Assembly: GCA_016124845.1 (NCBI GenBank)
Contig: WGMW01000030.1
Span: forward strand, 1 to 64,000
DNA length: 64,000 bases
Reading direction: 5' to 3'
Source of the DNA: Flavobacteriales bacterium
GTDB taxonomy: Bacteria; Bacteroidota; Bacteroidia; UBA10329
Shown here: one piece after another, positions 1 through 64,000 of the stretch
Layout: each line of letters starts with the position of its first letter
How positions within the stretch are numbered: the first letter of the stretch is position 1
Made by a program: the position numbers and the translations under genes
The notes under the pieces: model-generated
What the model saw: the letters and a program-made list of their open reading frames with translations, nothing else
Told to the model about the DNA's origin: nothing
The model's database searches: none

Positions 1-1
1 G

Positions 2-3000
2 TCAACGGTTACGGTGCTTGATACGGTGAGTCCGACCGCAATCTGCCAGAACATCAGCGTTTATTTGGATGGAGCCGGAAGTGCCACCATCGTGGCATCA
101 GATGTCGATAATGGTTCAAGCGACAACTGTTCGGTGAGCCTATCGGCCACGCCCCTTTCGTTCGACTGTTCAAGCACAGGTACGAACACGGTCACGCTAA
201 CTGCCACCGACCCGAGCAGCAACACCGACAACTGTACCTCCACAGTTACGGTGCTTGATACGGTCAGCCCGACAGCGATCTGCCAGAACATCACCGTTTA
301 CTTGGACGGAGCGGGAAGTGCCTCTATCGTGGCAAGCGATGTCGACAACGGTTCAAGCGACAACTGTTCGGTGAGCCTATCGGCCACGCCCCTTTCGTTC
401 GACTGTTCAAGCACAGGCACGAACACGGTCACGCTAACTGCCACCGACCCGAGCAGCAACACCGATAACTGCACGTCAACTGTGACGGTGCTTGATACGG
501 TCAGCCCGACAGCGATCTGCCAGAACATCAGCGTTTATTTGGACGGAACAGGAAGTGCCTCGATCGTGGCAAGCGATGTCGACAATGGTTCAAGCGACAA
601 CTGTTCGGTGAGCCTTTCTGCCACGCCCCTTTCGTTCGACTGCTCAAGCACAGGTACGAACACGGTCACGCTGACCGCGACCGATCCGAGCAACAATACC
701 GACAACTGTACGGCTACCGTAACGGTGGCTGATACCACCAGTCCAACCGCTCTTTGCCAGAATTTCACCGTTCAGTTGGATGCCACGGGCAATGCAACCA
801 TTTCGGCCACAGACATCGACAACGGAAGTTCTGATAACTGCGCGGTGGCTTCCATGCCCGTTTCTCCAAATGCATTTACCTGTGCCGAGGTCGGTTCCAA
901 CTCGGTTACACTTACCGTTACGGACGTGAACGGAAACACATCAACCTGTTCCGCCACGGTTACTGTGGAGGATAATGTTGATCCTTCTGCCGTTTGTCAG
1001 AACATCACGGTGCAACTGGATGCTTCAGGGAACCTGACCATCGCGTCAGCAGATATTGATGGTGGTTCAACCGACAACTGTTCCATTGCTTCGCTTACAA
1101 TTGATGGCGGAAACACTTCGCAGGATTTTGATTGTACGAATGTTGGTGCGAACACGGTCACGCTCACGGTAGCGGATGTAAATGGAAACGTCTCAACGTG
1201 TGATGCAACCGTCACCGTTCAGGACACCATCGATCCAACGGCTATCTGTCAGGACATTACGATTCAACTCGATGCTTCTGGAAATGCGTCCATTTCAACC
1301 ACGGACATTGACAATTCCAGCACAGACAACTGCGGCATCGCTTCCATCACGTTGGATGGCGGGGCATCCACGCTCAACTTCGATTGTTCGGATGTGGGTG
1401 TGCAAACCGTAACGCTGACCGTGACGGATGTGAACAGTAACGTTTCCACCTGTACGGCAGATGTCACGGTTCAGGATACCATCGATCCAACGGCCATCTG
1501 TCAGGACATTACAATTCAACTTGATGCCTCAGGAAATGCTTCCATTTCAACGACTGACATTGACAATTCCAGCGCAGACAATTGCGGCATCGCTTCCATC
1601 ACCTTGGATGGCGGAGCATCAAGCATTGATTTCGATTGCTCGAATGTTGGAACGAACACGGTGACATTGACTGTCACTGACGTGAACAGCAACGTTTCGA
1701 CCTGTACGGCTGATGTGACCGTTCAGGACACCATCGATCCAACAGCCGTTTGCCAGGACATTACGATTCAACTCGATGCCTCAGGCAACGCCTCCATTAC
1801 CACCACCGATATTGACAATTCAAGCACGGACAACTGCGGTATCGCGTCCATCACACTGGATGGCGGAGCAAGCACATTGAATTTCGATTGTTCGGACGAA
1901 GGTGCAAACACGGTAACACTTACGGTAACCGATGTCAACGGAAACGTTTCAACTTGTACGGCTGATGTGACCGTTGAGAACAACATCATTCCAACCGTGG
2001 CCTGTCAGGACATTACGGTTTACCTCGATGCCACGGGCAACGTTTCCATCGTAGCGGCAGATGTGGATGGCGGAAGTAACGCAGCCTGCGGAATCGCTTC
2101 GTTGACCATCGATCAGGACGCATTTACATGTGCCAATGTCGGTGCCAACACGGTCACGCTCACGGGAACCGACAACAGTGGAAACGTTTCAACCTGTACT
2201 TCTACGGTAACGGTGCTCGACACCATTTCGCCTGATGCCGTTTGCCAGAATATTACTGTTCAATTGGATGGTGCTGGAAGTTTGACCATCACGTCAGCAG
2301 ATGTTGATGGCGGTTCTTCAGACAATTGTGGAATCGCTTCATTGACCATCGATGGCGGAAACATTTCGCAGAATTTTAATTGCTCGAATGTGGGTGCCAA
2401 CACGGTTACGCTGACCGTGACCGATGTGAACAGCAACGTTTCAACCTGCGATGCCATCGTAACCGTTCAGGACACGGTCGATCCTTCCGCTGTTTGTCAG
2501 AATATCACCGTTCAATTGGATGCCACAGGAAACCTGACCATCGCGTCAGCAGAGATTGATGGAGGTTCTTCAGACAATTGCGGCATTGCTTCGCTTACGA
2601 TCAATGGCGGAAACACCTCTCAGGATTTCGATTGCTCGCAAGTGGGCGCGAATACGGTTACACTCACGGTAACGGACGTGAACGGAAACATCTCAACGTG
2701 TGATGCAACCGTCACCGTTCAGGACACGATCGATCCATCGGCAGTATGCCAGAACATTACGGTTCAGCTGGATGCCAATGGACAATTGACCTTGCAATCG
2801 TTGGATATTGATGGTGGCTCCGCAGACAACTGTGGCATCGCTTCGGTAACGATAGATGGCGGCAATGCAAGTCAGGATTTTGATTGTGCGAGCGTTGGCA
2901 CGAACACCATCACACTCACGGTAACGGATGTGAATGGCAACGTTTCAACCTGCGATGCCACGGTGACCATTGAAGATAACGTGGATCCAACAGCCGTTTG

Positions 3001-6000
3001 TCAGAACATCACGGTTCAGTTGGATGGAACAGGCAACCTGACCGTTCTGGCAACGGATATCGATGGCGGTTCAACAGACGCTTGCGGAGTCGCTTCAGTA
3101 ACGATCGATGGCGGTAACGCTTCGCAGAATTTCGATTGCTCCAACGTAGGCACAAACACCATTACACTTACCGTAACGGATGTGAACGGAAACGCTTCAA
3201 CTTGCGATGCGACCGTTACGATTCAAGACACGGTCGATCCAGCGGCTGTCTGTCAGGACATCACCGTTCAATTGGATGCCACGGGGAATGCATCCATCTC
3301 AACCATAGATATTGACAACGGCAGCACCGACAACTGCGGCATTGCTTCCATCACGTTGGATGGCGGAGCATCAAGCCTCGATTTCGATTGCTCGAACGTG
3401 GGTGTTAATACCGTAACGTTGACCGTAACAGATGTGAACAGCAACGTTTCAACCTGTACGGCCAATGTTACTGTTCAGGACACGATCGATGCAACAGCCG
3501 TCTGTCAGAATATCACGGTTCAGCTCGATGCTTCTGGGAACGCAACCATCACGGGTGCGGATGTGGACGGAGGCAGCACTGACAATTGCGGTGTGGCTTC
3601 GCTGGATGTTTCGCAAGGGGCATTTGATTGCTCGAATGTGGGTGTGAATACGGTAACGCTGACGGTTACGGATGCCAACGGAAACACCTCAACCTGTACG
3701 GCCGATGTGACGATTCAGGATAACGTGGATCCAACGGTCGTTTGTCAGAACATCACGGTTTACACCGATGCGAATGGCGATGTGACGATCGTGGCGGCCG
3801 ATGTGGATGGCGGTTCAACCGACAACTGTGGCATCGCCAACCTTTCCATCAATAACGATGCGTTTGATTGCAACGACCTTGGAGCCAATGTGGTAACGCT
3901 GACCGTGACCGATGTGAACGGCAACGTTTCTACGTGCAACGCCACGGTTACGGTGGAAGACACGATTGCGCCAACGCCTGTCTGCATGGACATCGTGGCG
4001 GAGCTCGACCCGACTGGAAACGTGACCGTTGCGCCAGGCGATGTGGACAATGGAAGTTTCGACAATTGTGCCATCGTTGACATCACCCTCGACCCGAACA
4101 CATTTACATGTGCGGAGGTAGGATTCAACACGGTTACATTGACCGTGGAAGATGTTGCTGGAAACACGGCCACATGCACCGCGCAAGTGGATGTGCAGGA
4201 TAATGTGCTGCCAAGTGCCGTTTGTCAGGATATTACGGTTCAGTTGGATGCTTCTGGAAACGCCATCATCACACCAGTTATGGTTGATAATGGAAGTACC
4301 GATGCCTGTGGTTCGGTCACTCCGACCATCGTTTCGCCTTCTTCGTTCGATTGCTCAAACGTGGGTGTGAACATCGTCACGCTGACGGTTGAAGATCAGA
4401 ACGGAAATACTTCGACCTGTGCTTCAACGGTTACCATTCAGGATACGGTCAATCCAGTTGCGGTCTGCCAGAATATTACGGTTCAGTTGGATGGAACGGG
4501 CAATGCTTCTATCGCGCCAGCAGATGTTGACGGAGGAAGTTTCGACAACTGCGCCATCGACAACATGACGGTTTCTCCCAACAGTTTCACGTGTGCGGAG
4601 GAAGGTGCCAACACGGTTACGCTGACCGTAACGGATGTGAACGGCAACGTTTCAACCTGTGACGCCACGGTAACGGTTGAGAACAACGTTACGCCAACAG
4701 TTTCCTGTCAGAATATCACGGTTTATCTCGATGGAGCGGGAACGACTTCCATCACCGCTTCGGATGTGGATGGCGGAAGTAACGCAGCCTGCGGAATTGC
4801 TTCGTTGACGGTTGATCCAAGCGCTTTCACGTGTGCGGAGGTCGGAGCCAACACGGTTACCCTAACGGGAACAGACAACAGCGGAAACGTTTCCATGTGT
4901 ACCGCAACGGTTACCGTTCTCGACACCATTTCGCCAACGGCCGTTTGTCAGAACGTGACCGTTCAGTTGGATGCGAGCGGAAACGCTTCCATTACGGCTG
5001 CTGACGTTGACGGAGGTTCGACCGATAATTGTGCGGTTGCTTCGTTGAGCGCCACACCGACAGCATTTGGCTGTGCCGAAGTTGGCGCTAACACGGTTAC
5101 GCTCACGGTTACTGACGCGAATGGAAACAGTTCAACATGCGATGCGACCGTAACGGTTGAAGACACCATCGACCCGACCATCGTCTGTCAGAACATTACC
5201 GTTCAGTTGGATGCAACGGGCAACATTTCCATTACAGGAGCTGACATCGACAATGGAACTGCCGACAACTGTAGCACGGTTGGAAGCACGCTGACGCTGG
5301 ATGTAACGCCTGGCGCATTCGATTGCTCGAATGTGGGTGTGAACTCGGTAACGCTGACCGCCACCGATGAGAACGGAAACAGTTCAACCTGTACGGCTGA
5401 TGTGACCGTTCAGGACAATGAAGCTCCAAACGCGCTCTGTCAGAACATTACGATCTATTTGGATGCTGCTGGCAACGCTGCCATCACGCCAGCCGACATT
5501 GACAACGGAAGCAGCGACAATTGCGCCATTGCCAGCATGGTCGTTTCTCCGAACTCATTCACCTGTTCGGGAGTAGGAGCAAACCCAGTTACGCTAACTG
5601 TGACCGATGTGAACGCGAATGTGGCTTCGTGCAACGCAACCGTTACTGTTCTCGACACGGTAAGTCCGAACGCGATCTGTCAGAACATCACCGTTCAGGT
5701 AGATGCTGCTGGAAACGCTTCCATCGTTCCATCGCAGGTGAACAATGGGTCGAACGATGCCTGCGGAATCGCCTCATTGGTGCTGGATGTGAATACGTTC
5801 AACTGCTCAGTTGTTGGCGCAAATACGGTGGAATTGACCGTGACCGACAACAACGGAAACGTGTCAACTTGTACATCTACCGTTACGGTGGAGGATAACG
5901 TGAATCCGAATGCCATCTGCCAGAACATTACGGTTCAGTTGGATGCCAATGGCGATGCTTCAATTACCGCTTCGCAGATCGATAACAACAGTACCGACAA

Positions 6001-9000
6001 CTGCGCGGTGGCTTCGCTGGATGTGAACCCAAGCACGTTCGATTGTTCGAACGTAGGCGCCAACACGGTTACATTGACCGTGACCGATGTGAACGGCAAC
6101 ACCGACAACTGCACGGCCACGGTAACGGTTCAGGATAATATCGATCCGACCGCTGCCTGCCAGAACATCACGGTTCAACTCGATGCGGCTGGACAGTTGA
6201 CCATCGCATCTGCAGACATTGATGGAGGTTCTTTCGATAACTGCTCGATTGCATCATTGACAATCGATGGCGGCAATACTTCACAAGACTTTGATTGCAC
6301 GAATGTTGGTGCAAATACGGTCACGCTTACCGTAACGGATGTGAACGGCAACGTTTCTACTTGCGATGCCACGGTGACGATTCAGGATACAATTTCACCA
6401 ACAGCCGTTTGTGAGAATATCACGGTTCAACTTGATGGTGTAGGTCAGTTGACCATCGCGTCAGCGGATATTGACGGAGGTTCTTCAGACAATTGCGGCA
6501 TCGCTTCGCTGGAGATTGATAACGGAAACACTTCGCAAGACTTTGATTGCACGAATGTTGGTGCCAATACGGTTACGCTGACGGTGACCGATGTGAACGG
6601 CAACGTTTCTACCTGTGATGCGACCGTTACGGTTCAGGATACGGTTTCACCAAGCGCGGTCTGCCAGAATATTACGGTTCAACTCGATGCGGCTGGACAG
6701 TTGACCATCGCGTCAGCAGACATTGACGGAGGTTCTTCAGACAATTGCGGTATCGCTTCGCTGGAAATCGACAACGGCAACACATCTCAGGATTTCGATT
6801 GCAACAGCGTTGGCGCCAATACGGTCACGCTCACGGTAACGGATGTGAACGGCAACGTTTCTACTTGCGATGCGACCGTTACAGTTCAGGACACGATTTC
6901 ACCAGCGGCCGTCTGTCAGAATATCACCGTTCAACTCGATGCGGCTGGACAGTTGACCATCGCTTCAGCGGATATTGACGGAGGTTCTTCAGACAATTGC
7001 GGCATCGCTTCGCTGGAAATTGACAACGGCAACACGTCTCAGGATTTCGATTGCAATAGCGCTGGCACGAACACGGTCACGCTCACGGTTACTGACGTGA
7101 ACGGAAACGTTTCAACCTGCGATGCGACCGTTACGGTTCAGGACACGATTTCACCGTCAGCCGTTTGTCAGAACATTACGGTTCAGTTGGATGCGGCTGG
7201 ACAGTTGACCATCGCGTCAGCGGATATTGATGGAGGTTCTTCAGACAATTGCGGCATCGCTTCGCTGGAAATCGACAACGGCAACACGTCTCAGAATTTC
7301 GATTGTTCCAGCATCGGAACCAACACGGTTACGTTGACCGTAACAGATGTGAACGGAAACATCTCAACCTGCGATGCGACCGTTACAGTTCAGGATACGG
7401 TCACTCCGACCATCGTTTGTCAGAACATCACGGTTCAGTTGGATGCGAATGGCCAAGCCACCATTACAGGTGTGGATCTCGATGGCGGAACTTCAGACAA
7501 CTGTGGTCAGCCAGCGGATCTCACTTTCACTTCTGATGTGAACGATTTCGATTGCTCGAATGTGGGTGTGAACACGGTCACGTTGACGGTAACCGATCAG
7601 AACGGAAACATTTCAACCTGCTCGGCAGATGTGACGATTGAAGATAACGTGGATCCAACGGCCATTTGTCAGAACATCACGGTTTATCTGGATGGAGCTG
7701 GAAACGCTTCCATCGTAGCTGCGGATGTGGACGGTGGTTCAACCGACAACTGCGGTATCGACAACCTCGCGGTGAGCCAAGATGCATTCACTTGCGCTGA
7801 AGTGGGCGCGAATACCGTAACGCTGACGGTAACCGATGTGAACACGAACACCGCCACTTGCACGGCAACGGTCACGGTTCAGGATACGGCTTCCCCGATC
7901 GCCTTGTGCCAAGACATTACCATTCAGTTGGATGCAACTGGAAACGCCACCATCTCAGCAACCGATGTGGACAATGGAAGCTCGGACAACTGCGCCATTG
8001 CTTCGATGGTCGTTTCTCCGAACGCGTTTACGTGTGCGGAAGAAGGTGACAATCCTGTGACCTTGACGGTAACCGATGTGAATGGAAACGTTTCAACGTG
8101 CAGTTCAACGGTGACGGTTGAGAATAATGTGGCTCCGAACGTGTTCTGCCAGGACATTACGGTGTATCTTGATGGAACGGGCAACATTTCTATCCTTGCT
8201 GATGATGTGAACGGAGGCTCCAACGCAAGTTGCGGTCTCGATACGTTGACGGTTTCTCCGAATGCGTTCGATTGCTCGAATGTGGGCGCAAACACGGTTA
8301 CGCTGACAGCAGTTGACAACAGCGGCAATGTTTCAACGTGTGATGCTACGGTTACCGTTCTCGATACGATTTCACCAACAGCCGCTTGTCAGAACATCAC
8401 GGTCCAGTTGGATGCGGCTGGTCAGTTGACCATCACTTCTGCAGACGTTGATGGCGGTTCTTCGGACAACTGCGGCATCGCTTCATTGGAAATTGACAAC
8501 GGAAATACGTCTCAGGACTTTGATTGCAACAGCGTTGGTGCAAATACGGTAACGCTGACGGTAACGGATGTGAACGGTAACGTTTCTTCTTGTGATGCGA
8601 TTGTGACTGTGGAAGACACCATCTCACCAAGCGCAATCTGCCAGAACATCACGGTCCAGTTGGATGCCAACGGACAGTTGACCATCGCGTCAGCAGACAT
8701 TGATGGCGGTAGCAATGACAATTGCGGCATCGCTTCGCTGGAAATTGACAACGGCAACACGACTCAGGATTTCGATTGCACCAGCGTTGGCGCGAACACG
8801 GTCACACTCACAGTAACAGACGTGAACGGAAACGTTTCAACCTGTGACGCGACCGTTACGGTTCAGGACACGGTTTCACCAACGGCCGTTTGTCAGAACA
8901 TCACCGTCCAGTTGGATGCCAACGGACAGTTGACCATCGCGTCAGCAGACATTGACGGAGGTTCGAATGACAATTGCGGTATCGCTTCGCTGGAAATCGA

Positions 9001-12000
9001 CAACGGAAACACCACTCAGGATTTTGATTGCACCAGCGTTGGCGCAAATACAGTAACGCTCACAGTAACAGATGTGAACGGCAACACTTCAACCTGCGAT
9101 GCGACAGTTACTGTTCAAGATACCGTTTCACCAAGCGCAATCTGCCAGAACATCACGGTTCAGTTGGACGCCAACGGACAGTTGACCATCGCATCAGCGG
9201 ATATTGACGGAGGTTCTTCAGACAATTGCGGCATTGCTTCGCTCGAAATCGACAACGGCAACACAACTCAAGATTTTGATTGTACAACGGTCGGAACCAA
9301 CACAGTTACGCTTACAGTAACTGATGTGAACGGCAACGCTTCTACTTGCGATGCTACGGTCACCGTTGAGGACACCATCAATCCGACAATCGTCTGTCAG
9401 GATATAACTATTGAATTGGATGCTACGGGAACGGTGGTTCTTACTGCGGTTGAGTTGGATGGTGGAACAACCGACAACTGTGGTTCCGTCACCTTCGATA
9501 TTGATGCGACCAGTACGCAATGGTCTTGCTCGGATGTGGGAACGCACACGGTGACGTTGACCGCAACCGATGCCAACGGCAACGTTTCTACCTGCGATGC
9601 ACAAGTGACGATTGAGAATAACGTGGAACCAACGGTTTCTTGTCAGAACATTACGGTTTACTTGGATGGAACGGGCAACATCAGCATTGCGGCAGCCGAT
9701 GTGAACGGAGGTTCGAACGCAAGCTGCGGGCTTTCATCGCTGGATGTTTCTCCGAATGCATTGGATTGCTCGAACATCGGTGCGAACACGGTCACGCTGA
9801 CCGCCACAGACAGTACGGGAAATGTTTCGACCTGTACGGCAACGGTCACGGTTCTGGACACCATCAATCCAACGGCTGTTTGCCAGAACATTACGGTTGA
9901 TCTGACCGCTGCTGGAAATATCGTGATCGATGCTGCTGATCTGGATGGCGGTTCTTCAGACAACTGCGATGTGGCTTCGGTAACCGTGGATAGCGGTCAG
10001 TTGAACACCACATTGGATTGCTCGACCGTAGGTCAGAACACGGTGACCGTAACGGTAACGGATGTGAACGGCAACGTTTCTACCTGCGATGCGACCGTGA
10101 CGGTGGAGGACAACACCAACCCGACCGCTGCGTGTGCCAATGTAACGGTTCAGTTGGATGCGAATGGCGAATCGCAGATCACGCCTGTGCTGGTGGACAA
10201 TGGTTCTTCTGACAACTGTGGAATTGACAGCCTTGCGGTGCTTCCGACATCGCTGAACTGCAATAACATCGGCACCAACTCCATTGTGCTGACCGTTTAT
10301 GATGTGAACGGAAACATCAGTACGTGTGTGGCCACGGTTACCGCGCAGGATACGATCGCGCCAACAGCGGTCTGCACCGACATCACGGTTCAGTTGACAG
10401 GAAATGGAACGGCTGTGATCGCAGCGGGAGATATTGATGACGGTTCGTTTGACAACTGCGGTATTCAATCGCTCTCCATTGATGTGAACAACTTCGATTG
10501 CTCGAACATCGGCCCGAACGCGGTTGAACTGACCGTGACGGATGTGAACGGAAATGTTTCTACCTGTTCCGCTAACGCGAATGTGGTGGACGAAGTGGAT
10601 CCGAATGTGATCTGCCAGAATCTCTCGGTTTACTTGGATGCGAACGGCCAAGTGACGATCGCTGCTGAGGACATTGACAATGGTTCTACGGATGCGTGTG
10701 GCATCGACACGATGACGCTGAATGTGTACCAGTTCGATTGCTCGGACATTGGTGTGAACCCGGTTACGCTTACCGTGACCGACAACTACGGCAACTTTGA
10801 TGTTTGTCAGGCCATTGTTCGCGTGTTCGATACGATCTCGCCCGTTACGGTCTGTCAGGACATCACCATCCAATTGGATGCAACTGGAACAGCAAATATT
10901 GTTGCAGCTGATGTCGATGGCGGCAGCACCGACAACTGTGGCATCGATGCATTGAGTGTGGATCAGACCATTTTCGATTGCAGCCAAGTGGGCGCGAATA
11001 CGGTCACACTCACAGTAGTGGATGTGAACGGTAACCAGAGCACGTGCCAGGCAACGGTAACGGTGGAGGACAACATCAACCCGAACGCCAACTGTCAGGA
11101 CATTACCATTTACTTGGATGCGGGAGGCAACGCCTCGATCGATCCCTCGGATATCAACGCAGGAAGCAACGCCAACTGCGGTGTAGATACCGTTTTCGTG
11201 AATCAGTATGATTTCGATTGTTCGAATGTGGGCAACAATACCGTTACGCTGACCGTGGTTGACAACAACGGCAATGCAAGCACCTGTACTTCAAATGTGG
11301 AAGTGCTGGATACGATCAGCCCAACGGCTATCTGTCAGGATCTGATCACACAGGTAAATGCGGCAGGTGACGCCAGCATCACGGCCATTCAAGTGGATAA
11401 CGGTTCGTTCGATAACTGTGGAATTCTGAGCATGGTGCTGGACGATAGAAACTTTGATTGTTCGGATGTCGGTGTTGTTCAAGTGGTGCTTACCGTGACC
11501 GATGTGAATGGAAACGCTTCAACTTGTACCGCGAACATCACGGTTCAGGACACGATTGCACCAGTTGCCTCATGTACACCTGTCGTTGTGCAGATCGGTG
11601 CCAACGGAACGGTGACCATCGCGCCAGAAGATGTTGATCTGAACTCAAGTGACAACTGCGCCATCGACAACTTGGCCTTGGATCAGGACACGTTCGATTG
11701 TTCGGAGGTCGGTTCGAACACGGTGACATTGACCGTGACCGATGTGAACGGAAACAGTTCAAGCTGCACCGCGCAGGTGATCGTGGAAGAGAATATTCCG
11801 CCAGTTGCGCTCTGCCAAAACCTGACGGTTTACCTCGATGCGCAGGGAGATGTGAGCATCGCGCCAGCAGATGTTGATGCTGGAAGCAGCGACAATTGCG
11901 CCATCGACACCATGTATGTGACACCGAACGATTTCACATGCTCGGGTGTTGGAGCTAACCCAGTTGTGCTGACGGTGGAAGACGTGAACGGCAATGTGAG

Positions 12001-12505
12001 CAGTTGCAACGCCACCGTAACGGTGCTTGATACGATCAGCCCTGTGGCCGTTTGCCAAGACATTACAGTGCAACTTGATACGGCTGGAAACGCGATGATC
12101 GTGGCCGAGGAGATAGACAATGGTTCGAATGACGCCTGTGGAATACTCGGTTTTACTGCTGATGTGACCAGTTTCGATTGCTCGAATGTGGGAGCAAACA
12201 CCGTTGTGCTGACCGTTTCGGACAACAACGGAAACACATCAACCTGTTCGGCAACTGTAACCATTGAGGATAATGTGAATCCGACCGCGAACTGTCAGGA
12301 TCTGACCGTGACACTTGATGGCAACGGAACGGTGAATGTCTCAGCCGGAGAGGTCAATGATGGCTCGTTCGATTACTGCGCCATCGACTCCATGTTCATT
12401 GCGCAAAACACATTCACGTGTGCCGATCTTGGCTCCAACATCATCAACCTGACCGTGGTCGATGTGAACGGTAACACTGATTTCTGCGCAGCGGAGATCA
12501 CCGTT
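2..12505 (+). repeat. 51-copy tandem repeat array, about 237 bp period
   Basis: Tandem coding repeats. The first three start at about 14, 251 and 488, an exact 237-bp (79-codon) period, and are almost identical in DNA. Most other units diverge but keep CQNITVQLD, DNCG, FDC and NTVTLTVTDVNGN. Units 26-30 (about 6.1-7.4 kb) and 35-38 (about 8.4-9.4 kb) are again near-identical runs, a sign of recent tandem expansion or gene conversion. Four variant units (beginning ENN, with GGSNAxCG) recur at about 1976, 4677, 8119 and 9612. Confidence 0.95.
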
Positions 12506-15500
12506 CTCGATACACTCGCTCCAGTTATCATCGGTTGTCCGAACGACACGCTGATCGTGCCAGACAGCTCCAACTGCGAGCCTCCTGTATTCTGGACAGA
12601 GCCAACTGCGCAGGACAACTGTACACCGACACTTACAAGTGATTTCGCCCCAGGCGACAACTTCCCTGTTGGTACCACAACCGTGACCTACACGGCCACG
12701 GATGAATCGAGCAACAGTACCATCTGCTCGTTCGATGTGACCATTCAGCCTTCGCCCGTGGTGGTCAACGTTACTTCGCCCGAAGGGCCATGCGGTTACA
12801 ACTTGGGCTGTAGCGTTTCGCCAGATGGCGTGGCCACGGCCAATGTTTCGGGCGGATGTTTGCCTTACACATACCTGTGGACGGACGGCCAGACCACGCA
12901 GACCGCAACAGGACTTGCAGCAGGATTGTATGGCGTAACCGTAACCGATGCCAACGGAACCACCGTTGTCGGAACAGTAACGCTTACCGCACCTGATCAG
13001 TTGGCAACCGATAGCCTCACTTCTCCGCAGTACATCGGTGGTGCCAATGTTTCATGCAACGGAGCGGCAGATGGTGCCATTAACATCAATGTGGTCGGTG
13101 GTCAGGATTGCTTGAGCTACGATTATGCTTGGACAGGCCCGAACGGATTCACATCAACAGATGAAGACCTGACAGGACTTGAGGCTGGAACCTATACGGT
13201 GGTGGTTACCGATGCCATCGGATGTTTCTACACGGACAGCATTACACTTGTGGCGCCAGATGCCTTGGCGGTAGATTCGCTTGTGAGCGATTACAACGGA
13301 GTGAACATTTCGTGCGCGGGAGCGGCAGACGGTTCTATCGATCTGACCATTTCTGGCGGAGCCACACCATACAGCGTGAGCTGGAGCAACGGAGAAACGA
13401 CCGAGGACATTGACAGTCTGATGGCCGGAACTTACATCTATACGGTAACGGATGCGAATGGATGTTCAAGCACTGGATCCATCACACTTGTGGAACCTAC
13501 AGGAATGTCTTCGTCCATTGCGACTTCCGATTACAACGGCTATCAGGTCTCATGTAACGGCCTTGCCGATGGAAACATCGACCTGACGGTGAACGATGGA
13601 ACACAGCCGTATTCGTATCTGTGGAACACTTCGGCCACAACTGAAGATCTGGACAGCTTGGAGGCTGGAACCTACATTGTGACAATTACCGATGCCAATG
13701 GTTGTACGCTTACCGACAGCGTAACCCTGACGCAACCCGATTCGCTGGTGGTCTCACCCATCGATACCACCGTTATCAGTTGCAACGGAGCGCAGGATGG
13801 CGCATTTACGGTTGAAGCCACAGGTGGCGTTCCAACCTACGTGTTCGGTTGGTCTGATGGACAGACAGGGCCAACGGCAAGCAATCTGGCACCGGGCACG
13901 TTGATCGTGACCGCTACCGACCTGAACGGTTGTCAGGATTCCATTATGCTGGTGATGACCCAGCCGAACGAGCTGGAATCGTTCACAAACACGGTTTCTG
14001 ATGTGATCTGCTTCGGAGAGAGCAACGGCATTATCGATGTGGATGTGATCGGTGGAACCGCACCTTACACCTACGATTGGTCGAACGATTCGACCACGCA
14101 GGATCTGAATGGTGTTTCCGCTGGAACGTATCTGCTCGAAGTGACCGATGCGCACGGTTGCACCGATACACTTTCGGTAGTGGTGAACGAACCTCCGTTG
14201 TTGACGATGGTGGTCGATACCGTGATCGATGCGACCTGTAGCGGATCAACAGATGGTGCCATTACAGTTGAGGCAACGGGTGGAACTGCGCCATACGATT
14301 ACTTCTGGCCAGACCTGAACACAGGTGGAGCCACAGTTACGGACCTTTCTTCGGGTGTTTACGAAGTGCAGGTAACGGACGATCATGGTTGTACTTGGTC
14401 GATGAATGTGATTGTCGGTCAGCCAAGTTCCATCGAAGCGCAAATAGATGTGCAAACGGAGGTGAGCTGCAACGGTTCGGACGATGGTTCGGCCCTTGTA
14501 ACAGTTTCTGGCGGAACTGCACCTTACACGTATCTCTGGTCAAATAATGATACCGATTCGTTGGCAACAGGATTGGCCGCTGGACAGCATTTCGTAACGG
14601 TTACCGATGCAGGCGGCTGCGATACCACGCTGCTCTTCACCATCACCGAACCAACGGCTGTGACCATCGCTTGGGACACCATTTACAACGTGACCTGCAA
14701 CGGTTACACCAATGGTCAGATTCAGGTTGATGTGGCTGGCGGAACCGTTCCGTACAACGTGATGTGGAGCAATGGCGAATCTGGATACGTGGCGCACAAC
14801 CTTGGCGCTGGAACGCACACCGTTTATGTGACCGATGCCAACGGCTGTCTGGACAGCTTGAGCGCAACGGTAACCGAGCCGGACACGCTCGAATGGATCC
14901 AACACTCGACCAACATGGTCAGCTGTTTTGGTGGAAACGATGGAGAGGCCACGGTACAGGTTCAGGGCGGAACGCCTCCTTACAGCTACGCTTGGCCGGC
15001 CATTTCGCAGGTCGGAGAAACGGCAACGAACCTTTCGGCCGGATGGTACACGTTCATCGCTACGGATGCAAACGGTTGTTCTTACTCCGATTCCATCCAG
15101 ATCACACAACCAGATGAGATCATTGTTTCGGTCACTTCCGATACGGCCGTTTGTCCAGGAAGCGGAGTTACCATCACAGCTTCGGCAACAGGTGGCGCAG
15201 GCAACTACTCTTACTCGTGGGACAACGGTCTTGGCTTCGGAGCATCGCATGTGGTGAGTCCGAGTGCGGTGACAACCTACACGGTAGAAGTGTTCGATCA
15301 GAGCGGATGTCCAGCATCTCCAGCAAGCGTAACGGTGGATATTGCGGAGGTTCCCGTGGCGGCATTCAGTTCGTCTGCGGCTCAGCCTTGCGTGCTTCCA
15401 ACCGACATCAACTTTACCAACACCAGTACAGGAGCAACGGGATATGAGTGGCTGTTCGGCAACGGTCAGTTCTCTTCGGATGAGAATCCGACCACTACTT

Positions 15501-16402
15501 ACGGCAACCCTGGAACGTATACCGTAACGCTGATCGCGTCTTCAGGTGCAGGTTGCTCCGACACGACCTCTTCCACCGTGGTGATCGATGACGTGCCCGT
15601 TGTGGGCTTCAACTTGGACAATGCGCAGGGTTGTGCGCCATTGGTGGTCAACTTCAACAATACCAGCAGTACTGGATTGGAGTATGACTGGAATTTCGGA
15701 GATGGAACGACATCGAACATTTCGAATCCGATACATGCGTATAACATTCCTGGAGATTACGAAGTGAGTTTGATCGTGACCGCGCCAGGCGGATGTTCCG
15801 ACACGCTCACGTTGGCGGCAGGCGTTTCGGCCTACCCGTCACCGATCGCGGATTTCACAGCCAACTCAACCTCTTACCCAGAACCTGGAAACGAGTACGA
15901 GTTTGTGAACAACTCAACGGGTGCAACGCTTTACAACTGGGATTTCGGCAACGGAGTTCAGACCGATGATTACCAACCAACGTACGATTATCCAAGCTAC
16001 GGTGGTTACTTCGTGACGCTTACTGCCATCAACGAATTTAGCTGTGCCGACACGGCCGTTCACTACGTGAATGTGGAACTGAAGACCACGTTGTACGTGC
16101 CGAACGCGATGGGAATCGGACAACCTGGCGAAGCGGGCGTGTTCCTACCCAAAGGAAGCGGTCTGGCAGAATACCATGTTTGGGTGTTCGATAAATGGGG
16201 CAACCAGCTTTGGGAAAGCACGGCCCTCAATGGTGGCAGCCCTGCCGAGAGTTGGGATGGAACCTACAGAGGCGCAACCGTTCCGATGGGCGCATACGTC
16301 TGGAAGGTGAACGCGGTATTCATTGACGGTAAGGTTTGGGAAGGACAGGAACACCAAAAGGGTGGCGTGAGCAACACGGGTTCTGTCATGGTACTCTACT
16401 AA
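2..16402 (+). CDS. Giant T9SS-exported repeat adhesin, 5'-truncated
   Basis: The reading frame is open from base 2 and begins in the middle of a repeat, so the true start and signal peptide lie upstream; at least 5466 residues are present. Order of parts: 51 repeats of 77-82 residues (about residues 1-4168), one classical HYR domain (from about 4169), ten SprB-type repeats (about 4262-5040, each with a GG..PY.Y.W core and a TD.NGC end), one Ig-like unit, three PKD domains (from about 5118, 5199 and 5277) and a gliding-motility-type C-terminal domain (about 5361-5466, with YVPNAM, WDGTYRG and the end VMVLY). That last domain is the T9SS type B sorting signal, so export to and retention at the cell surface is expected. 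The repeats have four conserved cysteines (CQN, DNC, DC, STC), suggesting disulfides, and acidic DVDGGSxDN loops that could bind calcium (inference). Likely role: long stalk or adhesin. Ligand unknown. Confidence 0.93.
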   Translation, partial: STVTVLDTVSPTAICQNISVYLDGAGSATIVASDVDNGSSDNCSVSLSATPLSFDCSSTGTNTVTLTATDPSSNTDNCTSTVTVLDTVSPTAICQNITVYLDGAGSASIVASDVDNGSSDNCSVSLSATPLSFDCSSTGTNTVTLTATDPSSNTDNCTSTVTVLDTVSPTAICQNISVYLDGTGSASIVASDVDNGSSDNCSVSLSATPLSFDCSSTGTNTVTLTATDPSNNTDNCTATVTVADTTSPTALCQNFTVQLDATGNATISATDIDNGSSDNCAVASMPVSPNAFTCAEVGSNSVTLTVTDVNGNTSTCSATVTVEDNVDPSAVCQNITVQLDASGNLTIASADIDGGSTDNCSIASLTIDGGNTSQDFDCTNVGANTVTLTVADVNGNVSTCDATVTVQDTIDPTAICQDITIQLDASGNASISTTDIDNSSTDNCGIASITLDGGASTLNFDCSDVGVQTVTLTVTDVNSNVSTCTADVTVQDTIDPTAICQDITIQLDASGNASISTTDIDNSSADNCGIASITLDGGASSIDFDCSNVGTNTVTLTVTDVNSNVSTCTADVTVQDTIDPTAVCQDITIQLDASGNASITTTDIDNSSTDNCGIASITLDGGASTLNFDCSDEGANTVTLTVTDVNGNVSTCTADVTVENNIIPTVACQDITVYLDATGNVSIVAADVDGGSNAACGIASLTIDQDAFTCANVGANTVTLTGTDNSGNVSTCTSTVTVLDTISPDAVCQNITVQLDGAGSLTITSADVDGGSSDNCGIASLTIDGGNISQNFNCSNVGANTVTLTVTDVNSNVSTCDAIVTVQDTVDPSAVCQNITVQLDATGNLTIASAEIDGGSSDNCGIASLTINGGNTSQDFDCSQVGANTVTLTVTDVNGNISTCDATVTVQDTIDPSAVCQNITVQLDANGQLTLQSLDIDGGSADNCGIASVTIDGGNASQDFDCASVGTNTITLTVTDVNGNVSTCDATVTIEDNVDPTAVCQNITVQLDGTGNLTVLATDIDGGSTDACGVASVTIDGGNASQNFDCSNVGTNTITLTVTDVNGNASTCDATVTIQDTVDPAAVCQDITVQLDATGNASISTIDIDNGSTDNCGIASITLDGGASSLDFDCSNVGVNTVTLTVTDVNSNVSTCTANVTVQDTIDATAVCQNITVQLDASGNATITGADVDGGSTDNCGVASLDVSQGAFDCSNVGVNTVTLTVTDANGNTSTCTADVTIQDNVDPTVVCQNITVYTDANGDVTIVAADVDGGSTDNCGIANLSINNDAFDCNDLGANVVTLTVTDVNGNVSTCNATVTVEDTIAPTPVCMDIVAELDPTGNVTVAPGDVDNGSFDNCAIVDITLDPNTFTCAEVGFNTVTLTVEDVAGNTATCTAQVDVQDNVLPSAVCQDITVQLDASGNAIITPVMVDNGSTDACGSVTPTIVSPSSFDCSNVGVNIVTLTVEDQNGNTSTCASTVTIQDTVNPVAVCQNITVQLDGTGNASIAPADVDGGSFDNCAIDNMTVSPNSFTCAEEGANTVTLTVTDVNGNVSTCDATVTVENNVTPTVSCQNITVYLDGAGTTSITASDVDGGSNAACGIASLTVDPSAFTCAEVGANTVTLTGTDNSGNVSMCTATVTVLDTISPTAVCQNVTVQLDASGNASITAADVDGGSTDNCAVASLSATPTAFGCAEVGANTVTLTVTDANGNSSTCDATVTVEDTIDPTIVCQNITVQLDATGNISITGADIDNGTADNCSTVGSTLTLDVTPGAFDCSNVGVNSVTLTATDENGNSSTCTADVTVQDNEAPNALCQNITIYLDAAGNAAITPADIDNGSSDNCAIASMVVSPNSFTCSGVGANPVTLTVTDVNANVASCNATVTVLDTVSPNAICQNITVQVDAAGNASIVPSQVNNGSNDACGIASLVLDVNTFNCSVVGANTVELTVTDNNGNVSTCTSTVTVEDNVNPNAICQNITVQLDANGDASITASQIDNNSTDNCAVASLDVNPSTFDCSNVGANTVTLTVTDVNGNTDNCTATVTVQDNIDPTAACQNITVQLDAAGQLTIASADIDGGSFDNCSIASLTIDGGNTSQDFDCTNVGANTVTLTVTDVNGNVSTCDATVTIQDTISPTAVCENITVQLDGVGQLTIASADIDGGSSDNCGIASLEIDNGNTSQDFDCTNVGANTVTLTVTDVNGNVSTCDATVTVQDTVSPSAVCQNITVQLDAAGQLTIASADIDGGSSDNCGIASLEIDNGNTSQDFDCNSVGANTVTLTVTDVNGNVSTCDATVTVQDTISPAAVCQNITVQLDAAGQLTIASADIDGGSSDNCGIASLEIDNGNTSQDFDCNSAGTNTVTLTVTDVNGNVSTCDATVTVQDTISPSAVCQNITVQLDAAGQLTIASADIDGGSSDNCGIASLEIDNGNTSQNFDCSSIGTNTVTLTVTDVNGNISTCDATVTVQDTVTPTIVCQNITVQLDANGQATITGVDLDGGTSDNCGQPADLTFTSDVNDFDCSNVGVNTVTLTVTDQNGNISTCSADVTIEDNVDPTAICQNITVYLDGAGNASIVAADVDGGSTDNCGIDNLAVSQDAFTCAEVGANTVTLTVTDVNTNTATCTATVTVQDTASPIALCQDITIQLDATGNATISATDVDNGSSDNCAIASMVVSPNAFTCAEEGDNPVTLTVTDVNGNVSTCSSTVTVENNVAPNVFCQDITVYLDGTGNISILADDVNGGSNASCGLDTLTVSPNAFDCSNVGANTVTLTAVDNSGNVSTCDATVTVLDTISPTAACQNITVQLDAAGQLTITSADVDGGSSDNCGIASLEIDNGNTSQDFDCNSVGANTVTLTVTDVNGNVSSCDAIVTVEDTISPSAICQNITVQLDANGQLTIASADIDGGSNDNCGIASLEIDNGNTTQDFDCTSVGANTVTLTVTDVNGNVSTCDATVTVQDTVSPTAVCQNITVQLDANGQLTIASADIDGGSNDNCGIASLEIDNGNTTQDFDCTSVGANTVTLTVTDVNGNTSTCDATVTVQDTVSPSAICQNITVQLDANGQLTIASADIDGGSSDNCGIASLEIDNGNTTQDFDCTTVGTNTVTLTVTDVNGNASTCDATVTVEDTINPTIVCQDITIELDATGTVVLTAVELDGGTTDNCGSVTFDIDATSTQWSCSDVGTHTVTLTATDANGNVSTCDAQVTIENNVEPTVSCQNITVYLDGTGNISIAAADVNGGSNASCGLSSLDVSPNALDCSNIGANTVTLTATDSTGNVSTCTATVTVLDTINPTAVCQNITVDLTAAGNIVIDAADLDGGSSDNCDVASVTVDSGQLNTTLDCSTVGQNTVTVTVTDVNGNVSTCDATVTVEDNTNPTAACANVTVQLDANGESQITPVLVDNGSSDNCGIDSLAVLPTSLNCNNIGTNSIVLTVYDVNGNISTCVATVTAQDTIAPTAVCTDITVQLTGNGTAVIAAGDIDDGSFDNCGIQSLSIDVNNFDCSNIGPNAVELTVTDVNGNVSTCSANANVVDEVDPNVICQNLSVYLDANGQVTIAAEDIDNGSTDACGIDTMTLNVYQFDCSDIGVNPVTLTVTDNYGNFDVCQAIVRVFDTISPVTVCQDITIQLDATGTANIVAADVDGGSTDNCGIDALSVDQTIFDCSQVGANTVTLTVVDVNGNQSTCQATVTVEDNINPNANCQDITIYLDAGGNASIDPSDINAGSNANCGVDTVFVNQYDFDCSNVGNNTVTLTVVDNNGNASTCTSNVEVLDTISPTAICQDLITQVNAAGDASITAIQVDNGSFDNCGILSMVLDDRNFDCSDVGVVQVVLTVTDVNGNASTCTANITVQDTIAPVASCTPVVVQIGANGTVTIAPEDVDLNSSDNCAIDNLALDQDTFDCSEVGSNTVTLTVTDVNGNSSSCTAQVIVEENIPPVALCQNLTVYLDAQGDVSIAPADVDAGSSDNCAIDTMYVTPNDFTCSGVGANPVVLTVEDVNGNVSSCNATVTVLDTISPVAVCQDITVQLDTAGNAMIVAEEIDNGSNDACGILGFTADVTSFDCSNVGANTVVLTVSDNNGNTSTCSATVTIEDNVNPTANCQDLTVTLDGNGTVNVSAGEVNDGSFDYCAIDSMFIAQNTFTCADLGSNIINLTVVDVNGNTDFCAAEITVLDTLAPVIIGCPNDTLIVPDSSNCEPPVFWTEPTAQDNCTPTLTSDFAPGDNFPVGTTTVTYTATDESSNSTICSFDVTIQPSPVVVNVTSPEGPCGYNLGCSVSPDGVATANVSGGCLPYTYLWTDGQTTQTATGLAAGLYGVTVTDANGTTVVGTVTLTAPDQLATDSLTSPQYIGGANVSCNGAADGAININVVGGQDCLSYDYAWTGPNGFTSTDEDLTGLEAGTYTVVVTDAIGCFYTDSITLVAPDALAVDSLVSDYNGVNISCAGAADGSIDLTISGGATPYSVSWSNGETTEDIDSLMAGTYIYTVTDANGCSSTGSITLVEPTGMSSSIATSDYNGYQVSCNGLADGNIDLTVNDGTQPYSYLWNTSATTEDLDSLEAGTYIVTITDANGCTLTDSVTLTQPDSLVVSPIDTTVISCNGAQDGAFTVEATGGVPTYVFGWSDGQTGPTASNLAPGTLIVTATDLNGCQDSIMLVMTQPNELESFTNTVSDVICFGESNGIIDVDVIGGTAPYTYDWSNDSTTQDLNGVSAGTYLLEVTDAHGCTDTLSVVVNEPPLLTMVVDTVIDATCSGSTDGAITVEATGGTAPYDYFWPDLNTGGATVTDLSSGVYEVQVTDDHGCTWSMNVIVGQPSSIEAQIDVQTEVSCNGSDDGSALVTVSGGTAPYTYLWSNNDTDSLATGLAAGQHFVTVTDAGGCDTTLLFTITEPTAVTIAWDTIYNVTCNGYTNGQIQVDVAGGTVPYNVMWSNGESGYVAHNLGAGTHTVYVTDANGCLDSLSATVTEPDTLEWIQHSTNMVSCFGGNDGEATVQVQGGTPPYSYAWPAISQVGETATNLSAGWYTFIATDANGCSYSDSIQITQPDEIIVSVTSDTAVCPGSGVTITASATGGAGNYSYSWDNGLGFGASHVVSPSAVTTYTVEVFDQSGCPASPASVTVDIAEVPVAAFSSSAAQPCVLPTDINFTNTSTGATGYEWLFGNGQFSSDENPTTTYGNPGTYTVTLIASSGAGCSDTTSSTVVIDDVPVVGFNLDNAQGCAPLVVNFNNTSSTGLEYDWNFGDGTTSNISNPIHAYNIPGDYEVSLIVTAPGGCSDTLTLAAGVSAYPSPIADFTANSTSYPEPGNEYEFVNNSTGATLYNWDFGNGVQTDDYQPTYDYPSYGGYFVTLTAINEFSCADTAVHYVNVELKTTLYVPNAMGIGQPGEAGVFLPKGSGLAEYHVWVFDKWGNQLWESTALNGGSPAESWDGTYRGATVPMGAYVWKVNAVFIDGKVWEGQEHQKGGVSNTGSVMVLY

Positions 16403-16422
16403 GAAAAGGGGATTGAAAATGG

Positions 16423-16452
16423 AAAGCCCGCTGAGATTACTTAGCGGGCTTT
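16423..16452. terminator. Bidirectional terminator between adhesin gene and rnhA
   Basis: Perfect 10-bp stem AAAGCCCGCT / AGCGGGCTTT with a 10-base loop, with T-runs on both sides when read on either strand. It lies between the stop of the adhesin gene (16402) and the stop of the convergent rnhA (16458), so it can serve both. Confidence 0.85.
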
Positions 16453-16457
16453 TTCCT

Positions 16458-16943
16458 TCAGAAAAGTCCGCTTTCGGTGTTTTCGGCCTCATAGCCTTCA
16501 TCCACCAAGTGGTTTTTCTTGTCGTTTGACGCTGCAACCGCCAGTTTATCGCAGCGCTCGTTTCCAGGAATATTCGCGTGGCCCTTTACCCACTGGAATC
16601 TGACCTTATTCTTCGGATAGATCTGCAGAAAACGTTTCCACAGATCAGCGTTCTTCTTGCCTTTGAAACCCTTCTTCACCCAACCGAAAACCCAACCTTT
16701 GGTCACGCTATCGATCACGTATTTGCTGTCGGAATAGATGATCACCTCGCGGTCGGAGACCTTCAGCATTTCCAACGCCACGATGATGGCCAGCAGCTCC
16801 ATGCGATTATTGGTCGTCAGGCGATAGCCCTGCGAAACCTCCTTGTACTGGTTCTTGAAAGAAAGCACGATTCCGTAACCGCCTGGACCTGGATTTCCCA
16901 AGGCCGAACCATCGGTGTAGATCACTATCGGAGCGTTTTCCAA
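16458..16943 (-). CDS. rnhA: Ribonuclease HI
   Basis: Cleaves the RNA strand of RNA-DNA hybrids. The 161-residue product has the full RNase HI fold signature: YTDGSALGNPGPGG near the N-terminus, NRMELLA, YSDSKYV and WVKGHANIPGNERCD. The catalytic carboxylates are D11, E49, D72 and D132, and the conserved histidine is H122. The start is unusual: the only upstream option after an in-frame stop is TTG at 16943, which gives MENAPIVIYTDGS; a GTG six codons later would remove the residues before the first strand. Single gene, convergent with the adhesin gene and sharing its terminator. Divergent from yicC across a short AT-rich palindromic gap. Confidence 0.95.
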   Translation of the reverse strand: MENAPIVIYTDGSALGNPGPGGYGIVLSFKNQYKEVSQGYRLTTNNRMELLAIIVALEMLKVSDREVIIYSDSKYVIDSVTKGWVFGWVKKGFKGKKNADLWKRFLQIYPKNKVRFQWVKGHANIPGNERCDKLAVAASNDKKNHLVDEGYEAENTESGLF

Positions 16944-16946
16944 ACA

Positions 16947-17000
16947 GTTATTCGTTATTTGTTATACAGTTATTCGTGATTGAGCGGGGTAACGAATAAC
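16947..17000. repeat. AT-rich palindrome (GTTATTCGTTA arms) between rnhA and yicC
   Basis: Arms GTTATTCGTTA (16947-16957) and TAACGAATAAC (16990-17000) are exact reverse complements; a second partial copy of the left arm lies at 16969-16977, and CAATAAC motifs continue to 17020. It resembles, in its ATTCGT/ACGAAT core, the larger palindrome at 31943-32058. Confidence 0.7.
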
Positions 17001-17022
17001 CAATAACTCAATAACCAATAAC

Positions 17023-17030
17023 TAACTTCG
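17023..17030 (+). promoter_or_regulatory. Candidate -7 element of yicC (TAACTTCG)
   Basis: TAacTTCG matches the Bacteroidota -7 consensus TAnnTTTG except for C in place of T. It ends five bases before the yicC ATG at 17035, so transcription would begin at or next to the start codon. No clear TTG -33 element was seen. Confidence 0.45.
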
Positions 17031-17034
17031 CACC

Positions 17035-17907
17035 ATGATCCTATCAATGACAGGCTTCGGCAAGGCGCAGGGCAATTATAAGCATACTACGTACACGGCC
17101 GAGGTCCGCTCGGTAAATAGCAAACAACTCGACCTCAATCTGAGGCTCAATTCCGCGCTCCGCGATCAGGAAATGGAATTGCGCAAAAACCTTGCGTCCG
17201 AGTTGGTCCGAGGCAAGGTGGATATCGCGGTTTACGCAGAAGGCGTGAGTGAGGATAAGTTGCTTTCAGTCAATCAGGAGTTGTTCGACCGCTACGCAGA
17301 AATGTTGAAAGGTGCTGCCGTCAAGCAAGGGTTGGATCAGAGTTCGCTTTTGGCGAATGTGCTGAAGTTGCCAGAAGTGCTTCAATCGGAAAGAAAGGAG
17401 AAGGAGCAGGAAGAGATTGACCTTGCCATTAGCGTACTGATGGAAGCCGTGAAACGTTTTCAGGAATTCCGTTCAACCGAAGGGCAAGAATTGAGATTGG
17501 ACCTGACCGACCGACTGAATAACATCAGAACGCTGATGACTCAGGTGGAACAGTTCGAAGGTGAGCGCATCGAAACCGTGCGTCAGCGCATGATGGACCG
17601 CTTTGAGGAACTCAAGGAGAAAGTGACGTTGGACGAAAGCCGTTTGGAGTCGGAACTGATGTACTACATCGAGAAATTTGATGTGACTGAAGAAAAGGTT
17701 CGTCTCACTTCGCATCTCAAATATTTCGAGGAGACCATGAATTCCGATGAGGCTGCAGGCCGCAAACTCGGCTTCATTGCACAGGAAATGGGTCGTGAGA
17801 TCAACACGCTTGGTTCCAAAGCCAATCACGCAGAAATTCAACGCATCGTGGTTCAGATGAAAGACGAGCTCGAAAAGATCAAAGAGCAAGTGCTGAATGT
17901 GCTTTGA
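17035..17907 (+). CDS. yicC: YicC/YloC family endoribonuclease
   Basis: The 290-residue product matches the whole YicC family: N-terminal MILSMTGFGKA, an internal VRSVNSKQLDLNLR block, and the highly conserved C-terminal region GRKLGFIAQEMGREINTLGSKAN followed by a helix ending EKIKEQVLNVL (quoted in part: REINTLGSKAN). Members are RNA-cleaving enzymes linked to small-RNA turnover in E. coli; the substrate here is unknown. The middle is a long charged, probably coiled-coil region (about 130-230). ATG at 17035 is preceded at once by a -7-like element, so the message may lack a leader. In many Bacteroidota gmk follows yicC; here it does not, and a small ORF and a hydrolase gene follow instead. 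Confidence 0.92.
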   Translation: MILSMTGFGKAQGNYKHTTYTAEVRSVNSKQLDLNLRLNSALRDQEMELRKNLASELVRGKVDIAVYAEGVSEDKLLSVNQELFDRYAEMLKGAAVKQGLDQSSLLANVLKLPEVLQSERKEKEQEEIDLAISVLMEAVKRFQEFRSTEGQELRLDLTDRLNNIRTLMTQVEQFEGERIETVRQRMMDRFEELKEKVTLDESRLESELMYYIEKFDVTEEKVRLTSHLKYFEETMNSDEAAGRKLGFIAQEMGREINTLGSKANHAEIQRIVVQMKDELEKIKEQVLNVL

Positions 17908-17923
17908 ATTTAGTCTGTGAATC

Positions 17924-18055
17924 ATGGATGTAGAATTAGAACCTTTGACGATCGCTGAGCTCCACGAACTGATAAAAGCTGCTGAGCTGGAAATCGACAA
18001 TGGAGATTGCAGTTTACTTCAAGAATTTGAGCAAGCATCCCTTCTGTGGGAGTAA
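17924..18055 (+). CDS. Possible 43-residue small protein
   Basis: ATG at 17924 to TAA at 18053-18055 encodes a 43-residue acidic, helix-forming peptide (begins MDVELEPLTIAELHELI, ends QASLLWE). It begins 16 bases after the yicC stop, on the same strand and without a terminator between, so it could be cotranscribed. I do not recognise a family. The heptad-like spacing of Leu/Ile suggests an amphipathic helix. It may equally be a chance ORF; it is the only thing in the gap between yicC and the next gene. Confidence 0.35.
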   Translation: MDVELEPLTIAELHELIKAAELEIDNGDCSLLQEFEQASLLWE

Positions 18056-18071
18056 CAAGTGCGCAAACTCG

Positions 18072-19214
18072 ATGACTCGCACATTTTTCCTTTTCTCATT
18101 TTTCCTTTTCTCGCATTTGGGCATCGCCCAAACTTGGGTCGATAGTGTGGAAACCTTCTCCATGCAAACGTATTTGCCAGCTTCCAAATACGTGTGGTCG
18201 TGGCAGCATGCCGCTTTTCTGAACACCATGGTCAAGCGCTACGACCAGGCCGATTCACTGGAGAAACAGATGTATTTCGATTACATCGAAACCGCCATGC
18301 AACGGACGAAAGCACGTGCCAACGGCAAAACCCCCAACGGTGTTGCTTCTGGTCTCGGAATGGCATTTCTGTACGAGAAAACGGGCGATGATTTCTACAA
18401 AGCCAAGTGCGACAAGATCTACGAACAGTACATGCAGGTTCGCAGAACGCCCGAAGGTGCTGTTTCTCATTTACCCACCACGTTGGAACTTTGGGATGAC
18501 ACTGTTTTTATGATCGGGCAGTTCATGTTGGCGATGTATCGCGCCACGGGCGATGAGAAATACCTGAATGAATTTGCGTTGCAGTTGCGACTTCACCGCG
18601 AAAAATTGCTGGACAAGAAATGGGGAATGTGGTGCCATGGTTGGGATGCCAATGACAAGGATGGATTACCTTATTTCTGCGGTCAGATGGGTTGGCCGAA
18701 CGACTCAACGCGAGTAAGTGGTGAGATCTGGGGGCGCGGAAACGGTTGGATCTACGTCACACTTTCGGATGCGTTGGAGCTCATTCCACGCGAAAACCCG
18801 ATGTGGGAAGAGATGGCAGGTTACTTGAAAGAAATGCTTGAACATCTTCCAGAATTGCAGGACGAGAAAACGGGACATTGGTTTCAGCTCCCAGTTCGGA
18901 AAGACGATCCCGAAAACTGGATTGAGAGCTCCTGCACAGCCATGTTCGCGTATGGGATGATCACCGCGCTCAAACTCGGAATTGTGGATGACAAGCGATT
19001 TGTGAGAAGTACAGAATTGGCTTACAATGGGTTGCGTCAATACTCGCTGGAACCGCGTGGTGATGGTCTCATTTGCACCAACGTTTGCACAGGAACCTGC
19101 ATTGGCGATAAGGACTATTACTTGAAACGAGGCGTTCAGAAAGGCCGCCCGTTCGGGTTGGCCATGTTCATTCAGTTCGGTATGCGCTACGAAATTGAAA
19201 ATGGCCTGAGATGA
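18072..19214 (+). CDS. Secreted GH105/GH88-like unsaturated uronyl hydrolase
   Basis: Likely removes the unsaturated uronic acid left by polysaccharide lyases. ATG at 18072 is preferred to 18000 because it starts a clean signal peptide (MTRTFFLFSFFLFSHLGIAQ, cleavage after AQ); upstream codons overlap the small ORF. The mature 360 residues form an all-helical (alpha/alpha)6 toroid typical of GH105: WDDTVFM at 141-147, where D143 fits the catalytic aspartate, WGRGNGW at 220-226, and a C-terminal CTGTCIGDKDYY...GRPFG block. No T9SS sorting domain follows, so a periplasmic enzyme is expected. The stop overlaps the next ATG (ATGA at 19211-19214), pointing to translational coupling with the SUMF1-fold gene. 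No lyase or SusCD pair is nearby, so the polysaccharide cannot be guessed. Confidence 0.85.
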   Translation: MTRTFFLFSFFLFSHLGIAQTWVDSVETFSMQTYLPASKYVWSWQHAAFLNTMVKRYDQADSLEKQMYFDYIETAMQRTKARANGKTPNGVASGLGMAFLYEKTGDDFYKAKCDKIYEQYMQVRRTPEGAVSHLPTTLELWDDTVFMIGQFMLAMYRATGDEKYLNEFALQLRLHREKLLDKKWGMWCHGWDANDKDGLPYFCGQMGWPNDSTRVSGEIWGRGNGWIYVTLSDALELIPRENPMWEEMAGYLKEMLEHLPELQDEKTGHWFQLPVRKDDPENWIESSCTAMFAYGMITALKLGIVDDKRFVRSTELAYNGLRQYSLEPRGDGLICTNVCTGTCIGDKDYYLKRGVQKGRPFGLAMFIQFGMRYEIENGLR

Positions 19215-20110
19215 TTTTGAAAAGACATTTTTTAGCCACAGAAACACAGATTTCCACAGAGGTTTTCACAGATGAAAAACAAGATTTTCTGTGTCATTTC
19301 TGCGCATTCTGTGTCTCTGTGGCCATTTCTTTTCCGAAGGAAAATCTCTTTGTTTCTCTGCGGCTCTGTGTGCCTACTTTTTTCCTTTTCTCCTTTTTCA
19401 TTTTTACTGCATCCGCGCAAACGGAAACCATTCAACTCAACGACACGGTTTCATTGGAATTGGTCTTCGTGGAAGGCGGCACATTCGTCATGGGAAGTGA
19501 TGAGGGCAAACGCGATGCCCGACCAGCCCACGAGGTCAGTCTCAACGATTTCTACATCGGGAAATTTGAATTGACGCAGGAACAATGGATTGCTGTAATG
19601 GGCTACAATCCGAGTGAAATTCCATGCATGAAATGCCCGTTGAACGATATGAGCTGGGAACAATTGATGGACTTTCTCGCGAAGCTGAATCAACTCACAG
19701 GAAAGAAATTCCGATTACCGACCGAGGCCGAATGGGAATACGCAGCGCAAGGCGGCAAACAGACCAAAGGTTATCGCTACAGCGGAAGCAACAACATTGA
19801 AGAGGTCGCTTGGCTCAAAGAAAATGGAAACGATCAGCAACATGAGGTTGGTCTGCTGAAACCTAATGAACTCGGACTGTACGACATGAACGGAAACGCT
19901 TGGGAACTCTGCCAAGATTGGTATGACAGGAAGTTCTATCAGCGCAGCCCGAAAGACAATCCCGTGAACACGGAAAAAGCAAAATTGCGGGTATCCAGAG
20001 GTGCATCATGGATGAGCGGGCCAGATTACTGTTTGCGCTGGTATCGAAATACCGACCATTGGCATCATAACCGTGGCAACGGTGGTTTCCGTTTGGTAAT
20101 GGAACTCTGA
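19211..20110 (+). CDS. Secreted SUMF1/formylglycine-generating-enzyme-fold protein
   Basis: The mature part has the SUMF1 fold throughout: FVEGGTFVMGSDEG, ELTQEQW, a RLPTEAEWEYAAQGG core, LGLYDMNGNAWE, RVSRGASW and the final GFRLVM. The paired cysteines of true sulfatase-activating enzymes are not seen, only one Cys near DYCLRWYR, so it is probably a non-catalytic family member. A CMKC pair occurs early. The start is doubtful: ATG 19211 overlaps the upstream stop (ATGA), but codons 8-39 are read from a CACAGA-type palindrome; a GTG at 19370 would give a short signal peptide (VPTFFLFSFFIFTASAQ) directly. The gene is probably cotranscribed with the hydrolase and is convergent with the gene after it, with another palindrome between them. 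Confidence 0.85.
   Translation: MILKRHFLATETQISTEVFTDEKQDFLCHFCAFCVSVAISFPKENLFVSLRLCVPTFFLFSFFIFTASAQTETIQLNDTVSLELVFVEGGTFVMGSDEGKRDARPAHEVSLNDFYIGKFELTQEQWIAVMGYNPSEIPCMKCPLNDMSWEQLMDFLAKLNQLTGKKFRLPTEAEWEYAAQGGKQTKGYRYSGSNNIEEVAWLKENGNDQQHEVGLLKPNELGLYDMNGNAWELCQDWYDRKFYQRSPKDNPVNTEKAKLRVSRGASWMSGPDYCLRWYRNTDHWHHNRGNGGFRLVMEL
19232..19326. repeat. CACAGA-type palindromic element, copy 1 (inside SUMF1 gene 5' end)
   Basis: Left part TTAGCCACAGAAACACAGAT and right part TCTGTGTCTCTGTGGCC are mutually complementary over most of their length, with further CACAGA and TCTGTG steps inside. It falls within the first codons of the SUMF1-fold ORF if translation starts at 19211. Related copies lie at 20117-20179, 24221-24306 and 40326-40406. 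Confidence 0.8.
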
Positions 20111-20116
20111 TTGTTC

Positions 20117-20179
20117 AACCACAGAGAACACGAAGGTTTTCACAAAGGACACAAAGAAATCTCTGTGTCCTCTGTGGTT
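20117..20179. repeat. CACAGA-type palindromic element, copy 2 (convergent gap)
   Basis: AACCACAGAG at 20117 pairs with CTCTGTGGTT ending at 20179; inner steps CACAAAGGACACAAAGA and TCTCTGTGTCC pair imperfectly. It fills the gap between the stops of two convergent genes and is followed by AAAAAA, so it could also act as a terminator. Confidence 0.8.
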
Positions 20180-20186
20180 AAAAAAG

Positions 20187-22169
20187 CTACTGCTTCACCA
20201 ACCGCTGTGTAGCCACTTTCTTCTCATCCCGAACGGTGACCGAGTAAATGCCATGGCTCCAGTCAGATACAGGTAATGTGAACTGGTTCTGAACGGTAGC
20301 AACGTTTTTGGAGTAAACCACCTGTCCAAGGTTGTTCACCACAGAAATAGCAACTGATTTTTCAAACTCACTAAGATCGATGGTAAGTGTTTCCGTGGCT
20401 GGGTTCGGCCACATACGGAATGATTCGTTTTGGGTCGCTTCCTCAATTCCAGTATGTACCAACGGCCCCCAAGTGTAATCAATGGAAATGGTGTCGAACT
20501 GGATGCTGGCGTAGTAGGTCGAATCGCCATTTGCATCGGTGGTCCATGTTTCTTCATATTGCGACTGCGAGACCAGATTTTGGAAATTGCTGAAACTGCT
20601 GTACATCGCATCGTTTCCTACCACAAAGACCCACGTTTGTCCGCCATTTGTCGGGCATGCCCGATGTCCGTTTATCTCGCCAATGCAACTTCTTCTGGCA
20701 GCCACATAATTGTCGTCCTGTTTGCCAATGAGCCATAGACCATCTTCCACAATTTCGCTGAAAGCTGTGTCTGGCCAATGTAACGCAACATCCGTTCCCT
20801 GAAAAGGAAGAATCGGAGAAACAGGTTCAGGCCGATACATGACGAGTGCTACGTTATGCGACTGTTCCACATACGGTAGGTGCATGCTTGCGTGGTCATG
20901 GTCGTGATCTTTCCAATCAGCGGTCACCGGGCCAGAAGCACTGAAAACAGCGGTCACGCCAACGTTGGCCACAACGGGCCATTCCTGGTACCCGACCTTC
21001 CCTTTCCAAAAATCCTGAATAGAAGATAGCGTAACGCTTTGGTTCTTGAAAACCGCCACATCTTCACCACAGATCACCGTGCTTTTCGAAGCAGCACTCA
21101 GTCCTTCCGCAATGCTGGGGTACTGTTGAAGAGGGAAGCCGGACAGCGGTTGTAAAATGGAAAAATCCACCTGATTCCACAGATTTGAATCCTCCAAAAG
21201 CGTCACCGTTTGCGTGATCACTTCTGGGTGAAAGTAGGCTCCCGAACTCCATTGGAAAACCGTTTTATCAACGGAACTCATCGACTGGTTGATCACAAAT
21301 CCTTCCTCCAGCGTGTGGCCGACCGACATGATCGTATCAAGATTTGCAACCCATGAATCGGTGATGTCTGAAAAGTCGATAGAACTGGTTGCCAAGAATC
21401 CGCCTGCGTGCGAAGCGTTTGAAGGTGCGGGCCCGAGACCTGTAAGTAAATAGATGAGGCTGTTGTGGTTTTGCCCAAACGGATTCTCATACTTGCTGAC
21501 GTAGTTTCGGCCAGCGGCCGGAAAGAAGGAACCTTGGTCGTTCGCAAGCATCAGGATCTCCTTCAGCAACTTTTTGCTGGCCTGTGTGGCCATGTCTTTT
21601 ATCTGTGGATCCTGCGCAAAATCGGCCAGGTTCAGCAGTCCGCTCAGACAGTATGGACTGTAAGTGGAGGAGAAGAATTCGTAGAATCCGTAATCGATCT
21701 TCAGTTGCAGGTAATGCTTCAACCGCGCTTCCAATGTGGCATCGGCCGGGCGTCCTGTGTACTCGTGCATGATCCAATCGGAACTCATCCACATGATCAT
21801 GTGGTTCTCCGACCAATAGTTCCGGACGGTGTCTTCGTAATTGATCCAATATGGGACAGAATTCAATGGCGGGATGATCTGCGAATCGTACGCTCCGTTG
21901 CTAAGCATCATCACGCGAATCAGTTTAACAATGGTGAAATCGCTGGTTGAACGTGTTTGTAATGCCGAATAGATACTGTCCAGTTCCCCTTGGTCGACCG
22001 TTACACCTTCGTAGGCCTGAATTGTAATGGCATCGCCATTGAAATTGGTCAGAGCGCTGTCGATGTATTGTTGCCTACGGTCTTCAAATGTTTGTCCATT
22101 GGCCATTTGAGTTGATACGGCTACGATCGTTGCGACCGCAAAAAACGGAATGATGATGTGTTTGAACAT
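20187..22169 (-). CDS. Large T9SS type A cargo protein of unknown function
   Basis: ATG at 22169 is chosen over 22289 because it opens a signal peptide (MFKHIIIPFFAVATIVA...ANGQ). The C-terminal 85 residues are a T9SS type A sorting domain: MWPNPATETLTIDL, VVNNLGQVVYSK, HGIYSVTV and a final basic QRLVKQ. The 570-residue middle begins with a helical part (HMIMWMSSDWIMHEYTG, LKIDYGFYEF, SGLLNLADFA) followed by a beta-rich part with HDHDHASMHLPY and WVFVVGND. This helix-then-beta plan resembles chondroitin/heparin-type lyases and related toroid enzymes, but I do not recognise a defining motif, so I give no activity. The protein should be exported across the outer membrane and either released or held at the surface. 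It is divergent from the suf operon. Confidence 0.85.
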   Translation of the reverse strand: MFKHIIIPFFAVATIVAVSTQMANGQTFEDRRQQYIDSALTNFNGDAITIQAYEGVTVDQGELDSIYSALQTRSTSDFTIVKLIRVMMLSNGAYDSQIIPPLNSVPYWINYEDTVRNYWSENHMIMWMSSDWIMHEYTGRPADATLEARLKHYLQLKIDYGFYEFFSSTYSPYCLSGLLNLADFAQDPQIKDMATQASKKLLKEILMLANDQGSFFPAAGRNYVSKYENPFGQNHNSLIYLLTGLGPAPSNASHAGGFLATSSIDFSDITDSWVANLDTIMSVGHTLEEGFVINQSMSSVDKTVFQWSSGAYFHPEVITQTVTLLEDSNLWNQVDFSILQPLSGFPLQQYPSIAEGLSAASKSTVICGEDVAVFKNQSVTLSSIQDFWKGKVGYQEWPVVANVGVTAVFSASGPVTADWKDHDHDHASMHLPYVEQSHNVALVMYRPEPVSPILPFQGTDVALHWPDTAFSEIVEDGLWLIGKQDDNYVAARRSCIGEINGHRACPTNGGQTWVFVVGNDAMYSSFSNFQNLVSQSQYEETWTTDANGDSTYYASIQFDTISIDYTWGPLVHTGIEEATQNESFRMWPNPATETLTIDLSEFEKSVAISVVNNLGQVVYSKNVATVQNQFTLPVSDWSHGIYSVTVRDEKKVATQRLVKQ

Positions 22170-22260
22170 GGTGTGAAGTAAATGTTGCCCGAATGTAATG
22201 GAAACAATGCATGCATAGAAAGCAGGTGTTTGACATTGGTTTGACAAATGCATGACCTTA

Positions 22261-22277
22261 TTTAGAATTATTCCAAA
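22261..22277. promoter_or_regulatory. Upstream operator-like palindrome of suf operon (O1)
   Basis: TTTAGAATTATTCCAAA, an imperfect copy of the palindrome at 22341-22363 with one changed base per arm. It lies just upstream of the -33 element of the suf promoter. The shape (TTAGAATnATTC) resembles PerR/Fur-family 7-1-7 boxes; the factor is inferred only. Confidence 0.55.
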
Positions 22278-22293
22278 CAAATCGACCAAAAGC

Positions 22294-22324
22294 TTGGTGG
22301 CCTACCTCGATTGAGGTATTTTTG
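22294..22324 (+). promoter_or_regulatory. suf operon promoter
   Basis: TTG at 22294-22296, 20 bases of spacer, then TATTTTTG at 22317-22324, an exact match to the Bacteroidota TTG / TAnnTTTG pattern. Transcription would begin near 22330, giving a leader of about 55 bases that carries the second palindrome. Confidence 0.7.
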
Positions 22325-22340
22325 CCGTGAAATTCACGCT

Positions 22341-22363
22341 CTATTTAGAACCATTCTAAATAG
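22341..22363. promoter_or_regulatory. Downstream operator-like palindrome of suf operon (O2)
   Basis: Perfect inverted repeat CTATTTAGAA - CCA - TTCTAAATAG directly downstream of the predicted start site. Together with O1 it brackets the promoter, the arrangement expected for repression by a dimeric regulator at one or both sites. Confidence 0.6.
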
Positions 22364-22383
22364 AAAATGTTAGGTCGATAGGC

Positions 22384-22713
22384 ATGATAACAGTTTCAGA
22401 AAGCGCAAAAAAGAAGGCGGTAAGCCTGATGGAAGAAGATGGTAAAAACCCCATGGAGGCATTTATTCGTGTGGGTGTGAAAGGCGGTGGTTGTTCGGGA
22501 CTTTCGTACGAACTGACCTTCGACACCGACCTGAAAGAGGACGATAAGGTGTTTGAGAACAACGGAATCAAGGTAGTGGTTGATAAGAAAAGCTTCCTAT
22601 ACCTCATCGGAACCGAGTTGGATTATTCGGGCGGATTGAACGGAAAAGGCTTCGTTTTCAATAACCCGAATGCCAGCAGAACCTGTGGCTGTGGTGAGAG
22701 CTTCGCGGTTTAA
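22384..22713 (+). CDS. sufA: Iron-sulfur assembly A-type carrier (HesB/IscA family)
   Basis: A-type carrier that accepts Fe-S clusters from the SufBCD scaffold and passes them on. At 109 residues it has the usual family length and the three cluster-binding cysteines: C37 in GGGCSGLSY and C101/C103 in the C-terminal TCGCGESF. ATG at 22384 is the first start after the promoter and O2. First gene of the suf operon; sufB follows after 35 bases that contain a small AT-rich hairpin overlapping the stop codon. Confidence 0.95.
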   Translation: MITVSESAKKKAVSLMEEDGKNPMEAFIRVGVKGGGCSGLSYELTFDTDLKEDDKVFENNGIKVVVDKKSFLYLIGTELDYSGGLNGKGFVFNNPNASRTCGCGESFAV

Positions 22714-22732
22714 TTAGCACATTTGCTAATTA
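22711..22732 (+). repeat. Small AT-rich hairpin between sufA and sufB
   Basis: TAATTAGC - ACATTT - GCTAATTA, an 8-bp perfect stem whose left arm includes the sufA stop codon; a further TAGCTAATTA follows. There is no T-run, so it is not an obvious terminator. Confidence 0.6.
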
Positions 22733-22748
22733 GCTAATTATCAAAAAG

Positions 22749-24209
22749 ATGGCAGAGCAGAACACGTTACTGAAGGAATTCACCGAGAAGGAATACGAGT
22801 ACGGTTGGAGCATCGACATTGAGGCCGATCAGCTTCCGAAAGGGCTCAACGAGGAGATCGTTCGTGCAATTTCCACCAAGAAGAATGAGCCCAAGTGGCT
22901 GACCGAATGGCGATTGAAAGCGTTCCGCTATTGGTTGACGATGGAAGAGCCGACTTGGGCGCATGTCAAGTATCCGAAGATCGATTTTCAGGACATTATC
23001 TATTACTCGGCACCGAAGAAAAAGCCAGAGATCGGCAGTTTGGATGAAGTGGACGAGGAACTGCTTGCCACATTCGAAAAGCTGGGAATTTCGCTCGAAG
23101 AGCAGAAACGATTGTTGAATGTGGCAGGTTCGAATGTGGCGGTTGATGCCGTGTTCGATAGTGTGTCGGTGAAGACCACTTTTCAGGAAACGCTGCGCGA
23201 AAAAGGCATCATTTTTTGCTCGTTCAGCGAAGCAGTTCAGAACCATCCCGATTTGGTGAAAAAGTACCTCGGAAGTGTGGTTCCGTACACGGACAACTAT
23301 TACGCAACACTCAATTCGGCCGTATTCTCAGACGGTTCGTTCTGCTACATCCCGAAAGGCGTGCGTTGCCCGATGGAACTTTCCACATACTTCCGCATCA
23401 ATGCGATGAACACAGGGCAGTTCGAGCGAACACTGGTCATTGCAGATGAGGATAGCTACGTAAGTTATCTGGAAGGTTGCACTGCACCGCAGCGCGATGA
23501 AAATCAGCTACATGCAGCGGTTGTGGAACTGGTGGCATTGAAAGGTGCGGAGATCAAGTATTCAACTGTTCAGAACTGGTTCCCAGGCGATAAGAACGGA
23601 AAAGGCGGCATCTACAACTTCGTAACGAAGCGTGGCATATGTGCGGGCGATTACGCGAAGATTTCTTGGACGCAGGTGGAAACGGGTAGTGCCGTTACTT
23701 GGAAATATCCGTCAACGATCCTGAAAGGTGATAACACCATCGGAGAATTCTACTCCGTGGCCGTGACGAACAACTACCAGCAGGCAGATACGGGAACCAA
23801 AATGATCCACTTGGGAAAGAATACCAAGAGCACGGTCATCAGTAAAGGAATTTCGGCAGGGAAGAGCAACAACTCGTACCGCGGATTGGTGCGAATTGGG
23901 AAGAACGCGACCAATGCGCGCAACTTCTCGCAATGCGATTCGCTGCTACTGAGCGACACGAGCGGGGCGCATACGTTCCCGTACATCGAATGCGGAAATA
24001 AGACCGCAAAAGTGGAGCACGAAGCCACCACAAGCAAGGTGGGCGAAGACCAGATTTTCTACTGTAATCAGCGTGGTTTGGACACCGAGCAGGCCATCGG
24101 CCTCATCGTGAATGGATATTGTAAAGAAGTGTTGAACAAGTTACCGATGGAGTTTGCCGTGGAAGCGCAAAAACTGCTGTCGGTCTCCTTGGAAGGCAGC
24201 GTTGGATAA
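22749..24209 (+). CDS. sufB: Fe-S cluster assembly protein SufB
   Basis: Core scaffold subunit of the SufBCD complex, on which Fe-S clusters are built in the cytoplasm. The 486-residue product is full length and carries the family blocks [22 protein letters not shown] (part: [12 protein letters not shown]), [20 protein letters not shown] (20 residues), [19 protein letters not shown] and the C-terminal GQIFY-like [12 protein letters not shown] followed by IVNGY. The conserved cysteine in LEGCTAP and the histidines of the beta-helix are present. It is followed by a CACAGA-type palindrome before sufC, which is unusual inside an operon whose products are needed in fixed ratio. Confidence 0.97.
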
Positions 24210-24220
24210 AAATGATAATT

Positions 24221-24306
24221 AACCACAGAGTTCACGGAGAATGCACAAAGAACACGGAGAAAATCTCTGTGAACTCTGTGAAATTCCCTTTGTGTCCTCT
24301 GTGGTA
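24221..24306. repeat. CACAGA-type palindromic element, copy 3 (inside suf operon)
   Basis: AACCACAGAGTTCACGGAGA on the left pairs with TCTCTGTGAACTCTGTG and the terminal CCTCTGTGGT on the right, with one mismatch in the longest arm. It separates sufB from sufC, which otherwise are tightly packed genes. Confidence 0.85.
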
Positions 24307-24317
24307 AAAGAAGAAAA

Positions 24318-25082
24318 ATGAGTTTACTGAGTATCAAAAACCTGAAAGCCCGTGTAGAGGAGAAGGACATCCTCAAAGGGTTCAACTTGGAAGTAAATCC
24401 AGGTGAAGTGCATGCCATTATGGGACCCAACGGTTCTGGAAAGAGCACGTTGGCTTCCGTTCTCGCAGGAAATGAGAGCTACGAAGTAACCGATGGCGAA
24501 GTCGAGTTTGATGGGAAAGACCTGTTGGACATGGAGCCAGAAGAGCGTGCTCGCGAAGGGCTGTTCTTGGCATTCCAGTATCCTGTGGAAATTCCTGGCG
24601 TGAGCAACGTGAATTTCATGAAATCTGCGGTGGCAGAGATCAGAAAGCACCGTGGTCTTGAGCCATTCGAAGCCAAAGACTTTCTCGCTTACATGAAGCA
24701 GAAAAAGGAATTGGTCGAGTTGAGTGGAAACTTGGCTGGCCGTTCGGTAAACGAAGGTTTTTCGGGCGGTGAGAAGAAGCGAAACGAGATCTTCCAAATG
24801 GCGATGCTCGAACCGAAGTTGGCCATCTTGGATGAAACGGACAGCGGCCTCGATATTGACGCACTTCGTATCGTTGCAAACGGTGTGAACAAGCTCAAAT
24901 CGAAGAACAACGCTTTCATCGTCATTACGCACTATCAAAGACTTTTAGATTACATCGTACCTGATTTTGTTCATGTGTTGTACAACGGCAGAATTGTACG
25001 TTCGGGCACAAAGGAATTGGCGCTTGAGTTGGAAGAAAAAGGCTACGATTGGATCAAGGACGAAGTAGCGGCAGAAGCATGA
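24318..25082 (+). CDS. sufC: Fe-S assembly ATPase SufC
   Basis: ABC-type ATPase of the SufBCD complex; ATP binding drives the conformational change needed for cluster assembly. Walker A GPNGSGKST at 36-44, the Suf-specific signature FSGGEKKR at 148-155, and Walker B LAILDETDSGLD at 168-179; the length of 254 is typical and there are no membrane segments. Start ATG 24318 comes 12 bases after the palindromic element. Its stop overlaps the next start (ATGA at 25079-25082), so sufC and sufD are probably translationally coupled. Confidence 0.97.
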   Translation: MSLLSIKNLKARVEEKDILKGFNLEVNPGEVHAIMGPNGSGKSTLASVLAGNESYEVTDGEVEFDGKDLLDMEPEERAREGLFLAFQYPVEIPGVSNVNFMKSAVAEIRKHRGLEPFEAKDFLAYMKQKKELVELSGNLAGRSVNEGFSGGEKKRNEIFQMAMLEPKLAILDETDSGLDIDALRIVANGVNKLKSKNNAFIVITHYQRLLDYIVPDFVHVLYNGRIVRSGTKELALELEEKGYDWIKDEVAAEA

Positions 25083-26266
25083 GCGAAGCGATGACAACAT
25101 CGATTTTATCTGAGTTGATTTCAGGGGCGAAAGCTGCCGATGCAGAGTGCGTTTTAGCGCAAGAAGCCGAAGCGTTTCTGGCCGAAAACGGTATTCCATC
25201 CAAGAAGCACGAGGATTGGAAATACACCAACATCAAGCGGTTGTTTGATAACGGTTTGGAGTTGGTTTCTGCCAAGGATGTGAGTTTCAATTCCGTTGAT
25301 GGTGTGGAGGCGCGATTGATGGCATCAATGCCAGAGGGCAGACAGCCAGGTTTCACGGGCATTCACACCAAAGAAGCACATGCGGCTTTGAACACCGCGC
25401 TTTTCGAGAAAGTGTTGGTGGTTCGCGTGAAGAAGGGAATGCAGGTTTCGGATGAATTGATCCTGAACCAAGCGATTGAGTATGCTGGAAACAACTTCGC
25501 GGCAACGCGGTTACTGATCGAGTTGGAAGACAACGCTTCGCTGAAATGCCAACTGCATTTTACGGGCTCGAATGCTTCGGAGAAATCGCTGCACAATCAT
25601 GTGACTGAGATCTTCGTTGGGCAGAATTCTCAGCTTGAATTCAATATTGTTCAGGAGATTACCGAAGGAAACTTGGTGAACACTACGGAGGTTTTCTGTC
25701 AACGCGATGCGAATTTCACCACCAACACATTCCAGTTGAGCGGAAAATTGCTTCGCAATAACCTTAACATCCGCCTGCAAGGCGAAAACGCAGAAACGCA
25801 TCTGAACGGTTTCTACATGCTGAAAGGCAGGGAATTGTTCGATAATCACACGTTAGTGGATCACCTCGTGCCGCATTGCGATAGCAACGAAACCTACCGT
25901 GGCATTTTGGGTGGAAAGAGTACGGGTGTGTTCAACGGAAAAGTGTTCGTGCATCCTGATGCGCAGAAGACGAACGGCTACCAGCAGAACAACAATATTC
26001 TGCTGACCGATGATGCTACTATGAACTCGAAGCCTGAGTTGGAGATCTATGCCGATGACGTGCGTTGCTCGCATGGAAGTACCACGGGTCAGTTGGATGA
26101 GGACGCGGTATTTTACCTTCGCGCCAGAGGTTTGGATGAGTTCGGGGCAACAGCTTTGCTACTGACGGCCTTCGCGGGCGAGGTTTTGAACAGCGTTTCG
26201 AGCGAAGAATTGCGTAATATTCTCGAACAGAAAATTCAGGCGAAGCTGAAAGAAATGCGAGCATGA
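25079..26266 (+). CDS. sufD: Fe-S cluster assembly protein SufD
   Basis: Partner scaffold of SufB in the SufBCD complex. ATG 25079, overlapping the sufC stop by four bases, is preferred over the earlier in-frame codon at 25049, which lies inside sufC. The 395-residue product shows the SufD blocks HEDWKYTNIK near the N-terminus, LVDHLVPHCDSNETYRGI, KVFVHPDAQKTNGYQQN and the C-terminal DDVRCSHGSTTGQLDEDAVF. These include the HPDAQKT and CSHG motifs diagnostic of the SufB/SufD beta-helix interface. The stop overlaps sufS by ATGA (26263-26266). Confidence 0.96.
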   Translation: MSEAMTTSILSELISGAKAADAECVLAQEAEAFLAENGIPSKKHEDWKYTNIKRLFDNGLELVSAKDVSFNSVDGVEARLMASMPEGRQPGFTGIHTKEAHAALNTALFEKVLVVRVKKGMQVSDELILNQAIEYAGNNFAATRLLIELEDNASLKCQLHFTGSNASEKSLHNHVTEIFVGQNSQLEFNIVQEITEGNLVNTTEVFCQRDANFTTNTFQLSGKLLRNNLNIRLQGENAETHLNGFYMLKGRELFDNHTLVDHLVPHCDSNETYRGILGGKSTGVFNGKVFVHPDAQKTNGYQQNNNILLTDDATMNSKPELEIYADDVRCSHGSTTGQLDEDAVFYLRARGLDEFGATALLLTAFAGEVLNSVSSEELRNILEQKIQAKLKEMRA

Positions 26267-27489
26267 GCGAGACGCTGGTGGATATTGAAAGCATACGGGC
26301 GCAGTTCCCAATTCTACAAAGAGAGGTCAACGGCAAGCCGCTGATCTACTTCGACAACGGGGCAACTTCACAGAAACCGCAGTCGGTCATTGATGCAATC
26401 ACCCACTATTACGAGCACGAGAACAGCAACATTCACCGTGGTGTGCATACGCTGAGCCAAGAGGCGACTTCGGCCTACGAGGACGTACGTAAAAAGGTGC
26501 AGAAATTCATCAATGCCGAGCACGACCACGAGATCATTTTCACTTCAGGAACCACGGGCGGCATCAACTTGGTGGCCAGTTCGTTTGGAGAAAACCTTGT
26601 TAGAAAAGGCGATGAAATTCTTATCACCGCCATGGAGCACCACAGTAATATCGTGCCGTGGCAAATGCTTTGCGAGCGGAAAGGCGCACACCTTAAAGTG
26701 GTGCCGATCAGCAAGGAAGGTGAACTCGATCTGGAGGAATACGAGCGGTTGATCGGACCGAAAACCGAGCTCATTTCGTTGGTGCATGTTTCCAACTCTT
26801 TGGGCACCATCAACCCGATCAAAAAGATGATCGATATTGCGCATGCGCAGAACATTCCTGTGTTGATTGATGGTGCGCAGGCCATTCACCACACGCCAGT
26901 GGATGTTCGAGAATTGGATTGCGATTTCTACGTCTTTTCATCACACAAAATGTATGGCCCGACAGGTGTCGGAATTCTCTACGGCAAGGAAGAATTGCTG
27001 AACGATATGGCGCCTTATCAGGGTGGTGGCGATATGATCAAGAATGTGACGTTCGAGAAGACGATCTACAACGACCTTCCGCACAAATTCGAGGCGGGAA
27101 CGCCCAATATTGCAGGCGGAATTGGATTGGGCGCGGCCATCGATTTCATCAACAGTATCGGTTACGATTTTATCATGCAACACGAAGCTGAACTGTCACG
27201 ATTTGCCACTAGTCAATTGCGCGACATCAAAGGTTTGCGGTTCATCGGCACGGCCAAAGAACGTGCGGGTTTGGTTTCGTTTGTATTGGATGGCATTCAT
27301 CCGTACGACACGGGTGTGATCTTGGATAAACTGGGTCTTGCGTTGCGAACGGGACATCATTGCACGCAGCCCGTCATGACCTTTTTTGAAGTGCCAGGAA
27401 CCGTACGCGCGTCATTTGCGGTGTACAACACGAAACAAGAAGTCATCCGACTTGTTGAAGGAATAGAGCGTGTTAAAAGAATGTTTTAA
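26263..27489 (+). CDS. sufS: Cysteine desulfurase SufS
   Basis: PLP enzyme that takes sulfur from L-cysteine and, stimulated by SufE, supplies it to the SufBCD scaffold. The 408 residues are full length. PLP-binding lysine K229 lies in SSHKMYGPTG; the persulfide cysteine is C367 in RTGHHCTQPVM; EHHSNIVPWQ and DGAQAIHH bind the cofactor. Start ATG overlaps the sufD stop. After sufS the operon is interrupted by a toxin-antitoxin pair before sufE, although sufE is its functional partner. Confidence 0.97.
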   Translation: MSETLVDIESIRAQFPILQREVNGKPLIYFDNGATSQKPQSVIDAITHYYEHENSNIHRGVHTLSQEATSAYEDVRKKVQKFINAEHDHEIIFTSGTTGGINLVASSFGENLVRKGDEILITAMEHHSNIVPWQMLCERKGAHLKVVPISKEGELDLEEYERLIGPKTELISLVHVSNSLGTINPIKKMIDIAHAQNIPVLIDGAQAIHHTPVDVRELDCDFYVFSSHKMYGPTGVGILYGKEELLNDMAPYQGGGDMIKNVTFEKTIYNDLPHKFEAGTPNIAGGIGLGAAIDFINSIGYDFIMQHEAELSRFATSQLRDIKGLRFIGTAKERAGLVSFVLDGIHPYDTGVILDKLGLALRTGHHCTQPVMTFFEVPGTVRASFAVYNTKQEVIRLVEGIERVKRMF

Positions 27490-27501
27490 AGCGGACTTCG
27501 G

Positions 27502-27509
27502 TATCTTTA
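27502..27509 (+). promoter_or_regulatory. Candidate -7 element of the first toxin-antitoxin pair
   Basis: TATCTTTA, one base from TAnnTTTG, 18 bases upstream of the antitoxin ATG and downstream of the sufS stop. If real, the toxin-antitoxin pair and possibly sufE onward can be transcribed without the suf promoter. Confidence 0.35.
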
Positions 27510-27527
27510 AGTATAAAATCAGAAGCC

Positions 27528-27761
27528 ATGACAGCAGTACAACTCAAAACAAGAATAAAGGAACGGTTGGAAAAGACCGATGACCCTAAGTTGCTTGAAG
27601 CGGTCTATGAGATGCTTAAAGCCGCTGAAGATGAAGTGGTCAAGTTCACACCAGAGCAGCGCGCCCGTGTAATGCGTGGACTGGAGCAGATGAGGAACGG
27701 AGAGGTATGCTCGCATGAGGAAACGATTGAGGATTTGCGAGAATGGTTGAAAAAGAAGTGA
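27528..27761 (+). CDS. Antitoxin-like small helical protein
   Basis: A 77-residue, highly charged helical protein directly upstream of a RelE/ParE-like toxin and overlapping it by 19 bases, the usual antitoxin position. The C-terminal third (EEKTI-like ETIEDLREWLKKK) looks like a toxin-binding helix. I do not see a clear ribbon-helix-helix DNA-binding part, so it belongs to the short addiction-module antitoxins seen in Bacteroidota. It sits between sufS and sufE. Confidence 0.75.
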   Translation: MTAVQLKTRIKERLEKTDDPKLLEAVYEMLKAAEDEVVKFTPEQRARVMRGLEQMRNGEVCSHEETIEDLREWLKKK

Positions 27762-28039
27762 TCTGGACGGGTGAGGCTAAGTTCGATGTCCAGAACATTC
27801 TTGATTATTGGATTGAACGGAATGGTTCTCCCACATACTCTGAGAAACTGCTTGATGAGTTCGATGAAATGGGAGAACAGATCGGAAAATATCCTTCAAT
27901 TGGAAAGACCACGGAAATTGAAGATGTTCGATACGCGATTGTACGAACGTATGCGATTACTTACCACATATCTGAGAACATCATTCACATCCTATCTGTT
28001 TGGGATGAGAGACGCGACCCTGAAACACGACCGGTCTGA
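27743..28039 (+). CDS. RelE/ParE-superfamily toxin
   Basis: 98 residues with the RelE/ParE fold: an N-terminal helical hairpin (AKFDVQNILDYWIER, YSEKLLDEFDE), a KYPSIGK turn, the strand pair RYAIVRTYAITYHI, and the terminal strand IIHILSVWDERRDP. WDxRxDP at the end is typical of ParE-type toxins of this phylum. RelE members cut mRNA on ribosomes and ParE members poison gyrase; sequence alone does not decide here. The start is internal to the antitoxin gene. The toxin stop is nine bases before the sufE ATG, so the pair is embedded in the operon. Confidence 0.85.
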   Translation: MVEKEVIWTGEAKFDVQNILDYWIERNGSPTYSEKLLDEFDEMGEQIGKYPSIGKTTEIEDVRYAIVRTYAITYHISENIIHILSVWDERRDPETRPV

Positions 28040-28048
28040 ATTTTGAAA

Positions 28049-28492
28049 ATGATAGCATTGACAACGATAGAGGAGAAAGAACAGGAGATCATCGAGGAGT
28101 TTTCGCTTTTTGATGATTGGATGGACAAGTACGAGCACATCATCGGACTTGGGAAGGAACTGCCACTGATAGAGGAAAGTCTGAAAACGGACGACTTGCT
28201 GATCAAAGGCTGTCAGAGCCGCGTTTGGCTTCATGCCAAGCTGGAAAATAGCAAAGTGATTTTCACAGCCGATAGCGATGCCATCATCACCAAAGGCATA
28301 ATTAACCTGCTTATCCGGGTGCTTTCTGGCGAAAAACCAGATGATATTGTGAATGCCGACATGACCTTCATCGACCAGATCGGATTGAAGGAGCATTTGT
28401 CGCCAACACGTTCGAACGGATTAGTGAGCATGGTGAAGCAGATGAAGCTGTACGCGCTGGCATTCAAAACCCAACTGAACAACCCGTCATGA
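28049..28492 (+). CDS. sufE: Sulfur acceptor SufE
   Basis: Accepts persulfide from SufS and passes it to SufBCD. ATG 28049 is chosen over a TTG six bases earlier. The 147-residue product has the SufE fold: FDDWMDKYEHIIGLGKELP, the active cysteine C55 in LIKGCQSRVWLH, and GLVSMVKQMK at the C-terminus. It overlaps the sufT-like gene by four bases (ATGA at 28489-28492). The upstream neighbour is the toxin gene rather than sufS. Confidence 0.95.
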   Translation: MIALTTIEEKEQEIIEEFSLFDDWMDKYEHIIGLGKELPLIEESLKTDDLLIKGCQSRVWLHAKLENSKVIFTADSDAIITKGIINLLIRVLSGEKPDDIVNADMTFIDQIGLKEHLSPTRSNGLVSMVKQMKLYALAFKTQLNNPS

Positions 28493-28815
28493 GCCTTTCG
28501 TACGATGAAGTGAAGCAACTGGAAGAGCGCATCATTGATGTGTTGCGCACGGTTTACGACCCGGAAATTCCAGTGGATATTTACGAGTTGGGGTTGATCT
28601 ACGAAGTGAAAGTAGATGCTGATGGAAAGGCCGATGTGCTGATGACGTTGACTTCGCCAAGCTGCCCAGTTGCCGAGAGTTTGCCGCTCGAAGTGGAAGA
28701 AAAAGTCCGTGGCGTGAAAGGCGTTACGCAAGGCAAGGTAGAACTCACCTTCGACCCACCTTGGGACAAGGACATGATGAGCGAAGCAGCTTTGCTTGAA
28801 CTTGGCTTTATGTAA
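28489..28815 (+). CDS. sufT: SufT-like DUF59/MIP18 Fe-S maturation protein
   Basis: 108 residues of the DUF59 (MIP18) family, which helps load Fe-S clusters on client proteins. Diagnostic pieces are VYDPEIPVDIYELGLIY, LTSPSCPVAE with the conserved cysteine, and the C-terminal FDPPWDKDMMSEAALLELG. Overlaps sufE by ATGA and overlaps the following membrane-protein gene by one base (TAATG). This order, sufE then DUF59 then DUF2480, is a normal Bacteroidota arrangement. Confidence 0.93.
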   Translation: MSLSYDEVKQLEERIIDVLRTVYDPEIPVDIYELGLIYEVKVDADGKADVLMTLTSPSCPVAESLPLEVEEKVRGVKGVTQGKVELTFDPPWDKDMMSEAALLELGFM

Positions 28816-29153
28816 TGGTTGATGACAAAGCAATAGGGTGTGTCATTTATGGGCTGATAACAGCGTTGCCAATACTTTTCTTATTGTACAGATATTATAA
28901 AAAACGTAAAGCTGATTTTCAGTCCTCGAAGGTTCAACTACTCGCCTCCACTGTTATCCTAATAGTTGGATTTGTGTACTACTTGGCCTTGGCACAATTT
29001 GGCGTATTTCTGTGCAATACAATGGAAATGGATGCATTTCTCGCTGCGGCCCCAACGGTTGTTTCGATGAATATTTTGTATTTGCTGATTCCAGTTGCAG
29101 CAGTTACTGCGCTCATGTATGTCGTTTCTGGTTTCAAATCTTTGTTGAACTGA
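28815..29153 (+). CDS. Small three-helix membrane protein, unknown
   Basis: 112 residues with three predicted membrane helices (about 8-25, 42-62 and 85-106), a basic YRYYKKRK segment after the first helix and a short basic tail. I do not recognise a family. Start ATG shares its A with the sufT stop (TAATG), and the DUF2480 gene follows after two bases, so it looks translated as part of the suf operon. Its base composition is more AT-rich than its neighbours, which fits a later insertion into an otherwise standard sufT-DUF2480 order. Confidence 0.75.
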   Translation: MVDDKAIGCVIYGLITALPILFLLYRYYKKRKADFQSSKVQLLASTVILIVGFVYYLALAQFGVFLCNTMEMDAFLAAAPTVVSMNILYLLIPVAAVTALMYVVSGFKSLLN

Positions 29154-29155
29154 CC

Positions 29156-29656
29156 ATGGAACCGATCAGAAACAAGGTTGCCGAAAGCGGTCTCATCACG
29201 TTCAACTTGGAAGACCTTTACCAAGTCGGTCCTCGCAAAACTTTCGACCTGAAAGATTTCCTATTTGAAGGACTTATTCTCCGAGAGAAAGACTACCGAC
29301 AGCAACTCAAAGAATTCGATTGGAGTGAGTACCAGGATGCATTTGTGAATATTGAATGCACGGCAGATGCCATTGTTCCGCAATGGGCTTGCATGTTGGC
29401 TGCAACTTACCTTCAACCTGTTGCAAAACGAGTGGTCATGGGAACTTCCGAAACCTTGGAAACCGTGCTTTACCAAGAAGCACTTTCAAACCTCAATCTA
29501 TCTCAATTCCAAGACGAACGCGTAATTGTGAAAGGTTGTAGCAAGTATCCTGTTCCAACCTCGGCTTTCGTGGAGTTTGTTTCCAAACTCACACCCGTTG
29601 CAAAAAGCGTGATGTATGGAGAGGCTTGCAGTACGGTGCCGCTTTTTAAGCGTTAG
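29156..29656 (+). CDS. DUF2480 family protein
   Basis: 166-residue soluble protein of the Bacteroidota family DUF2480, usually found at the end of suf clusters; function unknown. ATG 29156 is preferred to 29012 because the earlier codons lie inside the upstream membrane-protein gene and read a cysteine-rich, non-conserved stretch. The visible core is DLKDFLFEGLILREKDYR, VNIECTADAIVPQWACMLAATYLQ and VKGCSKYPVPTSAFVEF; the spaced cysteines in IECTAD, KGC and GEAC invite the guess of metal or cluster binding, which is only inference. Its stop overlaps the stop of the convergent ABC transporter gene. Confidence 0.85.
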   Translation: MEPIRNKVAESGLITFNLEDLYQVGPRKTFDLKDFLFEGLILREKDYRQQLKEFDWSEYQDAFVNIECTADAIVPQWACMLAATYLQPVAKRVVMGTSETLETVLYQEALSNLNLSQFQDERVIVKGCSKYPVPTSAFVEFVSKLTPVAKSVMYGEACSTVPLFKR

Positions 29657-31494
29657 ACGAACGCCTGCATTTCGTAGAGTTTCTTGTAAACCCCGTTGTG
29701 GGCGATCAGTCCCAAGTGGTTACCACGCTCGATGATCTTCCCGTCATCGATCACAATGATCTCATCTGCAAACTGAATGGTTGAAAGACGGTGGGCGATC
29801 ACCAGCGATGTACGGTTTTCCATTAGTTTGAAAAGCGCGTCCTGAACCAGTTTCTCGCTTTCGGCATCAAGCGCAGAGGTTGCCTCATCCAAGATCAGAA
29901 TCGGTGGGTTGTGGAGAATGGCTCTTGCAATGCTTATGCGTTGTCGCTGTCCGCCCGAAAGCTTGCCGCCATCTTCACCAATGTTGGTGTGATAACCTTT
30001 ATCCATCTGCGAAATGAAATCATGCGCGTTGGCCACTTTGGCCGCGTTCATCACTTCTTCTTCGGTGATGCCTTTCAGCCCGAAAGCGATGTTGTTGAAG
30101 ACAGTATCATTGAAGAGAATCGCCTCCTGAGTCACGATTCCCAACTTGGCGCGCAGATCCCATGCCTTTGCATCGCGGATGTCAATACCATCGATGAAAA
30201 CCGAACCTTCAGTCGGGTCGTAGAATCGAGGAAGCAGGTCAACCAACGTAGTCTTGCCAGCACCCGAAGGACCAACGAACGCAACGGTCCGACCTCGTTT
30301 CACCGTCAGGTTGATGTTCTTCAGCACATTCACGCCATTCTCGTAAGAGAAGCTCACATTCCTGAACTCGATCTCTTTCTCGAATTTCTCCAACCCAATG
30401 GCATTCGGCTTTTCACGGATGGTCTCCGAAGCGTTCAGGACCGTGTCGATTCTTTCTGCGGCAGCCATCCCTTTCTGGATCATATAGATGGAAGATGTGA
30501 GTGCTTTGGAGGGCTGAATGAGCTGCGAGAAAACAACAATATAACCGATGAAAAGATCGGCCGTGAGGCCATCTCCATTCAGGACAAGCGAGCCACCGCG
30601 ATAAATCACCATCACCATGACAATGGTTCCGAGAACCTCGCTCAGCGGGCTGGCCAGATACTGCTTTCGGATCATCTTCACCTTTTGGCGCAGGTAATCC
30701 TCGTTCTCCGCTTGGAATTTCTCATACGAAGTGTCAATCGCGTTGAACGCCTTGATGATGCGCAATCCTGAAAGTGTCTCCAGCATGGACGAGACCAACA
30801 CACCCATCTGGTTCTGTACTTTCTTGGAGGAACGCTTCAAACTTTTGCCCACACGACCAATAACGAGTCCAGTAACTGGAAGCAGGATAAGCACGAAAAT
30901 CGTAAGTTGAGGACTCCAAACCACCAATGTTCCGAGGAAGAAAATGATGGTGAACGGCTCCTTGAAAACCACCTCAACCGAACTCATGATGGATGTTTCC
31001 ACTTCCTGAACATCGCCCGTCATCTTGGCAATGATGTCTCCTTTTTTCTCCTCCGAGAAGTAGGCGATCGGCAGATTCAACACCTTATGATACAGACGAT
31101 TTCGAATATCGCGGACCACACCGTTCTTCAGCGGTGCGCTGAAGTAAAGCGCCAAGTATCGGAACAGGTTTTTGAGGAAGAAGGTGATGATGACAAATGC
31201 GCAGATGAACACCAGCGCATGCATTTGCCCTTCGGTCGTTATCTCACCCGCATCGTTCAAAATGAGCTTGCTCACCTCATAATAGAACAGGTCGATGAGA
31301 TGGTTCGGGTTGAACGCGAATGTCGGCTTTTCGGTAACGATGGGTTGAATACCGAACAGCACACCAAGTAACGGAACCACCATTGTAAGCGAGAACAGCG
31401 AGAAGATGACCGAGAGGATATTGAACAGGACCACGGTCAGCACCTGACCCTTGTAATTTTTCAGAAGCGCAATAATGCTCCAGTAGCTCTGCAT
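29653..31494 (-). CDS. MsbA-like ABC exporter (fused membrane and ATPase domains)
   Basis: 613 residues: six-helix ABC exporter domain (about 15-345) followed by an ATPase domain with Walker A GPSGAGKT at 408-415, signature LSGGQ at 512-516, Walker B ILILDE at 532-537 and the switch histidine in VIAHRLST. The family exports lipids such as lipid A (MsbA) or drugs and peptides as a homodimer in the inner membrane. The substrate cannot be told, but a single-copy MsbA-like gene near lpt/lol-type functions would suit lipid A-core flipping. TATATTTG on the minus strand (31499-31506) ends five bases before the ATG. Confidence 0.9.
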   Translation of the reverse strand: MQSYWSIIALLKNYKGQVLTVVLFNILSVIFSLFSLTMVVPLLGVLFGIQPIVTEKPTFAFNPNHLIDLFYYEVSKLILNDAGEITTEGQMHALVFICAFVIITFFLKNLFRYLALYFSAPLKNGVVRDIRNRLYHKVLNLPIAYFSEEKKGDIIAKMTGDVQEVETSIMSSVEVVFKEPFTIIFFLGTLVVWSPQLTIFVLILLPVTGLVIGRVGKSLKRSSKKVQNQMGVLVSSMLETLSGLRIIKAFNAIDTSYEKFQAENEDYLRQKVKMIRKQYLASPLSEVLGTIVMVMVIYRGGSLVLNGDGLTADLFIGYIVVFSQLIQPSKALTSSIYMIQKGMAAAERIDTVLNASETIREKPNAIGLEKFEKEIEFRNVSFSYENGVNVLKNINLTVKRGRTVAFVGPSGAGKTTLVDLLPRFYDPTEGSVFIDGIDIRDAKAWDLRAKLGIVTQEAILFNDTVFNNIAFGLKGITEEEVMNAAKVANAHDFISQMDKGYHTNIGEDGGKLSGGQRQRISIARAILHNPPILILDEATSALDAESEKLVQDALFKLMENRTSLVIAHRLSTIQFADEIIVIDDGKIIERGNHLGLIAHNGVYKKLYEMQAFV

Positions 31495-31498
31495 ACGG

Positions 31499-31506
31499 CA
31501 AATATA
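31499..31506 (-). promoter_or_regulatory. Candidate -7 element of the ABC exporter gene (TATATTTG)
   Basis: Exact TAnnTTTG on the minus strand, with its G five bases before the ATG at 31494. A TTG (minus strand, 31521-31523) lies 14 bases upstream, shorter than the usual 19-20. Confidence 0.5.
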
Positions 31507-31591
31507 CCTTTAGAAAGCTTCAAGCCTTTAGCAATTGGCCGTTAGCTCAGTTTCGAATTTTCAAATTTCCGATTTGGAGTTTCATCATGCC

Positions 31592-31599
31592 TACCTTTG
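31592..31599 (+). promoter_or_regulatory. Candidate -7 element of rbfA (TACCTTTG)
   Basis: Exact TAnnTTTG ending six bases before the ATG at 31605; a TTTG at 31573-31576 lies 15 bases further upstream. The predicted start of transcription coincides with the start codon. This also argues against the earlier ATG at 31587, which would precede the promoter. Confidence 0.5.
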
Positions 31600-31604
31600 C
31601 GAGG

Positions 31605-31943
31605 ATGGAAAGCACACGACAGAAGAAGGTTTCGAGGGTGATCCAACGTGAGTTGGGCACGTATTTTCAACGGAATGTTGGCCTTTACGCCAAAGGCGGA
31701 ATGATAACTGTGACACAGGTACGCGTCAGTCCTGATCTTGGCGTGGCGAAGGTTTTCCTCAGCATTTTCGCTGTGCCCGATAAGCAGGTGGTTCTCAACC
31801 TGATCAAGGAACGGGCTTGGGAAGTGCGTAAATACCTGGCGCACGAACGCAACGAACTGCGTGTGGCGCCCGAACTCATTTTCTATTTGGATGATTCGTT
31901 GGATCACATTGAGCGCATCGATCAACTCCTGAAAGGCGATTAA
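31605..31943 (+). CDS. rbfA: 30S ribosome-binding factor A
   Basis: Assembly factor for the small ribosomal subunit and 16S rRNA 5'-end maturation. ATG 31605 gives MESTRQKKVSRVIQRELG, the normal family start; the ATG at 31587 would add six residues and overlap the -7 element. The 112-residue product has the KH-like core MITVTQVRVSPDLGVAKVF and VRKYLAHERNELRVAPELIFYLDDSLDH (key part: LRVAPELIFYLDDS). The stop codon TAA at 31941-31943 abuts a 116-base palindrome that runs to the start of the next gene. Confidence 0.95.
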   Translation: MESTRQKKVSRVIQRELGTYFQRNVGLYAKGGMITVTQVRVSPDLGVAKVFLSIFAVPDKQVVLNLIKERAWEVRKYLAHERNELRVAPELIFYLDDSLDHIERIDQLLKGD

Positions 31944-32058
31944 GGGTTACTAATTACGAATGAAAAAATACGAATATGCGAATCCAGTTCTGTCAGGTTG
32001 TGTGGGTTGGTGTAACCACATTCGTCATATTCGTAAAAGATTCGTAATTCGTAACCCT
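31943..32058. repeat. 116-bp palindrome (AATTACGAAT / ATTCGTAATT) between rbfA and lolC-like gene
   Basis: The left arm starts AGGGTTACTAATTACGAAT and continues through ATACGAATATGCGAAT; the right arm has ATTCGTCATATTCGTAAAAG and ends ATTCGTAATTCGTAACCCT (each quoted in parts). The two arms of about 40 bases are near-complete reverse complements around a GT-rich centre. The element begins on the last base of the rbfA stop codon and ends on the T of the TTG start of the next gene, so it fills the junction exactly. Confidence 0.85.
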
Positions 32059-33293
32059 TGAACCTTCCCGTTCACATAGCCAGACGCTACCTCTTTTCGA
32101 AGAAATCGCACAACGCGATCAACATCGTTTCGGGTATTTCGGTGGCCGGTGTTGCCGTGGTCACGGCTGCCATGGTCATTGTGCTTTCAGTTTTCAACGG
32201 GTTCGAAGGACTGGTGATCTCGCTTTATAATGTGTTCGAAGCTCCCGTTGTCATCAAACCTGCGGAAGGGAAAACCATGGAGTTGACTTCCATTCCGTTG
32301 GATGAGATCCTTGCCACACCAGGCGTAAAAGGCTACGTGGAAACGCTGGAAGAAAGCTGCCTCATCCGCTATCGCGATAAGCAGTATTTCGCCCGTGTGA
32401 AGGGCGTTTCGGACAATTTCCAAGAACTCACCGACATTGACAGCATGGTGGTGAAAGGCGATGCGGCCATGCACGTGAACGGAGCGCCTTCGGCCATCAT
32501 TGGTGCGGGCGTGGCGTATCATTTGGGTGTGAATGTGAATGACCCCATCAACTCGCTTGAAGTGTATGTGCCAAAACGAGGAACACGTGCCACCATCGAC
32601 CCGACAAAGGCATTCAATGTGAAGCACATTTACGCAACGGGTGTGTTCTCCATTCAGCAGGATTTTGATCTGAGTTACGTGATCACGCCCATCCGATTTG
32701 CGCGGGAATTGTTGGATCACGAAGGGCGTGTTTCATCGATTGAATTGGCGCTGAACTCAGATGCCGATATGGAATCGGTTCGTGAAGCACTACAGGAAAA
32801 ATTGGGTGATAAGTATGTGGTGAAAGACCGCTTTCAGCAGAACGAGATCCTATACAAGATCATGAAGAGTGAGAAATGGGCGGTTTTCATGATCCTGTCG
32901 TTTATTCTCATGATCTCCATTTTTAACGTGATCGGCTCACTCACCATGCTTATCCTCGAAAAGAAAAAAGACATCAACATCTTGCGCAGCATGGGTGCCA
33001 GCGAGCAGCTCATCCAGCGCATTTTTGTGCTGGAAGGTGTGTTCATTTCCATGATCGGTGCAGTGGGCGGACTACTGCTCGGATTGCTGGTCTGTTTCGT
33101 GCAGATCCAGTTTGAGTTGGTAAAACTCAATGGAGGCGGAAATTATATTGTGCAGGCATATCCTGTTGATGTTCAGCCGCTGGATGTACTCTACGTCTTC
33201 CTCGTGGTCGGAACCATCGGCTTGCTTGCTGCGTGGCTACCAGTTCGGAAGGTCATCCGACCTGTAGAGGCACTGCGGATCGTGCAGGAGTGA
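32058..33293 (+). CDS. LolC/LolE-like ABC transporter permease (FtsX family)
   Basis: Inner-membrane subunit of a lipoprotein-releasing type transporter (LolCDE-like) that extracts lipoproteins for delivery to the outer membrane. 411 residues; the start is TTG 32058, giving MNLPVHIARRYLFSKKSHNAIN (key part: ARRYLFSKKSHNAIN), the expected family N-terminus; no in-frame ATG lies closer. First helix about 20-45, then a large periplasmic domain (about 50-270), then three C-terminal helices with the FtsX hallmarks EKKKDINILRSMGAS and AAWLPVRKVIRPVEALR. The matching ATPase LolD is not in this window. A perfect hairpin follows the stop. Confidence 0.9.
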   Translation: MNLPVHIARRYLFSKKSHNAINIVSGISVAGVAVVTAAMVIVLSVFNGFEGLVISLYNVFEAPVVIKPAEGKTMELTSIPLDEILATPGVKGYVETLEESCLIRYRDKQYFARVKGVSDNFQELTDIDSMVVKGDAAMHVNGAPSAIIGAGVAYHLGVNVNDPINSLEVYVPKRGTRATIDPTKAFNVKHIYATGVFSIQQDFDLSYVITPIRFARELLDHEGRVSSIELALNSDADMESVREALQEKLGDKYVVKDRFQQNEILYKIMKSEKWAVFMILSFILMISIFNVIGSLTMLILEKKKDINILRSMGASEQLIQRIFVLEGVFISMIGAVGGLLLGLLVCFVQIQFELVKLNGGGNYIVQAYPVDVQPLDVLYVFLVVGTIGLLAAWLPVRKVIRPVEALRIVQE

Positions 33294-33294
33294 C

Positions 33295-33329
33295 CAGGGT
33301 CGTCAACTTTCAAAAAGTTGACGACCCTG
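33295..33329. repeat. Perfect 16-bp inverted repeat after the lolC-like gene
   Basis: CAGGGTCGTCAACTTT - CAA - AAAGTTGACGACCCTG. The RNA would form a very stable hairpin directly after the stop codon, but no T-run follows, so it is either a stabilising 3' hairpin or another dispersed repeat rather than a standard terminator. Confidence 0.85.
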
Positions 33330-33382
33330 CTGTTCGGTAGAGACGTGACTCATTCCATCATCAGCTACTGAACCAGATTCCC

Positions 33383-33390
33383 TAACTTTG
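33383..33390 (+). promoter_or_regulatory. -7 element of the second toxin-antitoxin pair (TAACTTTG)
   Basis: Exact TAnnTTTG 20 bases upstream of the antitoxin ATG at 33410. A convincing TTG -33 element is not visible. Confidence 0.5.
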
Positions 33391-33409
33391 AGATAGCAAA
33401 TCCAACATC

Positions 33410-33622
33410 ATGCGCGAGGTCATTTTGAAAGTTCCTGAAGAGAAGTACGAGTTCATCATGGAGCTCATTGCCAACCTTGGTCTGGAGGTGGAGCAGGAAA
33501 TGGAGATTCCTGAGTGGCAGAAGAACATCGTTCGGGAGCGAATGGCCGAATATGAAAAGAACCCTGAGAACGCCATTCCTTGGAAAGAGGCGCGTAAGCA
33601 GATCACGTTCAAGAAGAAGTGA
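33410..33622 (+). CDS. Antitoxin-like protein of the second pair
   Basis: 70 residues, charged: MREVILKVPEEKYEFIMELI at the N-terminus suggests a strand followed by a helix, and a C-terminal NAIPWKEARKQI is the type of toxin-wrapping segment seen in Bacteroidota RelB-like antitoxins. It overlaps the toxin start by four bases (GTGA). Its own promoter element lies 20 bases upstream. Confidence 0.78.
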   Translation: MREVILKVPEEKYEFIMELIANLGLEVEQEMEIPEWQKNIVRERMAEYEKNPENAIPWKEARKQITFKKK

Positions 33623-33921
33623 GTTTTGAGATCATTATCCTCCCAACTGCGTTGCAGGATGTTCAAGATGCAGTTGACTATTATGATGAGCAATCGATTG
33701 GTCTGGGCGAAAAATTTGAGGCAGAGCTCAATGAGTTTTTGGTCGCATTGGAGTTCAACCCCTTCTTCCAAAACCGTTACGAAACAGTAAGGTGTCTGCC
33801 GCTGAAGAAGTTCCCTTTCATGGTACACTTTTCTGTAATGGAAGATGAGAGACTGGTTGTAGTACATGCAGTATTCCACACCTCATTGAGTACAGAAAAT
33901 TGGAAAAGACCCAAAGGTTGA
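33619..33921 (+). CDS. RelE/ParE-superfamily toxin, GTG start
   Basis: 100 residues with the RelE/ParE layout: strand IIILPTALQDVQDAVDYYDEQ leading to a long helix (key part: ALQDVQDAVDYYDEQ), FEAELNEFLVALEFNP, then the strand run VRCLPLKKFPFMVHFSV and VVHAVFHTSL. The family members cleave mRNA or inhibit gyrase. It begins at GTG 33619, inside the antitoxin stop. The toxin stop is seven bases from the stop of a convergent regulator gene. Confidence 0.87.
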   Translation: MSFEIIILPTALQDVQDAVDYYDEQSIGLGEKFEAELNEFLVALEFNPFFQNRYETVRCLPLKKFPFMVHFSVMEDERLVVVHAVFHTSLSTENWKRPKG

Positions 33922-33928
33922 TGCGCTG

Positions 33929-34351
33929 CTACCCCTTGGCCGCCACGTCAAGCGCCTTTTTAAGATAGGCATTGGTCTCGCGCTGATCGGCCAGTTGGGT
34001 TTTCAGATCCGCGATCTGCTGTTCCAATCTGAGTTTTTCGGCTTCCATCGCTTCAAAACGGTCCTTTTCAGGGTTGGCCCTTATCTCCTCCGGTAAGTTG
34101 TCGCTCAACGGCCGAAAAAGGTCTACACCGATGGCAATGCTGAGTTCGTGCAGAATGCTGGCCTGTATGCTTCTGCGCCTGCGCAGCCCTTTTACCGTGT
34201 TGGGATTTCGGCCCGTTCTGCGGGCTATCTCTGCCTGCGTGACGCGTGTCTTCTGCATGGCGCTTCTAATAATAGGGGCTGTATTGAACCCTTCGGGTAT
34301 GGCGTTGCGCGTTTTCCAGGTAGGCGGTTCTTTCTTTCGTCTGTACACCAT
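33929..34351 (-). CDS. HTH regulator with C-terminal coiled coil
   Basis: 140 residues. Residues about 26-75 form a Cro/C1-like helix-turn-helix (TQAEIARRTGRNPNTVKGL, then ASILHELSIAIGVDLF); a basic N-terminus (YRRKKEPP) precedes it, and residues 100-135 form a coiled coil (EAEKLRLEQQIADLKTQLA), probably for dimerisation. I do not recognise a named regulator. Immediately upstream lies an AT-rich stretch with about eight CATAGA/TCTATG motifs, a plausible binding region for this protein (inference). It is convergent with the second toxin gene. Confidence 0.8.
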   Translation of the reverse strand: MVYRRKKEPPTWKTRNAIPEGFNTAPIIRSAMQKTRVTQAEIARRTGRNPNTVKGLRRRRSIQASILHELSIAIGVDLFRPLSDNLPEEIRANPEKDRFEAMEAEKLRLEQQIADLKTQLADQRETNAYLKKALDVAAKG

Positions 34352-34382
34352 GGCGTAAATGTGTCAGTTAGGTATGGTTAGA

Positions 34383-34555
34383 ACATAGAAATCTATGCTT
34401 TAAAGATAGATATCTATGTAGAATAGATAGATTACTATGGTTAAAGGTAACATATCTATGTATAATACATACCTATCTATGTTCTATGCATAGAGTTCTT
34501 AGCCTAATACATAGAAGACAAACTTTAAAACATAGATCAGTATGCTTTAAGCATA
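34383..34555. promoter_or_regulatory. Array of CATAGA/TCTATG motifs upstream of the HTH gene
   Basis: A very AT-rich 173-base region with ACATAGA at 34383, 34509 and 34530; ATCTATG at 34391, 34412, 34454 and 34475; TTCTATG at 34482 next to CATAGAG at 34489 (together a near-perfect palindrome around TATGCATA); and TATGCT-TTA-AGCATA at 34541-34555. Both orientations occur. The gap holds no ORF. Position and repetition suggest operators for the adjacent HTH regulator. Confidence 0.6.
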
Positions 34556-34585
34556 ATTATCTGACGGGATCTGGGAATTGAACGG

Positions 34586-36004
34586 CTATTTCGGCTTCAC
34601 CAGAATGCGTGGCTCCATCATGTCCAAGATGGCGTATTTCAATCCTTCGCGGCCAAAGCCGCTGTCTTTGATGCCACCGTACGGCATCTGATCCACTCGG
34701 AAGGTCGGTACATCATTTATGATAACGCCTCCACATTCAATGCGCTCAAACGCCAGGTTCATTTCGGTAATGCTATCGGTGTAAACACCCGCCTGCAATC
34801 CGAACCGCGTGTTATTCAGCATGTCGATGGCCTGTTCGAATTCATCAAACGCCTCAACGGTAATGATGGGGCCGAAAACCTCTTCCGAGCAAACGCGCAG
34901 TTCGTTTTTCACGTTCGTGAGGATGGTGGGCGCGAAGATGCCGTCCTTCTCAAATCCGCCCGAAACTACCTTGGCTCCCGCATCGGTAGCCTCCTTCAGC
35001 CATTCGGCCATGCGGTGCGTGTTGGCTTCATCTATCATGGCAGAGATGTCTGTTTCAGCATTCAATGGGTCGCCCCATTTCAGTTGCTCGGCTCCCGCTT
35101 TCATCTTCTCGCAGAATGCATCGAACAGCGAACGGTGCACATAGAACCGCTGCGCATGAATGCACACTTGTCCTGAGTACGCAAACGCTCCGACCAGCAA
35201 TCGCGGTAATGCCTTATCCAGGTCTGTTCCTTCGGAGATGATGACTCCCGCATTTCCGCCCAGTTCCAGCACTACGCGTTTTTTGCCCGCCTGTGCTTTC
35301 ATTTCCCAGCCCACTTCGGGCGAACCCGTAAACGTGAGCAGTTTGAAACGCTCATCCGTCACCAACTGACTGCCCGATTCGCGGTTCATCGGCAGCACCG
35401 TGACCGAGCCTTTCGGCAGAGCCGTTTTTTCAATGATCCGCACCAGCTCCAACGAAGAAAGTGGAGTGGAAGAGGCGGGTTTCAGAATAATGGGACAGCC
35501 CGCAGCAATGGCTGGGGCGATCTTGTGCGCCACCAAGTTGATCGGGAAGTTGAAAGGCGCGATTCCTGCCACCAAACCAACAGGAAAATACTTGACAATG
35601 CCTTCGCGGTTCTCGCCTGCAGGAGTGGTGTCCAATTGTATCACTTCGCTTGGTAATCGTTTGGCTTCCTCGCTTGCAATTTTGAAGGTCTGCACTGCGC
35701 GATCAATTTCGCCTTGTGCGTACTTCATTGGTTTGGCGCATTCCGCTGCAAGCAGTTTGGCCAACTCAACTCTTCGCTCATGCAGTTCGTCCGAGATCTG
35801 CTCCAATGCATTCGCGCGAACGTGCGTAGGAAGTGCCCAAAGCTCTTTTTGTACCGCTTGAGCGGCTTTGATGGCCAATTCCAGCTCCTCTTTTCCTGCC
35901 AAGTAGGTTTTGGCAACAATATCGTTGTTGTATGGGTCGAGCACGTTCAGGTGATTCTCCGTGACCACCTCTTTGCCTGCGACCGATAATGGGTATTCTT
36001 TCAT
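34586..36004 (-). CDS. NAD(P)-dependent aldehyde dehydrogenase
   Basis: 472-residue soluble aldehyde dehydrogenase that oxidises an aldehyde to the acid. Catalytic cysteine C281 in YSGQVCIHAQR, general base E247 in VVLELGGN, oxyanion asparagine N152 in PFNFP and coenzyme lysine K175 in ILKPAS are all present, as is the C-terminal PYGGIKDSGFGREG. Overall it resembles the lactaldehyde / phosphorylating-independent glyceraldehyde-type branch, but the substrate is not decidable. ATG 36004 has TAATTTCG on the minus strand seven bases upstream. A GNRA-loop terminator separates it from the copper-chaperone pair before it. Confidence 0.92.
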   Translation of the reverse strand: MKEYPLSVAGKEVVTENHLNVLDPYNNDIVAKTYLAGKEELELAIKAAQAVQKELWALPTHVRANALEQISDELHERRVELAKLLAAECAKPMKYAQGEIDRAVQTFKIASEEAKRLPSEVIQLDTTPAGENREGIVKYFPVGLVAGIAPFNFPINLVAHKIAPAIAAGCPIILKPASSTPLSSLELVRIIEKTALPKGSVTVLPMNRESGSQLVTDERFKLLTFTGSPEVGWEMKAQAGKKRVVLELGGNAGVIISEGTDLDKALPRLLVGAFAYSGQVCIHAQRFYVHRSLFDAFCEKMKAGAEQLKWGDPLNAETDISAMIDEANTHRMAEWLKEATDAGAKVVSGGFEKDGIFAPTILTNVKNELRVCSEEVFGPIITVEAFDEFEQAIDMLNNTRFGLQAGVYTDSITEMNLAFERIECGGVIINDVPTFRVDQMPYGGIKDSGFGREGLKYAILDMMEPRILVKPK

Positions 36005-36010
36005 AATGTC

Positions 36011-36018
36011 CGAAATTA
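36011..36018 (-). promoter_or_regulatory. Candidate -7 element of the aldehyde dehydrogenase gene
   Basis: TAATTTCG on the minus strand, its last base seven bases before ATG 36004. It directly follows the T-run of the upstream terminator, so one gene's end and the next one's start are packed within 50 bases. Confidence 0.42.
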
Positions 36019-36019
36019 A

Positions 36020-36045
36020 AAAAGGCCGCTTCGCAGCGACCTTTT
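36020..36045 (-). terminator. Terminator after the copper-chaperone/lipoprotein pair
   Basis: On the minus strand AAAAGGTCGCT - GCGA - AGCGGCCTTTT followed by TT. The 11-bp stem has a single G-U pair, and the loop GCGA is a GNRA tetraloop. Confidence 0.75.
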
Positions 36046-36074
36046 CTGTTTTTTCAATTTCACATTGTCTGTTC

Positions 36075-36530
36075 TTACGAGTGAGCTTCGTCCTCGTGTT
36101 TTACCACGCGGAACGCTTCCACTTCATCCCCAGCTTCCTCAGATTCAGGTTCAACAGATTCTCCTTCTTCTACGATGGTTACTGTGTAATGGTCGCCACC
36201 GTTGGTCTTCTCAATGCAGCTGATCACATCTGCCTGTGTCAATTTGCTTGCATCGAAGGTGAAGTAGCCTTTTCCTTCATCAAAGTTGACGGTGCTCTCG
36301 CCCATTCCGGCCAGTTTGCTGCACTCGCTTTGGATGGCTGCGGCACAGCCGCTCGGACACATCATGCCGTCAATTTTCACGGCCAAGTGCGTAGGGGTCT
36401 GCATATCTTCCACTTTCATCATTTCAACGGCCGTTTCTTCTTCATGAGACGCTTCCGTTCCTGCTTGTCCGCAGCCCATGAAAATCGCTGCTGATGCCAT
36501 GATCGCTATCGAGAGAATTTGAGTTTTCAT
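36075..36530 (-). CDS. Lipoprotein with HMA-like domain and CxxxC site
   Basis: 151 residues. A lipoprotein signal ends in IFMGC with lipid-attachment cysteine C20. Residues about 46-115 resemble a heavy-metal-associated (HMA) domain, THLAVKIDGMMCPSGCAAAI...VNFDEGKGYFTF, but the metal site is CPSGC (C58, C62), one residue longer than the usual CxxC, with a third cysteine at C70. The tail is acidic (EPESEEAGDEVE). Such a protein could capture or sense copper or a similar metal in the periplasm (inference). Its start overlaps the stop of the copZ-like gene upstream by four bases, so they form one unit. Confidence 0.82.
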   Translation of the reverse strand: MKTQILSIAIMASAAIFMGCGQAGTEASHEEETAVEMMKVEDMQTPTHLAVKIDGMMCPSGCAAAIQSECSKLAGMGESTVNFDEGKGYFTFDASKLTQADVISCIEKTNGGDHYTVTIVEEGESVEPESEEAGDEVEAFRVVKHEDEAHS

Positions 36531-36745
36531 TTTGGTGTTGCTTTATAGATTTCTGAACTATTGATATTGTCAATTATTGCTTGTGTGGAGGTTGAATCTG
36601 CTTCAAAGGAAACGGTTGCCGTCTTCGAGGCCAGATCGACCTCGGCTGTTTCCACGCCCTCCACTTCGTTGATAAGGTTCTTGACCGCGTTCACACAATG
36701 ACCGCAGCTCATTCCTTCTACCTCCAATAATGCTGTTGATTTCAT
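36527..36745 (-). CDS. CopZ-like heavy-metal chaperone (HMA domain)
   Basis: 72-residue single HMA domain with the exact metal-binding motif GMSCGHC (Cys14 and Cys17) and the beta-alpha-beta pattern VEGVETAEVDLASKTATVSFE. These proteins carry Cu(I) or related ions in the cytoplasm. First gene of a two-gene unit with the HMA-like lipoprotein. TAACTTTG on the minus strand (36753-36760) lies eight bases before ATG. No metal P-type ATPase is in the window. Confidence 0.92.
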   Translation of the reverse strand: MKSTALLEVEGMSCGHCVNAVKNLINEVEGVETAEVDLASKTATVSFEADSTSTQAIIDNINSSEIYKATPK

Positions 36746-36752
36746 TTCGCGT

Positions 36753-36760
36753 CAAAGTTA
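36753..36760 (-). promoter_or_regulatory. -7 element of the copZ-like gene (TAACTTTG)
   Basis: Exact TAnnTTTG on the minus strand with its G eight bases before ATG 36745; the transcript would have a leader of about two bases. Confidence 0.5.
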
Positions 36761-36827
36761 CAATTAACCGAGGCCGAATGTTCATGACCTCGGTCACAAT
36801 TGCCCTGTCTGTCACTTTCTTTGCCGC

Positions 36828-37697
36828 ATGCAAACCACCACGCTCCGTAGTTGGCTTCTCCTTTTACTGATCGGATTCATCTGGGGCAGTTCGTTCATTC
36901 TGATGAAGAAAGGGTTGCTCCTTTTTGCACCGAATGAGGTAGCGGCACTCCGCATGAGCTTGGCCTGGCTGGTCACGATGCCATTTCTTGTTCCGCGTTT
37001 CCGCGAGATAAAGCCACAGGAATGGTTGGTGCTGCTAAGTGTTGGGCTGCTCGGCAACGGAATTCCTGCCATTCTGTTCGCTACCGCGCAGAAAACCATG
37101 GACAGCGCACCTGTGGGAATGCTCAATTCGCTCGTTCCCATTTTCACGCTCGTTTTCGGGGTTCTGCTTTTCAAAGTTAAAACGTGGACAAGGCAAGTGA
37201 TTGGGCTGTTGGTCGGTCTGGTCGGGGCTTTGATCCTGATCATTGGTCCAGAAGGAATCGGAGGCCTTCGTTGGGAAGCCGTTCTTGTGGTCATCGCCAG
37301 TGCGTGTTATGCTTTCAATCTGAACATGATAAAACGGTTTCTGCCCAAGATGCCTTCAACGCTCATTACTTCAGCGGCTTTTCTTTGGATCGGTCCGATG
37401 TGTTTGGTTTACCTGTCGTTCACCGATTTTTTCGGGAAAATGGATGCTGAGTTGTTTCCAGTTTCGTTCTCGGCCATTACCGTTCTTTCCGTTGTCGGAA
37501 CTTCGTTTGCCGTGCTGCTTTTCAATACGCTTATTCAAACAGGAGGGCCGCTTTTCGCTTCCATGGTCACGTATGTCGTACCCGTATTTGCCGTAATGTG
37601 GGGCGTGATAGATGGGGAAAACATACACTTCTACCAACTGTTCGGAGTACTCATCATTCTGTTAGGCGTGTATTTGGTCCAAAAGCCAGTTAAATGA
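36828..37697 (+). CDS. EamA/DMT-family transporter
   Basis: 289-residue inner-membrane protein with about ten helices arranged as two EamA repeats. First repeat: LLLIGFIWGSSFILMKKGL, FAPNEVAALRMSLAW, ILFATAQKTMDSAPVGML; second: LVVIASACYAFNLNMIKR and GGPLFASMVTYVVPVFAV, then ILLGVYLV. Family members export amino acids, nucleotides or other metabolites; substrate unknown. TTTCTTTG (36817-36824) precedes ATG by four bases, a weak -7-like match. Confidence 0.9.
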   Translation: MQTTTLRSWLLLLLIGFIWGSSFILMKKGLLLFAPNEVAALRMSLAWLVTMPFLVPRFREIKPQEWLVLLSVGLLGNGIPAILFATAQKTMDSAPVGMLNSLVPIFTLVFGVLLFKVKTWTRQVIGLLVGLVGALILIIGPEGIGGLRWEAVLVVIASACYAFNLNMIKRFLPKMPSTLITSAAFLWIGPMCLVYLSFTDFFGKMDAELFPVSFSAITVLSVVGTSFAVLLFNTLIQTGGPLFASMVTYVVPVFAVMWGVIDGENIHFYQLFGVLIILLGVYLVQKPVK

Positions 37698-37719
37698 CAA
37701 AAATGTTCGGCTTGCATAC

Positions 37720-37727
37720 TATCTTTG
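37720..37727 (+). promoter_or_regulatory. -7 element of the monooxygenase-like gene (TATCTTTG)
   Basis: Exact TAnnTTTG 34 bases upstream of ATG 37761. No TTG at the usual -33 spacing. Confidence 0.5.
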
Positions 37728-37760
37728 GGGCTTATGTCAATAGTTCCAGGAACATAAGTG

Positions 37761-39461
37761 ATGAAGAAACAATTACTTTCTGCCCTGTTGGTGGCGTTAT
37801 TACCAACAATTGCATTTTCCCAATCAACAACTCTACAGCAGGTAAGTGCCATTTTTCAGGGCAACTGCACAACCGGGTGCCATAGCGGGGCCAATCCGAG
37901 TGCGGGGTTGGATCTGAGTGGAAGCGGAACTGCTTTGATGGATGCTTTGGTGGGTGTGACCCCGGTCAATCCGGCCGCTGCTGCAAAGGGATATAAACTG
38001 GTCGATCCAGGTTATCCGCACAATAGTTTCATTCTGTATAAGTGTGCATACACAGATTGGGATGATCAGTTTGGAATGGATGTTTCTGAAGGAAATCCGA
38101 TGCCTGATGGTGGAAGCCCACTCGAAAAAGAAGAAGTGGAGTTGATCAGACAGTGGATTTTGCATGGAGCCCCAGAGACCGGACACGTGGTAAGTCCTGC
38201 TACGTTGTACAACTACTACCATGGCCTCGGAAAAGCACGTGTTCCAAGACCTGAACCACCAGCACCTGGAGAAGGTTTTCAGTTGCACATGGGGCCTTTC
38301 TTCTTGGATCCGGGAGAAGAAGTGGAGTTCTACAAAAAAGAAAAGCTGTTCAATGAGAACGTTGAGAACGTGATTCGCTATGATGTAATGTTCAATGATG
38401 AGTCGCATCACTTCCTGTTGTTCCAATTCGATCCTGGAACAGACAGCACGATTGCGGAAGGGCTTCGTCCAGTTACGGTACAGAATGCGTTTCAGGATGC
38501 GAAATACATGGTTGGTTGGGTTGATCCGGACAGCACGATCCTACCTCCGGGAACGGGCTATCCGATCCATGAAAATTCTGTATTGGATCTGAACCTGCAT
38601 CTCATCAACTATGCTTACAATGGCGATTCTGTGCTTGCTGCTGAATCGTATGTCAATTTCCTAACGGACAATAACTCGCCCGATCTGATTGAGATGCACA
38701 GCGAACTGTTGATCAATCTCAGCATCTTTATTCCGAATTCGGGAACAGAGGTCACTTTCCCGAACACTGCGACATTCGGTCCGAGTTCAACAGATTCCAT
38801 TTACATCTGGTTCTTGTCATCACATACCCACAAGTATGGAACGGATTACGACATCTACAAGCGAAATCCTGACGGAAGCCAAGGCGAGCAGTTGTATGAA
38901 GGGTTTTACAACACCACTTACGACTTCAATGCAGGGTATTATGATTGGGAACATCCGGCCAACCTGTATTTGGATAAAGTCTATGGAGAGTTGATTCCGG
39001 TGGCAGAGAAAGATGGATTGATTCAAGTGGCCAAGTACCGCATTCCCGGAAATGCGAACGAACCGGCACCGTTCATTACATTCGGTCTTACAACCTCCGA
39101 TGAAATGATGTTGGCGTTCATACAATATACGAGAGAACCAATTCCAACGGCTCCGGTAAATCCGGAGGGAATTGCTGACGTTAAGAAAGGGGATGCTTCC
39201 TTCATGACGATTTACCCGAACCCGACCAACGGGACCTCAAACATCCGGTTCAGTTTGGATGAGCGTGCTGATGTGCAACTGAACGTGTTCAACAGCCTTG
39301 GACAGCAGGTGAAGCAGCTTTATGCAGGTTCGATGACCGCTGGTCAGGCCAACTTCACGTTCGATGCTGCGACTGGTTCAGATCCGAACGGATTGTATCT
39401 GGTACAACTACTGGTGAACGGTAAGGTTTACTCTGATAGATTGCTGCATATCGGCCGTTGA
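37761..39461 (+). CDS. T9SS-exported copper-monooxygenase-like protein with c-type heme motif
   Basis: 566 residues from ATG 37761 (a GTG precedes it directly). Signal peptide ends AFSQ. Residues 31-130 resemble a planctomycete-type cytochrome c domain: IFQGNCTTGCHSG, then SAGLDLS and MPDGGSPL...IRQWILHG. The heme site is CTTGCH (C36, C40, H41), one residue longer than CxxCH. Residues about 165-460 resemble the copper type II ascorbate-dependent monooxygenase fold, with DESHHFLLF (H216, H217) and SSHTHKYG (H355, H357) as candidate copper ligands. A T9SS type A sorting domain ends the protein (YPNPTNG, FNSLGQQVKQL, GLYLVQL). The activity is inferred and the substrate unknown. Confidence 0.82.
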   Translation: MKKQLLSALLVALLPTIAFSQSTTLQQVSAIFQGNCTTGCHSGANPSAGLDLSGSGTALMDALVGVTPVNPAAAAKGYKLVDPGYPHNSFILYKCAYTDWDDQFGMDVSEGNPMPDGGSPLEKEEVELIRQWILHGAPETGHVVSPATLYNYYHGLGKARVPRPEPPAPGEGFQLHMGPFFLDPGEEVEFYKKEKLFNENVENVIRYDVMFNDESHHFLLFQFDPGTDSTIAEGLRPVTVQNAFQDAKYMVGWVDPDSTILPPGTGYPIHENSVLDLNLHLINYAYNGDSVLAAESYVNFLTDNNSPDLIEMHSELLINLSIFIPNSGTEVTFPNTATFGPSSTDSIYIWFLSSHTHKYGTDYDIYKRNPDGSQGEQLYEGFYNTTYDFNAGYYDWEHPANLYLDKVYGELIPVAEKDGLIQVAKYRIPGNANEPAPFITFGLTTSDEMMLAFIQYTREPIPTAPVNPEGIADVKKGDASFMTIYPNPTNGTSNIRFSLDERADVQLNVFNSLGQQVKQLYAGSMTAGQANFTFDAATGSDPNGLYLVQLLVNGKVYSDRLLHIGR

Positions 39462-39482
39462 GCAAATTATTCTGCACAAGCG

Positions 39483-39512
39483 TTGTAAGCATTACTTCTT
39501 TTTCTAAATTTG
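39483..39512 (+). promoter_or_regulatory. rplU-rpmA promoter
   Basis: TTG at 39483-39485, spacer of 19, TAAATTTG at 39505-39512: a full match to the Bacteroidota promoter pattern. The start would be near 39518, leaving a leader of about 34 bases that ends in a purine-rich GGGAGATAAA. Confidence 0.75.
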
Positions 39513-39551
39513 CAGCCCCATTTTAGGGAGATAAACACAATTCTGTTCAAG

Positions 39552-39953
39552 ATGTACGCAGTCGTTGATATAGCTGGTCAGCAGTTCAAGGTTGAGAAAG
39601 ACTCAAAAGTTTACGCTCACCGCGTTGAAGGAAAAGAAGGTTCTAAAGTGACCTTCGACAAGGTTCTTCTTTTGGAAGACGGTGGAAAAGTATCTGTTGG
39701 AGCACCAACTGTTGCTGGAGCTACTGTTACAGCCAAAATCGTTGCTCATGTGAAAGACGATAAGGTTCAGGTATTCAAGAAGAAAAGAAGAAAAGGATAC
39801 CAGAAATTGAACGGTCACCGTCAGTCATTGACAGAGTTGGTAATCGAAGGAATTTCTGCAAAAGGTGCTGCAAAAGCTGAGAAGAAAGAAGCTGCGCCAA
39901 AGGCTGAGAAAAAAGAGGAGGCTCCAGCAACTGAGGCCAAATCAGAAGAATAA
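39552..39953 (+). CDS. rplU: 50S ribosomal protein L21 with charged tail
   Basis: Large-subunit protein that contacts 23S rRNA. ATG 39552 gives MYAVVDIAGQQFKVEKD, the universal L21 start; the in-frame codon at 39510 overlaps the promoter. Residues 1-103 are a complete L21 with the C-terminal KRRKGYQKLNGHRQSLTEL. A further 30 residues rich in Ala, Lys and Glu (KAEKKEAAPKAEKKEEAP) form an extension, common in this phylum and probably disordered. Cotranscribed with rpmA. Confidence 0.97.
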   Translation: MYAVVDIAGQQFKVEKDSKVYAHRVEGKEGSKVTFDKVLLLEDGGKVSVGAPTVAGATVTAKIVAHVKDDKVQVFKKKRRKGYQKLNGHRQSLTELVIEGISAKGAAKAEKKEAAPKAEKKEEAPATEAKSEE

Positions 39954-39984
39954 GAATTAATAATCCGAATAAAAGCAGACAACC

Positions 39985-40242
39985 ATGGCACACAAAAAAG
40001 GAGCCGGTAGTTCCAAAAACGGACGTGAATCAGAAAGTAAAAGACTCGGAGTGAAGATCTTCGGAGGTCAGGCTGCTGTTGCAGGAAACATCATCGTGCG
40101 TCAGCGCGGTACTCAGCATCACCCAGGTGAGAATGTAGGTATCGGTAAAGATCATACGCTTTTCGCTTTGACCGATGGTACTGTTGAGTTCAGAAAAAGA
40201 AAAGACAATCGTTCTTTCGTATCGGTAGTTCCTGCAAGCTAA
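39985..40242 (+). CDS. rpmA: 50S ribosomal protein L27
   Basis: 85 residues: [29 protein letters not shown] (key part: [13 protein letters not shown]) is the standard L27 N-terminus, which reaches the peptidyl-transferase centre; [20 protein letters not shown] and the terminal FVSVVP are also conserved. It starts with MAHKKG directly, with no cleavable extension as found in Firmicutes. Second gene of the rplU operon, followed by a strong terminator. Confidence 0.98.
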
Positions 40243-40265
40243 GGAGCCGAAACGCATTATACAGG

Positions 40266-40293
40266 AATCCCTTGTGCTTCGGTTCAAGGGATT
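40266..40293 (+). terminator. Rho-independent terminator of rplU-rpmA
   Basis: AATCCCTTG (40266-40274) pairs with CAAGGGATT (40285-40293), 10-base loop, and six T residues at 40292-40297. Confidence 0.9.
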
Positions 40294-40325
40294 TTTTGTT
40301 TCCGAAAGTCGATGAACATTTTATC

Positions 40326-40406
40326 GCCACAGATGCACAGATTCACACGGATTATTTCACAGATGAGTATTTCCGAGAAATCTGAGAAAATCTGTGCATC
40401 TGTGGC
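40326..40406. repeat. CACAGA-type palindromic element, copy 4 (upstream of serS)
   Basis: GCCACAGATGCACAGATT (40326-40343) and AATCTGTGCATCTGTGGC (40389-40406) are exact 18-base reverse complements; the centre has further CACGGA and CACAGA steps. It lies between the rpmA terminator and serS. Confidence 0.88.
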
Positions 40407-40446
40407 TACTTCATTTCATTAAAGATTAAAGACCTTTACGAGCATT

Positions 40447-41718
40447 ATGCTACAGACACATTACATCAACGAGAATAGAGAGGAAGTGATCGCCCGTTTG
40501 GCGGTTAGGGGTTTTGATGCCACCGAAGCGATCGACAGTGTCATTTCTCTGGACAACAAGCGAAGAGCTACGCAAACGGAGTTGGATAGCACATTGGCTG
40601 AATCCAATCAGTTGGCGAAAGAAATCGGTGGACTTTTCAAGCAGGGAAAAGCAGACGAGGCCAATGCTGCAAAGGCCAAAGCAGGCGAACTGAAAGAACG
40701 TGCATCTGAGCTGCAGAACGCTATGCACGAAGTGCAGAATGAGCTCAATGAGCTGTTGTATCACTTACCCAATTTGCCACATGCGAGTGTACCGAAAGGA
40801 AAGTCGGATACAGACAATGAGGTTGTTTCCACGCATGGTACAAAACCAGAATTTGCTGGAGAGGTTGAACCTCACTGGGATCTGGTGAAGAAGTACAACC
40901 TGATCGACTTCGAACTTGGCGCGAAGATCACAGGTGCTGGATTTCCTCTGTATGTCGGTAAAGGCGCGCAACTTCAGCGAGCATTGATCAACTTCTTCTT
41001 GGATGAGGCCCGCGCGGCTGGTTACACGGAGTTCATTCCACCGTTTGTGGTGAACGAAGCATCCGGTTACGGCACTGGACAGTTGCCAGATAAGGAAGGT
41101 CAGATGTACCACATGCAGTTGGATGATCTTTATATGATTCCAACTGCGGAAGTGCCGCTGACAAACATTTTCAGAGATGTTATTCTAACTTCGGATGAAC
41201 TTCCGAAAAAACTCACGGCCTATTCTCCCTGTTTCCGTAGAGAGGCCGGTTCTTACGGAAAGGATGTGAAAGGTCTGAACCGTTTGCATCAGTTCGATAA
41301 GGTTGAAATTGTTCAGATCGTGGAGCCAAGCACCAGTTATGATGTGCTTGAAACGATGGTGGCGCATGTGCAAGGGTTGCTCGACAAACTTGGTTTGCAT
41401 TATCGCGTGCTTCGTTTGTGTGGTGGTGACCTTGGATTTACATCTGCGCTGACGTTCGATATGGAAGTTTGGTCTGGCGGCCAGGACCGTTGGTTGGAGG
41501 TGAGTTCCATTTCAAACTTCGAGACCTTCCAAGCGAACCGATTGAAGTGCCGTTACCGAAGCGGAAACGACAAACCACAATTGGTACACACGCTGAATGG
41601 AAGCGCCTTGGCATTGCCTCGAATTATGGCTGCACTCTTGGAAAACAATCAGACTGACAACGGAATCAACATTCCAGAAGTGCTACACAGGTACACAGGT
41701 TTCGAACGGATCGAATGA
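40447..41718 (+). CDS. serS: Seryl-tRNA synthetase
   Basis: Charges tRNA-Ser (and tRNA-Sec where present). 423 residues: N-terminal antiparallel coiled-coil arm (about 30-105) that reaches the tRNA long variable arm, and class II catalytic domain with motif 2 FRREAGSYGKD, TSE-like PTAEVPLTN, and motif 3 NGSALALPRIMAALLENNQ. The start MLQTHYINENREEV is typical of Bacteroidota. The stop overlaps the ATG of the following lipoprotein gene (ATGA at 41715-41718). Confidence 0.98.
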   Translation: MLQTHYINENREEVIARLAVRGFDATEAIDSVISLDNKRRATQTELDSTLAESNQLAKEIGGLFKQGKADEANAAKAKAGELKERASELQNAMHEVQNELNELLYHLPNLPHASVPKGKSDTDNEVVSTHGTKPEFAGEVEPHWDLVKKYNLIDFELGAKITGAGFPLYVGKGAQLQRALINFFLDEARAAGYTEFIPPFVVNEASGYGTGQLPDKEGQMYHMQLDDLYMIPTAEVPLTNIFRDVILTSDELPKKLTAYSPCFRREAGSYGKDVKGLNRLHQFDKVEIVQIVEPSTSYDVLETMVAHVQGLLDKLGLHYRVLRLCGGDLGFTSALTFDMEVWSGGQDRWLEVSSISNFETFQANRLKCRYRSGNDKPQLVHTLNGSALALPRIMAALLENNQTDNGINIPEVLHRYTGFERIE

Positions 41719-42350
41719 GATTTTTGAATGTCATGTCGAGCGGAGTTTCCGTAGCCGAGACATCTTTGCCCGATTGGCTTAGATTCCTCTGCTCCCACGC
41801 CAAAGCGTGGTCGATCGGAATGACATTGCTGATGTTCGGAAGTTGCCGAACGGATTTCACGGCTGAAATAGCCGCAACCGACAGCCTAATAGGCGTGCTG
41901 TCCAATGTGGAGAATGTTTCGGAACAGATCGATGCCAGATTGATCAAGCAGTACAGAAAAGATGTTGCCGAGAAGTGTCAGAAGATTCAGAACGAACTGA
42001 CCGATACCCTCGAAATGGATCAAGCGCAGCGTTTGGTCGATTTCTGTTCCCTGAACGAACATCTTCAAAGTTGCCTTGATAGAAAGGAGTTGATCGATGC
42101 CGAGGTTCTTCAGTCACGGAATCAGCTCTATAATTTGAAAACGGATCTGAAGGAAGGTCGTGCCAGCAAGGACAGCGTAAACAGCTATATTGAGCAGGAA
42201 TTCCTGTATGTGGAAAGCCTGAATGATGGTGCGGAACAAGTAGTTGCCGAGTTGAACGGATGTTTCAAAACCTACGCTGAACTAAAAGACGAAATAGACC
42301 GTTTCATAATCGCGTTACCGAATACCGTTAATGAAGTTGATAAGAGATAA
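41715..42350 (+). CDS. Putative lipoprotein, N-terminus disrupted by a repeat element
   Basis: The 211-residue ORF overlaps the serS stop (ATGA), but codons 5-38 are read from a 101-base repeat element. After it comes MTLLMFGSCRTDF, which looks like the end of a lipoprotein signal with the lipid cysteine in FGSC. Translation may therefore start at ATG 41820, supplied by the end of the repeat, or at 41715 with an abnormal leader. The remainder is helical and charged (EQIDARLIKQYRKDVAEKCQK, in part; LKTDLKEGRASKDSVNSYI), typical of small periplasmic lipoproteins. I recognise no family. It overlaps the TPR gene by 20 bases. Confidence 0.7.
   Translation: MRFLNVMSSGVSVAETSLPDWLRFLCSHAKAWSIGMTLLMFGSCRTDFTAEIAATDSLIGVLSNVENVSEQIDARLIKQYRKDVAEKCQKIQNELTDTLEMDQAQRLVDFCSLNEHLQSCLDRKELIDAEVLQSRNQLYNLKTDLKEGRASKDSVNSYIEQEFLYVESLNDGAEQVVAELNGCFKTYAELKDEIDRFIIALPNTVNEVDKR
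41727..41827. repeat. 101-bp repeat element with AATGTCAT/ATGACATT ends
   Basis: Ends AATGTCAT (41727-41734) and ATGACATT (41820-41827) are exact inverted repeats; inside lies GTCGAGCGGAG...GAGACATCT, AGATTCCTCTGCTCCC and a perfect hairpin CCACGC-CAAA-GCGTGG (41795-41810), then GATCGGAATGACA. This layout matches a dispersed repeat I know from many Bacteroidota genomes (TGTCATGTCGAGC... to ...CGGAATGACA). Confidence 0.8.
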
Positions 42351-44217
42351 GGTTGAAAGGTTACGGAAGCTACGAGCTCCCCTCCTGGAAAGGAGGGGGT
42401 GGGGGAGGTCGTTCTTTCTGCTACTTCTCATTTTTTCTTTCTCAACCCAACTATCTGCCCAGACCGACACGGACGAACAGTTGGCCGCGCAATACTTCAA
42501 GAACGGGGAGTACGAAAAAGCAGAGGTTTATTACCAGAAACTGTTCAAACGCTATGGCGATGAGTTCTTCTTTCAGTATTACATCGACTGTCTGCTGAAG
42601 TTGGAGAACTTCTCGGAGGCAGAAAAGACGGTGGAGAAGCGCATCAAACGGGAGGCAAACCCTGTGCTGTACGTTCAGTTGGGCTATGTGCACAAAGCGG
42701 CTGGAGATGAAAAAGCGGCAGAACAGGCTTATATGAAAGCTATTCAGGAATTGCCACCTTTTCAACGACAAATTGATGCGTTGGCCGAAGCGTTCGTGGA
42801 TAAGAACGAGTTGGAATATGTGGTTCGCACGTACGAGAAGGGCCGTAAGTTGCTGAACGGACTTTACGGGTATCATTTCGAGTTGGCGAACGCGTACAAC
42901 CGTTTAGGAAAATTCGATTTGGCGGTGGAGGAGTATTTGGATGCGCTGGCCGAGGACGAATCGCAGATCACAAAAGTGCGCACCGACCTTTTGGACATTT
43001 TTGCGGCTGATCAGACAGGCACCAAGCAAGAGTATTTTGAGGAAGCCGTGATCGCGAGAATTCAGCGGCAGCCGCAACGCGACATTTTTCCCGAGCTGCT
43101 TATCTGGCATTTCGAACAGCAGAAGAAGTTCCGACAGGCATTTGCGCAGGCCAAAGCACTGGACAGACGCAATCGCGAGGATGGTTCTCGCGTGGTTCAT
43201 TTCGCGCACATCTGTCGTGCCAATGAAGCTTATGATATTGCCATTGAAGCGTACGAATACGTCATCAAAAAAGGTCGCGACAACTACTATTACCTCAGCT
43301 GCAAGAAAGACCTCGTGAACACACTTTACGAGAAGGCGATCTCGGGTGGTGATTACACAGAACAGGAATTGGCCGAATTGGAAAAGACGTTCCTGAGTAC
43401 GTTGGAAGAATTCGGTCGCAATGGAAATGTGGCGCAGATGATGATGAATCTGGCGGAGCTCTACACCTTTTACATGCACGATACGCAGAAAGGCATCGAT
43501 CTGCTGTATGAGGTGATCGAACTTCCTGGAATCAACAAGGAAGACCTTGCCAATGCCAAGATTCAACTGGCGGATGCGCTGCTTTTTACGGGTGAGGTTT
43601 GGGAAACCACGCTGCTTTATTCGCAGGCAGAAAAGATGTTCAAGACCAGCGACATCGGCCGTATGGCCAAACTCAAAAATGCCAAGTTGGCGTATTATAC
43701 GGGCCAGTTCGATTGGGCGCAGGCACAGCTCAATGTGCTAAAAGCTGCTACCAGCGATTTCATTGCCAACGATGCGCTTTATCTCGCCATGCTAATACAG
43801 GACAACTCGTACATGGACACGACCTACGGGGCTCTAAGCACATTTGCCCGTGCCGACCTGCTGCTTTATCAGAACAAGCTCGATAGCGCGAAAATGGCGT
43901 TGGATAGCATCGAGGAATTCTATCCTGGCCACAGTTTACAAGATGATATTCTATTTAAACGCGCGCAGATAGCCGAGAAGGAAGGCGATTATCAGTTGGC
44001 GCAGGAAAACTACCACAAGGTCTGGGAGCAATACCCGACCGATCTGTTGGCAGACGATGCCGTGTACCGCATGGCTCAACTCTATGAAACGCGACTGAAT
44101 GATACATCCAAGGCAATGGAGTACTATCAGGAACTGCTTCTCCATTATCCGGGAAGCCTTTACACCGTTGAGGCCAGAAAGCGCTACCGAAGTTTGCGTG
44201 GCGATTTGCTGAATTGA
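42331..44217 (+). CDS. TPR-repeat protein, exported
   Basis: 628 residues. A positively charged N-terminus (MKLIRDKVERLRKLRAPLLERRGWGR), read in part from a GC-rich hairpin, is followed by the hydrophobic segment SFFLLLLIFSFSTQLSAQ, a signal peptide ending in LSAQ. The mature protein is a string of TPR-like helical hairpins: AAQYFKNGEYEKAEVYYQKL, AYNRLGKFDLAVEEYLDAL, KRAQIAEKEGDYQLAQENYH and YRMAQLYETRLNDTSKAMEYY (20 or fewer residues each in key parts). It probably acts as a periplasmic protein-interaction scaffold. No T9SS sorting domain. Cotranscribed with the lipoprotein gene upstream, which it overlaps by 20 bases. Confidence 0.85.
   Translation: MKLIRDKVERLRKLRAPLLERRGWGRSFFLLLLIFSFSTQLSAQTDTDEQLAAQYFKNGEYEKAEVYYQKLFKRYGDEFFFQYYIDCLLKLENFSEAEKTVEKRIKREANPVLYVQLGYVHKAAGDEKAAEQAYMKAIQELPPFQRQIDALAEAFVDKNELEYVVRTYEKGRKLLNGLYGYHFELANAYNRLGKFDLAVEEYLDALAEDESQITKVRTDLLDIFAADQTGTKQEYFEEAVIARIQRQPQRDIFPELLIWHFEQQKKFRQAFAQAKALDRRNREDGSRVVHFAHICRANEAYDIAIEAYEYVIKKGRDNYYYLSCKKDLVNTLYEKAISGGDYTEQELAELEKTFLSTLEEFGRNGNVAQMMMNLAELYTFYMHDTQKGIDLLYEVIELPGINKEDLANAKIQLADALLFTGEVWETTLLYSQAEKMFKTSDIGRMAKLKNAKLAYYTGQFDWAQAQLNVLKAATSDFIANDALYLAMLIQDNSYMDTTYGALSTFARADLLLYQNKLDSAKMALDSIEEFYPGHSLQDDILFKRAQIAEKEGDYQLAQENYHKVWEQYPTDLLADDAVYRMAQLYETRLNDTSKAMEYYQELLLHYPGSLYTVEARKRYRSLRGDLLN
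42379..42410. repeat. GC-rich hairpin element in the 5' end of the TPR gene
   Basis: CCCCTCCT - GGAA - AGGAGGGG (42379-42398) followed by GTGGGGGAGGTC. It belongs to the same CCCCTCC/GGGGAGG type as the elements at 45092-45115 and 59237-59302 and encodes residues about 17-26, just before the hydrophobic core of the signal peptide. Confidence 0.7.
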
Positions 44218-44218
44218 G

Positions 44219-44310
44219 TTTGGGCGTTTCCACGCGGATGGCATGGTCGGGCTGTTCGCTGTATCTTTTTTGCTTAGGCAAAAAAGGATGTCGCTTCCAT
44301 CCCTAACGCT
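44219..44310. repeat. TTGGGCGTT...CCCTAACGC repeat element
   Basis: Begins TTTGGGCGTTTCCACGCGGA, has CGGGCTGTTCGCTGTATC, a perfect 9-bp hairpin CTTTTTTGC-TTAG-GCAAAAAAG (44265-44286), and ends GGATGTCGCTTCCATCCCTAACGC (in part: TTCCATCCCTAACGC). The same order of blocks is known to me from repeats in other Bacteroidota genomes. It fills most of the gap after the TPR gene. Confidence 0.7.
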
Positions 44311-44330
44311 GAGCGTCCGTGCAAAACCTC

Positions 44331-44338
44331 TATTTTCG
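44331..44338 (+). promoter_or_regulatory. Candidate -7 element (TATTTTCG) of the small secreted protein gene
   Basis: TAttTTCG, one base from consensus, 27 bases upstream of ATG 44366. No clear -33 element. Confidence 0.35.
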
Positions 44339-44365
44339 GAAGACTAACTACAAAACTATTTTCCC

Positions 44366-44746
44366 ATGAAAAAGCTGCTTTTTACAATTCTTGCCACAAT
44401 TTGTTTTTCTGGTGTGTTCGCTCAAGAAAAGTCTGTAGCCATTGTCCGTCATATCAACTGGCTTGGAATTAAGAAAACTTCCGAGCAAAGATTAATTGTA
44501 AGCAAACCAGGTGAATCTGGAAAGGTCATTGAGCTTGAGCAACGATACTTGGATACTGGTATGAACGAAGCGATTATGTCAGACAATCAAAAGGTTATTG
44601 AGGTTTTCACAGAACTTATCAAAGAAGGTTATGAACTTGAAAGCTCCACCAGTTCTACATTCGCGGTAGCTTCTTCAGGAAACATTTACTCAGGAGGAAG
44701 CCCAACGGGCGGTCGTGAGATCATTTACATATTCGTTAAAGACTAA
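44366..44746 (+). CDS. Small secreted protein, unknown
   Basis: 126 residues with a clear signal peptide (MKKLLFTILATICFSGVFAQ, cleaved after AQ). The mature part of about 106 residues has VIEVFTELIKEGYELESSTSS followed by a Gly/Ser-rich loop (SSGNIYSGGSPTGG) and a final strand REIIYIFVKD. No family recognised. The pattern of a helix followed by EGYEL and a short final strand is seen in small periplasmic proteins of this phylum. It stands alone, between a repeat element and the DUF4286 gene. Confidence 0.8.
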   Translation: MKKLLFTILATICFSGVFAQEKSVAIVRHINWLGIKKTSEQRLIVSKPGESGKVIELEQRYLDTGMNEAIMSDNQKVIEVFTELIKEGYELESSTSSTFAVASSGNIYSGGSPTGGREIIYIFVKD

Positions 44747-44790
44747 TTCCCGTTTTTCACGTTTCCGTTTTTCCTATTTCAATTTTCCCA

Positions 44791-45099
44791 ATGATCATCT
44801 ACAACGTAACCGTAAATATTGACCACGCAGCGCATGACGAATGGGTGAAATGGATGCGCGATGTGCACATTCCTGATGTGATGGCAACAGGTTATTTTCT
44901 GGAGAACCGGTTTGCGCGGGTATTGGTGGACGATCAGGGCGGAATCACGTATTCCATTCAATATCTGTGTAAGAACATGGATGATCTGGAAGAATATCAA
45001 CGAGACCATGCTGCGCGACTTCAGGCCGATCATACCAAGAAATTTGAAGGAAAGTTTGTGGCTTTCAGAACCTTGCTCGAAACGGTAGAAACCCCCTGA
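44791..45099 (+). CDS. DUF4286 family protein
   Basis: 102 residues of the Bacteroidota family DUF4286: MIIYNVTVNID, HDEWVKWMRDVHIPDVMATG, ITYSIQYLC and YQRDHAARLQADHTKKFEGKFVAFRTLL (key part: RDHAARLQADHTKKF). Ferredoxin-like fold expected; function unknown. In this phylum it normally lies just before rsmA, as here. The last codons (ETP, stop) and the sequence after are contributed by a CCCCC/GGGGG repeat element, so the C-terminus may have been reshaped. Confidence 0.88.
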   Translation: MIIYNVTVNIDHAAHDEWVKWMRDVHIPDVMATGYFLENRFARVLVDDQGGITYSIQYLCKNMDDLEEYQRDHAARLQADHTKKFEGKFVAFRTLLETVETP

Positions 45100-45120
45100 T
45101 TCCCCCAAAGGGGGACTTTT
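45092..45120 (+). terminator. GC-rich hairpin with T-run at the end of the DUF4286 gene
   Basis: ACCCCCTGATTCCCCC-AAA-GGGGGA followed by CTTTTT: a six-bp C/G stem and T-run. The stop codon TGA (45097-45099) lies within the element. It resembles the repeat elements at 42379 and 59237 and can also act as a terminator. Confidence 0.6.
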
Positions 45121-45170
45121 TGCGGCAACTTATCCCCTTTGCGGTTCCATAATTCCTCATATTATCTCAC

Positions 45171-45201
45171 TTTGTTCGATGAAAACGCTTTGCTAAGTTC
45201 G
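45171..45201 (+). promoter_or_regulatory. rsmA promoter
   Basis: TTTG at 45171-45174, spacer of 19, TAAGTTCG at 45194-45201. Good spacing and only one departure from the -7 consensus. The leader would be about 40 bases. Confidence 0.6.
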
Positions 45202-45245
45202 CATCAATTCGTAATTAACTCCGTTGAACTAACGTTTCGTAACCA

Positions 45246-46007
45246 TTGGTCAGAGCCAAGAAACACCTCGGTCAGCATTTTCTAAAGGACCAGAACATCG
45301 CGGCCAAGATTGCCGATGCGCTAACGGGTTTCGGTGGCTATAAAAGCGTGTTGGAGGTCGGTCCGGGAACAGGTGTTCTCACGCAATTCCTTTTGGAAAA
45401 AGACCTTGATGTGCATGCGGTGGAAATGGACACCGAATCGGTGGTTTATCTCCATCAGCACTACCCGAAACTGATACCAAATCTAATAGAGGGCGACTTT
45501 CTTGCGCTTGACCTGAAATCGATCACGCAGGAACCGTTGTGTATCATCGGCAACTTTCCGTATAACATCTCATCGCAGATTTTCTTCAAGGTTTTAGACA
45601 ATCGAAACCACGTTCCTGAAGTTGTGGGAATGATCCAGAAGGAAGTAGCAGACCGAATTGTGGCACCGCCCGGTTCTAAAACCTACGGAATTCTAAGCGT
45701 ACTCATCCAAGCATATTACGATGTGGAATATCTTTTCACCGTTCCACCGGGCGTGTTTTTGCCTCCGCCAAAAGTCAATTCGGCTGTTATCCGCCTCAAG
45801 CGGAACGCTACCGAAAAATTGGATTGCGATGAGGCGAAATTCAAGATGGTGGTGAAGACCGCGTTCAATCAAAGGCGCAAGACCTTGAGGAATGCGTTCA
45901 GATCCCTTACTTTTGCGGCCGCTCCAGATGAGCATCTTCTGACATTGCGGGCCGAGCGCCTTTCTGTTGAAGATTTTGTTCAGATCACGAAGTGTTTGGC
46001 CGACTGA
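45246..46007 (+). CDS. rsmA: 16S rRNA dimethyladenosine transferase
   Basis: Also called KsgA; dimethylates two adjacent adenosines near the 3' end of 16S rRNA. 253 residues with RAKKHLGQHFLKD at the N-terminus, SAM motif I EVGPGTG at 37-43, catalytic NFPY at 103-106, and PPPKVNSAVIRL, FNQRRKTLRN at the C-terminal part. The start is TTG 45246: an in-frame TAA stands two codons upstream and the conserved RAKKHLGQHFL begins at residue 3, so no ATG is possible. Confidence 0.96.
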   Translation: MVRAKKHLGQHFLKDQNIAAKIADALTGFGGYKSVLEVGPGTGVLTQFLLEKDLDVHAVEMDTESVVYLHQHYPKLIPNLIEGDFLALDLKSITQEPLCIIGNFPYNISSQIFFKVLDNRNHVPEVVGMIQKEVADRIVAPPGSKTYGILSVLIQAYYDVEYLFTVPPGVFLPPPKVNSAVIRLKRNATEKLDCDEAKFKMVVKTAFNQRRKTLRNAFRSLTFAAAPDEHLLTLRAERLSVEDFVQITKCLAD

Positions 46008-46048
46008 TCGCGCGAGCTAAGTTGAACGAATACCTACGCCTTTGAGCA

Positions 46049-47410
46049 ATGCAGTTCCAGCTGACGAACGAATTCCTCGAGATACTCAAAGAGGACATTG
46101 CAAGGTTTGACAGAGACACCGTTTCTGCCAAAGTAGGAGAACTATACCCAGCCGACATAGCCGAAATTCTTGACGAGGTCAACCTCCAAGAAGCGCAGTT
46201 CATTTTCAAATTGCTGGAAGATGAGCTCGGGTCGGAAGTGCTCATGGAATTGGATGAGGACGTTCGGGAGCGGTTTCTTGCATCTCTTTCCGATTACGAG
46301 ATCGCTGAGTATGTCGATCAACTTGACACCGATGATGCGGCCGACCTTATCGCGGAGCTTCCTGAAGATCGACAGGAAGAAGTTCTCTCACACGTTGATG
46401 ATTCGGAGCAGGCCAGCGACATTGCCGATCTCCTCGCGTATGATGAGGACTCGGCCGGTGGTATCATGGCCAAGGAGCTTATCAAGGTAAACATCAATTG
46501 GCCCGTGGTGCAATGCGTGCGCGAAATGCGCAAACAGGCCGAAGATGTGGATCAGGTCTTCACCGTTTACGTGGTGGATGACAATGGTATGTTGATGGGA
46601 ATTGTTTCGCTCAAGAAGATGCTTCTGAGTTCTACTCGCGCACTCATCAAAGACATTTACAAAGACAGCATCCTCTCGGTAGATGCGAACATGAAGGCCG
46701 AAGATGTGGCCAAATTCATGGAGAAATATGACCTTGTTGTTGTTCCTGTCGTGGATGAACAAAAAAGACTTTTAGGCCGTATTACCGTGGATGACGTAAT
46801 GGATGTGGTGCGTGAAGAAACCTCGAAGGATTACCAGATGCTTTCGGGTATTTCGGAGAACATCGAAACCACCGATAACGTGTGGGTCATCAGTCGCGCG
46901 CGTTTGCCTTGGCTGCTTGTGGCCATGTTCGGTGGAATCATCGGCTCGATGGTCATTTCCAATTATGAGGATGAATTGCAGGTCAATCCGCAGATGGCAT
47001 TTTTCATTCCGCTGGTTGTCGCCATGGGCGGAAACGTGGGCATTCAGTCCTCTGCATTGATCGTGCAAGGTTTGGCCAACAACACGTTGAGCAAGGACAG
47101 TATGATCAAGCGGATTCTGAAAGAGCTGATGGTCGGTCTGCTGAATGGTGTGGCCTGTGCCGCTGTTTTGCTCGTTTACAGCATGGTTTTCCATTATCCG
47201 TTGGCGCTGAGCTTGACCATTGGTGCGTCACTTTTGACCGTTATTCTGTTTGCTGCGGCATTCGGTACGTTCATACCGCTCACGTTGCACAGAATGAAAA
47301 TTGACCCCGCTTTGGCCACAGGGCCGTTCATTACCACTACCAACGACATTATCGGGCTGTTCTTCTATTTCCTGATTGCCCGTGTGATGTATGGAATGAC
47401 CTTTCTTTGA
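46049..47410 (+). CDS. mgtE: Magnesium transporter MgtE
   Basis: Homodimeric Mg2+ channel of the inner membrane. 453 residues: N-terminal MgtE domain (about 1-130, SDYEIAEYVDQLDTDDAADL, LPEDRQEEVLSHVD), two CBS domains (about 135-260, FTVYVVDDNGMLMGIVSLKK and VVVPVVDEQKRLLGRITVDD) that sense Mg2+, then five membrane helices with the conserved MGGNVGIQSSALIVQGLA and the PALATGPFITTTNDIIGL pore region. Complete and normal in length. Lies 41 bases after rsmA on the same strand, as often in this phylum. Confidence 0.96.
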   Translation: MQFQLTNEFLEILKEDIARFDRDTVSAKVGELYPADIAEILDEVNLQEAQFIFKLLEDELGSEVLMELDEDVRERFLASLSDYEIAEYVDQLDTDDAADLIAELPEDRQEEVLSHVDDSEQASDIADLLAYDEDSAGGIMAKELIKVNINWPVVQCVREMRKQAEDVDQVFTVYVVDDNGMLMGIVSLKKMLLSSTRALIKDIYKDSILSVDANMKAEDVAKFMEKYDLVVVPVVDEQKRLLGRITVDDVMDVVREETSKDYQMLSGISENIETTDNVWVISRARLPWLLVAMFGGIIGSMVISNYEDELQVNPQMAFFIPLVVAMGGNVGIQSSALIVQGLANNTLSKDSMIKRILKELMVGLLNGVACAAVLLVYSMVFHYPLALSLTIGASLLTVILFAAAFGTFIPLTLHRMKIDPALATGPFITTTNDIIGLFFYFLIARVMYGMTFL

Positions 47411-47424
47411 TGCGCGGTAAGTTC

Positions 47425-47432
47425 TAATTTCG
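47425..47432 (+). promoter_or_regulatory. Candidate -7 element of the serA-like gene (TAATTTCG)
   Basis: Its last base is eight before ATG 47440; a TTTG at 47406-47409 lies 15 bases further upstream. The predicted transcript would be nearly leaderless. Confidence 0.45.
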
Positions 47433-47439
47433 GCCTCTG

Positions 47440-48387
47440 ATGCGCGTCCTCTTTCTCGATACGGTTCACGAACATTTGGCCTCTCACCTCACGCGCATGG
47501 ATTATGAATGCGAGGATGGCTCTAAGCTGACACGGCAGGAAGTGTTGGAACGCATTTCCAACTATGAAGGCGTTGTCATCCGCAGCCGCATCAAACTGGA
47601 TAAAGAACTTTTGGATGCTGCCAAAAACCTCCGTTTCATTGCGCGCTCGGGCGCAGGAATGGAGAACATTGATGTGGAACATGCGAAGATGTTGGGCATT
47701 CAATGCTTCAACGCGCCTGAAGGCAATCGCGATGCGGTGGCAGAACACGCGATAGGCATGCTGCTTGCACTTTTCAATAAGATGAATACTGCCGATAGAG
47801 AAGTTCGTAAAGGTCTTTGGCTGCGCGAGGAGAACCGTGGAGTGGAGTTGCTTGGCAGAACGGTCGGAATCATCGGCTACGGAAACACAGGAATGGCGTT
47901 TGCCAAACGCTTGGCAGGTTTCGGTGTGCTGATGTACGCGCACGATAAATTCAAGAAGGGTTTTTCAGACGATCTGGTGATCGAGACCAACATGGAAAGC
48001 ATCATTCAGGAGGCAGAAGTGGTTTCGCTTCACGTGCCGCTGACGGATGAAACGCACCACATGATCAACGATACATTCTTCGAGAAACTGAACTATCCCA
48101 TTTATCTCATCAACACTTCGCGTGGTTCGGTGGTAGATACCGATGCGTTGGTCCGTGCCATTGAAAGCGGCAAAGTGCTCGGAGCCTGTTTGGATGTGTT
48201 GGAATACGAGAAATTCAATTTCGAACAGATTGAGAATGAGGAAATTCCAGCGTCTCTTCAATACCTCATCGACTCACCCAAAGTAATCCTTACACCGCAC
48301 GTTGCAGGTTGGACGCAGGAAAGCAACGCCAAGTTGGCGCATGTGCTGGCAGATAAGATCCAGACTGCGTTTTCGCCTGTTCATTGA
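47440..48387 (+). CDS. serA: D-3-phosphoglycerate dehydrogenase-like 2-hydroxyacid dehydrogenase
   Basis: 315 residues of the D-2-hydroxyacid dehydrogenase family, short form without an ACT domain. NAD-binding GYGNTG at 146-151 in VGIIGYGNTGMA; catalytic arginine R228 in NTSRGSVVD; catalytic histidine H287 in TPHVAGWT. IRSRIKLDKELLDAAKNLRFIARSGAGMENID (key parts: RSRIKLD, ARSGAGMENID) is the pattern of serine-pathway enzymes, so first step of serine synthesis is the likeliest role; another 2-hydroxyacid substrate is possible. Its stop is directly against the stop of convergent lysC, with no space for a terminator. Confidence 0.85.
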   Translation: MRVLFLDTVHEHLASHLTRMDYECEDGSKLTRQEVLERISNYEGVVIRSRIKLDKELLDAAKNLRFIARSGAGMENIDVEHAKMLGIQCFNAPEGNRDAVAEHAIGMLLALFNKMNTADREVRKGLWLREENRGVELLGRTVGIIGYGNTGMAFAKRLAGFGVLMYAHDKFKKGFSDDLVIETNMESIIQEAEVVSLHVPLTDETHHMINDTFFEKLNYPIYLINTSRGSVVDTDALVRAIESGKVLGACLDVLEYEKFNFEQIENEEIPASLQYLIDSPKVILTPHVAGWTQESNAKLAHVLADKIQTAFSPVH

Positions 48388-49644
48388 TTACTTCACCACC
48401 AACTGCGCTGAAGTGGCGGTTCGATGATCGAGCAGCACATTCATTCCTTGGGTCGTTCGGGCAATGGTCTCGTCATCATAGTAGCGGATGGTAACGAGTT
48501 CCGCATCTTCGATCAGGTCAACCTCATATTCGTCTCTCAATCGCTCCTGTAATGCTTTCAGTTTTACTGGGTCGTTATTGGTGCTGAACGAGAAATTGAC
48601 GGCTGAATTCTGTGCACAGTTCGCTTTCATTCGGATGTCACTGAGAACCGTGTAGATGTTTGTGAAATGCACCTCGGTCACGAAGGAATAGTCTTTCGGG
48701 GTGATGGAGACCAACACTTGGTTCGGTTTCACAATGAACGAAGGAATGATCTTCAGATTCTCCTTGTTCGAAACCACTGTTCCAGGCGCATCAGGGTCAA
48801 CAAATGATCTCACATACAGTGGAATATTTGCGTTCTGTAGCGGTTTTATGGTTTTCGGGTGGATAACACTGGTTCCGAAATAGGCCAACTCCATCGCATC
48901 GAAAAAGGACATCTCTGGAATGAGAACCGTGTTGTCGTAGTATTTCGGGTCGGCATTCAACACACCGGGAACGTCCTTCCAAATGGTCACACTTTCCGCC
49001 TTCAGGCAATACGCCAGAATGGCCGCGGTGAAGTCAGAACCCTCGCGACCCAACGTAGTGGTGAAGTTCTCGCTTGTTCCGCCAATAAAACCTTGCGTGA
49101 TGACGACCGAAGCATCTTTCATGGCTTCACCGATTCGCGCATTGGTCATCTGCTCCGTGCTTTCCCACTCGATCTTGGCATCCTGATAGTTGTTGTCGGT
49201 ACGGATAAGATCGCGCGCATCAACCCACGAATTGGCCAGCCCCATGTGTTTCAGGTAAGCCGAAATGATCTTGGTCGAGAGCATTTCGCCAATCGAAACG
49301 ATCTGGTCGTACTGAAAATGACGGTCCAAACCTTCGGGGTCGTCCAACGCCCATTCCACCTCAACCAATGTGTTGTCGATGTCGCTCAGAACGGGTCCGA
49401 CCGCATCACCAAAAAGTTCACGCGCAATATCGCCATGGCAGGTTCTCAGGTCTTCCAAAAGTGGCTCGGTCGGTTGCTTGTCGTAATATGCGTTTACAAG
49501 CGCCTCCAATTTGTTGGTGGTTTTGCCCATGGCAGAAATCACCACCACCAACGGTTGGTCGTTGAAACGGGAAATGATCTGATGCACGTTGCGTACACTC
49601 GGAGCATCCTTCACCGAAGCTCCACCGAATTTGAAAACCTTCAT
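48388..49644 (-). CDS. lysC: Aspartate kinase
   Basis: First enzyme of the aspartate pathway (lysine, threonine, methionine). ATG 49644 gives MKVFKFGGASV, the standard kinase N-terminus; the longer frame would overlap the GNAT gene. 418 residues: amino-acid kinase domain (about 1-280, TLGREGSDFTAAILA, WKDVPGVLNADP, MELAYFGTSVIHPKTI) followed by two ACT-like regulatory domains (about 285-418). It is monofunctional, with no fused homoserine dehydrogenase. ATG follows the GNAT stop by two bases, so the two form an operon. Confidence 0.95.
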   Translation of the reverse strand: MKVFKFGGASVKDAPSVRNVHQIISRFNDQPLVVVISAMGKTTNKLEALVNAYYDKQPTEPLLEDLRTCHGDIARELFGDAVGPVLSDIDNTLVEVEWALDDPEGLDRHFQYDQIVSIGEMLSTKIISAYLKHMGLANSWVDARDLIRTDNNYQDAKIEWESTEQMTNARIGEAMKDASVVITQGFIGGTSENFTTTLGREGSDFTAAILAYCLKAESVTIWKDVPGVLNADPKYYDNTVLIPEMSFFDAMELAYFGTSVIHPKTIKPLQNANIPLYVRSFVDPDAPGTVVSNKENLKIIPSFIVKPNQVLVSITPKDYSFVTEVHFTNIYTVLSDIRMKANCAQNSAVNFSFSTNNDPVKLKALQERLRDEYEVDLIEDAELVTIRYYDDETIARTTQGMNVLLDHRTATSAQLVVK

Positions 49645-49646
49645 AC

Positions 49647-50129
49647 TTATTTGAATTTCCGGATCTGTTCGCGGGTCAGTTTCCCGTTCAGCCATTCGCC
49701 ATCAAGCGTGGCGTTGTATTTCCTGTAAAAGTTGATGGCGGGTTCATTCCAATCCAAAACCTGCCATTCCATCCGTGCAGAGTTCCGCTCCTTTGCTACT
49801 CCGACCACCGCTTCAAAAAGCTCATGACCAATTCCTTTTCCGCGCTGATTTTCGGTGACGATGATGTCTTCCAAGAAGACGCAACGACCCGTCCACGTGG
49901 AGTATTTCTCGTAGAAAAGAGCAATGCCCACGATTCCATTTTCTGCTTCCGCTACAAACAATCCGTAGATCGCATTCTCCCCAAAGCCATCATTTTCCAA
50001 CTCATCCAATGTGAGCGTCACCTGTTCTGGTGCTTTCTCGTACAAGGCCAGTTCCTTGATGAGTTTGAAAACGGCCGGAACGTCTTCTTTCCGCCCTTTC
50101 CGAATGGTAATGGATTCCGCAGAGATCAT
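49647..50129 (-). CDS. GNAT-family N-acetyltransferase
   Basis: 160 residues with the GNAT acetyl-CoA motif RGKGIGHELFEAV, preceded by FLEDIIVTENQ and followed by RMEWQVLDWNEPAINFYRK. The layout (FYEKYSTWTGRCVFLEDI) is that of the diamine (spermidine/spermine-type) N-acetyltransferase branch; substrate not proven. First gene of an operon with lysC. TACTTTTG on the minus strand ends five bases before ATG 50129. Confidence 0.9.
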   Translation of the reverse strand: MISAESITIRKGRKEDVPAVFKLIKELALYEKAPEQVTLTLDELENDGFGENAIYGLFVAEAENGIVGIALFYEKYSTWTGRCVFLEDIIVTENQRGKGIGHELFEAVVGVAKERNSARMEWQVLDWNEPAINFYRKYNATLDGEWLNGKLTREQIRKFK

Positions 50130-50133
50130 TCGG

Positions 50134-50141
50134 CAAAAGTA
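50134..50141 (-). promoter_or_regulatory. -7 element of the GNAT-lysC operon (TACTTTTG)
   Basis: Exact TAnnTTTG on the minus strand, its G five bases before ATG, again implying a leaderless transcript. No clear -33 element. Confidence 0.5.
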
Positions 50142-50265
50142 GGGATTGATGCTTTGTAGAAGATGGCTCGCGAGGCGGATGGCGTTTTAAAAAGAAACCT
50201 ATCTTTAACCGTCCAAAAAAGCGACCTCAAAACGTTCTTTTTCGACCCAACCAATAGACTCAATT

Positions 50266-50883
50266 ATGATGAATTTCAAGAGACTGAGAATGTTGATGAT
50301 GGCTGTTTCCGTCTTCAGTCTGAACCAACTTTTTGCACAGACCGATAACGTGGGTATAGGTACGACAACCCCGCATCCTGCTGCAATTTTGGATGTCAAT
50401 AACGAGAATGGTCAGTTGTCCGGTAATCCGTCCAAGGGAATCCGACTTCCATTTGCCAATACTGTTCTGAGGAATCAGATGTACTCGGATTACAATGGAA
50501 ACCTGCCCAATGGTCTCTTGGTTTTTGATACGGATCTTGGAAAGTTCATGTACTATAAATGGGACACGCCAGTTCAATCACCACCCGTGTCAGGTCAGTG
50601 GGTTGAACTTACCATTGGAACGCAGAACAGTAACAGTAATGTACCTACCGGAGGCATTATCATGTGGTCGGGTACTATAGCTTCCATTCCTTCCGGATGG
50701 GCACTTTGCAACGGAGCCAACGGAACGCCAGACCTTACAGACAAGTTTATCATTTCGGTGGCAAGTTCAGCTGAGAATCCAGGAACGGCAGCTGTACCAG
50801 GTTTCTACGTCAATGTGGATGCGGGTACAACCGTAGCTCCAGACAGACGCTTCTTCAAGTTGGCTTATATCATGAAGCTCTAA
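50266..50883 (+). CDS. Secreted protein with phage tail-collar-like domain
   Basis: 205 residues. Signal peptide ([20 protein letters not shown], cleaved after AQ), then [19 protein letters not shown], the segment typical of Bacteroidota cell-surface proteins related to tail fibres, and a C-terminal tail-collar-like domain: [31 protein letters not shown]. In phages this domain is part of the fibre tip; in chromosomal proteins of this phylum the role is unknown, possibly surface binding. No phage genes and no T9SS sorting domain are nearby. TATCTTTA (50200-50207) is a possible -7 element. Confidence 0.82.
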
Positions 50884-50906
50884 CCGAGATAAAATAAAGA
50901 TTCATA

Positions 50907-50927
50907 AGGCCTGCTTCATGCAGGTCT
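50907..50927 (+). terminator. Weak terminator after the collar-domain gene
   Basis: AGGCCTGC - TTCAT - GCAGGTCT, an eight-pair stem with one G-U, followed by TTCATTTT. It lies just before fbp. Confidence 0.5.
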
Positions 50928-50956
50928 TTCATTTTCAGATAATTCGAGAGAATAAA

Positions 50957-51970
50957 ATGTATAAGGGAAAGTCGCTTGGTGAGTTCATTGTAGAGAAACA
51001 GGATGATTTCAAATATGCCAAAGGCGAACTGTCGCGATTGCTGAGTGCCATCGGTCTGGCCGCGCGCGTGGTAAACCGCGAAGTGAACAAAGCAGGATTG
51101 ATGGAGGAGATCCTCGGTGATGCGGGTGCTGAGAATGTGCAAGGCGAAGCGCAGAAGAAATTGGACGTTTATGCCAATGACGAGTTCATCCGGGCGTTGA
51201 AGGACCGTGGTGAAGTTTGCGGATTGGCATCGGAGGAGAACGAAGGCGTCATCGAGTTCAATTCAGGGTATTCGGTAGATGGGCAATATGTTGTGGCCAT
51301 CGATCCGCTGGACGGTTCTTCGAACATTGATGTGAACGTTTCCATCGGAACCATTTTCTCGATTTATCGAAGAAAGTCAGAATCGGGTCCGGCCACATTT
51401 GAAGATTTCATGCAGAAAGGGACCGAGCAAGTGGCTGCCGGTTATGTGATCTACGGATCCAGCACCATGATGGTGTACACCACAGGCAATGGCGTGAACG
51501 GCTTCACACTCGATCCATCCATCGGGGCGTTCTTCCTGTCGCACCCGAACATGAAGATTCCGAAAGACGGAAAGATCTACAGCATTAACGAAGGGAACTA
51601 TGTTCATTTCCCTGAAGGAGTGAAGAGATACATCAAGTACTGCCAAGTGGAAGATCCCGCAACAAACAGACCGTACACTTCTCGTTACATCGGTTCGTTG
51701 GTGGCAGATTTCCATAGAAACCTCATCAAAGGTGGCGTGTACATCTATCCTACAACCACGTCATCGCCAAACGGCAAATTGCGTCTGTTGTACGAGGCAA
51801 ACCCGATGGCATTTCTGATCGAACAAGCAGGCGGAATTGCCACAAACGGACACAAGCGCATTCTCGATATTCAACCGACCTCATTGCATCAACGAACACC
51901 ACTTTTTGTGGGTTCGGAAAACATGGTGAAAAAGGCGATGGAGTTCATGGCCGAGCATTCACCAGAATAG
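50957..51970 (+). CDS. fbp: Fructose-1,6-bisphosphatase class I
   Basis: Gluconeogenic enzyme that removes the 1-phosphate of fructose 1,6-bisphosphate. ATG 50957 is preferred to 50918, which lies within the hairpin region. 337 residues with SEENEG at the metal site, [20 protein letters not shown] at 116-135 (metal- and phosphate-binding loop), and [31 protein letters not shown] in the C-terminal half. Full length. The next gene, mfd, starts 17 bases after the stop, so they may be cotranscribed. Confidence 0.96.
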
Positions 51971-51987
51971 CGGAAACCCAAGCGTAA

Positions 51988-54900
51988 ATGACCAAGGAAG
52001 AGCTTGTCGGGCTATTCGACTCGTCAAGCAAAATAGCAGAACTGACAGCGGCCGTGAAAAGCGATGCCGCCAAAGTTCGCATGCGCGGAACTGCGGGTTC
52101 GGGCCACGCTTTTGTAGCTGCAGAGGTCATCAAAAAGACCTCCGATCATCACATTTTTGTGCTGACGGATAGGGAAGAGGCCGCCTATTTCCTAAGCGAC
52201 CTTGAACAGCTCGTTGGTAAAAAGAAGGTGCTTTTTTATCCGATGTCGTACAGACGTGCGTACGAGTTGGAAGAGACAGACAATAGCAATGTCATCCAAC
52301 GCGGTGAAGTGCTGAATGCGCTCCAGGCGAGTACTTCGCAACAGGTCATTGTCACCTATTCTAAGGCGTTGGCAGAGAAGGTCATTTCAAAGAAAGTGCT
52401 GCGTAAGAGCACATTCTCGGTTGGCGTTGGCGAAGACCTCGACCTCGATTTCTTCAACGAAATGCTGCACGAATACCACTTCGAGCGTGTTGATCAGGTA
52501 TACGAACCAGGTCAGTTCGCTATTCGTGGAGGCATTGTGGACGTGTTCTCGTTTGCGCAGGAATTGCCGTACAGAATCGAACTTTTTGGTGATGAGGTGG
52601 ATAGCATTCGCGCGTTCGATCCAGCCGAACAGCTGTCGGTAAAATCACTTCGAAAAGCAACCATTGTTCCCAACGTTCAGGACGAAGTGCTGCTTTCTGA
52701 GCGCGTCTCCTTCTTCGAGTTTCTCTCTTCAAAAACCACCGTTTGGTCGGAAGATATTGAGGAGTTGAAGCTGAGTGTGGATGTGGAATTGAAGGAAGCA
52801 AAATCGGCCTATCTGCAACTGAACAGTACGGTTGGGCGCAGTAAACCGGAAGAGAAATACGTGAGTTCGGAAGAGATTCTGAGCACCTTGGACGCTTATC
52901 GTGTGGTGGAGTTCGGTCCGAGGAACTATTACCGTAATTCCACCGAAGTTGTGTTCGATATGGCGCCACAACCTGCGGTGAACAAGGATTTCAAGCTGCT
53001 GCAACAGATTCTTATCGACAACAAGAAGAATGGTTATAGGAATGTTCTTCTGGTGGATAATCCCGGACAGGTGGAGCGTTTGCATTCGATTTTCGAAGAC
53101 CTTCCGTTGCCGTCTGGCGTGCGTGTGGAGAAACCGTTCTTCACGTCCATGCTCATTTCAGTCCATCAAGGGTTTGTCAACCACGAACTGAAATTGGCGT
53201 GCTTCACCGATCACCAGATATTTGAGCGTTACCATCGTTTCCGCTTGCGCGAAGGTTACAAACGCGGTAAACAGGCACTTACGCTGAAGGAGCTTTCAGG
53301 TCTGAATCCAGGCGATTATGTAACGCACATCGACCATGGAGTAGGCAAATTCGCGGGGCTGGAGAAGATCGATGTGAACGGCAAATTGCAGGAGACCATC
53401 CGTTTGGTCTATCGCGACAACGATATTCTGTATGTCAGCATTCATTCGCTGCATCGCATCAGCAAATATTCGGGTAAGGAAGGAGATGAGCCGAAGGTCA
53501 ACAAGCTCGGTTCGCCTGCTTGGAAAAACCTGAAGGCGAAGACCAAGAAGCAGGTCAAAGACATTGCGAAAGACCTAATAAAACTCTATGCGCAGCGCAG
53601 AGCGCAAAAGGGTTTTGCCTTTGCTCCGGATACGTATTTGCAGACCGAGCTGGAGGCTTCGTTCATTTATGAGGACACGCCTGATCAGGAGAAAGCAACG
53701 GCCGCGCTCAAGGCCGATATGGAGAAGGAATACCCGATGGACCGCCTCATTTGCGGAGATGTCGGATTCGGGAAAACGGAAGTGGCCATTCGCGCAGCAT
53801 TTAAAGCTGTGGCCGATGGAAAGCAGGTGGCTGTCCTCGTTCCGACCACCATTTTAGCGTTGCAGCATGCGCGCACTTTTCGCGAACGTTTGAAGGAATT
53901 CCCATGCACGGTCGATTACATCAACCGCTTTAAAACCCGCAAACAGCAGACCGATACGCTGAAAAAACTGGCCGAAGGCCAAGTAGATATTCTCGTTGGC
54001 ACACACAGAATTGTAGGCAAGGATGTGAAGTTCAAGGACCTTGGACTGCTCATTATTGATGAGGAACAGAAGTTCGGTGTGGCGGTGAAGGACAAGCTCA
54101 AGAAAATGAAGGTGAATGTGGATACGCTCACCCTCACCGCAACGCCCATTCCACGAACGCTGCAGTTCTCATTAATGGGCGCGCGCGACCTTTCCGTCAT
54201 CAATACACCACCACCGAATCGCTATCCTGTCATCACGGAGTTGCACACCTTCAACGAAGAACTCATCCGCGATGCGGTGATGTATGAAGTGAGCCGTGGC
54301 GGACAGGTGTTCTTCGTGAACAACCGCGTGGAGAACATTAAGGAAGTGGCTGGAATGATCGGGCGGCTTTGCCCAGATGTGCGTGTTTGCATCGGCCACG
54401 GGCAGATGGAACCCGCCAAGTTGGAAGACACCATGATGCGTTTCATGGATGGCGAATATGATGTGCTTGTGGCCACCACCATCATCGAGAGCGGACTGGA
54501 TATTTCGAACGCAAACACCATCATCATCAATAACGCCAACCATTTCGGGCTGAGCGATCTGCATCAGATGCGCGGGCGCGTTGGACGTTCCAACAAGAAA
54601 GCGTTCTGCTATCTGTTGGCGCCACCGATGACCATGCTCACGCCAGAGGCGAAGAAGCGTCTGAAAGCGATCTCGGAATTCTCCGACCTCGGAAGTGGAT
54701 TCAATATCGCCATGCGCGATCTTGACATTCGCGGAGCTGGAAACCTGCTGGGTGCAGAGCAAAGCGGTTTCATCAGCGATATTGGCATTGAGATGTACCA
54801 CAAGATTTTGGATGAGGCCGTTCAGGAATTGAAGGAAACCGAGTTCAAGGAACTGTTCAAAGACGAGAAGCCGCGTGCGTTTGTTCAGGATTGTCAGATC

Positions 54901-55383
54901 GATACGGATCTGGAGATTCTATTGCCCGATTCGTACGTGAACAGCATTGCTGAGCGTTTGGCGCTTTATCGTGAGTTGGATGATACCGAGAATGCGCAAC
55001 AATTGGCTGACTTTGAAACGCGGTTGAAGGACCGTTTCGGAACCATTCCGAAGCAAGGTCAGCAGTTGATCGAGACCATCCGCTTGCGATGGATCGCGAA
55101 AGCCATCGGGTTTGAGAAACTCATTCTGAAGAACGACCGCTTGGTCTGCTATTTCGTTTCCGACCCCGAAAGTGGTTACTACCAAGGTTCTGAGTTTACG
55201 CGGGTGCTTGATTTTGTGAAGAACAACCCTCAAAAAGTGGTAATGCGCCAAAAGAATGACAAGTTGATGTTGACGTTCGAAAACGTTCGCAGCATCAGTA
55301 CCGCTCTCGGTCTTTTGACTTCTTTGTCGCCAGAGGTAGCTCAACCGTTCCTCCACGTTCCCGAGCATTCGAGCGTACAATAA
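51988..55383 (+). CDS. mfd: Transcription-repair coupling factor
   Basis: Removes RNA polymerase stalled at DNA lesions and recruits UvrA. 1131 residues: UvrB-homology region (about 1-320, YEPGQFAIRGGIVDVFS), CarD-like RNA polymerase-binding domain (about 440-540, GDYVTHIDHGVGKFAGL), superfamily II translocase with Walker A GDVGFGKT at 590-597, DEEQ at 691-694, TATPIPRTL and QMRGRVGRSNKKAFCYL, and the C-terminal TRCF domain. Complete. Its last 89 bases overlap the convergent dehalogenase-like gene. Confidence 0.98.
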   Translation: MTKEELVGLFDSSSKIAELTAAVKSDAAKVRMRGTAGSGHAFVAAEVIKKTSDHHIFVLTDREEAAYFLSDLEQLVGKKKVLFYPMSYRRAYELEETDNSNVIQRGEVLNALQASTSQQVIVTYSKALAEKVISKKVLRKSTFSVGVGEDLDLDFFNEMLHEYHFERVDQVYEPGQFAIRGGIVDVFSFAQELPYRIELFGDEVDSIRAFDPAEQLSVKSLRKATIVPNVQDEVLLSERVSFFEFLSSKTTVWSEDIEELKLSVDVELKEAKSAYLQLNSTVGRSKPEEKYVSSEEILSTLDAYRVVEFGPRNYYRNSTEVVFDMAPQPAVNKDFKLLQQILIDNKKNGYRNVLLVDNPGQVERLHSIFEDLPLPSGVRVEKPFFTSMLISVHQGFVNHELKLACFTDHQIFERYHRFRLREGYKRGKQALTLKELSGLNPGDYVTHIDHGVGKFAGLEKIDVNGKLQETIRLVYRDNDILYVSIHSLHRISKYSGKEGDEPKVNKLGSPAWKNLKAKTKKQVKDIAKDLIKLYAQRRAQKGFAFAPDTYLQTELEASFIYEDTPDQEKATAALKADMEKEYPMDRLICGDVGFGKTEVAIRAAFKAVADGKQVAVLVPTTILALQHARTFRERLKEFPCTVDYINRFKTRKQQTDTLKKLAEGQVDILVGTHRIVGKDVKFKDLGLLIIDEEQKFGVAVKDKLKKMKVNVDTLTLTATPIPRTLQFSLMGARDLSVINTPPPNRYPVITELHTFNEELIRDAVMYEVSRGGQVFFVNNRVENIKEVAGMIGRLCPDVRVCIGHGQMEPAKLEDTMMRFMDGEYDVLVATTIIESGLDISNANTIIINNANHFGLSDLHQMRGRVGRSNKKAFCYLLAPPMTMLTPEAKKRLKAISEFSDLGSGFNIAMRDLDIRGAGNLLGAEQSGFISDIGIEMYHKILDEAVQELKETEFKELFKDEKPRAFVQDCQIDTDLEILLPDSYVNSIAERLALYRELDDTENAQQLADFETRLKDRFGTIPKQGQQLIETIRLRWIAKAIGFEKLILKNDRLVCYFVSDPESGYYQGSEFTRVLDFVKNNPQKVVMRQKNDKLMLTFENVRSISTALGLLTSLSPEVAQPFLHVPEHSSVQ

Positions 55384-56251
55384 AATCGTGGATGTGGTCG
55401 GCAATTTCCTTGCCGCGGTCTTCGGTAAGAAAGTGACCCGCGCGCTCAATGATGATCTCAGGCTCATTTTTCACGGTCGGAACATTCTCTCGGAACCACT
55501 TGTCGGCTCCACGGTTCACGTGGTCGCTGTCGGAGAACATGACAATGGCAGGTTTGTCCCAAGCGGAAAGCACTTTGCGGGCACGTTTCAATTGGCGTAC
55601 GCCATCGTCAGATGAGCCTGTTGGCACCAAACTGGGTGTTATTCGCAAGGCGGCCTTGTACTTTTCATCAGGAAAAGGTGCTTCGTAACCTCCCAAAGCC
55701 TGCAATTGTGGGGTTCGGTACGTACCCCATTTTATCACATTTCGAACAGGAAAATTCGGATAGAGCCGTGCAAATAACCGCCACAAACGGAACTTGAGAG
55801 AAACACGCTCTTCACCGATAGGAACCGAGGTATTCATAAAAACCACCCGTTTGAACAGTTCAGGGTATTTGCCGAGAACACTTAGCCCCAGCAGTCCACC
55901 CCAATCCTGAACCACCAACGTAATGTCCTTAAGTTCTGTTTTTTCGATGAATCGGATCAATGTGCGGTAGTGCATGTAAAAGGAATAGTCCTTTTGCCGC
56001 GTGAACTTGTCGGAGCGTCCGAAACCGAACAGGTCTGGAGCAATGACACGATAGTTTTTCTTCAGGAGGGGAATTAATTTCCGATAAGAGTAACTCCAGG
56101 TCGGATGCCCGTGCAGACAAAGGATAACCTCGCCTTGGCCTTCATCCAAATAATGAAATCGGCCTCCATTAATTTCCACGTAATGCGGGTCGTACGGATA
56201 ACCAGGCAAGCCATAAAAACGCTCATCAGGCGTGCGGAGCATCTCAATCAT
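55295..56251 (-). CDS. Haloalkane dehalogenase-like alpha/beta hydrolase
   Basis: 318 residues. The N-terminus (LRTPDERFYGLPGYPYDPHY) and LFGFGRSDKF match the DhlA branch (HLD-I). Candidate nucleophile D116 with halide-binding tryptophan W117 in VVQDWGG, acid D241 or D243 in FSDSDHV, and histidine H273 in ERAGHFL. The second halide-stabilising residue after the first strand is usually Asn or Glu (HGNPT or HGEPT); here it is H49 in HGHPT. True dehalogenation is therefore uncertain and another hydrolase activity is possible. The 3' end overlaps mfd by 89 bases; the final 25 residues are basic and may be unfolded. ATG 56242 is an alternative start. Confidence 0.85.
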   Translation of the reverse strand: MIEMLRTPDERFYGLPGYPYDPHYVEINGGRFHYLDEGQGEVILCLHGHPTWSYSYRKLIPLLKKNYRVIAPDLFGFGRSDKFTRQKDYSFYMHYRTLIRFIEKTELKDITLVVQDWGGLLGLSVLGKYPELFKRVVFMNTSVPIGEERVSLKFRLWRLFARLYPNFPVRNVIKWGTYRTPQLQALGGYEAPFPDEKYKAALRITPSLVPTGSSDDGVRQLKRARKVLSAWDKPAIVMFSDSDHVNRGADKWFRENVPTVKNEPEIIIERAGHFLTEDRGKEIADHIHDFIVRSNARERGGTVELPLATKKSKDRERY

Positions 56252-56330
56252 GGCAACAAGATAAACACCACACGGGTTTTAACGGCAAACGATTTGACAA
56301 CTGGATGAAAATCTGAGAAAATTCGACCAG

Positions 56331-57014
56331 CTACTTGGTGGCTTCCACGTAGAGCGATTCGTCTTCTCTGAGCTCGCTGTCGACCAGCAGTTTCGGGTCG
56401 CGACCACTACGGAACGTTTCCTTTTTCACATCCTTGAAACCAACCTCTTCAAGCAAGTATTTAAACGTTTCGAAATCGTACATGAACAAGTGCCCGTGAC
56501 TGCGCGCGATGCGGTTGATGCTGATCATTGGGGTTGGTTCAGGTCGGTCGTCTGGACACGGGATCTTCACTTTCTCGCCTTGGCGATGTTTGTTGTAGAG
56601 GTCGATGAACAGTTCTCCGTCAGGAACAGCGATGCGTAATGTTCCGCCAGGTTTCAATATGCGATAGAATTCCCGCAGGTTGTCTTTGGTGGATTGAAAT
56701 GGAATGTGTTCCAAGCAATGTTCGGTGTAAATTCCCTGTAGCGAGTTGCTCGCAATCGGGTAATTGTCCTGTTTGATGGTGGAAATATCCCACGGGATCA
56801 CGTTCGGTTTCCACTCAATATCGGTGTTGATGAAATCATCATAAACATTGTAGCCACAACCAACTTGCAGGTATTCCTTGCCTTCGGTCAGTTTTTTCGG
56901 AACGAAGAACTTCTTATTCAGAATCCACGGAGTGATGAACTTGTTGAAGAACTGGTGAAACCTGGTGTAAGATGTGATCGGTCGGTTCCACGAGAATTTG
57001 CCTGTTGCCTCCAT
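56331..57014 (-). CDS. Class I SAM-dependent methyltransferase
   Basis: 227 residues. SAM-binding motif I is the divergent YLQVGCGYN, followed by NTDIEW, YTEHCLEHIPF and the post-motif region YRILKPGGTLRIAVPD, which identify a Methyltransf_11-like fold. The C-terminal half has SHGHLFMYDFETFKYLLEEVGF, as in methyltransferases of cell-surface sugar clusters. Substrate unknown. Flanked by unrelated genes on the same strand. TATTTTTG (57029-57036, minus strand) gives it its own promoter. Confidence 0.88.
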   Translation of the reverse strand: MEATGKFSWNRPITSYTRFHQFFNKFITPWILNKKFFVPKKLTEGKEYLQVGCGYNVYDDFINTDIEWKPNVIPWDISTIKQDNYPIASNSLQGIYTEHCLEHIPFQSTKDNLREFYRILKPGGTLRIAVPDGELFIDLYNKHRQGEKVKIPCPDDRPEPTPMISINRIARSHGHLFMYDFETFKYLLEEVGFKDVKKETFRSGRDPKLLVDSELREDESLYVEATK

Positions 57015-57028
57015 GCTCAGAATTTCAA

Positions 57029-57036
57029 CAAAAATA
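57029..57036 (-). promoter_or_regulatory. -7 element of the methyltransferase gene (TATTTTTG)
   Basis: Exact TAnnTTTG on the minus strand with its G 15 bases before ATG 57014, a leader of about nine bases. It overlaps the 3' end region of the permease gene. Confidence 0.5.
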
Positions 57037-57039
57037 TCA

Positions 57040-58287
57040 TCATTTGCTTCGGATGGCTTCTACAGGGCTAAGTCGCGATGCGAGGAATGCTGGAATGATG
57101 CCCGCTACCAATCCGATGGTAACCGATATGGTAATTCCCAACATCATGTTTTTCATCGTCAGGTACATGGTCACATCAAATGCATAAGAGGCGATTCCGC
57201 TTAGCAGTCCAGCCATGAAAAGACCAACTCCGCCACCCATCAGGCACAGGAAAACGGCTTCTGAAAGAAATTCCATCATAATGAACCAGTTCTTGGCACC
57301 CAGCGATTTTTCGATGCCGATAAGATGTGTCCGTTCCTTCACCGATACGAACATGATATTGGCAATGCCGAAACCTCCCACCAGAATGGAAAACCCTCCG
57401 ATGATGGTTCCAGCGATGTTCAAGATGGTAAAAAGACTTTCGAGCGAATTGGAAAGTACGCTGATCTCGTTCAGAGCAAAGTTGTCATCCGCACGTGGTT
57501 TCAACCTGCGTACGCTGCGCATGATGCCGCGCAGCTCATCTTTCAACTCTGCTGTGGAAACGCCTGGTTTTCCTTTTACCATGACGAGCGGGTTGGAACC
57601 GCGCGATTCAATGCGCATCACCTGACGCGCGAAGTTGATCGGCATCAGCAACTGGTTGTCCACCGAATTGCCGAAAACGCTTTCGCCTTCCACACCAAAA
57701 ACACCGATAACGGTCAGTTTCCGTTTGAAAACCTTTACTGTTTCACCCACAGGATTGCGGTCACCGAAAAGCCCCTGCGCCACCGCCATACCGATGATGC
57801 AAACGTTCTTTCCCGTATTCGATTCCATCAGGGTCAGGTAGCGCCCCGAAACAATATCGAATGATTTGATCTTGTCGTAATCGTGCGTTACAGCAACCAC
57901 GCTCACGTTCTCAACTACCGTTGATTCGTGTTCCACGCTTTTGTTTTTCGAGGCCATGAAAACAACCGATTCGGCTGCATCGCTTCTCCGTTGCACTTCC
58001 TTGAAATCGTTCAGGTCGGCATCTGGCCGTTGCCAATATTTCCACCACTCAAAATCGGTTCCCGTTGCCCACGGCCATTTCTGAATGTAAACCGTATTGT
58101 CGCCCAGCGATTGAACATTATCGCGGATGTTCTTCTCCATCGAGTCCACAAACGTGAAAACCAGAATGATGGCCATGATTCCGATGGTGATGCCCAGCAG
58201 CGAAAGGATGGTTCGCAGCTTGTTCGAGACAAGCGCATTCCAAGCCATCTTAATGCTTTCGGAAAATAGTTTTAGGAATATGATCAT
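57040..58287 (-). CDS. MacB-like ABC transporter permease (FtsX family)
   Basis: 415 residues: N-terminal helix with AWNALVSNKLRTILSLLGITIG, the standard MacB start (key part: NKLRTILSLLGITIG), a periplasmic MacB-PCD domain (about 45-270, DIVSGRYLTLMES, VIGVFGVEG), then three C-terminal helices with NIMFVSVKERTHLIGIEKSLGA and ASRLSPVEAIR. Family members export peptides, macrolides or lipoprotein-linked substrates with a separate ATPase, which is not in this window. A second copy of the core FtsX architecture in this window is the lolC-like gene. Divergent from purH. Confidence 0.9.
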   Translation of the reverse strand: MIIFLKLFSESIKMAWNALVSNKLRTILSLLGITIGIMAIILVFTFVDSMEKNIRDNVQSLGDNTVYIQKWPWATGTDFEWWKYWQRPDADLNDFKEVQRRSDAAESVVFMASKNKSVEHESTVVENVSVVAVTHDYDKIKSFDIVSGRYLTLMESNTGKNVCIIGMAVAQGLFGDRNPVGETVKVFKRKLTVIGVFGVEGESVFGNSVDNQLLMPINFARQVMRIESRGSNPLVMVKGKPGVSTAELKDELRGIMRSVRRLKPRADDNFALNEISVLSNSLESLFTILNIAGTIIGGFSILVGGFGIANIMFVSVKERTHLIGIEKSLGAKNWFIMMEFLSEAVFLCLMGGGVGLFMAGLLSGIASYAFDVTMYLTMKNMMLGITISVTIGLVAGIIPAFLASRLSPVEAIRSK

Positions 58288-58330
58288 GCGCTGTTGAAAA
58301 CTTGGGCGGAAAAGCGATTGGTCAGCATGG

Positions 58331-58369
58331 CAAAGGTAACCTTATTGTACTTCAAAAGGCTACCTTTGC
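58331..58369. promoter_or_regulatory. Mirror-image -7 elements of the permease gene and purH
   Basis: CAAAGGTA at 58331-58338 (TACCTTTG on the minus strand, for the permease gene) and TACCTTTG at 58361-58368 (plus strand, for purH); with their flanking bases they form the inverted repeat GCAAAGGTA / TACCTTTGC. Leaders would be about 40 and 95 bases. No TTG at standard spacing for either. Confidence 0.45.
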
Positions 58370-58465
58370 CGTGCTTGGAAAAAGTTCCTGAAACCCTTGA
58401 TTTTATTGGATTTTCAAACATACAGGGAAACGGTTTTCCAGCATCATTGTTTTTCTAATCGTTAA

Positions 58466-60040
58466 TTGAAGAAAGTGGCGAGTAAGACCATTAAAAATGC
58501 CCTCATTTCGGTGTTCCACAAAGAAGGTTTGGAGCCGATCGTTAAGCAACTTGTAAAGCATGGAGTGAACATCTACTCCACAGGCGGAACACAGACCTAT
58601 TTGGAGGAGTTGGGTGCAACTGTTCTGAAAGTGGAAGACCTGACCTCGTATCCATCCATTTTGGGCGGAAGAGTGAAAACCTTGCATCCGAAAGTGTTCG
58701 GAGGAATTTTGGGTAGAAGGGAAGAGCAAAGCGACCTGTTGCAGTTGGAGGAATATGAGATTCCAGAGATCGACCTTGTGATCGTGGATCTTTATCCGTT
58801 TGAGGATACCGTTGCCAGCGGAGCGGATGAGCAGGCCATTATTGAGAAGATCGATATAGGTGGAATTTCATTGATCCGCGCTGCGGCCAAGAATTTCAAG
58901 GATGTTGTCATCGTTCCGTCTAAGAACGAATATGCCGCTTTGGCGGAAATTCTTGCCGAAGGCGCGGCAACAACACTTGAGCAGCGCAAGAGTTTTGCAA
59001 CCGCTGCCTTTGCTGTTTCATCGCATTACGACACGGCCATTCACACTTATTTCGCGGGTGGCGGATTCGCGCATCAGGAAGACGGAACGAAGGTTCTTCG
59101 TTACGGAGAAAACCCGCATCAGCAAGGATTTTTCCATGGAGATATTTCTGCGCTGTTCGACCAATTGAATGGGAAGGAACTCAGCTACAATAACCTGTTG
59201 GACATTGATGCTGCGGTGAATCTTATTGCAGATTTCAGCCCCACCCCGCCCCTCCCCAATGGGGAGGGAGGTTCTCCCCCTTTGGGGGAGTCAGAGGGGG
59301 CTACTTTCGCCATTCTGAAGCACAATAATGCTTGCGGGTTGGCCAGTCGCCCGAAGTTGGTAGACGCTTGGAAAGACGCGTTGGCGGGTGATCCGATCTC
59401 AGCTTTCGGTGGTATTCTCATCACCAATGTGGAAGTGGATGCGGAAACGGCCACCGAAATGAACAGCCTGTTTTTCGAAGTGGTGATCGCGCCATCTTAC
59501 AGCGCTGAAGCTCTCGAAATCCTCAAACAGAAAAAGAACCGCGTGATTCTGGTTCAGAAACCATGCGAATTCCCAAAACGACAGTTCCGCTCACTGCTGA
59601 ATGGAGTTATTGAGCAGGATAAGGACCTCAGCACGCAGACCGCTTCGGATATGAATCCTGTGACGAATGTGAAGCCGACCGAGGCAGAATACGAAGATTT
59701 AGTATTTGCTAACAAATTGGTGAAGCATACAAAGTCAAATACTATCGTTCTTGCAAAGAACAAACAATTGTTGGCAAGCGGTTGCGGTATGACCTCACGA
59801 GTAGATGCATTGAAATTCGCCATTACTAAGGCAAAGTCTTTTAACTTCGACCTGAAAGGTGCGGTTATGGCTTCGGATGCGTTTTTCCCATTTCCAGATT
59901 GCGTAGAGATCGCGCATGGCGAAGGGATTGATACGGTGGTGCAGCCAGGCGGTTCCATCAAAGACAACGAATCGATAGACTACTGCAACAATAATGGGAT
60001 GGCCATGGTAGTTACAGGAGTCAGACACTTTAAACACTGA
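58466..60040 (+). CDS. purH: Bifunctional AICAR transformylase / IMP cyclohydrolase with inserted repeat peptide
   Basis: Catalyses the last two steps of IMP synthesis. 524 residues: IMP cyclohydrolase domain (about 1-195, STGGTQTYLEE, GGRVKTLHPKVFGGIL) and AICAR transformylase domain with RYGENPHQQGFF, the catalytic Lys-His pair in AILKHNNACG, and C-terminal ASDAFFPFPD, VQPGGSIKD. The start is TTG 58466, right after an in-frame stop, or GTG 58475 (MASKTIKNALIS); no ATG fits. Residues 258-279 (SPTPPLPNGEGGSPPLGE and following) are encoded by a 66-base palindromic element and replace a normally short linker before TFAILKHNN. mreB follows after four bases. Confidence 0.95.
   Translation: MKKVASKTIKNALISVFHKEGLEPIVKQLVKHGVNIYSTGGTQTYLEELGATVLKVEDLTSYPSILGGRVKTLHPKVFGGILGRREEQSDLLQLEEYEIPEIDLVIVDLYPFEDTVASGADEQAIIEKIDIGGISLIRAAAKNFKDVVIVPSKNEYAALAEILAEGAATTLEQRKSFATAAFAVSSHYDTAIHTYFAGGGFAHQEDGTKVLRYGENPHQQGFFHGDISALFDQLNGKELSYNNLLDIDAAVNLIADFSPTPPLPNGEGGSPPLGESEGATFAILKHNNACGLASRPKLVDAWKDALAGDPISAFGGILITNVEVDAETATEMNSLFFEVVIAPSYSAEALEILKQKKNRVILVQKPCEFPKRQFRSLLNGVIEQDKDLSTQTASDMNPVTNVKPTEAEYEDLVFANKLVKHTKSNTIVLAKNKQLLASGCGMTSRVDALKFAITKAKSFNFDLKGAVMASDAFFPFPDCVEIAHGEGIDTVVQPGGSIKDNESIDYCNNNGMAMVVTGVRHFKH
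59237..59302. repeat. 66-bp GC-rich palindromic element inserted in frame in purH
   Basis: Outer ends AGCCCC / GGGGCT; inside, two perfect hairpins CCTCCCC-AAT-GGGGAGG (59251-59267) and CTCCCCC-TTT-GGGGGAG (59274-59290). Length is exactly 22 codons, so the purH frame is kept. Base composition differs sharply from the surrounding gene. Confidence 0.88.
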
Positions 60041-60044
60041 GCGA

Positions 60045-61070
60045 ATGGGGCTGTTCGACTATTTCAGACAGGAAATTGCCATTGACCTTGGCACGGCCAA
60101 CACGCTTATCATTCACAATGATAAGGTGGTGGTTGACGAACCGTCCATCGTTGCCAAAGACATCCAAACGGGTAAGATCGTTGCCATTGGCAAGAAGGCC
60201 CAACAGATGCACGGCAAAACCCACAAGAACATCGAGACCATCCGTCCATTGAAGGACGGTGTGATCGCTGATTTCGAGGCGGCTGAGCAGATGATCAAAG
60301 GAATGATCCAGATGATTAACCCAGGTCGAAGACACTTCATGCCGCCACAGATCCGAATGGTGATCTGTATTCCTTCGGGAATTACGGAAGTGGAGAAGCG
60401 TGCGGTGCGTGACTCGGCAGAACATGCTGGCGCGAAAGACGTTCGTCTCATTCAAGAACCGATGGCTGCTGCAATTGGTATCGGAATCGATGTGGAAGAA
60501 CCGATGGGCAACATGATCATCGATATCGGTGGTGGTACATCGGAGATCGCAGTTATTGCGCTTGGCGGTATCGTTTGCGACCGTTCCATCCGCGTAGCGG
60601 GAGATGATTTTACCGCTGATATTGAGGATTATATGCGTAGACAGCACAACATTCTCATTGGCGAGCGTTCCGCAGAACGGATCAAGATCGAGGTCGGTTC
60701 GGCTTTGACCGAGTTGGACAATCCGCCAGCAGACTACGCGGTTCATGGTCGCGACCTCATGACGGGTATTCCGAAAGAGATCACGGTTTCCTATCAGGAA
60801 GTGGCGCATGCGCTGGATAAATCGATCACCAAGATTGAAACGGCCATTCTGAACAACTTGGAGATGACGCCACCAGAGCTTTCGGCAGATATTTACCGAA
60901 CGGGGCTTTATCTCGCAGGTGGAGGTTCCATGCTTCGTGGCCTCGACAAGCGTATTTCGCAGAAAACAAAACTTCCAGTTCACATTGCCGAAGACCCGTT
61001 GCGTGCGGTGGCCCGTGGAACTGGTATTGCACTTAAAAACATCGACCGATTCCCATTCCTGATGCGATAG
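60045..61070 (+). CDS. mreB: Rod-shape determining actin homologue MreB
   Basis: Forms filaments at the inner membrane that guide lateral wall synthesis. 341 residues with DLGTANT at 14-20 (phosphate 1), IIDIGGGTSEIAVIALGG (phosphate 2), and YLAGGGSMLRGLD (adenosine site). The N-terminal MGLFDYF gives a short amphipathic membrane anchor. Full length. Together with mreC, mreD and mrdA it forms the elongasome operon, here fused transcriptionally to purH upstream (gap of four bases). Confidence 0.98.
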   Translation: MGLFDYFRQEIAIDLGTANTLIIHNDKVVVDEPSIVAKDIQTGKIVAIGKKAQQMHGKTHKNIETIRPLKDGVIADFEAAEQMIKGMIQMINPGRRHFMPPQIRMVICIPSGITEVEKRAVRDSAEHAGAKDVRLIQEPMAAAIGIGIDVEEPMGNMIIDIGGGTSEIAVIALGGIVCDRSIRVAGDDFTADIEDYMRRQHNILIGERSAERIKIEVGSALTELDNPPADYAVHGRDLMTGIPKEITVSYQEVAHALDKSITKIETAILNNLEMTPPELSADIYRTGLYLAGGGSMLRGLDKRISQKTKLPVHIAEDPLRAVARGTGIALKNIDRFPFLMR

Positions 61071-61095
61071 GTCGGCCGCTTACTATGGATGAATC

Positions 61096-61932
61096 ATGAG
61101 GAACATCCTGCTTTTCATTTACAGGAATCATGTGTTCTTCCTCTTCCTTTTGCTTGAACTTCTGAGCTTCGCACTCATTGTGCGGAACAACAATTTCCAT
61201 CGCGGTAGCATGCTCAGTTCCAGCAACCAGATGGTGGGGCGCGTGTATGAACTGAACAACGGCATTTCCGAGTATTTCCACCTGAAAACGGTCAATCAGG
61301 AACTGGCCTTGGAAAACGCTGCGTTGCGCTCATTGCTTCAGCAGTCGCAATACACGTACTCAGAAAAACATGTGGATGTGGTCGATTCCATCCGAAGACA
61401 GCATTACACGTACATTCCCGCCAAGGTCATCAACAGCACCACCGACCGCAGGAGCAATTACCTCACCATCAATCGTGGGCTGCTTCAAGGTGTGGAGCCC
61501 GAAATGGCCGTCATTTCATCCAATGGAATTGTGGGAATTGTGAAGGATGTTTCGAAGAATTTCGCATCGGTCATTTCGGTATTGAACAAGCGTTCCAGTA
61601 TCAGTGCCAAGTTGGCGGATGAAGGCTACATCGGTTCACTTACGTGGGATGGCCGCGATCCGCAGATGGCGCAGCTCATGGATATTCCGAACCATGTGCC
61701 GATGGCCGAAGGCATGCTGGTGGAAACATCTGGCTATTCTTCCATGTTTCCAAGTGGAATTCCGATTGGTAAAGTGCGCAGTTTTGAGGTGAAGGATGGC
61801 GATAATTTTCATTCCATTGAAGTAGAGTTGTTCACCGATATGCAATCGGTGGAAGTGGTGTATGTAGTGAACAATCTGATGCGTTTGGAGCAGACGCAGC
61901 TGGAAACAGAATCGCAGACGGATGACGAGTGA
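61096..61932 (+). CDS. mreC: Rod-shape determining protein MreC
   Basis: 278 residues: one N-terminal membrane helix (about 11-27, VFFLFLLLELLSFALIV), a periplasmic coiled coil (about 60-90, QELALENAALRSLLQQ), and two beta-barrel domains with TTDRRSNYLTINRGLLQGV, MAVISSNGIVGIV and SGYSSMFPSGIPIGKV. Links MreB to the periplasmic wall synthases. Overlaps mreD by 11 bases. Confidence 0.95.
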   Translation: MRNILLFIYRNHVFFLFLLLELLSFALIVRNNNFHRGSMLSSSNQMVGRVYELNNGISEYFHLKTVNQELALENAALRSLLQQSQYTYSEKHVDVVDSIRRQHYTYIPAKVINSTTDRRSNYLTINRGLLQGVEPEMAVISSNGIVGIVKDVSKNFASVISVLNKRSSISAKLADEGYIGSLTWDGRDPQMAQLMDIPNHVPMAEGMLVETSGYSSMFPSGIPIGKVRSFEVKDGDNFHSIEVELFTDMQSVEVVYVVNNLMRLEQTQLETESQTDDE

Positions 61933-62440
61933 TGCGTTGAAATATGCGTGGCAATTTGTGCTGCTGGTGCTGCTTCAGGTACTCATTTTCAATAACCTGA
62001 ATCTGGGCGGCTACGTCAACCCGTTTCCGTACATCTACCTCATTCTGGTTCTGCCCATTTCCATGGGACGAATACAGCTGCTGTTGGTCGGCTTCCTGCT
62101 TGGCCTGTCGGTAGATGTGTTTTCCGACACGGGTGGAATTCATGCCGCGGCCACCACGCTCATCGCGTTCTACAGGCCGCTGTATCTCAAGGCGCAGTCG
62201 CCCCGCGAAGGCTACGAAATGGCAGCCGTTCCGCACCTCAAAGTGTTCGGCCTCACGTGGTTCATTCCGTACGCGGTGCTGCTGGTGCTGTTGCACCATA
62301 CCGTGCTGTTCTACCTCGAAGTGTTCCGTTTCTCCGAATTCTTCCACACGCTGCTCAAAACCGTGCTCAGCTCATTGCTCACGCTGTTCTTCATCCTCTT
62401 GGCCGAGTATCTTTTTGTGGGAAGTAACAAACGGAGGTAA
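61922..62440 (+). CDS. mreD: Rod-shape determining protein MreD
   Basis: 172-residue inner-membrane protein with about five helices. PFPYIYLILVLPISMGRIQL and GFLLGLSVDVFSDTGGIHAA match MreD. It overlaps mreC at the 5' end, and its stop shares a base with the ATG of mrdA (TAATG). GC-rich codon use in this gene is higher than in the neighbours, as judged by eye. Confidence 0.92.
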   Translation: MTSDALKYAWQFVLLVLLQVLIFNNLNLGGYVNPFPYIYLILVLPISMGRIQLLLVGFLLGLSVDVFSDTGGIHAAATTLIAFYRPLYLKAQSPREGYEMAAVPHLKVFGLTWFIPYAVLLVLLHHTVLFYLEVFRFSEFFHTLLKTVLSSLLTLFFILLAEYLFVGSNKRR

Positions 62441-64000
62441 TGGCGTTCCAGTCTAAGCATACAGACCGCATGTACGTGGTAATGGGCATTGTGCTGCTGG
62501 TGGCGGTCACGTTCCTGCTGCGACTGTTCTACATTCAGGTCATTGACGAATCGTATCGCCTTTCGGCAGAGAATAACGTCATCCGTTACCAGACCGAATA
62601 TCCCGCCCGCGGCCTTATTTACGACCGCGATGGCCGTTTGCTGGTGTACAATGAGGCGGCTTACGATCTGATGGTCATCCCGCGGCAAGCGGTGGATATT
62701 GACACGGCTGCCATCTGCAACATTTTGGGAATAACCAAGGAGCAGTTTGCCAAACGGTTGAGTAAAGCCAAGGCGTATTCGTACCGCAAACCGAGTGTTT
62801 TTGAGAAGCAGATCTCTGCGGTGACCTATGCCGAATTGCAGGAGAAGATCTATCGTTTCCGAGGGTTTTTCGTGCAGAAACGGACGCTGAGAAAGTATCC
62901 ATCGCCCATTGCAGCGCATCTGTTGGGGTATGTGGGCGAGGCGAGTCAAGGATTTTTGGAAAAGAACCCGTATTACAAGCAAGGCGATTACGTGGGCATC
63001 AGCGGTTTGGAGAAGGCCTACGAGGAGGAATTGCGCGGGAAAAAAGGCGTGAAGGTCATCATGGTCGATGTGTTCAATCGCCCGAAGGGAAGTTACAAGG
63101 AAGGGAAATACGATACCGTGGCGGTGGCGGGTAAAACGCTCACCTCAAGTATTGATGCGGAGCTTCAGGCGTATGGAGAGAAGTTGATGCAGAACAAGAC
63201 GGGAGCCATCGTGGCACTCGAACCTGCTACGGGCGAGATATTGGCGTTGGTGAGCGCACCGAGTTTCGACCCGAATCTGCTGGTCGGTCGTGTTCGTTCT
63301 GATAATTACGTGATTCTTCAGCATGACACGCTGAAGCCGCTTTTCAACCGTGCGTTGATGAGCGAACAGAATCCGCCTGGTTCCACGTTCAAGTTGATCA
63401 ACGCACTGATCGGGCAGCAGGTGGGTGTGCTCAATGAGAACACTACCTATCGGTGTCCGCGTGGGTATGTTTCGGGCAATTTCCGCATGGGTTGCCATGA
63501 TCACCGTTCACCGCTCAATCTGCGGGAATCTATTCAGCACTCGTGCAACGCCTATTACGGCAATGTTTTCCGCAACATCATCGATCACACGGGCAAGCCG
63601 TGGGAAGGATTTGAGATATGGCGGAATCATGTGATCAGTTTCGGTCTTGGTCAGAAATTCAATACCGATCTTCCTGTGGAGTATTCGGGAATTGTTCCAA
63701 CCAAAGCCTACTATGATAAATACTACGGAGAGAACCGCTGGAAATCGCTGACCATCATTTCCTTGGCCATTGGTCAGGGCGAGATGGGAACAACGCCTTT
63801 GCAATTGGCCAATATGACCGCGGCCATCGCCAATCGCGGGTTCTATTATCCGCCCCATTTGGTGAAGGCGATCGATGGCGAACCGATCTCCAATCGTTTC
63901 ACCGAAAAGCACATGACAACCATTGACCGACCATATTTTACACCTGTGGTGGATGGGATGGAAATGGTTTTTCAGCAAGGCGGAACGGGCTATCGCTCGC
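62440..64000 (+). CDS. mrdA: Penicillin-binding protein 2, 3'-truncated
   Basis: Transpeptidase for lateral wall growth. 520 residues are visible; the window ends before the KTG motif, so roughly the last 80-100 residues are missing. One N-terminal membrane helix (about 12-32), the PBP dimerisation domain with YPARGLIYDRDGRLLVYNE, and the transpeptidase domain with the active serine S315 in NPPGSTFKL and the SxN motif SCN in IQHSCNAYYG. ATG 62440 overlaps the mreD stop (TAATG), and a strong GGAGG (62433-62437) stands right before it, unusual in this phylum, where such sites are weak. Confidence 0.95.
   Translation, partial: MAFQSKHTDRMYVVMGIVLLVAVTFLLRLFYIQVIDESYRLSAENNVIRYQTEYPARGLIYDRDGRLLVYNEAAYDLMVIPRQAVDIDTAAICNILGITKEQFAKRLSKAKAYSYRKPSVFEKQISAVTYAELQEKIYRFRGFFVQKRTLRKYPSPIAAHLLGYVGEASQGFLEKNPYYKQGDYVGISGLEKAYEEELRGKKGVKVIMVDVFNRPKGSYKEGKYDTVAVAGKTLTSSIDAELQAYGEKLMQNKTGAIVALEPATGEILALVSAPSFDPNLLVGRVRSDNYVILQHDTLKPLFNRALMSEQNPPGSTFKLINALIGQQVGVLNENTTYRCPRGYVSGNFRMGCHDHRSPLNLRESIQHSCNAYYGNVFRNIIDHTGKPWEGFEIWRNHVISFGLGQKFNTDLPVEYSGIVPTKAYYDKYYGENRWKSLTIISLAIGQGEMGTTPLQLANMTAAIANRGFYYPPHLVKAIDGEPISNRFTEKHMTTIDRPYFTPVVDGMEMVFQQGGTGYRS

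Follow-up and report, generated by a model that had tools for sequence, protein, structure and literature searches.

In Escherichia coli, suf is repressed by Fur at plentiful iron. The Fur box is spelled TGATAATNATTATCA, the PerR box of Bacillus TTATAATNATTATAA and the ICE box of alphaproteobacterial Irr TTTAGAA-N3-TTCTAAA. Irr represses at low iron (PMC3413700) and is described as an activator or a repressor according to the position of its box (PMC5587712). In Caulobacter crescentus, iron-bound Fur is reported to repress uptake genes and to activate sdhCBAD, nuo and acnA directly (PMC6120978). Among Bacteroidota, the Fur homologue PgFur of Porphyromonas gingivalis, which belongs to a separate branch, is reported to have bound no iron in vitro and not to have bound the canonical E. 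coli Fur box (PMC6613475).

The suf promoter of the window (the whole 64-kb stretch of DNA that was analysed) was flanked by two palindromes on the + strand, both confirmed in the sequence: TTTAGAATTATTCCAAA upstream at 22261-22277 (distal box) and CTATTTAGAA-CCA-TTCTAAATAG downstream at 22341-22363 (proximal box). The distal box contained one mismatch. The proximal box extended to a perfect 11-3-11 palindrome at 22340-22364, with arms at 22340-22350 and 22354-22364 and a core at 22344-22360 (TTTAGAACCATTCTAAA). Together, the two formed a 19-nt direct repeat with a spacing of 83 nt. Only two sites within one mismatch of TTTAGAANNNTTCTAAA were present in the window, both at the suf promoter, compared to a simulated mean of 0.0067 per window (64-kb window simulated 300 times with a first-order Markov model). 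At up to three mismatches the window was unremarkable, with 5 sites found and 2.2 expected. The 7-1-7 reading fitted, as TTAGAAY-N-RTTCTAA, and a 7-1-7 inverted repeat with an odd centre was read at 22345-22359 (TTAGAAC-C-ATTCTAA), as proposed in the initial annotation, which had recognised a Fur-family shape here. The proposal that the two palindromes are sites for one dimeric regulator likewise gained support. The 23-bp form of the box was close to TTATTTAGAATNATTCTAAATTA, found at the act genes. None of six spellings of the box turned up in the open-access papers searched, and no account of such a box in Bacteroidota, of its geometry or of its spread was found in them.

The promoter between the palindromes was read as TTGG-N19-TATTTTTG at 22294-22324 and presumably belongs to the Bacteroidota class, to which we assigned it by consensus. 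Its candidate -33 element, TTGG (22294-22297, + strand), was taken as such from what we understand to be the Bacteroidota -33 consensus, and most sequences in the genus alignment retained the TTG. The -7 element, TATTTTTG (22317-22324, + strand), was of the TAnnTTTG type and kept in all six genus loci. A sigma-70-like TTGACA/TAGAAT promoter, whose -10 overlaps the distal box, was suggested by a consensus scan and was dropped in favour of the conserved TAnnTTTG element. A second dyad, TACCTCGATTGAGGTA (22303-22318, + strand; terminator-like in a scan), overlapped the -7 element and is a candidate site for another regulator. The last TA of this TACC-N8-GGTA dyad formed part of the suf -7 element in 5/6 genus loci and in 5 of the 34 phylum suf loci compared (L020, L022, L023, L042, L098). 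Its inner bases varied among lineages and were often still complementary. It differs from what we take to be the IscR type 2 site. Its location over the -7 element may leave room for an IscR-type co-input at suf. Several suf promoters (L024, L028, L037, L050, L053, L064, L082, L093), many from genomes titled Cytophagales or Cyclobacteriaceae, shared a GAACCTTAA-like stretch approximately 20-30 nt before the -7 element.

The operon itself, on the + strand, ran in the order iscA-like, sufB, sufC, sufD, sufS, sufE and sufT-like. It comprised an iscA/erpA-like gene (22384-22713; Pfam PF01521, NCBIfam TIGR00049), sufB (22749-24209; NCBIfam NF008773, above cut-off), an ABC ATPase gene named sufC by its operon position (24318-25082; Pfam PF00005), sufD (25079-26266; TIGR01981, above cut-off), sufS (26263-27489; TIGR01979, above cut-off), sufE (28043-28492; Pfam PF02657) and a gene for a SUF-associated, sufT-like protein (28489-28815; PF01883; TIGR02945 at 142.9 bits, cut-off 143.4). 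A small open reading frame and a ParE-like toxin gene (PF05016) lay within the operon at 27528-28039, between sufS and sufE. A divergent gene on the - strand (20187-22169) encoded a protein with a type IX secretion sorting tail (Pfam PF18962), and the distal box stood 91 nt upstream of its ATG. An open reading frame for a 5,462-residue repeat protein (14-16402) took up the first quarter of the window. No Fur or Rrf2 gene that might point to the regulator was found adjoining suf when 80 suf loci were searched with phmmer.

Genus suf loci were fetched by protein and not by motif, and iscA was obtained from 6/9 genus genomes. The proximal box (at most one mismatch) and the -7 element were present in 6/6 of these loci. 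The distal box, a genus-level addition, was present in 4/6, where it always preceded the proximal box by 83 nt and the -7 element by 56 nt. For the phylum, a SufB scan yielded 80 loci, 79 of which were scored for a box with at most two mismatches within 700 nt. A box was found in 39/79 upstream regions, compared to 2/79 for the reversed-pattern control, and it started 8-30 nt after a perfect -7 element at 26 loci, compared to none for the control. These distances clustered at 10-18 nt, with four at 23-26 nt and the host genus at 27 nt. When the range was set to 900 nt, with 75 loci usable, 38 boxes were counted, compared to 2 for the control. By these criteria the box was absent from five suf loci titled Ignavibacteria, Ignavibacteriales, Melioribacter or BMS3Abin04 (L063, L077, L083, L085, L089). 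The box is conserved at suf across Bacteroidota, usually just past the -7 element, and it also marks other iron genes. Its usual place 10-18 nt past the -7 element suggests that the suf proximal box sits at a repressor position. The initial annotation had described the palindromes as bracketing the promoter. Both sides do hold a box, but the two differ in standing, the proximal one being a putative phylum-wide operator and the distal one a lineage addition.

The proximal palindrome might instead work at the RNA level, as a hairpin of the suf leader that affects stability or translation. The leader fold contained an 11-pair stem, and the z-score of the stretch was -3.09, as such a hairpin would predict. 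However, the promoters of act, nqr and sdh have the same letters upstream, outside the transcript. Furthermore, it was the letters that were conserved rather than the pairing, and mismatches in several suf sites break pairs. The letters of the proximal box are probably kept as DNA, because the box recurs outside transcripts, and we consider the hairpin reading highly improbable.

The host genome, a 4.36-Mb draft of 65 contigs, was scanned for the box with the reversed pattern as control. Exact boxes numbered 3, compared to 0 for the control, and sites with at most one mismatch numbered 8, over seven loci: suf (two sites), nqrA, act, mrp/apbC, sdhC, cytochrome oxidase subunit III and a LuxR-type response regulator. 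The act gene (for the cytochrome subunit of alternative complex III) and the gene for cytochrome oxidase subunit III were named by eye, and the others by family match. The genome-wide scan proposed in the initial annotation thus returned the motif at nqrA, act, sdhC and mrp/apbC. At mrp/apbC, the box overlapped the start codon (L007, 1501-1517). At up to two mismatches the 17-mer was not enriched in this genome (18 sites versus 20 for the control). Of the ten sites with exactly two mismatches, one directly preceded an imelysin gene and another a DUF4856 gene (both by Pfam); three were inside open frames, three had no locus, one was before a glycosidase-like gene and one was by a CRISPR array. 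The CRISPR array (L016, 308-1285) adjoined a cas2-like gene, as judged by eye. The 23-bp form of the box gave 11 sites versus 3 for the control and added a site before a nitroreductase gene.

Across 39 genomes, 42 exact boxes were found, compared to 7 for the reversed control. Nine genus genomes contained 18 of them (control 0), and all 18 were at suf (7), act (7) or nqrA (4). Outside the genus, 11 of the 24 exact sites were at iron, heme, Fe-S or respiratory genes, namely suf (2), act (2), feoAB or feoA (2), heme oxygenase (1), hemA (1), a DUF4856-like gene (2 boxes) and a TonB-plug protein (1). Of the remaining sites, three were before LuxR-type regulators and ten were of unclear context. 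Heme oxygenase, FeoAB, the TonB-plug protein and two of the regulators were named by Pfam, and the rest by eye. LuxR-type response regulators with a box just before or over the start were seen in four genomes (L010, L104, L128, L129).

The box accordingly recurred at iron-uptake and iron-using genes. The link between suf and iron status suggested in the initial annotation is supported by the presence of the same box at iron, heme, Fe-S and respiratory genes. The suggested link to peroxide status found no support. No recognised peroxide gene was found at the own-genome sites that had loci (three two-mismatch sites had none), and the metal-site residues described below are not those of PerR. Peroxide control was rejected on these two grounds, regulon content and metal-site residues. 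By its gene contexts, the box marks a putative iron regulon and not a peroxide regulon.

The position of the box at respiratory genes differed from that at suf. For act, 58 class genomes matched, and 30 loci from among these were scored for a box with at most two mismatches. An upstream box was found in 24/30, compared to 1/30 for the control, and its start lay 52 (1 locus), 62 (10), 63 (4), 73 (6) or 74 nt (3) before the TAnnTTTG element. The nqrA box was at 62 nt in 5/6 genus loci and at 73 nt in one other genome, and outside the genus most class nqrA promoters had no box. The sdhC box was present in 7/7 genus loci, at 52 or 53 nt in six and at 64 nt in one. For the 37 act, nqrA and sdhC distances, the mean resultant was 0.95 (period near 10.6-10.8), which 0/20,000 uniform draws reached, a statistic that overstates the case because related genomes are not independent. 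Many families were nevertheless represented among the act genomes, and the distances fell into three separate phase classes. The grouping of these boxes at 52-53, 62-64 and 73-74 nt upstream suggests helical phasing, of the kind that an activator would show. At act, the phase-locked spacing is a sign, from sequence only, of what would be direct activation. In the act boxes (L214-L243), the promoter-distal half TTTAGAA was kept in 22/24 and the proximal half TTCTAAA was exact in 9/24, as judged by eye.

For iron uptake, a box was found upstream of FeoB in 9/30 loci (0/30 for the control), the other 21/30 having none. Relative to a perfect -7 element, three of the feo boxes started 8, 13 or 15 nt downstream and two started 26 and 35 nt upstream. 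No feo box was found 45-85 nt before a perfect -7 element in the 30 loci. From these distances and those at suf, the uptake and suf boxes therefore mostly overlap the promoter or start, and the respiratory boxes lie upstream and in phase.

The distal suf box fits neither group. At 56 nt upstream of the -7 element, it is approximately half a helical turn off the 52, 62-63 and 73-74 nt series, and it was rejected as an activator site. Its 83-bp separation from the proximal box corresponds to approximately eight turns. Because it is off the activator phase, yet approximately eight turns from the proximal box, the distal box is more likely to be a helper operator than an activator site, and may serve cooperative or looped repression or control the divergent gene. 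This gene was divergent to suf in five genus genomes, the host included. The distal box may serve that gene alone, so that the twin boxes would be two independent operators of two genes. Its place 91 nt before the divergent ATG would suit such a role, as would a TAnnTTT-like element for the divergent gene 80-82 nt beyond the distal-box start (four genus genomes). Genome G006 weighs in the same direction, lacking the distal box although both the proximal suf box and the divergent gene are present. Conversely, the 83-bp spacing to the proximal box was identical in 4/4 loci, though much of the interval was also conserved, and a distance of 80 nt to the divergent element is off the activator phase series. 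We regard this two-operator arrangement as possible but rather doubtful.

The candidate reader of the box is the single Fur-family protein of the host genome, its only PF01475 protein (Pfam FUR, 101.2 bits, cut-off 23.1). At least one such protein was found in 36/39 genomes of relatives, and exactly one in 25/39. Thirty Fur orthologues were aligned with three sequences from solved structures (two Fur chains and PerR). The metal site was His/Glu/His/His/Glu in 30/30 orthologues, as expected of Fur, compared to His/Asp/His/His/Asp in PerR. The protein did not pass as PerR, with Glu and not Asp at positions 85 and 104 in 30/30 and no NCBIfam PerR cut-off reached. The recognition helix carried Asn in 30/30 orthologues, as in PerR, the two Fur chains having Arg. 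In Bacillus, this choice of Asn or Arg decides between PerR-box and Fur-box binding. A Fur-type sensor with a PerR-type reader would fit the box spelling TTAGAAT-N-ATTCTAA. Best scores to the Fur equivalog models were 78.8 bits (NF051892, cut-off 220) and 75.9 bits (NF006999, cut-off 146), and those to the Irr models were 31.2 and 31.0 bits (cut-offs 170 and 150), none of which reached the cut-off. Autoregulation of fur was considered and rejected, since no box with at most one mismatch was found upstream of fur in 30 loci; L179 had one two-mismatch and one three-mismatch match, and L167 had one three-mismatch match.

The same regulon logic might be served by another iron or Fe-S sensor, either a DtxR/MntR-type repressor or an Rrf2-family (IscR-like) protein. 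An Fe-S or metal sensor would be just as well suited to a regulon of suf, Fe-S and heme enzymes and iron uptake, and the genome holds two Rrf2 proteins. Moreover, genome G036, listed as 99% complete, had no PF01475 match yet kept an act box (L220; two mismatches, distance 62), possibly owing to an assembly gap at fur. However, both Rrf2 proteins scored below every IscR cut-off. One had HypR as its best score after the superfamily model, and the other adjoined ABC-exporter-like genes, as judged by eye. An odd-length 7-1-7 palindrome of such spelling is in Fur-family style, and Fur is nearly universal among the relatives (36/39), as the box is likewise widespread. A sensor outside the Fur family is therefore judged unlikely. 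Both palindromes are instead probably operators of the genome's single Fur-family iron sensor, which would repress suf and activate act, nqr and sdh.

At plentiful iron, iron-loaded Fur would occupy the proximal box, over the transcription start, and turn suf off. At scarce iron, Fur would leave this box and suf would be made. Through boxes that lie over the start, iron-loaded Fur would repress iron uptake. Where the same box stands 52, 62-63 or 73-74 nt before the -7 element, bound Fur would touch RNA polymerase and turn on act, nqr and sdh, which encode iron-rich complexes of respiration.

The repression of suf proposed here is the same as that by Fur in E. coli, but the spelling of the box is not that of the Fur box TGATAATNATTATCA, and the TACC-N8-GGTA dyad is unlike what we take to be the IscR type 2 site. 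Bacillus PerR shares the 7-1-7 palindrome and the recognition-helix Asn with the present case; it differs in that Asp85 and Asp104 are replaced by Glu in 30/30 orthologues here, and no peroxide genes were recognised among the examined sites. Alphaproteobacterial Irr is also a Fur-family protein for which box position is described as deciding between activation and repression (PMC3413700, PMC5587712). Irr acts at low iron, and the present protein scored only 31 bits against the Irr models (cut-offs 150-170). With uptake and suf at repressor positions and respiration at activator positions, the regulator would therefore be active at high iron, unlike Irr. Caulobacter Fur resembles the present case in its reported repression of uptake and direct activation of sdh (PMC6120978), which we infer here from box positions. 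It differs from the present case, as far as the cited account goes, in that the targets here include alternative complex III and Na+-NQR and the recognition helix carries Asn, not Arg. Dual control by Fur is already known from Caulobacter, and the case here looks like an undescribed Bacteroidota version.

We somewhat favour the broader view that Bacteroidota Fur is a position-dependent dual regulator. Boxes approximately 55, 65 and 76 bp upstream of the start, on one helix face, would activate alternative complex III and, in some lineages, Na+-NQR and succinate dehydrogenase, and boxes over the start would repress suf and uptake. This would constitute a phylum-wide iron-sparing switch without a small RNA, operated by a Fur-type sensor with a PerR/Irr-type reader. 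A 23-bp box with repressor and helically phased activator geometry leads to testable predictions on iron control of respiration, Fe-S assembly and uptake in the Bacteroidota, one of the main phyla of the gut and the sea.
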